Positions 1 through 64,000 of a DNA stretch of 64,000 nt are shown here, one piece after another. The notes under the pieces are model-generated. The model did no database searches, was not told where the DNA came from, and saw nothing but the letters and a program-made list of their open reading frames with translations. A program made the position numbers and the translations under genes. The stretch is from Thunnus maccoyii (taxonomy: Eukaryota > Chordata > Actinopteri > Scombriformes > Scombridae): positions 20,524,042 through 20,588,041 of the forward strand of contig NC_056543.1 in assembly GCF_910596095.1 (NCBI RefSeq), in the 5' to 3' direction. The stretch's first letter is position 1; each line of letters opens with the position of its first letter.

Positions 1-3000
1 TGACATTCTGTTCTCTGTTTGCTGATGGGTTAACTGCTACCATGGAAAAATATTGGTATGGGACAACTTTTGTTAATGATTAATAAAATCAAATTTTTAT
101 TTTAATGAAAACACACAATTACTTGCTATACACTGGAAGCATTCATTGTGACCATTATACTGTATCGTTATTCTGTTTAAGGTGTGATAAAAACACAGCA
201 CCAGAGAAATGTTTTTTAAAATTTGTACTATATATTATAAATAATTAATTTGTCTCATCCTCTAAGTTTAGAACAATTAATAGTTTACATGTGTATGTAT
301 TTATTTAAGTTCAGTCCTTTAGTCGGTCTTGTTGATTTTCTTTAAAGATAGACATGAAAACCTAAATTAACTTACAGAAAACTAAATATAATCAATCCAA
401 ACATTATGAAACAATAACATTTAGTTATCACAGCCTAATGGATGCTTATTAACATCAGTTCATTAAGTTTATTAAACTATGTTATAATAAATATCTTATT
501 CAAAATGTGGATTTTTACTATCAATTAAATAGATAATTATTTCAGATTGTTATTATTGATTATATTATGATAATTATAATTATCCAAATTAATTTTAAGC
601 CCCTACAAACTGACATAACAATAAAATGGGTGTGTTCATATAGTTACACACACAAAACTATATTTGTCAAATCAAACATGCTGCGGGGTCTCATGAAGCT
701 GTGGATTTTCATTTCCTGTTAAGGTCATGAATCAAGAATCAAGCACAAAGTCAGGTTTGTCATCATTTATTGTTATTATTTCCAGTAATACAGGGCTTAT
801 AATAAAGCTGTTGATTTTATCTGCACAACCCTGGAGGCTATTTCATAATGAGATATAAAGATATTTAGACAGTAGAAACAAGCTTCTATGTACACTGCGG
901 TAGCTTTTCCTCTGTCAAACAGCTGTGGAATGATTCAGAGATCAAAGATTAAAACCCAAATGTTTTTATTCCATGAGCCGCCAAAGTTTGACTAACCTCC
1001 CTAACAGAGACATTTCACTGTGTCCTTTCACTCAACAGTTGACATTCTTCACATTCCAACTGTGTGGCACAGATATGATGATACACACACTCACAAGCGC
1101 ACACACAGACGCTGACTGTTATCTACTACATGAAAACTCACATTTTGTTAACAGTATGGATTTTCTAGAAAAGCTTTACTGAAAATGAAGAATCGAGATC
1201 CAAAATTTGCACCGTTTACAAAGCAAATAAAATACATGTATTTTTATCTCAGGGATAGAGCACAATAAATAACAAAATGCAAAAGAAACTCACACAAACA
1301 GAAAGTGAAACATCTGATTTACATACAAAAAACAGGAATAGAGCAGATTAAACAAAAGTTTGTCCCTGATTAATATGTCACATCTTGCTTTTCAAGTTGC
1401 ACAGTTCAGAGCTGGTATTCTACCTCTGGCCATTAAGTTTGGCAGATTCACAAATATTCAGGAGGAAAACAGATTATGTGAGCTGTGTGATTTGGGAGAA
1501 GTGAAATGTGAGTGACCATTTTCCTTTGTACTATGAAGAATGCCAATTTTTCACAAAATGGCTCAACAAAACCTTGAAATATTGTGGTGTACAGATGATC
1601 AAAAAGGGTAATTTGCTGACTTTGCTTCAAAAGCCTTGAAAAGAAGGCAAGGTGGAGTATTTGATAATTTATTCTGATTTTTCCAGTATTATATGGACAA
1701 AGTCTCTGTTAGTGGTTTGTAAATTTAGTTGTAGACTTGAAGGTTTGAAAATCTGACTGTGAAAATGTGCACAGCATTCTGGATCTGTTTTTTTTTTTAC
1801 ATTTTTTATCTATTTAAATTATCTTGGCTGGCTGGGAAAAGCTGTATTCATGACGTGAATAATAAAAATATAATTTGTTCATTTATACTATTAAATGAAC
1901 TTGAGGCTCGACCTTATTTAAACCTTTAGTCATTGTTGAAATTAACATACTGCTGCCTGCACTGAATAGTTGTATAAACAACAAAGCCGAGTGTTGGTCG
2001 ACAAGGACGTAAACTCTCCTTCATCCACTGACCTGCCACTAACATTTGGCATGGCAGCACAGCTGGAGGCACATCAGCTACTGTTTTTGATTCATCTACT
2101 GTTTCTACATACAATACATGTATGTATCTACTGTATATGCATGAGGAAGTTGCATGTATGCAGCTGGACTGCTCTGCTGTGGACCCGGTGCCCCGGCCGT
2201 ACAGTGTCCATGTTGGTGTGGGAGCCTGAGGCCTGCTCCCATACATCCCCGCTCTGGCTCTGTTGATCCTATTGTCTCCTGCGTCACCACACGTCGCCCA
2301 GCAAATAAAGGCCGTCTGGCTCCAAGCTTAAATATTGCAGCAAACTAAAAACCAACCATCAGAGCCGATTCATTCACATCTGCTCAGTGGGGCGACAAGG
2401 ACAGGGCTTTAGGTGGGAAAGAGGGCAGAAAAAAGTTCACTTTTCCCTGCCGGGTGCCAAGAGAACGGGACAGGACTCAACTTCGCCGGAGCCGCAGCTG
2501 TGGCAAGTTGCCCGTTTGATTACATTTAACCTATATGATAGCTTACAGAAGAGGGGACAACATATTACTTACTGATATATTTTTATGGTTTTAATTTAGC
2601 AGTTGTGCTGTGGAATTTTTAAGAGCAAGAGAAAGAGATTTTTTGATTTGCACCTCTGATAATGTTCAACATGGTTAATGGTGTTTACACTGGGAAAAAG
2701 CAGCCTTCAGTACAAGGAAATCAATGTCTTGCTAAAATGTTAAATTTAATATTTGACTCATATTTTTTATGTAAATGTAATGGAAACAGAATGCTTTCAA
2801 CTTTTTGGAAGTTTCAAGTTCTTTAGGGCTTTCTAACAGAAATAAGTGTGGTAGCATGAAATTATGGCTTAGGTTTGATTTTTCCAGTTTTGTTACAGTT
2901 TTCCTCTTCTGCATTTCTTACTTTTGGCACTCTCTATTCCCCTCCCCCTGTCTGTCCTGTCTACCCCACCCTCCCTGTCTGTCTGCACCCTCTGTATCCC

Positions 3001-3026
3001 TCCCTACCCCACCCTTCATTCTGCAG
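1..3026. other. Gene-free 5' flank of gja8
   Basis: No open frame here looks coding. The sequence is very AT-rich up to about 1.9 kb, then more GC-rich at about 2160-2520. That second part could hold the promoter or a non-coding first exon of the connexin downstream, but no splice donor or TATA box could be assigned with confidence. The last stretch (2930-3026) is a long pyrimidine-rich run ending in CTGCAG, which fits the 3' end of an intron. Confidence 0.5.
2985..3026 (+). promoter_or_regulatory. gja8: Splice acceptor before the gja8 coding exon
   Basis: A C/T-rich tract ends in CTGCAG at 3021-3026, just 15 bases before the start codon. Connexin genes commonly have an untranslated first exon and carry the whole coding region in the second exon. 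The acceptor therefore explains why the frame stays open upstream of the ATG although that part is not connexin-like. Confidence 0.6.
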
Positions 3027-3041
3027 TGCTACGGACCGATC

Positions 3042-4388
3042 ATGGGTGACTGGAGCTTTCTGGGTAATATTTTAGAGGAAGTTAACGAGCACTCTACGGT
3101 GATCGGCCGGGTGTGGCTCACGGTGCTCTTCATCTTCCGTATCCTCATTCTGGGCACGGCGGCAGAATTCGTGTGGGGCGATGAGCAGTCTGACTATGTC
3201 TGTAACACACAGCAACCTGGATGTGAGAACGTGTGCTACGATGAGGCCTTCCCTATCTCCCACATCCGTCTGTGGGTGCTGCAGATCATCTTTGTGTCCA
3301 CACCGTCTCTGGTGTACGTGGGTCATGCCGTGCATCATGTGCACATGGAGGAGAAACGCAAGGAGCGTGAGGAAGCAGAACTTAGTCGGCAGCAGGAGCT
3401 GAGCGAGGAGCGACTCCCTCTGGCACCTGACCAGGGCAGTGTCCGCACCACAAAGGAGACCAGCACAAAAGGAAGCAAGAAGTTCCGGCTGGAGGGCACC
3501 CTGCTGAGGACCTACATCTGCCACATCATCTTCAAGACACTGTTTGAGGTGGGTTTCGTGGTGGGCCAGTACTTCTTGTATGGCTTCCGCATCCTGCCAC
3601 TGTACAAATGCAGCCGCTGGCCCTGCCCCAACACGGTGGACTGCTTTGTGTCCCGCCCAACGGAGAAGACCGTCTTCATCATCTTCATGTTGGCTGTGGC
3701 CTGTGTCTCACTCTTCCTCAACTTTGTGGAGATCAGTCATCTGGGCCTGAAGAAGATTCGCTTTGTCTTTCGCAAGCCTGCCCCAGCCCCAGCCCAAACT
3801 GAGGCGTCGGCCCCCCTGCCGCCCCAAGTGAAGAGCCTGCCCCCCCTGGCCATGCCCTCCCTGCAGAGAGCTAAAGGTTACAGGCTGCTAGAGGAGGAGA
3901 AAGCTCCCCCTGTAACTCACCTCTACCCGCTGGCTGAGGTGGGCATGGAGGCTGGCAGAGGGGCCCCGCCCTTCCAGGCGCTGGAGGAGAAGGCGGAGGA
4001 GGTGCTGCCAATGGAGGACATCTCTAAGGTGTATGACGAGACTCTGCCCTCCTACGCCCAGACCACTGGGAGAGGGTCGGTGACATTACATGAGGAGGAG
4101 CCTGAGAAGGAGCCCGAGAAGGAGCCCGAGAGGGAGCCCGAGAGGGAGCCCGAGAGGGAGCCCGAGAAGGAGCCCGAGAAGGTGCAGGTGGCTGAGGTGG
4201 AAGCAGAGAGGGTGGAGGAGGTTGTGGATGAGGATGTGGAGGTTGTGGATGAGGAGGCAGTGAACGGGGAGGGGGTAACTCCAGCTGAGGCAGTGATAGA
4301 GGCCATGGATACGATAGAAGACACCAGACCGCTGAGCCGACTGAGCAAAGCCAGCAGCAGGGCCAGGTCAGACGATCTCACCGTATGA
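3042..4388 (+). CDS. gja8: Gap junction alpha-8 protein (connexin 50), complete coding exon
   Basis: Lens gap-junction subunit; six form a hemichannel in the plasma membrane and two hemichannels dock to link lens fibre cells. The 448-residue product starts MGDWSFLGN, the connexin N-terminal helix. Four membrane segments are visible. The first extracellular loop has C54-X6-C61-X3-C65 and the second has the C-X4-C-X5-C pattern around [11 protein letters not shown]. The C-terminus ends [10 protein letters not shown], as in vertebrate connexin 50, and this separates it from gja3. The frame is open upstream of 3042, but that part is intronic pyrimidine tract, so the ATG at 3042 (CATCATGGGTGAC) is chosen. 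The tail contains an acidic EPEKEP/EPEREP repeat at about 4099-4182. Length is close to mammalian connexin 50 (about 430-440 residues). Teleosts often have two gja8 paralogues; which one this is cannot be told here. Confidence 0.97.
4096..4185 (+). repeat. In-frame repeat coding Glu-Pro-Glu-Lys/Arg in gja8
   Basis: About seven 12-base units of the GAGCCCGAGAAG / GAGCCCGAGAGG type lie tandemly inside the gja8 tail, giving EPEK/EPER repeats. The repeat is in frame and interrupts nothing. It is likely to vary in length between individuals or species by slippage. Confidence 0.85.
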
Positions 4389-5263
4389 ACCTGTGAGAGA
4401 GAGAGCACATGTACACCTGCACACACAAAATATCAAACGTAAGAAAGCACACACACACCTAACTCAGCGCACACTCTTGAACAGGCAGGTCGAAAACCAA
4501 ATGGAGGAAAAACAAAATCAACAGGGATAGATTAAAAAAAAGCCCACAAAGACACAAGCAAGAATTCTACCCAGCAACAAAAAAAATCTGAGTGTTTGTG
4601 ATAAAAATGAAATATCATAAAAAGTAGAGGTAAAAGACGGGAGGAATAGTTTTTTTATTAAGTGTGTTCTTATATTTAAAAAATGTGGAAAGGACACATT
4701 TGCTAGGACACAGGGGGGAAATGTTTTTACTTGATGAAAATCCATGTTCAATTTTTAGAAACATCTTTTTTTATTGAAAGAGTTTTAATCATATACAATG
4801 GAGGATTACACATTTTTACATGGGGTTTGAGTTGATAAGGGAAAGAGAGTTATAATATACTTGTGTGTCTGCAAATCAGTAATTTCGCTGTAGTTAGGCA
4901 CTGACTTTAATTCCCATTCAGACGGCGACATACTGCGAATGCAGCATGTGGCTGCAAGCGGCGTGGGTGAGAGGGCTCTCGCACAGACAAATCACACAAA
5001 TAAGTGCCGGTACATATACAGGTATAAAGCTCTTTGAGAAGAAGAAAAGTCCATTTTCAGGTCAAGAAGAGCATACCTTTTTGCACATTCAGAGGTTTAG
5101 ACTCTGTGCAAGGCCTTTAACCCTCATAACACCTCATCTATGCATCCATTTACACAGGATTCTTTCAAGTGAAGAGAGATGTGCATCAATTTGAGAGCAT
5201 TTCTCTCCTTTTCATGTTTATATACAAGGTAGCACAGCCAGAGCTGAGTAGTGAGGAAAAACC

Positions 5264-5286
5264 TTAAAAAAAAAAAAAAAAAAAAA
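5264..5286 (+). repeat. Poly-A run
   Basis: Over 20 consecutive A residues within the gja8 3' flank. It may be the tail of an old retroposed insertion or simple slippage. Confidence 0.8.
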
Positions 5287-6196
5287 GACCACATGTTGAA
5301 TGTCTTTTTCAATGTGACTCTGCACCTCTTCATTTTAGATTTGCTTATGTTTTGTAGCCTTTTAGTAGAACTGTGTACTGTACTGTGATATCATTTGTCC
5401 ATGGAAGAGAGCAGGGCTCATTTTGCCCTATCAGAGAATGAACTATAGTAGCGACCTCAGGCCAAATCCTCTCTTTTCGCGCTGTACAAACAGGCGTCCG
5501 GGCGATAAAGATCATGCACCATCAGCACAAAGTATTGTTGGAGCCGAGACAATAAAAGAAACCGCACTCATCAATGAAAACAAGCATCCTTGACCTGGCT
5601 GTGAAAAAAAATCTCTCTACTTGATTTTATTTGACCATAGTGGTCCTTACCCTGCAGAAAACACAATACTCATGACATGCTTACAAATTCAGAGAGAAAC
5701 AAACAACTAGGGGCAAGTCCCGCTGTACATAACGCCCTATCCCATGTCTAATAATGTACATAATGTGCAGAACTGTTTTTAGTTACTTCACTGTCTAGAG
5801 GAATCACACAAGTTTTAATTGTGATTACAAGATATTCAATTGATTAAATCTAACAAACCAAATCTCATAAAGACAGAAAATTTCAAGGCTGCGGTATCTA
5901 TTTGAGAAGAGAAATAACTTCTTTGCAAATCATTATCAAGTATTATAATACAAAGTGCGTAAAAAAGTATGCCTTATAACAATTCCTTCTCTCACATTCT
6001 CTGGTTTTGTTTATTCAAACAGCTGCCACTGTATGATTTCTTGTGCCTTACCTGTAAATGTAAATTCTCAAATGTTGTAAGATTGTAGCAAGTGCTTATA
6101 TTGCTATGGGACCTATGTGAACTTTATGTTTATTTGCTTTTTTTCTCTTAAATTTAGATGAAATTTGAGTCACATTTCTGTTTGCAACCCCTCAAC

Positions 6197-6240
6197 ACAC
6201 ACACACCCACACACACACACACACACACACAAACTCCCCC
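6197..6240. repeat. CA microsatellite
   Basis: A run of CA dinucleotides with one CCCA interruption; an ordinary simple repeat. Confidence 0.85.
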
Positions 6241-7604
6241 ACACCCACATACAGACAGAAAAACATGTCTCTTTTATGCAGCTCAGATGGTGAAATACAA
6301 ATTATTCAAAGTATTAACATGATCAGAGTTGCATGTTTACAGACATGATCAGAATGACACAGTGCAGATTCATACTCACACATGTGCCTTCGTTTGCACA
6401 GACACACACACACACCTCACAGTGTTGGTTTTGGGGGTATGATCAAATGGCTCTAGAGAAACTCTGAGAGAGAAGGCAGCTTTGAACCCTTTGTGACCCC
6501 CAGCCATCCTTTCGCCTCCCATAATCCAATGCTGTGGAACCTGAATCAAAGAGAGCCTTCAATGAATCACCAAATTGCTGAACACATGAAAGCATTTAAC
6601 AGCGTTACAATCGAAGCACGATTCTGGTCCTTGTGTACATCTATAAAGCGATATGACTGGAAATGTATGATTTTTTGTATTTTGAGAACTGTTGCATTGC
6701 CTGTATGTTTGTAAGAAGACATAATTAATCTTTGGAAAGAAAGAAAAGAAAAAAAATCCTTTTTACTAACTTGTAGTCTTCTTTGCTGATAGATGTGTGG
6801 CAGTATCTTCTTTTGGAATGTGAACCAACGCAATAAAAAGTCACACGTGGTCAAGAAGTGTTGTGTCAGTGTTTCTCTGCAAAGCACACACACAAAAACA
6901 AAAATAAATTCATTATGATTCATACAGCTATAAATTTAATGCTAAAACACACTGTTTTTTAAAGATTCTTGAAGTTGCTGAACCTGTGGTAGGACAACGG
7001 TGTACTGTAATTACAATTATGAAGTTTTTGTACTTCAATTTTATACTACTTTATCCTTCCAATCTACTATATTTTAGCAGATAACACTGCACTTTTTTAG
7101 TCTACAATATTTATTTGACAGCTATAACTACATGTTATTTTGCAGATTCATATTTTAAATTATTGTGAAGGAAAAAACCCAACAGTATGTAAAATTGTTA
7201 AATTAGCTCAGTTTTGACCAACTGTAGTTTTGAAAGGCTTCTTACATGTTAATGCATTAGAAATAATAATTCAATAATAAACTATATAATAAAGTAACAC
7301 TAACTGGGACTATTAAGCACAATAAGTACTTTCATTTTTGATACTTTAAATACATTTTGCTGATCATATGTAAAATTTACTCAGTGACGATGATGATAAA
7401 TTAATCACTACCATATGATTTTTAGGGTCTTTGTTCTGCATGAGTCGCACCACACTGATAATATAAGTTTAGATTAAAATGAATAATTTAATGAATAGCA
7501 ATATGTATATACATTTCATTTACTTTGGAAACATCCATCTGTGTATCCTTGTCATGCATGTGGACTAGAGCCAGGGGTGAAAGAAGTATTTAGATCTTTT
7601 ACTT

Positions 7605-7975
7605 AAAGGACCAGTGTGTAGGATTTAGTGCCATCTAATGGCAGGGTTGCAGATTGCAATCAACTCAATACCTCTCCCCTCCCCCTCCCTTTCCAAGCAT
7701 GGAGGAGAACCTCTGGTGGCCACGAAACTCACAAATAACATGAAAGGCCCTCTATAGAGCTGGTGTTTGGTTTGTCCGTTCTGGGCTGCTGTACATGGTG
7801 GGCTCCGTGGAAGAGGACCCGCTCCCTATGTAGATATAAAGGGCTCATTCTATGGAAGCAAAAACACAATGATTCTTATTTTGAGGTGATTATACACTAA
7901 TTCAAACATACTTATGAATATTATATTCTATTTTCTGCCAAGTCTGTTCTGCCAGATGCCACTAAATTCTTCTTT
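7605..7975. mobile_element. Non-autonomous DNA element (MITE), decayed right end
   Basis: Begins CCAGTGTGTAGGATTTAGTG and ends near CAGATGCCACTAAATTC. It is homologous to the better preserved element at 38821-39229, whose ends are inverted repeats. The equivalent place in duplication unit 2 (about 19500) lacks it, so it either inserted in unit 1 after the duplication or was lost from unit 2. Confidence 0.65.
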
Positions 7976-7989
7976 CTAGTAAAAGTAGC

Positions 7990-10900
7990 AATACCACAGC
8001 ATAAAAGTTACAAGCAAAAGTCCTGCATTAAAATATTTCTTGATTAAATGTATAAAAGTATTAGTTCTAAAATTTACTTAAAGTAAAAGTAAAATGTAAA
8101 GTAAAATAGTGCAAAATGTCCCACTCAGTGTTATATTTATTATATATATACTGTATATATGTATACAGATATACAGTACCTGTAAAAAGTATTCACCACT
8201 CTTGGAATTTGTCATGTTCTATTTATTGAAAACATTGAAAAGAGGATTTAATGTGGATTTTTTTTACGCTGATCAACAGAAAATGTCAAGGGGAAAACAG
8301 ATATTTACAAAAAGATCTAGATTAATTTCAAATATAAAAAATATAAATAGTAGAGGAAGTAAGGGCCCTAAAAGTTGAGATACCCCTACCCGAGGTACAA
8401 CAAAGCACAACCATGTTTTTTTCATAACTTTAATATGTTTAGTTTTTGAAATGGATGGTTGCATAAAAATATCTTGCTGCAAAATTAGTTTATTTGGTTG
8501 ATGTTTGGACCCTCCCCAAGACTGAAAATAGTGAAAATTTAGGTCTTATAAAGGAAGGAACAGCGTCTGCCTTATCACATATATCTCTGGAAATAATGAT
8601 CAGAATGTCAAGGAATTTGGGCTGGATGTTCACAGACAGTTATTACATACAATAAAGCAAAGATTTCATCAAGACCTTTGTCCATCTTTGAAATTTATAC
8701 ACTTAAACACACATGACGTATGGGCAGAAACTGAATAGAAAATTAAAAATCCAAAAGGTATGTATATATGTGTCTGTCATTATTAAAGTAAGAAGACCAA
8801 TCACCAAAAAATGTCATTTATATGTATCAAAGATACGTATCATAAAAGTAGTATTGACTATTCAACTCCCCTCTGATGTCACCAGCCCCTAACAGGTAAC
8901 CAGTGCAGCCAGCACATCAAACAGACAAAAATACAATGGCGGCCTTTTGGTGTAAATATGTTAGGAGAAAGACACAAACCATAGATTAAGCCAAAAATCA
9001 AGAAATAAATATCTATTATAATATACTGTAAATAAAAATAAACATTTCTTTATCATTCTAAATACATTCTTTCTTTATATTTTATGTTATCGTTGAACAT
9101 AACATATGATATAGCCAACAGGCTGCATGACACAATATTTTCATGATTTAATTGATTGCTTTTTAATTTTGATGGACTGAATTGGAAGAATTTTTTAGAC
9201 TGTGATTGGACAAAAGAAGACATTTGAAGTCTTTTTTTTGTCATAATGGACATTTTTTAGACAAAACTATTAATTGATGAATCAAGAAAATAATCATCAG
9301 ATTCACTGATAATGAAATAATTATTAGTTGTAGCCCTATGAGTCCTTTATAAGTTCTGCATTCAAAATTGTACTTATTTAAAAGTACATTTATTTAAATA
9401 TTTTATCAGCACTGAGTAATGTCACCCATTGCCAATGAGTGTCAAATGATCACAGGTAGATTTTACTATAATTTATCAGGATCTGACATGAATTATGATT
9501 TATCAACAAGAATTTCAGCAAGAAAAATGAAGAAATCTGATAAAGTTTGATGACAGCTACTCTAAAATAAATAGTAAAAGAAACAGACAGAACAATAGTC
9601 ATACTTCATATTCATTTGGTATTTTGTTTTTTATTGACAGAATCTTTTTTAGACAGACCTGGCCTGTTTGTTTTGAGTAACATCTTTGTTCCACCATCAC
9701 ACCATTTCAAATAGGTTGAAATATTCAGAGCTCATGTTATTCAAGGTATCAGTTAGGATAGTGGTCTCCGTTTCTTATAAAGTAGACTAATCTGGGTAAA
9801 AACCTGTGAGGAAAGAGAAGTGTGGATTTATTTTATTTACTCCAGTCAAGAGAACGTTTTATGAATGCACAACCTTATCAACCATGGTGCTGAAGATAAA
9901 AATTAAATACAGGCAAACACAAAGAATCAAATTCACTGTTCAGATATTAATGTGATGATAATTTGCCTTCTTTGATGCCAACACTTCACCCACTGTGTGT
10001 GATCGCCCCACATCCCTGCTGGTCAGATTTAAGCAAGTTTAAAGAAGTGGGTTGCAAGTCACCCAGGAAGTGAGTGGCAAGTACTCATCTATCTTCAGTT
10101 GTAGTTTTTTCCCCTTTGTTTAAGGCTAAATAGTTTTAATTTAACAAAATGCATTTTATGCTGGCTTTAGTGTACTTTGTTCATGCTAATTACACCATAA
10201 TTAAGAAGATTGAAAGGAAAAGTTTAAGAAGGAAAGAGAAACACATAGAGGTGTCAGGCGTCAGGTGATGGAGAGACATGAACACATTCAAAGCAAGAAA
10301 ACTGATAAGGAACTTCCACCTGTATCTAGATGGATTACTGTTCTGGCAAATATTTTGAAAGGCACAATCTGTTATCCAAATGTAAACTAAAGAGCATCTG
10401 CACTAACAAAAGTCAAAGCACAAAATTGAAACCTGCTATAAAAGGACTTACAGATCTTTTAATACAGGCACTAACACTACACAACAACTCTATTAACATG
10501 ATGTTTTCTTAAGCTGTTAAAAGGTTGTTGACCTCAGTAACTGGAATTTAGTGTTGGTTATGGAGGGAAAAATGATGTTAACCATGCTAGGTCAAGCGCG
10601 CCCAAGAATCCACAAGGAACACATCAACCGTCCATTTGATTACAGCAGAGCAGGCAGTAAAGGCATCTGGTGATTAGGTCTCTGGAGCCAAGTGAGGAAA
10701 CCCTTTTCATAATGTAAAAATTACAGTCAGGTGGGGTCCTGGAAAATCTCCCTTATTTTCAAAGCCCAGTGTTGACAGGTATGAGTGAACCAGGTGAAGT
10801 GAAAGATAACGTCAACGACAACTATGCTCACAATGAAACCTTTGCAAGTAAAAAGACTATAGGTACTTTATCAAACCACCTGTTCAAGAAGCAATATGTG

Positions 10901-11950
10901 GAAATGCGATATTTTCAACTGCTTTGCCTGCAGTGTCCCATCCACCACCAGTATGTTTTATACAACCACAGCGTGCTGGTTAGGCTAATACTGGACCAAT
11001 AAGGGGTATCGATAATAGTAGCACTGATAAAATCCTAACGATACCCATACCTAATCATGATAATGCAGCAAATACACATAATTCATGAGGATTGCAACAA
11101 CACATTACAAATATAACATGAAGAAAGTATGCCTTTGCTCATCCCAGTTCCCAGGTTCTTCTGTTTATTTTTAATATAACGTTAGTTTTCAGACTGTAAA
11201 AAGTGAAGGGATCCAATACTGCCTTCTGAAAAAGTGCAGGGGACATGGCGCCTATACCCCCCCACCCGTAAATTACGCCCCTGCCTTTGCACTGTGAGGG
11301 GAAACCCATGCAAACACAAGGAGAGCAAACTCCACTTTGGAATTACGATAATAATGTATCAGTCAGGATGGAAAGTCTTAAAAACATTCAATGCAAACGG
11401 ACCTTTATGATTTCCAGCAAAATGAATTTAATGGAGTCAACAATAAAGGGTTGTGAGGATTTCTGTTGAATCACCATCAGGTGGCAGTATTGTACAAGGT
11501 ATTTTATTACTGGATTCAGTCCTTCTGTCTGTTTAAAGATATGCACATCACAAGGAAAAGTGAGAGCTGAATCATCTACTTGAATGGCTGGATTGTACAT
11601 CTGGTCATTTGGACATTATTGCAACATTAATCAAAATTTATAAAGATGCATTCCTATTTTAAAATCTTTTTTAAAATCTTTTTAAAATAGGAATCATTTA
11701 TAGAAAAGATGGATGGATATTGTAAATGACAAAAATAAACATCACAACATCTCTGTATTTCTACTAGTAGTATTCCATCACCACTATCAAAGCTTTCAGT
11801 GAATCTGCCCTCCACACATATTCTATCCTTTTAAACTGAATTAATTTATTATTTGCCACTAGGGGCACAGCAGAACAGAAGACCAACCACATACTGGTAC
11901 CTTGAAGGTAAAATATGCCTTCCAGACATGGTTTTAGACATATAAAAATA
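7990..11950. other. Repeat-derived non-coding sequence in unit 1
   Basis: No supported gene. The stretch includes a TA-rich run (about 8140-8175) and a Tc1/mariner-like end (CAGTACCTGTAAAAAGTATT near 8175). At about 9270-9345 there is a fragment of the common hAT-type repeat (end reads TTAGTTGTAGCCCTA). Most of it has a diverged partner between 19.85 and 24.2 kb. Confidence 0.6.
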
Positions 11951-12480
11951 CTCTGCTTTGAATAATAATTTGTGTCTGATATGTAGTCAGAAGTTCTTAA
12001 AATGACATATACTCCTTCTCCCTGATTAAAAATCAAATATGTAAATATTTCATTTCACAAGTTTAATTGTTGGACACCAGATGTCTCCTATTTCACTGAA
12101 AAGTCCATTCTCAATATTTGTGCACTGGAGGCTTCAAGTTTCCACATAAGTTGCATACAGGACCATGATTGGCTCCAAACTAGTTGTTATGATGTAAATC
12201 CTGTTCATGGGTACATGCCTTTACTTTTTGATAAGCACAGAGAAACTTTCCTTCTTGAGAGGATGAATGTGAAAACAGCCTTCTGGTGTCAAATTCATAC
12301 AGCAGTCTACACAGTGAAGCTCAAACAAAGAGCCAACTGAAGTAACAGAAGGAAAAGCATTTTTGTGTGGGACGAGTCGCTGTCATGGCAAGCTCATTAT
12401 GCTCTATGCAGGAATGGAGCAGCATGTAAGAGGCCTCTTAAGGGTGTATGAAACTGACAAGAACTTTCCATAGTTACTTC
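11950..12480 (+). repeat. Dispersed 0.4-0.5 kb segment, copy 1
   Basis: One of at least five copies of a segment with the landmarks ACCAGATGTCTCCTA, TGTGCACTGGAGGCTTCAAG, GATTGGCTCCAAACTAG and GAATGTGAAAACAGCC. Other copies are at about 15085-15520, 21690-22710, 41850-42490 and, inverted, 42785-43145. Two copies lie upstream of the receptor genes, but the others do not. It is more likely a repeat than a shared promoter. Confidence 0.65.
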
Positions 12481-13131
12481 TTCATTCTTCACTGCATTAA
12501 CCAGTAACCACTTAACAAAGCTGAATTTTGACCACATCATAACATCCTGTGCTTTTTTCTCACACCCATACTGCTAATTATTGACAGTTCAATAATTAAA
12601 ATGTAGAGTTTTAAATGCAGTGAAGATTTTCTTCAAAGAGAAGCGCATGGGCATTTTAGATTTAGGATATTTAGCGGACATCTTTGTCATTTGGACAAAC
12701 TCGACCTGCAGAGAAGCTGGTACAAAGAATACTCACATTCATTAACTAGCTCAATCTCTTATGACGCTTCTGTGTAAGAGGACTTGATGGACAGTATTTT
12801 CCTTGTGTGTCAGATGCAGCTGACACACTAGAAATGTTTTGAGAACAGAGAATGTGAGAATGCTGCTATTGTGCAAAAGAATATTTCCATTTCATTTTCA
12901 TTTGATACACACTAACATTTATGACACAACTGAAATTCAGTTGCAAAAGCCAGTTTGCAATTTTTATTTTCAGGGTGCACAATGTCTGCCAAAATGAAGA
13001 TACACGATCGGTTTAATATACATTATATTTTTGCAGGTTCATATTTTTTGTGGTAATGATGCATTTTCAAACATGAGAAAGAAAATAAAAACATGTAATG
13101 TGATCTAAGGTCTCTCACACTCAGGGGGTCT

Positions 13132-14412
13132 CAGAAAGTTGGAGACTCTCTGAGAGATTGGAGTTTGGATTCTCTGGAGCCACGCTGAACTTGTTTAACA
13201 CTTACCTCACTGGCAGAAGCTATTTTGTCAGCCTTGGTGAACATGTGTCAGACAAGCGTGATTCTCTCTTTGGTGTTCCTCTGGGTTCAATTCTTGGTTC
13301 ACTACTGTTCTTTTTCTCCAATAGGAATTGCTTCTGATTGCAGAAATTGTTCGCAACCATGGTGTAAATCTTCATTGTTATGCAGATGACACCCAGTTAT
13401 ATTTATCTGTAGTGCCAGATGATAAGGAGGCCCTAATTCCCTTGATCGATTGCCTCTCTAGCATTGTACAGTGGATGAGTGGTAACTTCCTTAAATTAAA
13501 TGAAGACAAAACAGAAGTTCTTATAATTGGCACAGATGCACAGCGAGAAGAACTTTCAAGCAGGCTTGGAAATCTGGCTCTACAGATTAAGCCAAAAGTA
13601 AAAAATTTGGGTGTTATCCTCAACTCTGATTTGAATTTTAAAAGTAACATCCACAATGTTTCAAAGATAGTTTTTTATAATTTAAGAAACATTGCAAGAG
13701 TGGGCCCTACCTTACATTGGAAGATGCTAAGAAACTGACTCATGCCTTTGTTTTTCACTCTTAGATTATTGTAATGCACTTTATACTGGTTTACCAAGTA
13801 AAACATTGATTGGCTGCAACTCATAACTTCAGGATAACTTCAAAACTCAGCAGCAAGAATTTTAACCAAAACTAAGAAAAGGGAACATATTACAACAGTA
13901 TTAGCGTCATTGCACTGGCTACCTATAATGTTGAGGATAGATTTTAAAATTCTTTTAATTGTTTTTAAAGCCCAAAAAGGTCTAGTACCTTCATATCTTT
14001 CAGATTGCTTGTCAGAGTATGTCCCAAACTGTTCGCTTAGGTTGCTTAAGGCTGGCTGGTTAAATGTGCAGTAAAATACAAAAAGTATGGTGAGGCAGCT
14101 TTTTGAAGCTATGCACCTTTTATTTGCTTTTTACTGTTATCAGCTGTTTTTACTACCTGTATTATCTTTATATCCTGATGATTTTACCTCTTTCTTTCTT
14201 CTTACCTCTTTTTATCTTCTTAGTTTTTTATTTTTTATTGTTTTTTTGTTTCTTTTTTTTGTTTTTTCTTGGTTGTTTTAATGTTTCCTATTTTTAAATA
14301 TCTGTTTATGTTTGTTTTTAATACATTTTTTGTAAAGCACTTTGAGCTGCATTTTATGTTATGAAAAGTGTGGTATAAATAAACTTTATTATTATTATTG
14401 TTGTTACTGCAT
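13132..14412 (+). mobile_element. Truncated L2-type (jockey-group) LINE
   Basis: A 5'-truncated retrotransposon. The reverse-transcriptase C-terminal part is open at about 13328-13738 and holds the catalytic YADD motif (HCYADDTQLYLS) followed by LNEDKTEVL and LGVILNSDL. The upstream palm region is frame-shifted. The 3' end (TTTGAGCTGC, ATAAATAAAC, then ATT repeats at 14383-14400) is typical of fish L2-like elements. Unit 2 preserves the uninterrupted site at about 25312 (CAGGGGGTCT joined to TAGAACAGTAC). Not an active element. Confidence 0.85.
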
Positions 14413-14774
14413 ATAGAACAGTACAACTCAGGGTTCATTCACATTTTGCAATACATTGTCTGCAATAAATGTCTGAGTAAAGACACAGCATGGTCTGTCA
14501 CCTCAAAGAAAACAAAGCACGTAACTTAAATGTCCACAGACCACCAGTGTCATATGAACATTTGTTTCCTGTGTGGAAACCACTTCTGGTGTGTGTTGGA
14601 CCAGGCCAGGCTTGAATTTAACATTTCACATGCATGCAGCTACAGTGTCATAAACTGTAGATGTGAGTTTTAATCATCATTACTGCTGTAAAATCCTACT
14701 CACCACCGGTAAGTAAATGTAGTTACTAAATTTATCGCACTGTATCTGTGTTTGGAAAGGATGTTTTATATGAT

Positions 14775-15690
14775 TCTTAATGGCAGTTTTATTTATAATT
14801 TTACAGTCACATTATTGTCTAATTCAGATCTTTTGACATGTATTGTTATTTTTTTCATTTTGTCAGTTTGTAACGTATAGTTATTGCCTCTTATATTGGC
14901 CAGAACACTCTTGAGAAGCAGTTTTTTAATTTCGCTTAGGTTTTATTGGTTAGTAAGTAAAGTTTAAATAAAAGTATAACAATATTTGGGCAAAGTACCA
15001 ATTAATGTCTAATGCACACACAACCCAAATGTATTATCACTTTAGTGCCTTGATTCTCTTTTTAATAAACATTAAACTTTAAACAGAATATGTGAATCAT
15101 TGCCCTAGAAGGACAACTAATCTGGACATACTGGACCATGATTGGCTCCAAACTAGTTGTTATGTAAATCTTGCTCTTGGGTACATGCCTTTACTTTTTG
15201 ATGAGCAAAGAAAAAACTTTCCCTCCTCAGAAGATGAATGTGAAAACAGCCCTCTAGTGTCAAACTCATACAGCAGCCTACACAGTGAAGCTCAAACATC
15301 CAACTGAAGTAACGGGAAGAAAAGCATTTTTGTGTGGGATGAGTCGTTGTCATGGAAAGCTCATTACACTCTATGCAAGAATGGAGCAGCACGTAAGAGG
15401 TCTCTTAAGGTTGTATGAAACTGTCAAGAACTTTCCATAGTTACTGATTCTTCACTGCATTAACTAGTAACCACTGATGTCAACAAGGCTGAATTTTGAC
15501 CACGTAATAACATCCTTTGCTTTTTTCTTAATGGCAGTTTTATTTATAATTTTACAGTCACATTATTGTTTAATTCAGATCTTTTGACATGTATTGTGTT
15601 ATTTTTTTCATTTTGTCAGTTTGTAACTTTATTTGTTAGTAAGTGAAGTTTAAATAAAAATACAATGTTTGGGCAAAATACCAATTACAT
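14775..15690 (+). repeat. Local direct repeat flanking a segment insertion upstream of receptor A
   Basis: The sequence CTTAATGGCAGTTTTATTTA occurs at about 14776 and again at about 15530, each followed by the same 150-200 bases. Between them lies a copy of the dispersed segment (about 15085-15520). Unit 2 has a single copy of this sequence (about 25684), so unit 1 gained the extra piece or unit 2 lost it. Confidence 0.7.
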
Positions 15691-15769
15691 TCAAACCCTA
15701 TTTCCTGAGTTGACCACATATACAGTCAATATGATGTTCAAAAAAAAATTGTCTTTGTTTCAAGGTGGA

Positions 15770-17551
15770 ATGGAGGATTTTTCTAGATATCTGGCCATCA
15801 ACTGGACCTTTTCTTTAATATGTTGCATGTTCTGGATTTTCTCACCTGCAGGTAAAATTCATTTACAACATCTATGACACCACTCTGCTTAAGTTTTTGT
15901 ACAGATTAAACAAATAAGATATAACAAGCTAATTAGTGAATTTTAGAAGTGCTTGTAGGTAGATTTCGAAACTGTTTCCCCGTCTATATGCTAAGGCTTC
16001 AAACTGAATGGGCAGACATGAAAGTGGTATTGATCCCCTAATCTTACTCTGGCAAGACAGCGAATAAGCATTTTGCGCAAACATTTCCTTTAACTGTTGT
16101 GTAACAGAATTCTGACAACATGGTAACATTGAAAATCAAATTCACCATATGAAATGTCTGTTTCCCTCTCAGAAGGATACATAACCATCTCACAGTTGGT
16201 GGGCAGCAAAGTGGTCCTGCGCTGTAACGTGTCTCTCAGCACGTTCGAGCAGCTGACATGGAAAATGAATGGGGTTAACTTGTACAGCTTCAGGCCGAAG
16301 ACACCCTTACATGTCAATGAAGAAGCTGTCCGCCTGAACATAAACATGTCTTTGTCAGAGAGTGAACAGTACGCACTCGTCATGGACCAAGTCCAGAAGT
16401 CTCATACAGGGAACTATACCTGTGAGGTCACAACCCTCCATTCACCCTGGGAACATACGTGGGAGCTGATAGTTACAAATGTGACAGGTGTGTTAATCAG
16501 ACCTAAATTACAGGAAACACAATCCCACACTAAAAAGCTCAAACACACTCACCCTTCTGTCCTCAAGACACAAACACAAAAAGTTGGACAGCAATGGCTG
16601 CACTGTTATTAACTTCATGGTAAATAGTCTCTAAGGGTAGATTTATTACACTGCTTGCCAAAACTCCAAAGAATCTCCTCATCACTTTGTTGTAATAAAT
16701 AGCTTGTCATGTTTTTAGCTTGGATATTGTATTATAATGACATAATGGCAAAATTATGCTTGGGCTGTTTTGAGAGACCACAGGAAATGGGAGCAGCTCC
16801 TCTCCTTCCTTTGTGAAACATTGATCTTACACACACAAATGAAACTGTTTTTCCATGACTGTGAGCTTAATTTAACTACATATTGGGCTTGTTGTGAGTT
16901 TAATTGTGCATTTTGTTTCTTCCTAGACAAAGCTGAAAATCAGAACGAGCTGCCGGTTATTGCTGTGGCAACTATTGTTCCTTGTGTTTGTTGCCTGGTG
17001 TTAATATTTTCTTTGATCCTTCTGAAAAGAGTCTGCAAACAGCATGCACAGTAAGTTACATTTACTTCAAGTCATTCTATAACACACTTTTATTCTCAAC
17101 TGCTAAAATATAAACAAGATACTAAAATCAACATTTCAAACCTGTAAATTTTGGATTCTAGCTCTAATGTCAGTCTCTTTTACAGACATAGCATTCAATC
17201 TCCACACGCAAACATGGTAAGCAAAATAATTATCATTTTGTTATTTGAGAAGATTCACCTAATATACAATCTGTAGAAATATAAGGAATGGAGTTGGTTC
17301 GCTTTGAGTTCAAGTAACAACCAAAGAAAGTAAAGACAAAATCTGTTTTGCAAAGAGACCGAGATCAAAGTGAACTGACTGCAGTAACTGTAAGCCTAGA
17401 GTTCAATTTTTGATTTCTGCTCTTTACCTTTTTTTTCCAACAGCATGAGCAAACAGAAGATATATATGTAAACTGCCTGGAAACTGATGTCAGGCAACGA
17501 CACAGCAATAATCAGCTTTTCAGTAACAAACCCAGTGCTCACTTTAATTAA
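15770..17551 (+). CDS. CD226-like single-Ig-domain receptor, copy A
   Basis: Five exons join in phase: 15770-15851 signal peptide (TFSLICCMFWIFSPA core), 16173-16487 Ig V-like domain, 16927-17050 stalk and membrane helix (IVPCVCCLVLIFSLILL), 17186-17216, and 17444-17551. All introns are GT-AG and the total is 219 residues. The Ig domain has the first Cys in LRCNVS, the core Trp in LTWKMNG and GNYTCEV around the second Cys, with several N-glycosylation sites. The tail contains EDIYVNC, closely resembling the EDIYVN tyrosine motif of CD226 (DNAM-1), where the pYxN form recruits Grb2-type adaptors. Mammalian CD226 has two Ig domains; only one is visible here and the next intron holds no second. 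An upstream in-frame ATG at 15731 is possible. It is likely an activating or adaptor-recruiting leukocyte receptor. The CD226 link rests on the tail motif and gene layout, so orthology is not proven. Confidence 0.8.
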
Positions 17552-17595
17552 ATATGAACAGTTGAAACAGGGTTCTCCTCCCTTCCTCCAGTAAA

Positions 17596-17895
17596 ACCAA
17601 GCTGAATCAGGTGCTTCTCAGTTCAAAGACAGCAAACTTCCAGAGAACAAAAGTGACTGGAGCACGCAGATTAATTCACAAACTTAAATTGTGCAAACAG
17701 ACTAACATTTCGACACTACTGTGTCTTCATCAGAGTCAAAGTGGACAAAGACATGAGGCAAACAACATATGTTATCAACCTAGACCAGGTATGCAGTTGT
17801 CATTAGATAATTGATTAAACAGGGTTTCAAATCTATTTGATAAAGAATCCAAGGGAGGGAGTTGCCATAGTCAGTGTCCAAGCACCACACCCCTA
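17596..17895. repeat. Repeat insertion after receptor A, inverted partner at 28.4-28.7 kb
   Basis: About 300 bases (landmarks GACACTACTGTGTCTTCATC and GACAAAGACATGAGGCAAAC) interrupt sequence that is continuous after receptor B. The reverse complement of the same element lies at about 28420-28720. It is a dispersed fish repeat of unknown class. Confidence 0.65.
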
Positions 17896-17945
17896 ACACC
17901 ATGTCAGAAACAAAAGAACACAAACCTCTCTAAAAGTTACAAAAA

Positions 17946-18270
17946 GCAGATCGGTGGAGTGTCGCAGTGATGGCTGTCCTTCTGGAAGTTTCTCTCATCT
18001 GCACACAGGATCTCTAGAGCTCAACCAGAGTGACCATCGGGTTCTTGGTCACCTCTCTTACCAAGAACCTCCTCCCCCGTTGAGGAGCAGTTCGAGGTCC
18101 ATGATGTGAGTAAGAAGTTTTAAGTTTATGCTGGTGTGTCACAGGGTGCTTGCAAGCTGAGACAAAGGGAAGAGGAGCGGATATGGTGTGTTTAAATACC
18201 CTGTGGTGCGGAAATGGGTTGCGTACAAGGCGTGGTCTTTGGTTCCCGAACTTTGTTTATAAGTCTATAA
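17946..18270. repeat. Second repeat insertion after receptor A
   Basis: About 325 bases starting near GCAGATCGGTGGAGTGTCGC are missing from the equivalent place after receptor B (about 27904), where the flanking sequence is continuous. It contains GGTTCTTGGTCACCTCTCTT, a sequence often seen in fish interspersed repeats. No coding frame. Confidence 0.55.
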
Positions 18271-19499
18271 ACTTCATAAAGATAAAAGTACAAAAAGTAC
18301 AGATACAAACATCCGTCAAGTGTCTCTTTGTTTGCACAGACACACACACACATCTCACTGTGTTGGTTTTGGGGGTATGATCAAATGGCTCTAAAGAAAC
18401 TCTGAGAGAGAAGGTAGCTTTGAACCCTTTGTGACCCCCAGCCATCCTTTCGCCTCCCATAATCCAATGCTGTGGAACCTGAATCAAAGAGAGCCTTCAA
18501 TGAATCACCAAATTGCTGAACACATGAAAGCATTTAACAGCGTTACAATCGAAGCACGATTCTGGTCCTTGTGTACATCTATAAAGTGATATGACTGGAA
18601 ATGTATGATTTTTTGTATTTTGAGAACTGTTGCATTGCCTGTATGTTTGTAAGAAGACATAATTAATCTTTGGAAAGAAAGAAAAGAAAAAAAATCCTTT
18701 TTATTAACTTGTAGTCTGATAGATGTGTAGCAGTATCTTCTTTTGGAATGTGAACCAACACAATAAAAAAGTCACACGTGGTCAAGAAGTGTTGTGTCAG
18801 TGTTTCTCTGCAAAGCAAACACACAAAAACAAAAATAAATTCATTATGATTCATAAAGCTATAACTTTAATGCTAAAACACACTGAAATAATACAATTTC
18901 AAAGGTTCTTGAAGCTGCTGAACTTGTGTAGGACGATAGTGTACTTTAATGAAAATTATGAGGTTCTTGTACTTCAAGTATACTTCAAGTCTGCTGCTAT
19001 TTTAGCAGATAACACTGCACTTTTTTAGTCTATGACATTAATCTGACAGCTAAAGCTACATGTTATTTTGCAGATTCATATTTCAATTTATTAAAAAAAT
19101 CCCCAACAGAATAATTGTTTAAATTGGCTCAGTTTTGACCAGCTGTAGTTTTGAAAGACTTCTTACATGTTAATGCATCAGAAAAAAATCATTTAATAAT
19201 ATAATATAACACTAACTGGGACCATTAAGTACTTTTATTTTTCATAATTTAAATACATTTTGCTGATACATACATATGTACACTAAAATTCACTTAGTGA
19301 ATCATAATGATAAATAAATCACCACCATCTGATTTTTGTCAGATGGATCTTTGTTCTGCATGAGTCGCACCACACTGATAATGTTAGTTTATTATTAGAT
19401 TAAAATTAATAATTTAATGAACAGCAATGTGTATATACACACACATTTCAGTTACTGTGTATACTTGTCATGCATGTGGACTGGAGCCAGTGGTGGAAG

Positions 19500-19850
19500 A
19501 AGTATTGAGATCTCACTCCTGCGTTGTCTTGACAAGGTGACAAGGTGTAGAAACATCTTAAAGATGATCAAGAGAAATTGAAGGCACCTGAGCTAAATTT
19601 CAAGTGCCATAGCAAGGGGTCTGAATACTTATGTCAGTGTGATTTTTCAGTTTTTTCCTTTTTAATTAATTTGCAAAAAAAAAAAAAATGCTTTTGTTTT
19701 GTCATTATGGGGTATTGACTGTAGACTGATGAGGGAAAAAATTAATTTAAATTATTTTAGCATAAGGCTGCAATATAACAAAATGTGAAAAAAGTGAAGG
19801 GGTCTGAATAATTTCTGAATGCACTGTATATGTATACAGATATACAGTGG
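19500..19850 (+). mobile_element. Tc1/mariner-type transposon 3' end remnant
   Basis: Carries the recognisable terminal part of fish Tc1-like elements: GGGGTCTGAATACTTATGTC, a T-rich block with a poly-A run at about 19675, TTGTCATTATGGGGTATTG and GAATGCACTGTATATG. No transposase frame remains. It sits where unit 1 has the 7605-7975 MITE region. Confidence 0.7.
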
Positions 19851-22012
19851 AATTTGTCACATTTTATTCTTTAAATACATTTAACCAAAGAGGATGTAAT
19901 GTGGATTTTTTTACACTGAGCGACAGAAAATGTCAAGGGGAAAACAGATATCTACAAAGTAATCTAAATTAATTACAAATATAAAAAATATAAATAGTAG
20001 AGAAACTAAGGGCCCTAGTTGTTGTTGAGTTAAGTTGAGATACCCCTACCTGAGGTACAACAAAGCATAACCATGTTTTTTCATAACTTTAATATGTTTA
20101 GTTTTTGAAATGGATGGTTGTATAAACATATCTTGCTGCAAAATTAGTTTATTTGGTTGATGTTTGGACCCTCCCCAAGACTGAAAATAGTGAAAATTGA
20201 GGTCTTCTAAAGGTCTACCTTATCACATATATCTCTGGAAATAATGATCAGAATGTCACCAACATTCTGTATTGTATTGTCAATATTCACAGACAGTTAT
20301 TACATACAATAAAGCAAAGATTTCATCAAGAATGAAATTGAATGAAAATTTATACACTTAAACACACATGAATGTGTATGTGTCTGTTATTATTAAAGTA
20401 AGGAGACCAATCACCAAAAAATGTCATTTATATGTACCAAAGACTGTTATCTTGTCATAAAAGTAGGTTATTTGACTATTCACTTCCCCTCTGATGTCAC
20501 CAGCCCCGAACAGGTAACCAGTGCAGCACTTCAAACAGACAAATACAATGGTGGCCTATTGGTGTATATGTGTGAAGAGAAACATACAAACCATAGATTA
20601 AGCCAAAAGTCAAGATATAACTATATATTATAATACACTGTATACAATAATAAACATTTCTTTATCATTCTAAATACATTCTTTCTTTATATTTTTATAT
20701 TTATTTTATATTGATTGACTGATTGAATTGGAAGAATTTATTTGGACTGTTGATTGGACAAAACAAGACTTTTGAAGTCGTCTCCAAGAGCTGCATGCAA
20801 TTATAACAAGTTCACCCTGACGGGTTGAACTGACTTCTAATTTGTGCGTGTGAATAAATGCGTGTGCACGTACACGTTGTTAAGTCAATGGCATCAAAAC
20901 CTCACTCCAGCCAGGTACCCAAAGTTGGCAACCCTGATGTTTGTATCGTTAGCTAACGAAATAGATTGTGTCTGAAGACATCACTCACACGCTTTTTTTT
21001 TTTTGAAAAAAATTTCTGATGTCCTCCGTCTTCTTTATTTTGGGGGGTTTGGATATATCTGCTGAGTTTCTGACTGTTTAAATCGATTTGAATGAGAGCT
21101 CGAGAGCAGAGGGGAGGGGGAGTTGTTCTGCGTGGTCCTATTACGTGCAGCATCTTCTGTTTATTTTTAATATAACGTTGTGCAGGGCACATGGCCCCTA
21201 TGCCCCCCCATAAATTATGCCCTTGCCTGTACACTGTGAGGGGAAACCCATGCAAACACAAGGCGTTCAAACTCCACTTTGGAATTACGATCATAATGCA
21301 TTCTCAGTCAGGATGGAAAGTCTTAAAAACATTCAGCGCAAACGGACCTTTATGATTTCTTACAAGAATGGAGTTAATGATAAAGGGTTGTCAGGATTTC
21401 CACTGAATCACCACCAGGTGGCAGTATTGTACAAAGTATTTTATTACTGGATCCAGCCTTTCTGTCTGTTTAAATGTATGCCCAATCATCTATTTGAATG
21501 GCTGGATTGTACATCTGGTCATTTGGAGATTATTACAACATTAATCAAAATTTATAAATATGCATTCCTCTTTTAAAATCTCTCATTTATAGAAAAGATG
21601 GATGGATATTGCAAATGACAAAAATAAACATTGCAACATCTTTGTATTTCTACTGGTAGTATTCCATTACCACAAAAAAAAAAAAAAAAAAGTTCCTAGT
21701 CAGAAATTCCTAAAATGACATCTACTTCTTCTCTCTCAATAAAATCAACAATCTATGAATATGCAAATATTTTCATTTCACAAGTGTAAGTATTGGACAC
21801 AAGATATCTCCAACTTCAATAAAAAGTTCATTCTCAGTGTTTGTGCACTGGAAGCTTCAAGTTTCCACATCACAATTGTGTAGGTTGCATACTGGACCAT
21901 GATTGGCTCCAAACTAGTTGTTATGTTGCAAATCCTGCTCAGGGATACAAAACTTTACTTTTTGATGAGCACAGAAAAACTTTCCACTTTCAGCAGATGA
22001 ATGTGAAAACAT
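19850..22012. other. Repeat-derived non-coding sequence in unit 2
   Basis: Diverged counterpart of the 8.1-12.3 kb region, with segments in a different order. Includes a poly-A run at about 21674-21690 and another copy of the dispersed segment from about 21690. No gene supported. Confidence 0.55.
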
Positions 22013-22020
22013 CCTCCTAG

Positions 22021-22594
22021 TAGGGGTGTGCCTGAATACAAATACATTATTTGGCAAAGCAGAAATAGTGGGTAGTAGTTTATACTAATATTTGTTTCAT
22101 AAAAATACTAAAAAAAATATTTGTCGGGGATGTTCCCCAGAGATAAAGCTGAGCTACTGACACAAGCAAAGTACTCCCAAGGGACTCTCCATAACCTGTT
22201 GTTCCCCTTCTCCTTTCCACAGATTTAGGTTGTAAAAAATAGGCAATAAATGAAAAGTACAAAGCAATAATTGCCTTTGAAGTTCCTCCCTACACCTTAC
22301 ACAGTGTGCTGTCTCTGTGTTATGGGTGTATAAATAGGAAGAGGTCTTTCTGCATGAGGTGATGAGCAAAGTTTTAGCTCAGCAATCAGCGCAGTTGTCT
22401 ATGATCTGGGAGACTCCAGTTCAAGACCTGATGTGGGGACCTCCCTTGTAAGGCAGTTTATTCATGAACACTTATTGTAACACTTTAATTTTCTAAAATT
22501 AAAAGTGTCATAAAAACAAAAACAGGCCTTTTTAAGCCTCTTTCTACTTTTATTCAAATACAAATACAAATACTGGGATCTCTGCACATCCCTA
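22021..22594. mobile_element. hAT-like element with perfect 8-bp target duplication
   Basis: The 574-base element begins TAGGGGTGTGC and ends GCACATCCCTA, imperfect inverted ends. It is flanked by identical CCTCCTAG at 22013-22020 and 22595-22602, the 8-bp duplication expected of hAT transposition. Related uninterrupted sites exist at about 12284 and 15260 (AACAGCCCTCTAGTGTCAAA). No transposase frame; non-autonomous. Internally, 22370-22430 resembles tRNA A and B boxes. Confidence 0.85.
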
Positions 22595-22602
22595 CCTCCT
22601 AG

Positions 22603-25600
22603 TGTGAAACTCATACAGCAGTCTACACAGTGAAGCTCAAACATCCAACTGAAGTAACAGGAAGAAAAACATTTTTGAGTGGGACTTAAACAAATTTCTA
22701 TCATGGCAAACTCATTACGCTGCATGACACAATATTTTCACATTATTTAATTGATTTTTTAAAAATTTGACTGAATTGGAATAACTTTTTGGACTGATGA
22801 TTAGACAAAAGAAGACATTTGAAGTCATCTCCAAGAGCTCTATACAATTATAACAAACATTTTCATCAAAAATGTCAGACATTTCCTGACATTTTATGGA
22901 CAAAACTATGAATCGATGAATCAAGAAAATAATTGGCAGACTCACTGATAATGAACATAATTGTTAGTTGTAGCCCTATGAGTCTTTTATAAGTTCTGCA
23001 TTCAAAATTATACTTTTTTAAAAGTACGTCTATTGGAATATTTTATCAGCACACAGTAATGTCACCCATTACCACTGAGAGTCAAATCATCACAGGTGGA
23101 TTTTACTATAATTTATCAGTGTCTGGCATGAGTTATGATTTGTCAACAAGAGGAGAGTTTCAGCAAGAAAAATGAAGAAATCTGATATAGTTTGATCACA
23201 GATACTCTAAAACTCATGATGAAAGAGAAGTGTGGGATTTATTTTATTTACTCCAGGCAAGAGAGCGTTTTATGAATGCACAACCTTATCAACCATGGTG
23301 CTGAAGATGAAAATTAAATACAGGCAAACACAAAGAGTCAAATTCACTGTTCAGATATTAATGTGATGATAATTTGCCTCCTTTGATGCCAACACTTCAC
23401 CCACTGTGTGTGGTTGTTCCACATCCTGCTGGTCTGTGTCATATTTAAGCAGATTTAAAGAAGTGGGTTGCAAGTTACCCAGGAAGTGAGTGGCAAGTAC
23501 TCATCTATCTTCAGTTGTAGTTTTTTCCCTTGTTTTAGGCTAAACAGTTTTAATTTGACAAAATGCATTTCACTATTGGCTTTAGTGTACTTTGTTCATG
23601 CTAATTACACCATTATTATGAAACTGATGCTGTTGTTCTTTAAAATTAAGGCACAGAGTTTCTTTTGACTATTAAAAGTACAAATACATTTTAAAAACAC
23701 TGAACATAAAAAAAATAATGGGGAATCTCAAAACTGAGGATATTCACACTCTCAGAAGGTATACTGTATGTAAAACAACATGGTCATGCTTCAGGTATTG
23801 TTTTGAATGCCAAATTTTATTTTAGATGCAGAAATGTAAATGTCACTGTTCTGGCTCAATAGGATCCAGCCTCTCTGTATTTGTTTAAAGATATGCACAT
23901 CACAAGGAAAAGTGAGAGCTGAATCATCTATTTGAATGGCTGGATTGTACATCTGGTCATTTGGACATTATTGCAACGTTAATCAAAATTTATAAAGATG
24001 CATTCCTAAAATCTCTCATTTATAGAAAAGATAGATAGACATTTTAAATGACAAAAATAAACATCACAACATCTTTGTACTTCTAATAGTAGTATTCCAT
24101 CACCACTATCAAAGCTTTCAGTGAATCTGCCCTCCACACATATTCTATACTTTTAAACTGAGTTAATTTATTATTTGCCACTAGGGGCACAGCAACTCCA
24201 AAACAAGCTGGCATGCACACACAACCCAAATGTGTTATCACTTTAGTGCCTAGGGCAACATCCTGCTTGAGTTGTGTTTCTGGCCACCTGATAAACATAT
24301 GTCTAATAGTCATCATCCTTTTAGTTCTGGTTTGGTTTGGGAAGTTTATGTTTCACCTCTGTTGTTTGGTGATTATTCAGCAAAACACAAGCAAGATCAA
24401 AACCAACTCCTTAGATAAGGGGTGGTCAGATTCTCTTTTGAATAAACATTTTTTCATTTTTTCATAGGAAAAAAGCACAGGATGTTTTGATACAGTGAAT
24501 ATTTTCTTCAAAGAGAAGCACATGGGCATTTTAGATTTAGGATATTTAGCGGACATCTGTGTCATTTGGACAAACTCAACCTGCAGAGAAGCTGATACAA
24601 AGAATACTCACATTCATTAACTAGCTCAATCTCTTAGGACGCTTCTGTATAAGAGGACTTGACGTACAGTATTTTCCTTGCGTGTCAGACGCAGCTGACA
24701 CACTAAAAATATTTTGAGAACAGATTCCATGATGGTGAAAAGTCAACAGATTATAATTCAATACCACTTTCTCTGCCAAACTGAACTGCGCTGAAGCAGC
24801 TGTGTTTTAGTAAAACTGTGCAAATACAGGAATATCTCAATGTCATACAGACTGCATTTAGACTACTCTCAGTGTTCGGATCAACATGCATCGACATTAG
24901 TTTTTCTACTCTCTGACACAAAAGTGAATCGAGTTGTTCCGACTGTGTTGCTTACATTGCGTCAGATTTGGGATATGGTTTGCATGTTTTCATGTGACTT
25001 TTGAAAGCACACATCTATTCAAGATAAAAGAGCTGTGATGAGATGGGTGATTGAAATTTCCAAAAACACCCCCATGCTATTGTGCAAAATTCCATTTCAT
25101 TTTCATTTCATACACGCTAACATTATGACACATCCCATGTTTACATTTTCATTTTCAGGGTGCACAATGTCTGCCAAAATGAAGATACATCATCCGTTAT
25201 TCATCCATATTTTTGCAGGTTCATATTTTTTGTTTGTAATGACGCATTTTCAAACATGAAAAAGAAAGTAAAAAAATGTAATGTGACCTAAGGCCTCTCA
25301 AACTCAGGGGGTCTTACGAGTAGAACAGTACAACTCAGGGTTTATTCACATTTTTCAATAGATTGTCTGCAATAAATGTCTGAGTAAAGACACAGCATGG
25401 TCTGTCACCTCAAAGAAGACAAAGCACATAACTCAAATGTCCACAGACCACCAGTGTCATACAAACATTCACTTCCTGTGTGGAAACCACCTCTGGTGTG
25501 TGTGTGGCCCGGCCAAGCTTGAACTTAACACCTCAGATGCATGCAGCTACGGTGTCATACATTGTAGCTGTGAGTTTTAATCATCATTACTGCTGTAAAA

Positions 25601-25685
25601 TCCTACTCACCACCGGTAAGTAAATGTAGTTACTAAATTTATTGCACTGTATCTGTGTTTGGAAAGGATGTTTTATATGATTCTT
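22603..25685. other. Non-coding remainder of unit 2 before receptor B
   Basis: Aligns piecewise with 9.1-10.2, 11.5-11.9 and 12.5-13.1 kb of unit 1. About 355 bases at 24725-25075 have no partner in unit 1. The position equivalent to the LINE in unit 1 is an uninterrupted site near 25312. No gene supported. Confidence 0.55.
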
Positions 25686-25992
25686 AATGGCAGTTTTATT
25701 TATAATTTTACAGTCACATTATTGTTTAATTCAGATCTTATGACATGTATTGTGTTATTTTTTTCATTTTGTCAGTTTGTAACGTATAGTTATTGCCTCT
25801 TATATTGGCCAGAACACTCTTGAGAAGCAGATTTTTAATTTCACTTAGGCTTTATTTGTTAGTAAGTAAAGTTTAAATAAAAATACAATATTTGGGCAAA
25901 ATACCAATTACATTCAAACCCTATTTCCTGAGTTGACCACATATACAGTAAATATGATGTTCAAAACAAAATTGTCTTTGTTTCAAGATGGA

Positions 25993-27809
25993 ATGGAGGA
26001 TTTTTCTAGATATCTGGCCATCAACTGGACCTTTTCTTTAATATGTTGCATGTTCTGGATTTTCTCACCTGCAGGTAAAATTCATTTACAACATCTATGA
26101 CACCACTCTGCTTAAGTTTTTGCACAGATTAAACAAATAAGATATAACAAGCTTATTAGTGAATTTTAGAAGTGCTTGTAGGTAGATTTCGAAACTGTTT
26201 CCCCCGTCTATATGCTAAGCTAACTAGCTGTCAGCTCTGGCTTCAAACTGAATGGGCAGACATGAAAGTGGTATTGATCCTCTAATCTTACTCTGGCAAG
26301 ACAGCAAATATAAATTTTGTGCAAACATTTCCTTTAACTGTTGTGTAACAGAATTCTGACAACATGGTAACATTGAAAATTAAATTCACCATATGAAATG
26401 TCTGTTTCCCTCTCAGAAGGATACATAACCATCTCACAGTTGGTGGGCAGCAAAGTGGTCCTGCGCTGTAACGTGTCTCTCAGCACGTTCGAGCAGCTGA
26501 CATGGAAAATGAATGGGGTTAACTTGTACAGCTTCAAGTCGAAGACACCCTTACATGTCAATGAAGAAGCTGTCCGCCTGAACATAAACATGTCTTTGTC
26601 AGAGAGCGAACAGTACGCACTTGTCATGGACCAAGTCCAGATGTCTCATGCAGGGAACTATACCTGTGAGGTCACAACCCTCCATGCACCCTTGGAACAT
26701 ATGTGGGAGCTGATAGTTACAAATGTGACAGGTGTGTTAATCAGACCTAAATTACAGGAAACACAATCCCACACTAAAAAGCTCAAACACACTCACCCAT
26801 CTGTCCTCAAGACACAAACACAAAAAGTTGGACAGCAGTGGCTGCACTGTTATTAACTTCATAGTAAATAGTCTCTAAGGGTAGATTTATTACACTGCTT
26901 GCCAAAACTCCACAGAAGAATCTCCTCATCACTTTGTTGTAATAAATAGCTTGTCATGTTTTGAACTTCGATATTGTATTATAATGACATATTGGCAAAA
27001 TGGCAAAGTGCTTGGGCTGTTTTGAGAGACCACAGGAAATGAGAGCAGCTCCTCTCCTTCCTTTGTGAAACATTGATCTTACACACACAAAGGAAACAGT
27101 TTTTCCATGACTGTGAGCTTAATTTAACTACATATTGGGCTTGTTGTGAGTTTAATTGTGCATTTTGTTTCTTCCTAGACAAAGCTGAAAATCAGAACGA
27201 GCTGCCGGTTATTGCTTTGGCAACTATTGTTCCTTGTGTTTGTTGCCTGGTGTTTATATTTTCTTTGATCCTTCTGAAAAGAGTCTGCAAACAGCATGCA
27301 CAGTAAGTTACATTTACTTCAAGTCATTCTATAACACTCTTTTATTCTCAACTGCTAAAATATAAACAAGATACTAAAATCAGCATTTCAAACCTGTAAA
27401 TTTTGGATTCTAGCTCTAATGTCAGTCTCTTTTACAGACATAGCATTCAATCTCCACACGCAAACATGGTAAGCAAAATAATTATTATTTTGTTATTTGA
27501 GAAGATTCACCTAATATACAATCTGTAGATATATAAGGAATGGAGTTGGTTCGCTTTGAGTTCAAGTAACAACCAAAGAAAGTAAAGACAAAATCTGTTT
27601 TGCAAAGAGGCCGAGATCAAAGTGAACTGACTGCAGTAACTGTAAGCCTAGAGTTCAATTTTTGATTTCTGCTCTTTACTTTTTTTTCCCCACAGCATGA
27701 GCAAACAGAAGATATATATGTAAACTGCCTGGAAACTGATGTCAGGCAACGACACAGCAATAATCAGCTTTTCAGTAACAAACCCAGTGCTCACTTATAT
27801 GAAGTATGA
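25993..27809 (+). CDS. CD226-like single-Ig-domain receptor, copy B
   Basis: Exons 25993-26074 (signal peptide), 26417-26731 (Ig V-like), 27179-27302 (stalk and membrane helix), 27438-27468 and 27696-27809 have the same phases and near-identical sequence to copy A; total 221 residues. The Ig domain differs at a few sites, for example FKSKTPL instead of FRPKTPL, MSHAGNYTCEV instead of KSHTGNYTCEV, and LHAPLEHMWEL instead of LHSPWEHTWEL. Most of these are amino-acid replacements. The EDIYVNC tail motif is kept. The C-terminus differs: the frame continues to HLYEV and stop, while copy A ends HFN. An in-frame ATG at about 25954 also exists. Everything needed for a functional receptor is open. Confidence 0.8.
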
Positions 27810-27945
27810 GCAGTTGAAACAGGGTTCTCCACACATCCTCCAGCAACATTAACAACATGTCAGAAACAAAAGAACAAACAAACACAAACCTCTCTAAGAG
27901 TTACAAAGATAAAATTAGAAAAAGTACAGATACAAGCATACGTCA

Positions 27946-30900
27946 TGGATGACAACTCAAAGGAAACATGACAAATTCAGTTCCACAGTGGGCTCCACTG
28001 TGTTCCACTGAGTGTAAATCCATCATGCCTCTCTGTGGAGCAGTGAGGTGAGGCCTTTTCCATTCCCCAGAACTTTAATGATGCTGCAGAGCCTTGGTTA
28101 GCCAGTGCATAATGTCCAGCAATAGCATAGTCCGTGTTTTGTGAATGTAGTGCAGTCTTATGTTCAGATATGTGAATCTTTAAAGCTCTTTTAGTTTAGT
28201 GTTTTGTTTACATAAACCAGACCAGAGGGACATTTCAGCATATAGACAACATGTGCGCTGCTGCAGTTAATGAAGTATTTTTACCAGTATGTGGATGTGA
28301 TGATATAAATGACATATGACAAAAATGAAGAACTGAATATGTCATGTTTCCTTTAATATGTCACATTTGACGGATATTTGTACTTGTTTTTTAACTTCTG
28401 TCCTTGTAACTTTAAGAGAGGTCTATGTTCTTCTGTTTCTAACATGTTGTTAAGGATGTGTTGCTTGGACACTGACTATAGCAACTCCCACCAGTGGACT
28501 CATTATCGAATACATTTGAAACCCTGTTCAACCAATTATCTAATGACAACTGCACATCAGGTTTAGGCTGATAACATATTATGTTTGCCTCATGTCTTTG
28601 TCCACTTGATAAAGACACAGTAGTGTTGAATTCTTAGCCGTTTGCACAATTAAAGGCTGTGAATTAATTGGTGTGGTCAAGTCCCTTTTGTTCTCTGTAT
28701 GAAGTATGAACAGCAATAAATATGAAGTGCAAAAAGCAAGGGCGCACTGAAAGTGGACTAATGTGTGAAATATCTCATCATTTTATAGGAAATTAAAGAC
28801 ATAATATGTAACTTTTCCACATTACAATGTTTAAAAAACATCACTGTGTATTTAACACCCACAATAACAACCATGTCTAGAACACATAGGGCATTTTCAC
28901 ATCCTCTGTCTAAAATTCTTTTCACTCTGAATAGTTACTTCAGTCTTTAAGCCCACTTGGTGATCAGTTTGATGTACAGTTTCAGTGTGCTGGGTGGAAA
29001 ATACATCATGCTGTTACACTTATAAATTTTTGGAGAAATAAAATACAACAGGTGTGCATAGTGTCTTGTCATGATCCTGTGTGGCTGATCAATAATACAG
29101 AGTAAATCTCTAAGTCTAGTATATTATGAGGAAAGCATGATTTCCCGATTTCTAACGTTACAAACTAGAATGAATGTGTCTGTCCTGTGCAGCTGTCAAA
29201 CAGCAGGTATTATATGCTAACATTACTTTTTTGCTTTCATGCTTACGTTACTCTTGTGAGGGGGGCTTCTGTGCTTTTAACTCATCCCGCTGGTTGATGG
29301 TTTGGGACACAATCAGTAAATTTTTCACTGCCTGTAAAGCTAATGTTTTATGTTAGTTTTATCACTGCTACTGGCTACCATTTTTTTTACTGGAATATGT
29401 GTCATATGTCTGCTAGCAAGAGCTGATAGATACCTGTCAAAGGGGGTGTGTGGTTTAAAAAAAAAAGTTTGGGAAATGCAAGGATAAGTGTTGCATACAA
29501 ATTCCCATCTAAACAGTAATTTTAATGGTTTACAGCCCGTTGCTTTATTTCTAAATATTGAAAATGTCCATATATAATCTTTCAGGACATTGTGGCTACA
29601 TATATTCTGCACCCTTGCTGCATGCACATATTGCATGAGGTCATGGAACATAGAGCAGCTGTACTAATAAGGCTGTACATGTAAGATTGTGGTAACCCAC
29701 ACAAGAAAACAGTTCTTTTCATTTAACACCATCTAAATAAAGAATAGCAGTGATGGAGGTGGCAATGATGTGGGAGGCAATGTTTGTCATCTTAAGACCT
29801 CTAGTAGTTATGCTGGTTTAGGATTTCATCATCTTTAAAAATACATGCATTTCAGGCAGCAATGTTTTTGTTTCTATGTTCAAAATTGGTCATAAATATT
29901 TGGAATGAAATCTGACGAAACACTGCTGCTGCAATTAACCCATTAGGTTCATTAATTAGGGAAGTAAATACAATCAGAAAAGAGCCCATATTTACATTAC
30001 TGTGATGTTTGGGGAAAACAGGAGCCACTCTGATAAAGAGTGAACCGGCATTGTCCTGGTAACCAAGGCCAGGGAGATGGCTCTAGACAATGCATACATT
30101 CATGGGCACAATCAGACATTCAAACCAGAATGTGCTGATGGTGACCTGAAGCTCCATGCAACATGACCTGAATTAACACGGGTAAAGTGCAGCTCCTTGT
30201 TTAGAAACTAAATGAGCCAGTAAGACTAATTTTTCATATTGTGGGATGATTTGATGGGGTTTAAGACTAAAAGTCAGACCTTCAGAATGCAGAACAGCAA
30301 GAGACGACATCTTGTGCAGACCACCTTGATGTTTACTGTTACATGTAACCTAGGTGTATGAATGGTACTAAAACAAAGTTTACTTTGCTTCACCATTGTC
30401 ATATTCCAGTTATTAATCTTACGTAGCCACAAACAGATACATCACCTCATCGCTTTGCATCCTGTAAACAGCTGTGATTAAAAAATAAAAATAGTATTAA
30501 AAATAAGCTGCGTCTTTCTTTCATTTGCTTCCAAAACAAATGCCAGATCAAAATCTTTACGACATGGGTGGTGGTGCTCATGGGAAATGCAGTCTTCATT
30601 CTGGGAAATACTACCACTTTTGTCCACAGGGGCTGCCAAAATCACACAAAATGAAAGTTCCTTGTAGTAGCTTCGATAATAAGGATGTCACAAAGACCAG
30701 CTGAGACTCATGAGTTACAGTATTTTCAGTAGAGCTCAGATTCTTTGTGAGTTTTTGTAAATAGTTGTAATTAAACTTAAAGGATGGGTTGTAATTTTTC
30801 ATATCTGACTTAATACAATACTTACATGCCATATGTACTGATAGAGTTATGAATCATTGTGATCTTTCTCCTTGTTTACACTCACCCTGAAACAATATCC

Positions 30901-31099
30901 TTGCGGTGTCACTGCACTGTGGGAAAGAAAATCTAGTCTCCCTTTGGTGAAAAATGTAATTTCAAAGCTAAGCCAAAGCTTAAGTAATCTAAGTAAGCCA
31001 ACTTCACCAGTATAGATGCATATGATATGTGAGTATTCTATTAAAAAAGACTTTAAAATAGTGTGTGGTGATGGATGTAACACAATGAGCAACTCTTCT
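27946..31099. other. Non-coding, repeat-bearing intergenic sequence
   Basis: No gene supported. Contains the inverted partner (28420-28720) of the repeat at 17596-17895. The rest is AT-rich sequence in which nothing further could be identified. Confidence 0.55.
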
Positions 31100-31103
31100 T
31101 TAA

Positions 31104-31612
31104 CCCTTTCATGCATGAATTATGATAACCTCAGTCAGAATTTTTATTTTTTTTTATATAGTGTTTTTATTCCTCTTTAGGTGTGAAAAAAATATTTGAA
31201 CTTCATTTTTTTTAAACACACATTTTTCAAGGAGTTTGTCCAACTTAGTGGACAGATGATTAATTGTCATTTTCTCCCAATATAAAATCAATACTTGGAA
31301 ATTTTAACAATTGTATTACTCCTTAGTTGTTACTTGATGTTACAAAATTTTATTTACCTGCAAGGGTCTATTACTATAGAAGGATTGGCAAGATATTCCT
31401 GAGCTATTGAGCATTCCTAGTCGGCCGGCAGCCATCTTGGTTTTGAGAAATTTGTGTTGCACTTACAAAGGCTGGCCAATGGATGGCAGTGTATGGGATG
31501 ACACACTAGAGTCCACTGTGTTGGCTGATGTGCAACTATACCATTAAAACCCATGCATATATAAGAAAACAGCTTTTGAATAGCTGTCCACTGTAGTGAC
31601 CACTTGAAAGGG
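31104..31612. mobile_element. piggyBac-type MITE in TTAA sites
   Basis: The element is bounded by TTAA at 31100-31103 and 31613-31616. Its ends are CCCTTTCATGC and its reverse-complement match GAAAGGG. TTAA target duplication with a CCC start is the signature of the piggyBac superfamily. It is about 510 bases with no transposase frame, so non-autonomous. Confidence 0.75.
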
Positions 31613-32389
31613 TTAAATACTTCAATGAAAAATTGCTCTTAAAATATTTTTTCTCTGGGATCAGAAAAGTGCCTGTACACTGGGTTAAGTGAGGTCAACC
31701 CTTCCAGTGAGAGACATTTTTATCCTCATAAGACTAGCCTTGTGACAGCCTTGTGACAGCCATTATGCCTCCACATGGTCTGTAATGATAGAGTCACAAG
31801 GGTGTGGTCTGTTTTGCTGCTTTTTGGAATGTGAGAGAGTGCAAATTGTAAATACAGATATAGAACAGAACACTGAGGCATTTGTAATGTTTATCTGGAT
31901 GTATAATACAGACGACGCAAGTAACAAACAACACATTTTGTCTAGCAACAAGGGAGATAATTAAAGAACACACGGTGGAAATGTTTTAAGTCAAAAAGGC
32001 ACACGCACAAAAAAAAGTGAGTAAATAAATTCAAGCCAAACACGAAAGTTCACTAACTGTTGTCAAACCCCTAAAAACTAGAAAGAAACATAACAAAATC
32101 CCAAAAATTACAGCATAATTTCACTATAAAGCAAACATATAATAAAAGACCATCATTATTATTAGTCATTATTCTTATTATGTAAACCATGTTTGAACCA
32201 GGTTGGGTGTGTTTACTGTCCTGCTTTGTTGATATTGACTGAAGAAGATTATTCCAAGAGAAACTGTAGCCTACCTCCAGCCCAGAGTGACTGGAGAACA
32301 CTAAACAAAGATTTCAGTGTCGTATAAATACATATCTATAGATAAGTAAAACCAAAATTTGACAAAAAAAAAATTCCTGTAATGTCACC

Positions 32390-32800
32390 ATTAAATTGGC
32401 ATTTTTGTTTATGTGTGGGATGTCTCAACAACTATTGGCTTGATTGCCATTAAATTTTAGTGCAGATGTTCAAGGTCCCCAAAGGGTGAATCCTAATAGC
32501 TTTTCATCTAGGGCAACCAGCAGGTCTCAAGTTTCAGTAGTAGTTCAGTAGTTTGGTTTTGATATTCTTGGTACCCAGATAATGTATCCTGATAACTTAA
32601 GTGGTCCCCAAAGATTTCCTCTTATTTCCACCAGAAGGTTGATATTTTTAGTTGAGAGCCAATGGTCTAAACAATTATTAGATGGACAATGTCGGTTTGT
32701 TGACCACTTTGTACTTTGTGTTTACGGGCATGTTAACATTGTTATTGTTACCATGTTGGCATATTAACGTTAGCATCAAGCTCAAAGCATTGTTTCAGCA
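32390..32800. repeat. High-copy dispersed fish repeat
   Basis: Contains the phrases CAACAACTATTGGCTTGATTG, GGTCCCCAAAGGGTGAATCC and CCAGCAGGT, and ends in TTAACGTTAGCATCAAGCTC. I recognise this as a widespread interspersed repeat type in percomorph fish genomes. Its class was not determined. Confidence 0.5.
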
Positions 32801-33499
32801 TGACCCAGCTCTAAAACTCACAAATAAATTGAATGTACTGCACTAACAATAAGCTGTGGTCTAAAAATGCACAAGTCTACTGTGTACCTGGATGCTTGTT
32901 TCTTTCTCAGATCAGTCTGCAAAGTGGTTTACATGCAGGTCAACAGGATGTTGTCGTGCATGGAGATGCAGTGAAACAGTTAACATTACAGAGTAATCTA
33001 TTTTGCAGAGTTTGCAACATATAACTTCATTTTGACCTTAAAAGAATATGGATACGTCCTGTAATGCTGTTTTTGCTCACTTCTTTCATGGGTACACACA
33101 TAACTATAGAGTTCAAAGCACAGCAGTTGTGTAACACTGATGCCAAAAAGATAAAGCCTGTTCCACACTGGGTTTTCCCAACACTAATATTACAAACAAG
33201 TAAAACAAGTAACAACATTTGATAAGTGATAAAGCACATACACATATCAACTCAAGAAAACACTTTTAAGATAAGATCTTCTCCACTTTAAAACATCATG
33301 ACAAAAAGCTGCAGATGCGTATAACAAGAAACACATTCAAGAAATATGTCTGTACCGCTTTGAACTCTCTTGGCAACCAAATATAGGACATCATCATGAA
33401 TGGACAATTATGTGTTTTTTATAGAGGTCATAGTTAAAGGTGGTGTTGTACTATGGAGGATATTTTTGGTCATAATTATAATTAAAAGTCAAAATAGAA

Positions 33500-34440
33500 A
33501 ATTAAAAGAGACAAAATTAGTGTGTGATTGGTACAAACATGCATCTACTGCTGTTCAAAAGACGGACCAAAACAGGAATGGATGTTGTCACAACCTTGCT
33601 TGTCAAACTAAAGAGCGCTCGAAAGGTCTTTGGCTGCTTTATCACCAACAGCTCCAACTTCCTGTAGATAAGCTCTGTATATGTTTTCCCACCAACCGTC
33701 TTAACTGCTAAGTGTAACAGAGGTTTAAAGTGCCTCTGCGGCCCAGCCGTTTAATTTACATACAGCTTGAAAAGCCAAATGACAAATGTGAAATGGTAAA
33801 TGCCTAATGGAAAATAGAAAAGATGAAATTTAAAATGGCAAATGGTAAAGTGCAAATGCAAAAAAATATTGATTTATTTTCTTCTATTTAAGCTTTTAAT
33901 TTAAGTATTCCCATTTAAGCTTTTCCATCTCCCATTTTGAGTTTCATATTTGTATTTGTTTTATTTATTATATTTCTCTTTTCTTATTTCCATTGCCATT
34001 TTCAACTTCATCTTTAAAATTTAAGCTTTCAGTTTGAACATCGTAGCACAGGGTTCAGTGTGATACGGTTTCGGAAAAAGCCACATTCTGACAGCATAAA
34101 AAATTAATATTGTAGAGTATGTTCAAAACATACAGACGCAGGTTTATAGTTAGTAGTTTTCATTCTTGGTTTGCTGTATGCTGCCTTTTGGATTGAGTAC
34201 TGTAGTAGCGTCGGCCCCTTTAAAAGTGATTTTATTTCTTCTCATGCTAAATTCAGTCATAATGAAGTCACACTTTGTGGAAAATATGTCCAGAGCTTAT
34301 CTGCCTACTGCTGGAGCCATTGGTGATAAGCAGCCAAAGAGATTTCGAGCTCTTTTGACAGTTTGCCAAATCAGTATGTGAACAGCAGTTGATGCGTGAT
34401 TGCACCAAGACAGTAGCAAACCCACAACCCCCAAAAGCAA
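33500..34440. repeat. Nested inverted-repeat (palindromic) element
   Basis: Outer arms at about 33530-33690 and 34265-34410 are reverse complements with some divergence; both contain GCATC(T/A)ACTGCTGTTC and TCTTTGGCTGCTT. Inner arms (AATGGTAAATG / AATGGCAAATGG runs at about 33775-33870 and their complement at about 33890-34030) form a second palindrome. Possibly one DNA transposon inserted inside another. Not coding. Confidence 0.6.
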
Positions 34441-34885
34441 ACCCAAGTTTGCTAGTAGTAGTAAGACTCCAGGGAAACTGATATAAATAAATACACAGCA
34501 TCTGCTCTGTTGCATCTGTTAACAGGAATGTTAATGACGGAGCCAGTTAAATGCCTGCAGTCCAACTGTTCTCCATCCAGTTGCTTCCATGGTTGTCACA
34601 GAGATCTCTAAAAGGAGACAATTCAATATATTTAGTTAACATTCAATTTCAAATGAGTCTGTGATGAGTTTCAAGGTATCTACGGATTACTGAAAGAAAA
34701 TATTTTTTAAACTCAATTTAAAAATGTAAAAATGACAAAACTGACAAAACATGTGTAATACTCTAAACAAATACTAAAACAGAAAAGATAAGCAGATAGA
34801 CATAATATCAAAACAAAAAAAAGAGACAAAGTTTTAAAGGCACAAAGATTTTACTTTGATGGAAATTTAAAAGAGCCATAAAGCA

Positions 34886-37800
34886 TTATAACAAATTTAA
34901 TATACATCTTTCTTTTGCCTCCGCTTGTGTACGTAGATCCACTGTCTCTTCTGCTCCACGAGCCCCATCAGGTGAACCTGAAGTTGTTGGGACTGCCTGC
35001 CTGTCCGTTGTCCTTGATTATGAACCACCAATTAATATACAACAAAAGACTTACATATATACATATGCTTGTTTATTTAGCAGTATTACTGTATATTACA
35101 CTGAAGTAAAGTGCTACTGTACTCAGTACCTCCAAAATTTCCCAGATTTATAAAAGTACCACACTGCAGCAGCAGCTCCACTCAGGATAAGCAAAACAAA
35201 TAAGGTCCAACAAGCACTGCATCCTCCTGTAGGGAGACAGGACAGAAGAGAGGAGAATGCTATAATACTGGTATAATATATTGTACATTGCCTGTTTATT
35301 TGGTGCGTCTAGCTAAATCTAATACAGTCCAATACAACAGCCCTCCAATCTTAGCTTATTCAGTTTTTGTTTACACTGTGTCAGAGAGGTATTGACTCGA
35401 TCTCAAGGTCATTTTGGTGGCTTTAGTTTGTGATGCTATTAAGGGGAATTTCATGATATGGAAAGACTTTTACATGACTCCATTTATGTCAAAGAGGTAT
35501 CAGTAATAAGCAGCCCAGAGGTTTTTGTTGGTTGCCAGACAACCTCACAGTAACAACAAAACTCCAGGAGGTTTAATGGCCTTGTTCTGTTCATTCATTC
35601 ACACGAAGTGGTGGTCATGGTGAGCAGAGGCTTTGCAGTGAAATGATTAATGACTCTTCCTTCAGTTTCTTCCTTAATGTTGTCTTAACTAACATTCTTT
35701 ACCGGTATCAGGTATTTATGGGAGAAAACACAAGCACGCATAACCTCAGCATAAATACGGCATAACCCCTTAATGCAGACGTTTAAACGAAGCTTTACTG
35801 CACTCGGGCAAGAAATAGTTACAGCACAGAATTCCCCCTAAAACCACAACATGTTGTTTTTACATTTCTGTTTCATATTTAGCGTACAGACAAGAAAGTG
35901 GTATCCTTCTTATCTAACTTTTGGCAAGAAAACAAATAAGCATATTTCTTAAAAATGTCAAACCATTCCTTTAATAATTATAATCTCTTGTTATTGGAAA
36001 AGCATAATAACCCAATTTTTAATTTACTGATATTTACATCCTTTACTAATAAGAATAATGTGTTCTTTTTTCCACTTTACATGAAGTGTTGTTATCATAT
36101 TTACTATATTTATATATTTTCCCCGTAGTGCATTGGGTGGAGTGTGGGCAGATGTAAATAGATAGAAATCCTCTGGGAGAAATTTTAACCCACTTTTGGC
36201 AACTGTAGGTCTGTCCTTGGTTGCCCTCTCAGTTGGGCATAGCTGGAATATGTTCACAGGGAGGTGTTCAAGTGGGCATGAACAATCTGCTCTGACTTCC
36301 TACTTCATGTCCGAGCTTTTCATCAAACAAAACCACAACAGACTCAAATTCAAAAACACAGAACAAGAATGAATGCAAAAGACACAATTTGACAAAACCC
36401 CCACAGTCAAATCAAACCTGACCTCACCTGAAATCACATGCAAATAAAGGCGACCATGTTTTCTTCCATATGAATTAGATGCCTCGCATTGGTACTCGCC
36501 ATTCAGGTCAGAGGTCATGCTCGAGAGGTGAAGCACTGCACCCTCTGCTCTGACAGCAGACTGAGGCCATGACCCATCAGATCTGAAACAAACAAAGCTC
36601 AGCATGGAATGTAAAGCTAATTTAAGACTTACAGCCATGAGGCAGAAAAAATGCTATAATTTTTGCTAAAACTGTACAGAGCTGTGCCAAAAGTCAAATG
36701 AATCTCAATTGTTGGTTCTTAATTTGTGTTTCTAAGTTTGCTAATTTCTAACTCAGACCCTATTAGAATTAGAGCTGCAATGATTAGTTGATCGACAGAA
36801 AATTAGTCGGCAGCTATTTTGATAATTAATTATTAAATTCCCTTGTTTCAGCTTCTTACATTTTATTTTATTTGTTTATTTAAAGTTCCGTATGTAGGAA
36901 TCAGAAATTCCTTCTCATTAGTGACACCTGTGGCCATAAAATAAGCTGTAGTCAACATCCTGGTGCTCACTATTGCAGGTGATGTCTTTTTCCTCACTTA
37001 CACTTCTCATAATACATAAAAGATCTCTAACATTGTGTTTCTAGTTGTATGGTACAGTTTTTTTGTGGAAGAGAGGCAAGGCACTCGGGAGCGAGCAAAA
37101 ACATATGTTGTCATTTATGTTGGATTTTCACGGATTTGTTTCTATTAGTAACAGCTACACTCAAGTTAACAACACGTTATGAAAGGCAGGATTAACATCA
37201 TTTTTATTGGTAGAATACATGAGACTTGTCAGACTAGACTGTGAACTTCTGGGCCCCCCGAGCAAAGACGAGGTCATCATCAATTATAGAACTGAAAATT
37301 AAAATGAAAAACATTTTAACAAGGTCTGAGTTGCAAAGCAGCGAATCTATTCTTTAAAGCTCTATGTGATAAAAAATGCTTTTTTTCCTCCTCTCTGTTT
37401 TGTCCAACCAAATTTCAATTTCAGAATATACAATTCAAACTCAGAGAACAAACAGCAAGACTCTTTCACCTTTGTTCAAAGTCTGTGAGAATGACAAACA
37501 AAACAAGGTGTCAAGGTTATATATTACCTGTTTGTTAAAAAAACTACCTCACCTGCTCCAGGTAAAGTTGGCGGGAGGGTTGGCTTCAGTTACACATTGA
37601 AATGAGTTATCTGATCCACTGATACTCACTTCCATGGGTGAGACTGTGAGAAACAGGGAGAGAGGATGAGCTATATTATGACTCACCCTGAACAAGGTTT
37701 TTAATTTTCATCTCTACCCTGCTCAGTACTGGACATTACAGAGGTCTTTCTGAGATGCATTTCTCAAATTTACAAATGTTTACAATACACAAAGGCCTTT

Positions 37801-40516
37801 AAATATACCAGCTGGCAAAAACTAGTCTGCTTGTTTAGACTGGATTTGCTGCATTTGAAAGATTGCTGTTGTCTTTTTATAAATAAGGCTGTTTCTCAGT
37901 ACTCATCACACAGGAATGTTTTACTAACCGACAACAGACAGGCAGTACTGCATTGTCCCTTATTCTTTGACCTGCAGATAATGTTCTGTCTACAATAGTC
38001 CCTTTATAGAGCTGGCAGGAGAAATTGAGGCGTGTTCACTGAGTGATGTGGGACTCTCCCACACAGTCACTAGAAGCTAGAGACCAGATGTCTGTAGATT
38101 AGCAGTGTAATAAAAAGGCTCCAAATTGTAAACCTGTTCTTTAAGGTTATTGGAAAAAGAAAAGGTCACACCTGCACTGATATCAAAATTTCACTGCAAT
38201 CAAAACATTATCTATTTAAAGAAATTTGTGGTTTGGGGTTAGTGTACTCTTTTCATGAATAGCAAAATAATTATTTTTTGTTTCACAGTTTAATAGTATT
38301 TGTAAACCTTCAAGGAGTAACACAAACCCTGAAAATCGTGTTTTTAATGACATACAGAAGTTGTTTAACTCCTAAGGACAGACACACATTGTTGTACCAA
38401 GCAGAGCATCTTGATATGTCTTAATAATTGTATGGAGGGGATCTTTAAACATCAAATCTATTTTTAAAGGTCTGTCACACTGACATCCTATGTATGCATC
38501 TAACTGAAATAAACGCACTGCTCACAATGCACTGAACACTTATGCAGACAGCAGTCTGTAAGCTGACTCTATATTGGGGGCTGTCATATGTCATTAACTG
38601 AAACTTCTGGCTGCCATTTATGTAGTGAATTGCTCATTATGCTGCATATGAATTATGTGTGTAATACAGGAGTATGTATAACTATGTCCAAGCAAAGATC
38701 ATATAATATGACTGATTGACACTCTCTTAACTGGAATACTGTGCATGTACTACAGTATGTGTGCAGGTGTGTCCTCAACTCAAGTCACTAAGTAGTCAGT
38801 TATTTAAACCCTGAAATAACAAAGGTGCAGTGTGTAGGATTAAGTGGCATTCAGCGGTGAGGTTGCAGATTGCAAAAAAAAAAAAAAAAACCCTCCCCCT
38901 CCTACTCCCCTTCAAAGTGTGTAGGAGAACCTACGGTGGCAGTGAAACTCGCAAATAACATGAAAGGCCCTCTCTAGAGCCAGTGTTTGGTTTGTCCATT
39001 ATGGGCTACTGTAGAAACATGGTGTTGCAACATGCTGGTCTCCGTGGAAGGGGACCCGCTCCCTATGTGGATATAAAGGGCTCATTCTAAGGTAACAAAA
39101 AGACAATGTTTGAAAACAATTGATTTTCAGGTGATTATACTCTAATTAAAACATACTAATGAATATTTTATTCCATTCCTGCCAAGTTCATTTTGCTAGA
39201 TGCCACTAAATTCTACACACTGCACCTTTAAAAGATTCTCTCTCTTGTCTTAAGGCGTTTTCACAATTGGGTTAATTCAAGAGATTACCAAGAGTTTCAA
39301 GTGAACTTTGGTACAACTAAAAGTCCAGTGCTAAAGCCCCATGGGAAGGTCTGCTACTGAAAGATCACAAGACAGTAAGCTAGTAGCTGGAGAACTAGCT
39401 AGCTTCTGATACTGCCTATAACTTTGACCTGAGATGGCATTTTGCTCTGCCTCTTTCTGGCCTGACTGTGCCCTTTGTCTTTTTTCTAGCTGATTTCTTC
39501 ATCTCTGTCTTGAAGAAGAAAAGCCCCTTTCACAGCCTGTTTGTTGAAACATGAAGCAACAGCAATGGAGAGTAACACAAGGGATGATGTCACAGTCACA
39601 AAGGGAATTCACACCAATAGCTGTTTAGCAGCCTTAAGAGTAGATCACAAAAGAAACAGACAAATGTATTGTACAAGGCAGTCAATGAATTTTTTGGCAC
39701 ACATGGATCCTTGATACTTGTGTGTTTTTGTCTAAAGAAATGTTGAGAAACAATCATATCTGAACAACAGACAATGTTAAAAAATGATTACAATTAATAA
39801 TTGTATGAAAATCACATGTAAGGCTATTGGAAAAGGAAAAGGTTACAAGGAATTTGACAAAACTGAATTACAAAATCCATTGCAACAACAAAGCGAGAGG
39901 ATGACCAAGGTGTTCCTTGAAAGGTAAGATCAACTTCTTCCTGAGCTCATCTAAATCAGACTATTTGACTAGTCCCCCCCCTAAATCACTGGGAAAGAGG
40001 TTTCTCCCAGCATAATTATTGACCTGGAAATGTGCACAATACGTCACCTTGAGGATGAAAAAAAAAAAAAAAAAAAAAAATCAACAAGAAAAATAAACTA
40101 CATGAGAAACTGGTTTAGGGAAGTAAGTCTATACCCACAGTAGACCTGTATGGTGAAGGGCAGGATCTTTTCTTTCGACAGGGCTACACTGGTGACGACA
40201 CACTGGACTGAATGCTGGTTGATTTCTCTGGTGGGTACCCCAAACAGCGAGCTGACTGTGGTGGTCGTACCGTTGTCATGGTGGGTAGAGTTGGTTATTG
40301 GCTTCACCTTTTCTGTCAGAGTATCAATTTGCCACTTCACCTCTGCAGGAGGCCGAGACCCTGCAGCCATGCAGGTAACAAGGGAAACCTCTTGATTACC
40401 CAAGGTAGGACGATTGTCCTTCAAGCTTGTGATGGGAGGCACTAGGGGAGTTAACGTACATAATTAAGTCAACATGCAAGCAAGAAGATAAAAACAAGAC
40501 ATTCTCTCTTTCTCCC

Positions 40517-40571
<55 letters not shown>

Positions 40572-40945
40572 ACAGATCATTTTAACACAAAGTTTTGTCA
40601 TACCAAGAAGGTTTAGATGTATCTCTGTCTTGTAATTTCCACTGGGGAACAAAGTGAAGATGCATGTGTAAACACCTTCATCCGAGAGTGAGACATCGGA
40701 TAACTGGATAGATCCATTGAAGTCAGTAATGCTCCCAACAAATTGAAATCGATCATCCTTTCCATTGTGAAAACGTGGTATACCTGTGTCAGTGATTGTA
40801 AAAAAATTAACAATTTGTGGTTTTCCTCTGGTATTCTTCTGCCAGGAAATCTGTGTCAGGCTTTCCTTTGTGTCAGTGAGTTTGCAGGGTAAGATAGCTG
40901 TCTCTCCTTGCACCACAGTTATTTCTCCTCCAGTCACCTTGACAC
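34886..40945 (-). CDS. Nectin/PVR-like membrane protein with three Ig domains (signal exon not found)
   Basis: Six exons, minus strand: 40604-40945 (Ig V), 40139-40441 (second Ig), 37553-37643 and 36428-36582 (third Ig, split), 35130-35226 (membrane helix) and, tentatively, 34886-35012 (tail). Phases agree at every junction. The V domain has ILPCKLT, the core Trp in QISWQKN and DEGVYTCIFTLFPSG, the nectin/PVR signature around the second Cys. Domain 2 has TCMAAGSRPPAEVKW; domain 3 starts MEVSISGSDN, as in PVR, and ends GEYQCEASNSYG. The helix LFVLLILSGAAAAVWYFY is followed by a short tail without the C-terminal PDZ ligand of classical nectins. Such proteins mediate cell adhesion and are ligands of CD226, TIGIT and CD96. 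A first exon with signal peptide must lie beyond 40945 but is not recognisable. The tail-exon acceptor is weak, and a stop would also follow directly after the helix exon. Confidence 0.8.
36765..36870. repeat. hAT-type dispersed repeat fragment
   Basis: Intronic fragment beginning AGAGCTGCAATGATTAGTTGATC. It belongs to the same common fish family as 41160-41440, 53760-53990 and 58670-58890. Confidence 0.6.
38821..39229. mobile_element. MITE with clear terminal inverted repeats
   Basis: Starts AAAGGTGCAGTGTGTAGGAT and ends with its near-perfect reverse complement (TCTACACACTGCACCTTT). It lies in the long intron between the second and third Ig exons of the nectin-like gene and has an internal poly-A run. 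A related copy is at 7605-7975. It carries no protein. Confidence 0.8.
40058..40080 (+). repeat. Poly-A run
   Basis: Uninterrupted A run of more than 20 bases, just downstream (in gene sense) of the second Ig exon of the nectin-like gene. Confidence 0.8.
40510..40566. repeat. CT then CA compound microsatellite
   Basis: A (CT)n run followed directly by a (CA)n run in the intron after the V-domain exon of the nectin-like gene. Confidence 0.9.
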
Positions 40946-41159
40946 CTGTAAGGTACATAAAATCTTATCAGGCAATCAGATCACAAACATACATAAAAAC
41001 AAACATGGATGCAAACATTCACACCAGGCCTGAACAGAACAGACCTGAGCTAGACTTACTAGTTCTTCTCACTGGTGCCTGAAAAAACACACTTCCACCA
41101 ACACAAGTGCTTGCCTTTTTCTGAACAGATGACAGAAAAACAATCAGCAACCATTTTGG

Positions 41160-41440
41160 TAATACATTGTTTCAGTTCTTTTTCAAGCAAAAATAGTGAA
41201 AAATGCCAGTCATTCTCTGGTTTTAGCTTCTCAGATTAGAGGATTTCCTGCTTTTTGTTGTCATATATCATTGTAAACTGAAATCTTTGGGTTTTGGACT
41301 TATGTTTGAATAAAACAGGACATTTAAAGACTCTCTTTGGACTCTTGGCATTTTTTCACTAATTTTTAATCAGTTAACTGAAAAAATAATTGGCAGATTA
41401 AGCGATAATGAAAATTATTGTTAGTTGCAGCCTTAAAACT
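41160..41440. mobile_element. hAT-type MITE
   Basis: Contains TCTCTGGTTTTAGCTTCTCA, GGGTTTTGGACTTATGTTTG and the end TTATTGTTAGTTGCAGCCTTA. The same family appears at 53760-53990 and 58670-58890 in other orientations. No coding capacity. Confidence 0.65.
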
Positions 41441-41849
41441 GCGCAGAATCCCATAGCCTATAGAAAAAGGTTGAGTTGACTCTAAACAAGTATTTTTTTT
41501 CCTCTTTGTTCTGTATGTTTGTTTGTGTATGTCTGTAAGTCTTTTCTATAAATGTCAGAGGTATACAGCATGTGAGCCACTTAAGAGAAAAGCTCTTTTA
41601 TATGGCAAAGATGCTGATTTTCATTTTATTCAGGAAACTCATGCATGTTCAACAGATGAATCTGATGATATGGTTTTCCAATGGCAGTAATCTGACAGCA
41701 GGGTTCGCTATTTTAAAGGATACATTTAGAGGTCAAATATTACACAGTGAAAATGTCTTGGAGATGGATTATTTTAGTTGTAGATATAAATCACAGTCAA
41801 TTTATTCTGATTAAAGATCCCCTCCAGACAGTTATTAAGACATACAGAA

Positions 41850-42490
41850 ACACTCTGCTTGTAGCACAAATGTGTGTCTGATATTATTTCCACAAAAGAA
41901 GTATAATTACTATGTTAAAATCCTTAAAATTTCATCTACTCCTTCTCCCTCATTAAAAATTCTGAATCTATAAATATATTTCATTTCAGAAGTTTAACTG
42001 CTGGACACAAGATGTCTCCTACTTTTCCTATAATAAAAAGTTAATTCTTAGTGTTTGCGCACTGGAGGCTTCAAGTTTCCACATCACACTTGCACAAGTT
42101 GAATATTGGACCAGAATTGGCTTCAAAAATGGTTGAGAAAAACAGAAGAGCACAAACAAAATTGCTAAACAATTTAAAATTATGTACAACACAAGCTTTT
42201 TTTTTTTTTTTTTTACAGTTTAGATAATACACTAACTGACAAATCAAGCTCTTAATGAAACACACTGTTCCGAATGTACCAAACTTGTAAAAAGAAAACA
42301 AAAGACTCAAGAATTAACAATTTGTACATCTGAACCAGATTGATGACAAACATCAAGAGTAAGTGGAAAATAGATGAATGTGGAAACAGCCTTTCAGTGT
42401 CAAACTCTGCACAAACATCATTCTGAACAGATAAGCTCAAACATCCAACTGAGGGAACAAGAAGAAAACATTTTTGAGTGGAAGAGGACT
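41850..42490 (+). repeat. Dispersed segment, left arm of inverted pair
   Basis: Copy of the segment seen near 12.0, 15.1 and 21.7 kb (ACACAAGATGTCTCCTAC, CACTGGAGGCTTCAAGTTTC). It is interrupted at about 42115-42360, with a T-run at 42197-42214. Confidence 0.7.
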
Positions 42491-42784
42491 TCAATATACC
42501 AACAATAAGTTTAGAAACTCTGCATTGTCCAAAATATTGAGGCAAAAGTCCCTCCTCTATTTAGTTTATCCTTCGACTTAAGTAATATCATAAGGTGATT
42601 TTTAATACCGTTTTGTGACAAGAATACAGATTGATGGCCTCCAAGGAATACTACTACTGACTGTGAACTTACATACGTGTACGAATGGGATTCTTGGATA
42701 TTTGGAGATAGAAAAATCCTCAGAAGAATAAATGTTAGAAATAAGAATTTCTAGTTACAATCACATATTAATTTCTGGCTCATT

Positions 42785-43145
42785 TCTAGTGATCTTGTTT
42801 TCACTTTCATCCGCTGACAGTGGAAAGTTTCTCTGTGTTCACTGAAAATCTAAGGGGTGGGTCTATGAACAGTATTTAGGACATCAAAAACTATTTTGGC
42901 TGGTTTAATATCCAACTTTCACATGTGTGACGTGGCAACTTTAAGCCTCCAGTGCACAAACACTGAGAACTGACTTTACAGTGAAGTAGGAGACATCTTG
43001 TCTCCGACAGTTCAATTTATATTAAATGTATATAGATTCAGGATTAGGAATAATGAGTAGATGTTATTTTAAGAAATAATGTTTTTGTGGAAAAACTATA
43101 TCAGACACAAATTATTATTCAAAGTAGATTATTTTAAAAGTCACC
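42785..43145 (-). repeat. Dispersed segment, right arm (inverted)
   Basis: Reverse-complement copy of the preceding segment: reading the minus strand gives GACAAGATGTCTCCTACTTC, TGTGCACTGGAGGCTTAAAG and ACACAGAGAAACTTTCCACT. Together with 41850-42490 it forms a spaced inverted repeat. Confidence 0.75.
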
Positions 43146-43289
43146 TTTCATAAGAATAAATGCAGTGGAGAAGTGTTAGGGTTTCAGGGTTTGAAGATGA
43201 ATATGGATAAATATCTTATTACCAATTAAAACTTATAATTGAACAGATTGTCATGAAATGCGGAGCAGGTGGACTCGAATGCAACAAAG

Positions 43290-44250
43290 GAAGCAGGGCG
43301 GGGCTAACGGCTTGATGCAGGGCAGGTGTACTAAAAACATGTGCCAACCAGCTAGTTGATGTTATTACTGACATTTTTAACATATCACGGTCACAGTAGA
43401 GTGCTCCCACCTGCTTCAAGACAGCCACCATCATCCCTGTGCTGAAAAAGTTTGCGTCTATGTCTAGTCTAAACAACTACCGCCCTGTAGCACTCACACC
43501 TATTCTGATGAAGTGCTTTGAAAACTGATTCTCAAGCACATCAAAGACAACATCCCAGACAGCCCGGACCCTCACCAGTTTGTATACAGAACCAACAAAT
43601 CCACAGAGGATGCCATCTCCACTGTCCTCCACTCAGTTTTCGCACACCTTGAAAATAACAACACCTACATCAGAATGCTGTTTGTTGCTTTCAGCTCAGC
43701 ATTTAATACAATCTCCCCCATAAAAGTGATTAGAAAACTTAGCACTCTGGAGGCAAAGACACACACCCCTGTCTACATCAGTGAAGCTGAGGTGGAGCAG
43801 GTGAACAGTTTTAAGTTCTTGAGTATCAGCATCACAGAGAACCTGTCATGGACATCACACATCTCCACCCCAGTAAAAAAAAAAAGTTCAGAAACAACTG
43901 TACTTCTTAAGGAAACTTAAGAAGGCAAAATTCCAATCTACTGAGCATCAATGATATCGGTGAGGTGACAAGCATGCATAGAGCCCAAAGGATACTAGTA
44001 GACAATACCCACCCCAACCACAGCCTGTTCACCCTGCTGCCATCTGGCAAAAAATACAGAAGTACCCACTGTCGTACCACCAGACTACAGAGCAACTTCT
44101 TTCCTCAGGCTGTGAGACTCCTCAATTCACCCTCCTCACTACAACATAAAAAATAGTTTTGTTTTTGTGACTTGTTGTTTGTTGGTCCATTTGTGTGGTT
44201 TCTATTTTTGTGAGTGGCACTGGGGGGCTACAGACTACACATAATATAAA
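43290..44250 (+). mobile_element. Decayed jockey-superfamily LINE with internal deletion
   Basis: Translated pieces match LINE reverse transcriptase: [40 protein letters not shown] and RMLFVAFSSAFNTISP. After about 43745 they jump directly to HTPVYISEAEVEQVNSFKFL, so the catalytic xADD block is missing. The C-terminal part (RAQRILVDNTHPNHSLFTLL) follows out of frame. Several stops and frameshifts make this a dead copy, distinct in sequence from the LINE at 13.1-14.4 kb. Confidence 0.85.
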
Positions 44251-44259
44251 AGATCTTGA

Positions 44260-45390
44260 ATTTTGAATCTAAAGGAAAAGCCTGGCTTTTTTTTTTATAA
44301 GACTCACTATTTTAAGAGTTCTGTTCCATTACTGTGGCTCCATGGCAGGCTAACTGTCAAGCTAACTTTATCTGTGTGTCTGGAAACAGACTCCCACAAG
44401 ACACTTCAGCCACATGTCTTTTCCTGTTTGGATTACTTTTGTCTCTGAACTTGAACTTTTGACCGTGTTCAGGGAATTAAGATGGAAGAACTGTGAGAGA
44501 CCTTTACAAAAATACCTATTTCAGTTAATCACCCTTTTTATTCATGGTCACCTTTGTTTTGGAGTGAACCCGTTTATTTAAAAGCTTAGCATTTATAATG
44601 TAAGAAATAAAAGTGTGGCAGCATTGTTTTGTCCACTTACAGTGTTCATTTTTTGTCTCTTCATACATGACAACATATGGAAAAACATTTTAAAACTACG
44701 GTTATTCTATATTTTGTATTTTACTCCGATGATAAGCGGCTGAGTCACCATGAAGCTTATGACAATAAAAGGAGGGAAAGAAATCTAAGGAAAGGATGAA
44801 CTTGTCATTGGCAAAAGTCAGACGTGTTTGAAACAGCTGTACTGTATTCTGAAACAGTCTGTAAAATTGAGTAAATAGTGAAGCTGTCTGTTTCATTACT
44901 TTATATTCATGTAGGCTAATAAATATACAAATGTCAATTAGATGGTATTCTGCATGAGAAATGAAGAAAAAAATCGGTTGTAACAATTATTAGCTCATAG
45001 TGATATTTGACCCAGACATACATGATCAATATAAGCAGCTTCCACTGTACTTATATCCTTCTCCAGGTTCTTCATCTCCAACTACAGCTTCTTAATTTTT
45101 AACTTTGAATGATGCTTGTAAGTCAAACAGACATCCTACAAAAGAGCAAATGTGTCAAAGAGTAGCTGATTATGTAGCTGGTAAGTTTGTTCTCCTGAGT
45201 TGCCTACACCATAATTTTTACATAGCCTACATCTGATATTATCTAGCTTCTGATAATATAGCCACAGTCAGTGATCTGAATGTTCATATTCATACTGCCG
45301 GTCCGAGGGATCAAACCGTCAACCACCTGGACACAAGTTCGTTCCTCTATCCTTGAGGCTATCATTAGCTTCCTACATGGCTATGTATAA
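44260..45390. other. Non-coding intergenic sequence
   Basis: AT-rich; no coding frame or recognisable repeat supported. Confidence 0.5.
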
Positions 45391-45394
45391 TTTA

Positions 45395-45568
45395 TCCTTT
45401 TAATCTGTCAGCAATTTTTTGACAAGTCATCTCCTTTGCTTTGTTAATTGCAGCAGTATTGCCCTTTTTGGTGATGACTCCATTATATTCTTCATATAGT
45501 TTCATCAGCAGGGTTTGTTCTGCTGCTGAGAAGAGCATCGCTCTAGTGTTCCCTTCTTTTTGTGACAT
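45395..45568 (-). pseudogene. Myb/SANT-like DNA-binding fragment, probably transposon-derived
   Basis: From an ATG at 45568 the minus strand encodes about 58 residues. They include NTRAMLFSAAEQTLLMKLYE and INKAKEMTCQKIADRL, with spaced hydrophobics like the Myb/SANT-type domain of Harbinger-transposon accessory proteins and NAIF1-type proteins. The frame ends soon after KIADRLK, where a real gene would continue or splice. No partner exon was found. It is either the first exon of an unseen gene or a relic; relic is preferred. Confidence 0.45.
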
Positions 45569-45699
45569 AGTATCTTCTTTACGACAATCAACTGTTCTGG
45601 GCTGCTTGTGTACTCTGCACACGCACGGTGCAAGCTTATTCAAGCCTGGCTAGAGTTAGCGTTGACTAGACACGGCTAAGCTGCTTTAGTGGAACGGCT

Positions 45700-47040
45700 T
45701 GAGCCTCAAGTGAAAGTTAATTCTGTTGATTCAGTTAATTCTGGCCAGGCTTTTTCAAGTAAGCACAGCTTTCTTTAGCTGTGTGATGGAATACCCCTCA
45801 AAAAACACAATACTCAAAATACAACCCAGCATACATTAATCCATCCAACAATAAACATGAATATAAATCCAAGTACACAACACCATAAGCTAACCAATAA
45901 TGCAAGGCAGTCCTTCGAAGATACAACTCAAATCATAAATGAGCAAAACCATATGACCAAAAGGACTGGACAGAACAGAAACAGAAGAGTAGCCAAGAGA
46001 ACAAAGAGTCCATGACACAGATCGTTATGGGATCCTAATTAAAGAAAGCTGACATACTTAGGCACTGTTGTTTGTAAGAATTTGTAACAATGATGTAAGC
46101 TGAATTTTTGACCCTATCATTGAAAAAACAAGAAACTGAATTTGTGGTTAATGAAAGATATTTCTATATATGGTAAGATTCTGTTATCAAAAACGGAAGA
46201 AATCTGACTAGATCAGTCATTGTTGCTCTATGTCCCAAAAAATGTAATCAAGGAGATGGATTAGATGTTAGATTAGGCTGTATTTGGAGAAGGAAAAAAA
46301 CATCAACTTAAAAAAGAAGTTATTTGAGGCAGTAGAGAACAAGGCGCTCTTGAGATCTTGGATTCTAATAATACTTTTAAGTTAAGCGGGTTGAATGACC
46401 TCATATTTGGCCTTATTTTTGGCATTAAGAAAAAGATTTTTTAGGCCTGGCCTGTACAGCTATAGGAGAAACACTGTATTATTTTTTAAGCAGTTCCCTC
46501 AGGTTTTCTTCAGTTTTAAGGAATTGTAATCTCACAGAGACTAACATTATTAGCTCTGAGCACATTTTTATTGGAGCTATTCTCAATAAACCATGCAGAA
46601 ACAGACACATCAGAAATGTTTTGAGCTGTGTTAACACCTCAAAATTCTTTTGGTCATCTATTATGGGTGATTAACTACTGCATTAGTAATAAAGTTATAT
46701 CAGATTTACCCTGTAAAAGGAAATGTTGGAAAGATTTAGCCTAAATATACAGTAGAATATGCTTGTGTCCAGACCCTGCTTTCACGGGTTTATTGTTGAA
46801 CTCAAGCAGTATGGTACCTTAATCGAAGATCTGAAGAACAAAAAAGCTAGGAAGACTTTCAATCTTTTAAAGGAAGTTAATTTTATTTGAACTCTAAAAT
46901 GACTTACAATAAATGTACTTAAATGTACTGAATGGACTCATCTGGCTTGTAAAAAGTTTGTTTTTTGTTTTTACTGTTTTTGTGTGACAATTGTTGTACC
47001 TCTCTGTTGTAAAGAAAGAAAGTTCTTAATATCAGAGATA
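45700..47040. other. Non-coding intergenic sequence
   Basis: No gene supported; AT-rich unique-looking sequence. Confidence 0.5.
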
Positions 47041-47047
47041 TCCCTGT

Positions 47048-47480
47048 TTTTCAATAATTAATAGTATTAAAAGGGTAGATATCATGTTAACATGTGTAAA
47101 TGAAAGATACTTTACAGAGCTTCCCCCACTTCATGAATAACTTTAAATTAGAGACCCACTTGACTTCCTGACATGTGTCAAGCTAAACAAAAGAAGCCAT
47201 GAAACTGTATGTCTCCGTTGTTATTATTCTGAAATGTATGTAAAATAATGATTTTCTGTGCAGTTATGTTGTGTGGCTTTTGTGTCTTTGTAAAAATCCC
47301 CTTGTTATCTCTCTCTCGCTCTCTCTCTCTCTTTGTTCTTGTTTTCCCCAACTTGCTCTGTATATTCTCTCTCTCTCTCTCTCTCGTTTTCCCCAACTTG
47401 CTCTGTATACCCCCCCTCTCTCCCCTTGTTTTCCCCAACTTGCTCTGTATATCCTTTGTGAATAAAGCTATGAAGAAAAC
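47048..47480 (+). repeat. Direct repeat with CT-rich minisatellite, partner at 49866-50245
   Basis: The stretch starting TTCAATAATTAATAGTAT and ending AATAAAGCTATGAAGAAAA is repeated downstream of the first -strand receptor pseudogene at about 49866-50245. This copy has an expanded 3' part: three units of GTTTTCCCCAACTTGCTCTG separated by CT runs (47341, 47386 and 47429). Confidence 0.75.
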
Positions 47481-48183
47481 TGCTGCGAATCCAGACAGAC
47501 AATATATTTAAACACCCTCCCAAAACCGCGTGAACAGATGAATCAGCAACGCGCGACACATATTTCATGCTACGCCAGCATACATACCCTGTGTATCTCT
47601 GACCAGGATTGATGCAGATATCACGAACAGCAAATTGCAGCTCATTAAGACACAACATGCTGATAAGTTGTCGTAATATGAAGTCCCGGAGAAGGACAGG
47701 GACAAGGAGTATGTCTCCATCCATCCAGTCCACTTATACAGCTCATAGATGCACCGTCAATTCGCCATTTTGGTTTAAACTCCTCCTTCTCCTCTTCCTC
47801 AGACACATATTTGAAGTTTTTAGCACAGTAAAAATGAAACATTTCTTAAGGTTGGGTTGCACCGGGGGAATTGAAACTCATTATTTCGGTATTTACAACG
47901 GATTCAATCTTAACTGTTTAATTTACTGTTGGGTAATTTTCTCTAAAACACATCATAAACTGATCATATGTTTTGGATGAAAACTTAACATAAAAAGTTA
48001 ATAGTAACTGTAGCTGCCTAATAAATGTAGTGAGATAATAAATTTTCCCTTTGCAACTGGACAAAATTAGTGATGTGCACCAATAATGGATTGGGGCTTT
48101 AATTTAATGCACTTGACTTTATCAACACCTGCTGGACAATTTAAATGACTACTTCATTTCACAGATATCACAGTAAATGAGTT

Positions 48184-48207
48184 CTTTCTTTCTTTCTTTC
48201 TTTCTTC
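48184..48207. repeat. TTTC microsatellite
   Basis: About six TTTC units; a simple repeat. Confidence 0.85.
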
Positions 48208-48470
48208 CCAAATGAAAAAAAAAAAATCAACACAAAAGTCTTGAGATTTGTTCAAATTTAAATATATACAGTATATTACATTTATTGATTGTTCACCTAC
48301 TATTCAAGAAAATGTTAAGCAAAAGGTTTTCGTCATTTCTTGTTTTTAACTCTAGTTTATTTGTTCTATGTTTTAATCTCAGAGTACATTAAGACATTAA
48401 ACTATTAATAAAAACTGGAAAAATGGGGTTGTTCTAAAAGTTGTGGCTTTCATTTAAATATCAGCTCAGT

Positions 48471-49722
48471 AGAGACCATAGATTGAATTGAGCTTCTCCA
48501 AGTACTAACTCCTCTGCTTGTTATTTGTCCTACGGTCCACATCACCCTGCAGTTGAGGAGGGACCACCTATAGAGACAGAAAGTAAAAATAAAGTTCAGT
48601 GCAGAAAGGAAAAAAGAAAAGCATAAAAACATGACTGTGTGAAGTTCTTCTTACCTCTCCCCCCGACTGAAGAGGAAACTGGTCTGGGACTGGGTCCCGG
48701 TTTGGTGTTGTGGCCCACTATGAAAACAGCTGAGCTCTAGTTGATAGATTTATGGATTATTCAGAGTATTGGAAACACCAAACACGGAAATTTTATTCCT
48801 CTTACCTCCCCTGGAGGGATGGAGGTGGAAATCTCACAGAATTTCAAAACCAAAAGTCTATCTGCATGGCTCGATGGAGGCAGAAAATTAGAAAGTGGTT
48901 TGTTTGTAATTTAGATAAACTGACCGTTTAAATTCGGACAGATGTGATGTGATTGAGTTTTATACTCAAATCAGCCCTAGTTCCCATTGCTGACAACATT
49001 TCTGCACCAGAACAAATGAGAATGAAATACATTTCAAAATCTAAAAGCTATTACTCACCTGCAGAGGCAAACTGCTGCAGCCAAGCCACAAAGAAGCAAT
49101 CCAATTACAGGTGTACGTATGTATAGATAATAGCTCCATGAACTGACTTCTGCATAAAATCAGATGTGAATTATTGAAGTAGCATGCAGTTTGAGCTTTG
49201 AAATGTGTAGACTTGATTTGCCCTGCTTCATGCTCTACCTACCTTTAGAGATCTCCAACACCCCGTCTCCAACGATTAAATTCACTCAGTAATCCTTACG
49301 CCTTTGTCATAAGTTACTTCACACTTATTAAGTCCTGCATCTTCATGCTGAACATCAAGAATATTCAGCTTTGAAGGAAAGTTTGAGTCTAGGCTCATTC
49401 TTTGAGAGGTGACATTTGAAAATGTCTGATTGTTTAAGACATTAAAAGTAAAAAGTATTCTTCCTTTGGTCCAGCTGATTTGCTTTGCATTTGTCATGTT
49501 GCAAGTCAAAACGGTGGCGTTTCCCTCAGACACCAGTATGTCCCTGAAGTCAACTCGACGAACTTCTAACATTAAAGGAAACAATCATTATAAAATGAAA
49601 TCCGTAGTGAAATCAAGAGAAAAGCATGAATCACAAACACAAATCTCCACTTTACCTGCAAAGACATGGCACATAATTAATAGCTGAATGGAGAGCAGAG
49701 CTGCTTGGTCTTGACTGAACAT
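48471..49722 (-). pseudogene. Single-Ig receptor family 2, copy 1 (broken)
   Basis: Homologue of the intact gene at 52759-54374, on the minus strand. Exons: 49656-49722 (signal, MFSQDQAALLS), 49243-49565 (Ig), 49059-49149 (membrane helix), then tail exons near 48658-48719 and 48471-48567. It is broken three ways. One base is missing in the Ig exon (GAGTGAATTT against GAGTGGAATTT), which shifts the frame into a stop after RITE. The tyrosine before the second Ig cysteine is Asn (AGLNKCEV instead of AGLYKCEV). The last tail exon has an in-frame TAG at 48505-48507. The splice sites are still good, so decay is recent. Part of the region that holds tail exon 4 in the other copies has been deleted. 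Confidence 0.8.
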
Positions 49723-49865
49723 AATAACCTTCAGAATGAAATGAAAGACTGGAACTTAACCATCACTGTTGAGGTGGCTCAGAGGAAAGGAAGTGGTTAG
49801 TTGTGTGTTCAGCTAAGTTCAAAGTGTATCAATTAATGTAGGTGGAACATAAAGTTACATTCTGT

Positions 49866-50245
49866 TTTTCAATAATTAATAGTATCAATGGGTAAATATC
49901 ATGTTAACGTGTGTAAATGAAAGATACTTTACTGAGCTTCCCCCCACTTCATGAATGACTAAATTATAGACCTACTTTGACTTCCTGACAAAATGTATTA
50001 AACTAAACAAAAGAAGCCATGAAATTGCATCGACTTACAGTCTACCAGTCAAAAGTTTGGACTTCTGACTGGCAGACTTCTGACTTGTTATTATTCTGAA
50101 ATGTATGTAAAATAATGATTTTCTGTGCATTTATGTTGTTGTGTGGCTATTGTGTCTTTGTAATAATCCCCTTGTCATCTCCCTCTCTTTTTCTTTCTGT
50201 TATCGTGTTTTTGTTCTGCATGTCCTTTGTAAATAAAGCTATGAA
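49866..50245 (+). repeat. Direct repeat, partner of 47048-47480
   Basis: Same order of landmarks as the upstream copy (AATAATTAATAGTATCAATG to AATAAAGCTATGAAG) but without the CT minisatellite expansion. It contains a short extra piece at about 50036-50090 (CAGTCTACCAGTCAAAAGTT). Confidence 0.75.
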
Positions 50246-50454
50246 GAAAAAAACACATAACACACATAACACAGGCAAATGAATGCGCAGCACTCAGAAA
50301 TAGCTGCAAATTAAAATTTATTTGCTGCAGAAAACAAATAAATTTAAACACTCACTCAAAGCCGCTTGTAAAGATGAATAAGCAGCATGTGTTGGGCGCA
50401 TTTCCGGTTAGAGGAGAAAGCGTATGTGTCGCACAGCATCATTAGCGTACATAC

Positions 50455-51356
50455 CAGTGGCGGCTGGTGACTCAAAAAATTGGGGAGGACAGGAGGAACA
50501 CCAACATGGAATCCTACAACAAACCGCATCGTACTATATCATTGTCCCCCACTCAATGAAATCAGAGGGGTGGAGGGCAATTTTATATGCCATTAAAACA
50601 ATTTTCTTTCAAAAACAAAAACGCCTGAGTGGTGAAAGGGCTGCTTATCTAAAGACATTTAGCATTTACATATTGTTTCTGAACAAAGAAGTGCTCATTT
50701 TAGCATTTCAAATTTATATAATAGTATTGTTCTACTGTGACAACAGATTTATGTTCTCATCAGAAACAGACAACATATCACATGATTTACACGTGTTTCC
50801 TGTGTCTATTTTCTTAGTATACAGAAATATATAAAGTACCACAAAGCTTATAATGTGATACAGGTTCAGATCAGTGCTGAATACTTGAAAGATTGAACAC
50901 TAAAAACATTCACAGATCTAAAAGTGTAGGTTCACATCAGAAAGTAAAAATGGGGCGTCATTTTACGTGTCTTGGCCAATCATAGATAAGCATGAAAAAA
51001 GTGACGTACATTAAATTGATGTAGGAGATTCCGCCCTGTGGAGGACAGCAGGAGCCCGTCTTCCTCTGTCCCCCCACTCCCCCTCACTCTCCCCCACTGC
51101 TCCCCACCACCACTTCACACAGACTGCCCTTTCTCCTTCTGCCCTGCAGGTGTCATTGTTGAAGCATTTTAACCAGAATTTCAATAATGGATTTTTTCCA
51201 AAGAAGAGAGAAAAAAAAGATTTTATAAATAATACCAAGATTTGGTGATAGTTTATTTCAACCAAATATTCTTTTTTAATATTTTGATCTCCCTCTTGCC
51301 TCTCAAAAAATAGAGGAGGAGCAACCTCCTCTGCCTCTATGGACCAGCTTCCACTG
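50455..51356. mobile_element. Non-autonomous hAT-like element
   Basis: Starts CAGTGGCGGCTGGTGACTC and ends with an imperfect reverse complement (GACCAGCTTCCACTG). The flanking octamers GTACATAC and TTATATAC agree at 6 of 8 bases, as expected for a decayed 8-bp target duplication. No transposase frame was found within the 900 bases. Confidence 0.65.
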
Positions 51357-51699
51357 TTATATACATATATATATGTTTCCTAGGCGTTATGTGTGTTTAT
51401 GAGAGGAAAATGTTCATTTTAGTTAAAAATTTATGGTACGTTATTCATTGCCAGTGTCATTGTTAGGCAGCAGTACCACTAAATCACCACAGGTGTCAGT
51501 GTCACTATGTGAGCAGTGTATGTGCAGGGGGAAGTCACAACAAAGTCTTGTGTGAGCAAATCAGATACTGAGAATCTGTGTGTACAAGATAGAAGCAGAA
51601 AACACTGTGTAGCGATTGTCAACTTAAAGTGATATTTGTGCATTCTGCAGACCCTCATTAGATGTGTAGCACCAGATTGAGCCTGCGTGACATCATTCT

Positions 51700-52430
51700 G
51701 TTCGACTCTAACACACTTGTGACATTCTTTCTACAATAGAAATCAAATATTGTTTGGAAAGATTTTTCCAGCACTGTTGCAGTTGTTCCCACAAATGTGT
51801 TGCAGGTTGCTTTGCTTTCATCCTTCTCTCCAGTTCATCCCAAACCAGTTCAATGACTGTGCTGGTTTCATGAGGCCTACCATCTTGTTCTTTTCTTCTA
51901 AGATAGTTCTGACAGTGTGGATGTATGTTCTGGGTCATTATCTTGCTGTAGGAGGAACCCCTGACCAACTAGACCAGAGGATATTGCATGACTCTGCAAA
52001 ATGCAGTGGTAGCCCTTTTGGTCCAGGGTGCCAGAGGATTTGGAAGAAATCAACAAAATTTTGGACACCTGCAGGAAATATTTTCATCAGCTTTAAATGC
52101 TTCATTTACGTTCATTGCTGCAGAAAAGCTGTAAGTTGTTAAACCATTACTTGAAATGAACTTCTGAAATTACATTATTTTTCAGTTTCTGGTAACCTAA
52201 ACCTTTTTCTTTTTCTTACCTCTGGCAGTTTACTGCTTACGTTTGTACCATTTATGGTTATTCACTGGACTTGCTGGGTTGGAACGGCTTAAATCTAAAT
52301 AAAAACTGGAAAAATGAGGGTGTTATAAAACTTTTCACTGTATACAGTTCTATTATATACACTGCCGGGGAAAAGTTATTACAGTCTGTAGTGAACAGTT
52401 TAACTTGACATTTTCATTGTTTATTGTTAT
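51700..52430 (-). mobile_element. Tc1-like transposase fragment with flank, copy 1
   Basis: The minus strand from 51968 to 51708 encodes the C-terminal part of a Tc1 transposase: SKIMTQNIHPHCQNYL, ELVWDELERRMKAKQPA and THLWEQLQQCWKNL. The last acidic catalytic region is degraded and the N-terminal half is missing. The fragment plus about 250 bases of flank recurs in the same orientation at 62815-63450. Confidence 0.85.
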
Positions 52431-52758
52431 ATGTAATGTTAAGAATTCAACATGTGTATCAGCTGCACAAAAATGTTTTTAAAGTTGAAATATTAACATG
52501 TTTGTATATCCTGGGTCACATTAGGAGAAGTCATTAAATTTCAGCCTAAAAGAAAAAAAGTGTTTAGTGTGTTTTTACTCGTCTCACATGTAAAATTATA
52601 TCACATTTGACTCTGAACAGAATGTAACTTTATTTTCCACCAACATTAAGTCATACACTTTGAGCTTAGCTGAATAGCAACTAACCACTTCCTTTTCTCT
52701 GAGCCACCTCAACAGTGATGTTTAAGTTCCAGTCTTTCATTTCATTCTGAAGGTTATT

Positions 52759-54374
52759 ATGTTCAGTCAAGACCAAGCAGCTCTGCTCTCCATTCAGCTA
52801 TTAATTATGTGCCATGTCTTTGCAGGTAAAGTGGAAATTTATGTTTGTGATTCATGCTTTTCTCTTGATTTCACTACAGATTTCATGTTATAATGATTGT
52901 TTCCTTTAATGTTAGAGGTTCATCAAGTTGACTGCGGGGACATACTGGTGTCTGAGGGAAACGCCACCGTTTTCACTTGCAACATGACAAATGCAAAGCA
53001 AATCGGCTGGACCAAAGGAAGAATACTTTTTACTTTTAATGTCTTAAACAATCAGACATTTTCAAATGTCACCTCTCAAAGAATGAGCATAGACTCGAAC
53101 TTTCCTTCAAAGCTGAATATTCTTGATGTTCAGCATGAAGATGCAGGACTTTATAAGTGTGAAGTAACTTATGAAAAAGGTGTAAGGACTACTGAGTGGA
53201 ATTTAACTGTGTTGGAAATCTCTAAAGGTAGGTAGAGCATGAAGCAGGTTAAATCATTTCTACACATTTCAAAGCTCAAACTGCATGCTACTTCAATAAT
53301 TCACGTCTGATTTTGTGCAGAAATCAGTACATCGAGCTATTGTCTATACATACTTACACCTGGACTTGGATTGCTTCTTTGTGGCTTGGCTGCAGCAGTT
53401 TGCCTCTACAGGTGAGTAATAGCTTTTAGATTTCAGATTTGAAATTTATTTCATTCACATTCACAATGCATGGATGCTTGTATGTCACTGAATAGTAATG
53501 CAAACAGAATAACTATAAAGAATTGACAATAATGCAACTGAGCGTCAACAAACTATTGCTTCATTCACAGTTCTGCCAGAAACTGGATTTCCTCAACAAG
53601 TTAACCAAATGTTGGTAAATGTAACCATATTGATGTTAATCACAACAGTAATAAAAACATGATAACAGTCACTAATGGCACAAAATGATACTTCTGAGTA
53701 TCAATGTATAACAAAATAAAAAGACCAGAATGTTTTGAAGAATCCATGTTGACGACTTCAAACATTTAGTTTTTCCAGACAAACAATCCAAAACCCAAAG
53801 ATGTTCAATGTACAATAATATAAAATAAAGAAAAGCAGCAAATCCTCACATTAGAGAAGCTGCAACCAGAGAATGTTTGATATTTTTACTTGACAAATGA
53901 TTAAAATGATTCATCAAATATCAAAATAGTTGCTGATTCATTTTTGAGTAATCAATTAATCAATTTCTTTTTCACCTCTACTTTTAAACAATTTATTTGT
54001 ATTCCACTGTCCCATGCGTGAACTCAGTCTCTTATAATAATGTGTCTGAAACATTTGGAAATAGTCTGGAGCAAAGTGTCATTATCGATCATGATTCTGT
54101 CTCAGCAGAAAACTCAGGACCACGACAACAAACCAGGACCCAGTCCCAGACCAGTTTCCTCTTCAGTCGGGGGGAGAGGTAAGAAGAACTTCACACAGTC
54201 ATGTTTTTCTGCTTTGCTTTGCTTTTCATTTTTCCTTTCTGCATTGAACTTTATTTTTACTTTCTGTCTCTATAGGTGGTCCCTCCTCAACTGCAGGGTG
54301 TTGTGGACTGTAGGACGAATAATAAGCAGAGGAGTCAGTACTTGGAGAGGCTCAATTCAATCTATGGTATATAA
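52759..54374 (+). CDS. Single-Ig-domain transmembrane receptor, family 2, intact copy
   Basis: Five exons in agreeing phases: 52759-52825 signal peptide, 52916-53227 Ig V-like domain, 53321-53411 stalk and membrane helix (GLGLLLCGLAAAVCLY), 54106-54178 and 54276-54374 cytoplasmic tail; 213 residues. The Ig domain has VFTCNMT, the core Trp in IGWTKGR, many N-glycosylation sites and EDAGLYKCEV around the second Cys. The tail starts SRKLRTTTT and ends SQYLERLNSIYGI; neither tyrosine fits a strict ITIM. Frame choice in the last two exons follows the phase-2 donor of the helix exon and gives a continuous reading frame. Overall layout and domain style resemble the CD226-like genes upstream, but the sequences differ and no named family is certain. 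Confidence 0.8.
53760..53990. mobile_element. hAT-type MITE in receptor intron
   Basis: Inverted relative to 41160-41440. The same insertion is present in the matching intron of the third copy (58670-58890), so it predates the split of these two genes. Confidence 0.65.
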
Positions 54375-54616
54375 TGAAGTAGTTGTTTAAACTGTCCAGC
54401 AGATGGTGATAAAGGCTCAGCCAAAGTTGTGTGAGAAAAGATAAAGGATGTTACTGTGAAGACAAGTGCATTAAATTAAAGCCCCAATCCATTATTGGTG
54501 CACATCACTAATTTTGTCCAGGTGCAAAGGGAAAAGCTATGAGAGTTTTGTGTGTGTGTGACTTTTGTATATGTGCTTCTAAAATACTTGCTTATTTGTT
54601 TACATAGTTTAAATTT

Positions 54617-54622
54617 AATAAA
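54617..54622 (+). terminator. Polyadenylation signal of the intact family 2 receptor
   Basis: AATAAA about 240 bases after the stop codon, in sequence conserved in the third copy (58018-58023 on the minus strand). Confidence 0.6.
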
Positions 54623-54759
54623 GAATCATCTAAAGAACTATTTCTACTTCTTTACATACTGTACATATGTTGCTGTAAAAAACTTTCTAATATTTGTAAC
54701 AGAAAGACTTTTAATTTAAAGATATTGAAAATAAGTCTTAATTAAATTAAATTCAAATT

Positions 54760-55310
54760 TTTGGCAATAACAGTACATATCATGTTTGGAGGAGAAATAG
54801 CTCTGCATATGACCCTAAAAATACCACACCTACAATGAAGTTCGGAGGTGGAAGTATTATGGTATGGGGCTGTTTCTCTCCTCATGGTACCAGCAGAATC
54901 CACATTGTTGAAGGGAAAACTAATAGAGCCATGTATGGGGATATTCTTGAGAAGAATCTGTTGCCATCCACCAGGACAGTGAGGATGAGATGCGGGTGGA
55001 CCTTCCAACAGGACAATGATCCAAAACATACTGCAAAGGAGACTCAACTGGTTCCAGAGAAAGAAAATAAAGATGTTGGAATGGCCCAGTCAATCACCCG
55101 ACTTGAACCCAATAGAACATTTGTGGAAGGAACTGAAGATAAAGATTCACCAGCGGGCCCTCCAGAACCTTCAACATTTGGAGACTGCTTAGAAGAATGA
55201 GCCAAAATCCCCCCTGAACACAGTGAGAGATTAGTTTCTTTGTACTGGAAGCGTCTTGAAGCTGTCATTGCAAACAAAGGCTTCTCCATCAAGTATTAAC
55301 TACATTTCAT
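54760..55310 (+). mobile_element. Tc1-like transposase relic
   Basis: Translation from about 54835 reads [19 protein letters not shown] and [15 protein letters not shown]. These are the central catalytic blocks of Tc1 transposases, including the second catalytic Asp in QQDNDPKH. The frame then shifts (the [12 protein letters not shown] block is off frame at about 55080). The N-terminal half is missing. Not active. Confidence 0.88.
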
Positions 55311-56595
55311 TTCGTGTGTTCAATACTTTTTTTCTGTGTCACTCCAATTTAATACACATAACTTATTTTATTGATTGGAATGTTGTGATTTCTTTTTTCT
55401 CTCTCTCTTATTTCCCCCACTCTATGTATGAATGTTTATCTTGAGAACCGTTCATCTGATCTACTTTATACCTGGCAGGTGGATTGCTGGGGAATCAAGG
55501 AAGTGCAATGTTGATGTGTGAAGTTGTTAGTATGAGCAGTTCTCGAGAAATATATAAAAAATACCTCATAAATGACGTTGATTTGCTTTGAGTCAATATG
55601 GACAGCGCCACTCTGCCGTTGCAACCCACATTGTGGTTCGAGGTGGGATTACATCCGTAGCGTTAAAGACTTATTTTGGGAGAGACTCAGCAGCCAGACC
55701 TTACTCTGTTTCTGTGTTTAGCGTCATCAGGTTAGGTTAGCTTGTTGCTAACTTCAGCGCTAACCCCTTTCACTTTTCCAGCAGTTGAGGAAACAAAAGA
55801 TGAGACTTTTCTTTGTCTTGAGAAGCTACAGAATAAGTTTGAATGTGATTTAGATTTAGATTTCTGTGTTTGTGCATGCATGTGTGTGTGTACACCTTAA
55901 GTGCTCTTGGTGACTTGACAAGTCATGTATTATTGATTCTGTATGTACGTGTGAGATGTGTGTTTGTGCCCATGTGCATGTGTACGTGGGTGTGAAAGTA
56001 CGTGTCTAAGGGTTGAGGCTTCCTGTGTTAGGTGCATTTATTTGTGGAAGGGCCTTGCAGAATTTGATATCATGCTTGAGGACTGTTTCACTCTAATGCC
56101 CACGATACTGTTGTGCCCTCATAATTCCCTACAGTAGTTGTAGATATCGAAGAGAGGGAAAGAGGAATCAAAACGGTGACTCTATGCTAATGACATGTTT
56201 TTTAAAGACAGAGTTTTCACTTCCTTAATGGAACCAGATGAGATGATTCTGAAGAGATTCATGTGTTGGGTGGGTGTGAACCTTTCAGGGTTGGTGAGAG
56301 GCAACGTTCTCTTTTCTTGCTTGGTATCCGGTCCTCTTCTCACTCAGTCTCTGGTGAATGTGGTCAAGGGTGCCTGCTGACTGCCATTACTGAAGACCTT
56401 GTGCATTAACCTGGCATTTGGACAAAAAGAAAAAAAAATCCTCTCATGCACACACAAACACATGCAGTAACATCATGCAACAAAGCAGAGAGAGTGGAAG
56501 GTGTCATGTGTGTTTCATTAGGCATCTATAAAGCACTGATGCCCCTTCATAAAAGCACAATAAACACACCAAGACACACTGAACAGTGTTTCTAC
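55310..56595. other. Non-coding sequence with GT-rich stretch
   Basis: No supported gene. Loose GT-rich tracts at about 55870-56000. Confidence 0.45.
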
Positions 56596-56717
56596 CACTG
56601 TCAAATAAATTGAAGTAGCTTGCTTTTTTTTCTCCTTTGAACCGCACAACCTCTGCAGGCCTCTTGTCAAACTTTAAATAGATCTTCAACATATAATCAA
56701 ATTCTGCTCCATCAGCC
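56596..56717 (-). other. Orphan coding-like exon candidate
   Basis: On the minus strand a CT-rich tract ending in GCAG is followed by 122 open bases and then a GTAGAA donor. The product reads ADGAEFDYMLKIYLKFDKRP and goes on through VVRFKGEKKASYFNLF. It is well balanced and unlike the surrounding AT-rich sequence. Neighbouring exons were not found and the family is not recognised. It could be one exon of a gene continuing outside the window, or chance. Confidence 0.25.
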
Positions 56718-56724
56718 CTGCTAT

Positions 56725-56727
<3 letters not shown>

Positions 56728-56755
<28 letters not shown>

Positions 56756-56775
56756 TGAGAGAGAGAGAGGAGAGA
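56728..56775. repeat. GA microsatellite
   Basis: Nearly pure GA run, which doubles as the pyrimidine tract of the orphan exon candidate on the other strand. Confidence 0.9.
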
Positions 56776-57401
56776 AAGGAAGGAAGACCGGAGGAAAAGC
56801 AAAGAAGCTGTCTGCAGGGTGCCTACTGCACACTGGCCTTCAGTAACTGACTTTATTGACTGTTTGACATAACTCTATGCTTCTTTAGCAATGCTAGTAT
56901 CATTATAACTGTAGTTAATGCCATCACACACAGATAGTGGCACATACTCTCCTTTCATATGCTGACCTACTACTTTTATGTTGTGAGAAGTAGTGGGAAG
57001 GAGGGAAAAGGTGATTCCAGCAGCCCCTGCTGGTGCAGGGTACAATTAATTGTATTGTATAATTGTCATTCAACATGTAGTCTTTTACCAGCATCAGCTG
57101 CCTCCCTCTTCCTATACACAATCACCTCTGCTTTGAAAAGCTTGTAAAACGCACCACCTGGCCTTTATGATGTTATATAGAGCACTTCCTGGGTGAAGAC
57201 CAAATCTGATAAAAGTCTAAGAGAAGAGTGATGTCATCATTTGTGATATATTTGTTATCTAGCTAGTGGCTATAATGAGTAATATTTTTTAAATGCATCA
57301 TTAAATGTGTCAACTGTAACTGACTAGCATGGACATCCGTATAATTGTTTGTCTCTAGTTTTTCAAACAGAAGAATCCTGCTGGAATCTACAGGTTAACA
57401 G

Positions 57402-57820
57402 ATCATGACGTGTCAGTGAATTGAGTTATATGTTACAGCATGTGTTGCTTGAATGAGTAGATGTTTGTCAATATTACACAGATAGTTTTCTTCAACCTTT
57501 TGTCTAAATGTTTCTATTTATGGCCGTCAAGATGATGCAAACCCACAAGGTCTCATGTTCCACAGCAGGACTGTACAACAACAGACTGAAAAATGAGTGA
57601 TACTCATAAGAGGCTGGTCATCATCTTCTCCATCATCTTTATTTCATGCTACTTGAGTTATGCAGAACCTTCTCCCTGCTCTTAGTTTACACAATGATGT
57701 TGAAAGCCAATTACTGAAATAAGATGTCAGCTCTGATAAATGTTCTGTTTTATACTGAAACAGAGCGTCTCACATCTCCTTTTGAGCCATAAATGTACTG
57801 ACACGCAGTTGGTTTAAAAA
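57402..57820 (+). repeat. Left arm of a long inverted repeat around copy 3
   Basis: The sequence from ATCATGACGTGTCAGTGAAT through ATGAGTGATACTCATAAGAG to about 57820 is found inverted at about 63580-64000, the end of the window. The right arm may continue beyond the window edge. Confidence 0.85.
57593..57685 (+). CDS. Small signal-peptide-like reading frame (copy 1)
   Basis: A 30-codon frame, ATG at 57593 and TAG at 57683. It encodes a basic start (MSDTHKRL), a hydrophobic core (VIIFSIIFISCYL) and a typical cleavage region SYA, with only EPSPCS after it. It looks like a secretion signal with a six-residue tail, or the first exon of a lost secreted or Ig gene. No GT donor sits at the expected phase. 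The inverted-arm copy at 63707-63799 keeps the same frame with two substitutions. Real coding status is uncertain. Confidence 0.25.
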   Translation: MSDTHKRLVIIFSIIFISCYLSYAEPSPCS

Positions 57821-58017
57821 CCGACTGCCTGGTTTAAACATCCAGTACAGTCTACTTCAGAAGATGTCATTTCTAAGAGTATCCTGTAGACAATTGATAA
57901 GACTTATTTTCAGTATCTTTCAATAAAAAAGTCTCTGTTACAAATATTAGAACATTTTTATTTACAGTAACATATGTACAGTATGTAAAGAAGTAGAAAT
58001 AGTACTTGAGTTGATTC

Positions 58018-58023
58018 TTTATT
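58018..58023 (-). terminator. Polyadenylation signal of receptor copy 3
   Basis: TTTATT on the + strand (AATAAA in gene sense), in the same context as the signal of the intact copy at 54617-54622. Confidence 0.55.
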
Positions 58024-58268
58024 AAATTTAAACCATGTAAACAAATAAGCAAGTATTTTAGAAGCACATATACAAAAGTCACACACACATAAAAACTCTC
58101 ATAGCTTTTCCCTTTGCACCTGGACAAAATTAGTGATGTGCACCAATAATGGATTGGGGCTTTAATTTAATGCACTTGTCTTCACAGTAACATCCTTTAT
58201 CTTTTCTCACACAACTTTGGCTGAGCCTTTATCACCATCTGCTGGACAATTTAAACCACTACTTCATT

Positions 58269-61178
58269 ATAGACCATAGATTGAATTGAGCCTCTCCAAG
58301 TACTGACTCCTCTGCTTGTTATTTATCCTACGGTCCACATCACCCTGCAGTTGAGGAGGGACCACCTATAGAGACAGAAAGTAAAAATAAAGTTTGATGC
58401 AGAAAGGAAAAACGAAAAGCAAAGCAAAGCAGAAAAACATGACTGTGTGAAGTTCTTCTTACCTCTACCCCGATTGAAGAGGAAACTGGTCTGGGACTGG
58501 GTCCTGGTTTGATGTCGTGGTCCTGAGTTTTCTGCTGAGACAGAATTGTGATCGATAATGACACTTTGCTCCAGACTATTTCCAAGTGTTTCAGACACAT
58601 TATTATAAGAGACTGAGTTCACGCATGGGACAGTGAAACACAAATAAATTGTTTTAAAAGTAGAAGTGAAAAAGAAATTGATTAATTGATTACTCGAAAA
58701 TGAATCAGCAACTATTTTGATATTTGATGAATCATTTTAATCATTTGTCAAGTAAAAATATCAAACATTCTCTGGTTGCAGCTTCTTCAATGTGAGGATT
58801 TGCTGCTTTTCTTTGTTTTATATTATTGTATATTAAACATCTTTGGGTTTTGGACTGTTTGTCTGGAAAAACTAAATGTTTGAAGTCGTCAACATGGATT
58901 CTTCAAAACATTCTGGTCTTTTTTATTTTGTTATACATTGATACTCACAAGTATCATTTTGTGCCATTAGTGACTGTTATCATGTTTTTATTACTGTTGT
59001 GATTAACAGCAATATGGTTACATTTACCAACATTTGGTTAACTTTGGTTAACTAAAATCCTGTTTCTGGCAGAACAGTGAATGAAGCAATAGTTTGTTGA
59101 CGCTCAGTTGCATTATTGTCAATTCTTTATAGTTATTCTGTTTGCATTACTATTCAGTGACATACAAGCATCCATGCATTCTCTGCATATACACCATGGA
59201 TACATGCATTGGAGCTTAGGCATATAGCTACAAGTACATGCCTAATCTCCATAGCAACCAGGGTCATAACAAGGACTTTAGAAATACTGAGATCATGAGT
59301 GCCCACCAACATCAAAAAACATCTCTAAAATATTTTGATTAGTGAGATTTTTTTTTTTTTTAATTTACATTACATTCATATTTTATGTTGAATTATATTG
59401 TGTGTATTTCCCGGTATTAAGGTACAACTGCTGTTTCAAATATCACGCTGGAGAAATACTGATGATTGTAGGGCTGCACCTCAATACTTTGAATCAAAAT
59501 GTATCACAAAGTATAAAAAAGTGTCAAGTATCAAAAGTCAGCATTGGATGCTTTGTCAGATTCTTCCAGGAAACATTTAAACTTCAGAGTATATTTTATG
59601 TAGGCAAAACATTTTATTTAACATTGACACATTGAGCAGTTTGATATATTTTGATAAATTAAAATTAAAGGTTCAAATCATGTTTATATCTCCTACAGTA
59701 AGGTATTGCATAAGGACCGATATCGATGCTCAGCCCTTGTTCTTTTTTATTTTGTAATTTTTTTGCCTATTAGTGATTAGAATTAAGTATATCAAGTCTA
59801 AACATACTGGAACGAGCCTGTAAAACAACAATGTGTATGTTTGTAATTGCAGGATGTACACTTCCCCCAGGTCGCGTCACTTTCTGCATTTCCTTGTACC
59901 CTCAGCTGTGCACAAAATACCACAGACCAAGGACATTTCAAGGTCAGTAAAATAGTTGTATGTGTATTTACTAATTAAATACATTTTCAGATTTCTGTAT
60001 CCACTCTACGATACAGATGAATGAAACTTAGTTTATGCTGCTCACAGTATTGAAAATGACATTTAAAACATTTGTCTTTGCAGAAACAATGTCCTTGTTA
60101 CTACAGACAATCCACAGGTCTCACTGTGAACAGATTTGAATGGAACTACAATGAAATTGAAGAAAAAGTCACTATGAAAACAGTTGAGTTCTAGTTGATA
60201 GATTTATGGATTATTCAGAGTATTGGAAACACCAAACACGGAAATGTGATTCCTCTTACCTCCCCTGGAGGGATGGAGGCGGAAATCTCACAAAATTTCA
60301 AAACCAAAAGTCTATCTGCTCGATGGAGGCAGAAAATCAGAAACTGGTTTGTTTGTAATTTAGATAAACTGACCATTTAAAGTCGGACAGATGTGATGTG
60401 GTTGAGATTTATACTGAAATCAGCCTTAGTTCCCATTGCTGACAACGTTTCTGCACCAAAACAAATGAGAATGAAATAAATTTCAAATCTGAAATCTAAA
60501 GGCTATTACTCACCTGCAGAGGCAAACTGCTGCAGCCAAGCCACAAAGAAGCAATCCAATTACAGGTGTACGTATGTAAAGATAATAGCTCCATGAACTG
60601 ACTTCTGCACAAAATCAGATGTGAATTATTGAAGTAGCATGCAGTTTGAGCTCTGAAATGTGTAGACATGATTTAACCTGCTTCATGCACTACCTACCTT
60701 CAGAGATCTCCAACACCCCGTCTCCAACGGTTAAATTCCACTCAGTAATCCTTACACCTCTTTCAGTAGTTACTTCACACTTATAAAGTCCTGCATCTTC
60801 ATGCTGAACATCAAGAATATTCAGCTTTGAAGGAAAGTTTGAGTCTATGCTCATTCTTTGAGTGGCGACATTTGAAAATGTCTGATTGTTTAAGACATTA
60901 AAAGTAAAAAGTATTCTTCCTTTGGTCCAGCTGATTTGCTTTGCATTTGTCATGTTGCAAGTCAAAACGGTGGCGTCTCCCTCAGACACCAGTATGTCCA
61001 CGACGTCAACTTGACGAACCTCTAACATTAAAGGAAACAATCATTATAACATGAAATCTGTAGTGAAATCAAGAGAAAAGCATGAATCACAAACATAAAT
61101 CTCCACTTTACCTGCAAAGACATGGCACATAATTAATAGCTGAATGGAGAGCAGAGCTGCTTGGTCTTGACTGAACAT
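58269..61178 (-). CDS. Single-Ig receptor family 2, copy 3 (tail truncated)
   Basis: Minus-strand homologue: 61112-61178 signal peptide, 60698-61021 Ig domain, 60514-60604 membrane helix (VIGLLLCGLAAAVCLC), 58463-58534 tail exon 4 and 58269-58365 tail exon 5. The Ig domain is fully open (VLTCNMT, ISWTKGR, EDAGLYKCEV) and ends with four extra residues (GDGV) not in the + copy. Exon 4 is one base shorter than in the intact gene (72 against 73), which makes an in-frame TAG at 58465-58467. The product would be about 183 residues with a tail of only some 20, missing both distal tyrosines. It may be a signalling-dead or decoy form, or an early pseudogene. Its third intron is about 1.3 kb longer than that of the intact copy and contains coding-like sequence on the other strand. 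Confidence 0.65.
58670..58890. mobile_element. hAT-type MITE, orthologous to that at 53760-53990
   Basis: Same element at the same relative intron position as in the intact receptor gene, reverse orientation on the + strand. Confidence 0.65.
59853..60194 (+). other. Two consecutive coding-like exons of unknown origin
   Basis: On the + strand, inside the extra intron sequence of receptor copy 3, TTGCAG is followed by 30 open codons (59853-59942) ending at an AAG|GTCAGT donor. A second exon follows a TTTGTCTTTGCAG acceptor (60084-60194) with 36 codons and a stop. Both are in phase 0. The joined product is rich in Cys and aromatic residues: LSAFPCTLSC, KQCPCYYRQSTGL, NRFEWNYNEIEE. I do not recognise the family. 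It could be captured exons of another gene carried by the inserted DNA, or chance. Confidence 0.3.
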
Positions 61179-62810
61179 GATAACCTTCAGAATGAAATGA
61201 AAGACTGGAACTTAAACATCACTGTTGAGGTGGCTCAGAGAAAAGGAAGTGGTTAGTTGCTATTCAGCTAAGCTCAAAGTGCATGATTTAATGTTGGTGG
61301 AACATAAAGTTACATTCTGTTCAGAGTCAAATGTGATATATTTTTACATGTGAGATGAGTAAAAACACACTAAACACTTTTTTCTTACAGCCTGAAATTT
61401 AATGACTTCTCCTAATGTGACCCAGAATATAGAAAAGTGTAATGTGTTAATATTTCAACTTTTTAAAAACATTTTTGTAGAGCTGACACACAATATCTGA
61501 TACACATGTTGCATTCTTCACATTTCATATAATTCATCACTCTCCTGTTTTATGTGATATCGGACTGTTATATAGTGTGATTGTAAATGTTTTTTCTGCA
61601 TAAACAAAAAGTATAAAAACCTGAAGAAAAAGATCTCTGTCTGCTCTGTGAAAGCTTCATTAAGGATTAATGACACATTTATTAATGACTGATGAGGTAT
61701 TCATGGATGATTTGTGGTTCAGCAATGTGTTATAGAGCTCAGTATGTGAGGGTTAAGTCACATGTTATAATACTGTAGCACTTTGAGTTTCACTATGAAT
61801 GAACAGTGTGGTACAAATTAAATGTATTATCATTATTATACAATAATCTAATTCAAATTGAGTTCAAGCTTGGTCCTTTTTGAAAATAAACTGTGAAAAT
61901 GATTACATTACTCATTTTTCACTTCAGTTAGTCTTGTAATAAGTAAGGGATAACCAACAAGTATGTGTGTGTTAAACGGTTTTAAGGCATGACGTGGAGG
62001 CAAAGTACCACCCTCCGCTTCGATGTGAACCCTTTAACACACACCTACTCGTTGATTGTCCCTTACATATAGAATGCACAAAATATGCATGTTCAGTGAA
62101 AACCACCTCTGCATTGTGTTGAACTCATTTCATGCTTTATGATGCTTATGGTGGCATAACAACCAGGTTTTGACAATATTCATCTGTTGCAACAAGAAAT
62201 ATTGTATTTCTTCTGCACCGTAACTGTTAAACCCTCCATCCTAAGCAATAATATGAAGTGCTCATCCATTAAATGTGCAGATAGTGGTCCTGAATAATGG
62301 CTTCCCTTTACAAAAGATTTATGTCAGTAAAGTAAAAAAGAAACATGTGCATCCACTTGAACTCTCTTGGCTCTTTCGTCTATGATATGAACATTTTGGT
62401 GGAGGAGTAATGATCAGTAAGTAGCTGAATGCAAGCAGCAGCTTTAAGGTCCTTCCCTCTGAATTACATATCATACTGTACATTTACCCAGATAAATTGA
62501 CTCATCCTACTTAGGAATAGTTCACTGTCTTGATCACGATATTTTTTTTCCACTTTTACAAGAATCAAATCTGTTATCTTACAACTTCTTTTTACAACAT
62601 TGATCCCCAGGTTGCATATAGTGCAAATACTGGAGACTTAGTTACATAGTTCATGTCCTACATTTCAGTTCTACATCTGGAGGCTTGGTGCTGAGAACCT
62701 GTCATACAATATAAGTGATCCAAGTTAAACAACCATATTCATAGTGAACTTGGAAATCAATTATTTAGATTGAAAAGACCCCCTAAAATGTATCTGCAAA
62801 AACACCTACA
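61179..62810. other. Non-coding upstream region of receptor copy 3
   Basis: 61180-61400 is the mirror of 52560-52750 upstream of the intact copy (for example ACTTTATGTTCC / GGAACATAAAGT context) and may include shared promoter sequence. Beyond about 61420 no gene or recognisable element is supported. Confidence 0.5.
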
Positions 62811-62814
62811 GATA

Positions 62815-63450
62815 TTACAGTCTAACACACTTGACATTTGTTCTACAATAGGACTCAAATATTGTTTGGAAAGTTCTCCCAGGACTGTTGCAGTTGTTCC
62901 CACAAAGGTGTTGCAGGTTGATTTGCTTTCATCTGTCTCTCCAGTTCATCCCAAACCAGTATGATGACTGTGCTGGTTTCATGAGCCCTACCATCCATCT
63001 TGTTCTTTTCTTCTAAGGTAGTTCTGTCAGCCTGGATGTATGTTCTGGGTCATTATCTTGCTGTAGGAGGAACCCCTGACCAACTAGACCAGTGAGTATT
63101 GCATGGCTCTGTTAAATGCAGTGGTAGCCCTTTTGGTCCAGGGTGTCAGAGGATTTGGAAGTAACCAACAAAATTTGGGACACCTATAGGGTAACCTAAA
63201 CCCTTTTTTTAAAATTTTTTTTTTTTTTTTTTTACCTCTGGCAGTTAACTGTTTACATTTGTACATTTCTACCATTTAAGGTTATTCACTGGACTTCCTG
63301 GGTTGGAACTGCTTAAATCTAAATAAAAACTGGAAAAAAGAGGGTGTTTTCACTGTATTTATTACTATTATATATATACTACCAGAGAAAAGTTATAGTC
63401 TGTAGTGAACAGTTTAACTTGACGTTATCATTGTTTGTCTGTTTATCATA
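62815..63450 (-). mobile_element. Tc1-like transposase fragment with flank, copy 2
   Basis: Direct repeat of 51700-52430, more decayed (GGACTCAAATATTGTTTGGAAAG, then CAACTGCTTAAATCTAAATAA). A T-run lies at about 63215-63232. It keeps the same orientation although the neighbouring receptor copies are inverted, so it was not part of that inversion. Confidence 0.8.
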
Positions 63451-63579
63451 ATTTTGTACCATTTCACCTTGTTGTTTTTTTTAAATATAATTTTGAACTC
63501 TTTGATGAAAATGGATAATTTCAGAGGGTATTTACAGATCAGTGCAATAAATCTAAATATTGAACCAAACTTTAAACCA

Positions 63580-64000
63580 ACTGCTTGTCAGTACGTTTAT
63601 GGCTCAAAAGGAGACGTGAGACGCTCTGTTTCAGTCTAAAACAGAACATTTACCTGAACTGACATCTTCTTATTTCAGATATGGACTTTGAACATCATCA
63701 TGTTAACTAAGAGCAGGGAGAAGGTTCTGCATAACTCAAGTAGCATGAAATAAAGATGACGGAGAAGATGATGACCAGCCCCTTATGAGTATCACTCATT
63801 TTTCAGTCTGTTGTTGTACAATCCTGCTGTGGAACATGAGACCTTGTGGGTTTGCATCACCTTGAAGGCCATAAATAGAAACATTTAGTCAAAAGGTTGA
63901 AGAAAACTGATACTATCTGTGTAATACTGACAAACATCTACTCATTCAAGTAACACATACTCTAACAAATAACTCAATTCACTGACACGTCATGATCTGT
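63580..64000 (-). repeat. Right arm of the long inverted repeat
   Basis: Reverse complement of 57402-57820, running to the last base of the window. It includes a second copy of the small signal-peptide-like frame at 63707-63799. Confidence 0.85.
63707..63799 (-). CDS. Small signal-peptide-like reading frame (copy 2)
   Basis: Start at 63799, 30 codons, stop at 63707-63709. It differs from the copy at 57593-57685 by Arg to Gly at residue 7 and Ile to Val in the hydrophobic core. It keeps the SYA cleavage-like end and EPSPCS tail. Coding status is uncertain; it could be a remnant first exon. Confidence 0.25.
   Translation of the reverse strand: MSDTHKGLVIIFSVIFISCYLSYAEPSPCS

Follow-up and report, generated by a model that had tools for sequence, protein, structure and literature searches.

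The window analysed here is a stretch of 64,000 nucleotides on contig C11 (C11:20524042-20588041) of a 782-Mb genome. It holds the flanking marker gja8, two duplicated receptor genes (A and B), a three-Ig gene of nectin type and a family of one-Ig genes (Table 1). The start of gja8 was placed at MGDWSF by counting within the open frame, and its C-terminal tail (in 3042-4388) contains a repeat rich in EPEK/EPER. Besides two reverse-transcriptase fragments, an open reading frame at 54751-55200 (+) looked by eye like a Tc1-type transposase, and had no Pfam match at E ≤ 0.01.

Table 1. Features of the window, with the CD226 gene of the same genome
Feature	Position	Strand	Remarks
gja8 (connexin 50), flanking marker	3042..4388	+	Pfam Connexin 1.4e-101, Connexin50 2.1e-31 on 2868-4388
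Tandem duplication, patchy, largely collinear	6388..27843	.	Self-BLAST: 6.4-17.6 kb vs 18.3-27.8 kb
Reverse-transcriptase fragment (retroelement)	13325-13738	+	RVT_1 3.7e-7
Receptor A, five exons	15770..17551	+	219 aa
Receptor A exons	15770-15851, 16173-16487, 16927-17050, 17186-17216, 17444-17551	+	GT-AG introns throughout
Receptor A last exon, carries EDIYVN	17444..17551	+	Motif at 17456
Receptor B, five exons	25993..27809	+	221 aa; anatomy as receptor A
Receptor B exons	25993-26074, 26417-26731, 27179-27302, 27438-27468, 27696-27809	+	GT-AG introns throughout
Receptor B last exon, carries EDIYVN	27696..27809	+	Motif at 27708
Nectin-type third Ig, second half	36428..36582	-	Read past donor: hydrophobic end, stop at 36300
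Nectin-type third Ig, first half	37553..37643	-	Intron right behind W
Nectin-type second Ig exon	40139..40441	-	SRPPAEVKW; Pfam C2-set_2 9.3e-13
Nectin-type V exon	40604..40945	-	FG loop CIFTLFPSGN
Reverse-transcriptase fragment (retroelement)	43522-43920	+	RVT_1 2.8e-4, below model cut-off
One-Ig copy 3	49059..49722	-	TGA in V exon
One-Ig copy 2	52759..53411	+	Signal, V, TM exons open
One-Ig copy 1	60514..61178	-	Signal, V, TM exons open
CD226 gene	C21:14516900-14520700		Two V domains, lock AVFHPEFG, key TFPQG (in VQTFPQGPW), YVN tail

The nectin-type and one-Ig genes

By its sequence and gene structure, the three-Ig gene is a nectin, though a divergent one. Its four open exons give 297 stop-free codons on the minus strand (ends counted from the letters), and a PDB search matched nectin-1 best (115.5 bits, E 3.4e-32, positions 16-295), followed by nectin-3 and PVR, over three domains; the best 16 of 1090 matches were all nectin or PVR. 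The V-C-C order and the third-Ig intron after W match nectin-1, nectin-3 and PVR, and the intron sits at the same position in nectin-1-like and nectin-3-like genes of this genome. Against its own genome, the best match beyond its own two exons had an E of 3.7e-8 (68 matches at E ≤ 0.1). Unlike nectins, the gene has no AX6G, which an excerpt of PMC9263721 gives as the lock motif in the first V domain of the CD226/TIGIT/CD96 family, and it reads LFPSG in place of the nectin T[F/Y]PxG. Its transmembrane and cytoplasmic end was not found: the scanned stretch held no convincing candidate for signal-peptide, transmembrane or cytoplasmic exons, and the gene may be incomplete, or its signal and transmembrane exons may lie further off. 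The initial annotation was right to call it nectin/PVR-like, but the gene lies on the strand opposite the receptors, and the distance from receptor B to its closest exon is 8.6 kb rather than 7 kb. The evolution of nectins, including the extra nectin-like proteins of bony fishes, is a subject of PMC7286890, as an excerpt of that paper indicates.

A second single-Ig family, also announced by the initial annotation, is present further along, with three copies in the window. One-Ig copy 3, with a TGA inside its V exon, looks like a pseudogene. At E ≤ 0.001 the family has five matches in the genome: three fall within the window, at 49.3, 52.9 and 60.7 kb, and two just outside; one copy carries the stop and another is truncated. 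Comparisons with this family used the V domain alone; a count of the letters puts the end of the transmembrane exon at phase 2. A structure prediction of the V domain from a four-row alignment (mean pLDDT 46) was too poor for use. Around the one-Ig genes, from 47.0 to 64.0 kb, direct and inverted duplicates are interleaved, the longest three being 93–96% identical by self-BLAST.

Anatomy and duplication of the receptors

Receptors A and B encode, in order, a signal peptide, a single Ig V domain with phase-1 introns on either side, one transmembrane segment that by eye carries no charged residues, and a tail. Exons, phases and splice sites were rebuilt from the sequence, and in both genes every splice site and the reading frame are intact. 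The sole tyrosine of the tail (receptor A: HEQTEDIYVNCLETDV) sits in EDIYVN, which is encoded twice in the window (both strands scanned), each time in frame in a last exon. The two five-exon receptors with EDIYVN tails that had been described at this locus were thus recovered. Searching the genome with the receptor transmembrane segment and tail (E ≤ 10) gave eight matches, four of them the window's own exons; since the rest all had E values of 0.19 or worse, we count no further EDIYVN receptor in the genome at that threshold. A match to the receptor at C24:4953447 (rank 3, E 0.077; 10 matches at E ≤ 1) showed no Ig domain by eye and was rejected. The predicted structure of the receptor V domain, made from a four-row alignment, was too poor for use (mean pLDDT 62), and a fold search with it returned nothing at E ≤ 0.001. 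Among the open-access papers listed as matches, judged on title and start of abstract, none dealt with these receptors or the fish cluster.

Self-BLAST showed 96% identity over the receptors, and 81–94% in the duplicated pieces outside them, with one 103-base piece at 99%. The receptor introns are 97.2–98.5% identical, and because they are more alike than most flanking pieces of the duplication, gene conversion may have acted on them. Receptors A and B differ by 7 nonsynonymous and 2 synonymous changes in the V exon, and by 11 and 2 over the whole frame; dN is close to dS, and at such a distance selection is neither shown nor excluded.

Affinities of the receptor V domain

The reading that we favor, with a probability of roughly 0.6, is that A and B are an orphan type I receptor with one V domain, lying outside the CD226 group and having its own Grb2-type tail, that the three-Ig gene is a separate nectin, and that the linkage between them is an old neighbourhood. 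Three other readings were weighed against it.

The receptor might instead derive from CD47, its V domain taken from that protein and the five-pass region swapped for one transmembrane segment and a Grb2-type tail; we consider this possible, though unlikely. CD47 is the protein whose V domain lies nearest the receptors by sequence (WK-NG--LYSF ... SHTGNYTCEVT). It was the best PDB match of the receptor V domain and, weakly, the nearest by shuffle Z, followed by nectin-3 and the one-Ig family. Pfam returned Ig models for the receptors, V-set_CD47 among them at 25.4 bits (cut-off 21), but three generic Ig models scored higher. This model is non-specific here: 9 of its 13 matches in the genome were flagged as over the cut-off, one of these only via frame neighbours, and one match outscored the receptors. 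When human CD47 was searched against the 782 Mb (7 matches at E ≤ 1), the best V-domain matches were the two receptors, but at weak E values of 0.066 and 0.072. A match on C23, confined to residues 141-226 and interrupted by two stops, was taken as noise. A profile of four V domains from the window likewise found generic Ig domains first, with CD47 at 2e-6 (among the best 60 of 1190 matches), and the pairing of receptor and CD47 in the V-domain tree, supported at only 72/76, joins two long branches. CD47 has five transmembrane helices, whereas the receptors have one transmembrane exon, no five-pass region and a YVN tail. The five-pass region of CD47 had no match in the genome, which would suit such an origin, though control queries were silent as well. 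Against such an origin, IFT57, which adjoins CD47 in human, is located at C12:30.09 Mb and not on C11. Neither gene location nor CD47 in fish is addressed in the excerpts of PMC9866520 and PMC9652883. We treat the CD47-likeness of the receptor sequence as a lead, short of membership. It is improbable, in our judgment, that in a fish lineage a CD47-type V domain became a one-pass signalling receptor with a CD226-type Grb2 tail, no ordinary five-pass CD47 being detectable in the genome; if true, the duplicated receptor would be a fish-specific self-recognition co-stimulator within a cluster of BTLA, CD200 and nectin genes.

The initial annotation proposed that the receptors are CD226-like, kin of CD226, TIGIT and CD96, and that they bind the linked nectin-type protein, receptor and ligand perhaps being co-inherited as a cluster. 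The CD226-type YVN motif of the tails is present as described: EDIYVNC fits 5 of the 6 positions of the CD226 tail motif, given as D/E-I-Y-V/M-N-Y in an excerpt of PMC9263721, and similarity to the tail pieces of the C21 CD226 gene is limited to YVN. CD226 is, like the receptors, a type I protein with V-type Ig and a D/E-I-Y-V/M-N tail, but it contains a pair of V domains, of which the first carries both lock and key. In alignment, the one V domain of the receptors has neither the lock AX6G nor the key motif: the FG loop, where T[F/Y]P would be expected, reads CEVTTLHSPWEH. No CD226, TIGIT, CD96 or nectin appeared among the best 60 of the 68 PDB matches of the receptor V domain, whereas CD226, TIGIT and CD96, run as positive controls, each found a nectin or a fellow family member with an E of 1e-6 or lower. 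Human CD226 had 46 matches in the whole genome at E ≤ 1 and human TIGIT 46 at E ≤ 0.1, none of either inside the window; a clear CD226 gene, with an E of 2.8e-14, lies on C21, apart from the window receptors. The initial annotation had named phylogeny as a refuting test; in the V-domain tree, from which the short C15 nectin row was left out, a star marked 1 of the 17 inner branches, the four CD226-family rows formed no clade, placement of the receptors in the CD226 group was compatible, and AU tests rejected nothing. On these sequence comparisons the receptors do not appear to be orthologues of CD226, and the proposed kinship was not upheld. Because one CD226 signalling motif is present and the binding motifs are missing, the receptor–ligand pair finds no specific support, and we regard it as decidedly improbable. 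A large cluster of V-type Ig exons at C24:9.55-10.69 Mb takes 41 of the 46 genome matches to human TIGIT.

That the duplicates and the copies of the one-Ig gene are drifting without function, as repeats of recent origin that are in part broken, is very unlikely in our view; the near equality of dN and dS and the stop and truncation among the one-Ig copies agree with drift, but the receptors keep all their splice sites and frames.

Chromosomal neighbourhood and a possible signalling route

Some 100–200 kb past the window (C11 20.690-20.785 Mb) lie gsk3b, cfap91, a BTLA-like gene, a CD200/PVR-like V-V-C gene (identified on its second V and C domains), a CD200R-like V-C gene (labelled by eye, Pfam giving Ig models only) and PDZ exons that are PDZK1-like by eye. 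All but the last parallel the human 3q13 immune cluster of TIGIT, CD200 and neighbours. Unlike 3q13, C11 carries gja8 and the PDZK1-like PDZ gene, whose human counterparts map to 1q21, and the nectin-3-like genes lie on C6 and C13. An excerpt of PMC13257397 places TIGIT at 3q13.31 and CD200 at 3q12-13. The C11 region looks like a fish counterpart of the human 3q13 Ig-superfamily cluster, to which it would be homologous, and, given this resemblance, the linkage of receptors and nectin may reflect a neighbourhood of long standing. On C6, ~44 kb separate a nectin-3-like V exon from another V exon, which is CD96-like by eye, although the Z of the latter against human CD96 is only 6.4 and 5 of 19 other rows score higher. 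JAM/CTX and nectin genes form one immune linkage group in human, according to an excerpt of PMC2777377. Given the 3q13-like C11, the C6 exons and this linkage group, linkage of a nectin with an immune V-domain gene is expected, which weakens the argument from proximity. The kind of cluster is probably already known.

If A and B are indeed an orphan receptor beside a separate nectin, we would expect these recently tandem-duplicated type I membrane proteins to be carried probably on leukocytes, where the single V domain, nearest CD47 by sequence, would bind some ligand. Since an ITAM adaptor would find no charged residue in the transmembrane helix, signalling would run through the receptor's own tail; phosphorylated EDIYVN would recruit Grb2 and, by analogy with CD226, give a co-stimulatory signal. 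The three-Ig nectin would take part in trans-adhesion, its partners being either other nectins or true CD226. Should signalling of the look-alike run through Grb2, an additional co-stimulatory receptor would be present in fish. What we find modestly interesting here is an orphan receptor, duplicated recently, that combines a CD47-like V domain with a Grb2-type tail. The comparison also sets true CD226 apart from a look-alike that has only its tail motif in common, and finds CD226 in a single fish genome along with nectin-3-like, BTLA-like and CD200/PVR-like genes. Elsewhere in that genome, at C25:2298088-2298534, a CD200/nectin-like V exon continues into the next Ig domain within a single open frame of 208 aa.
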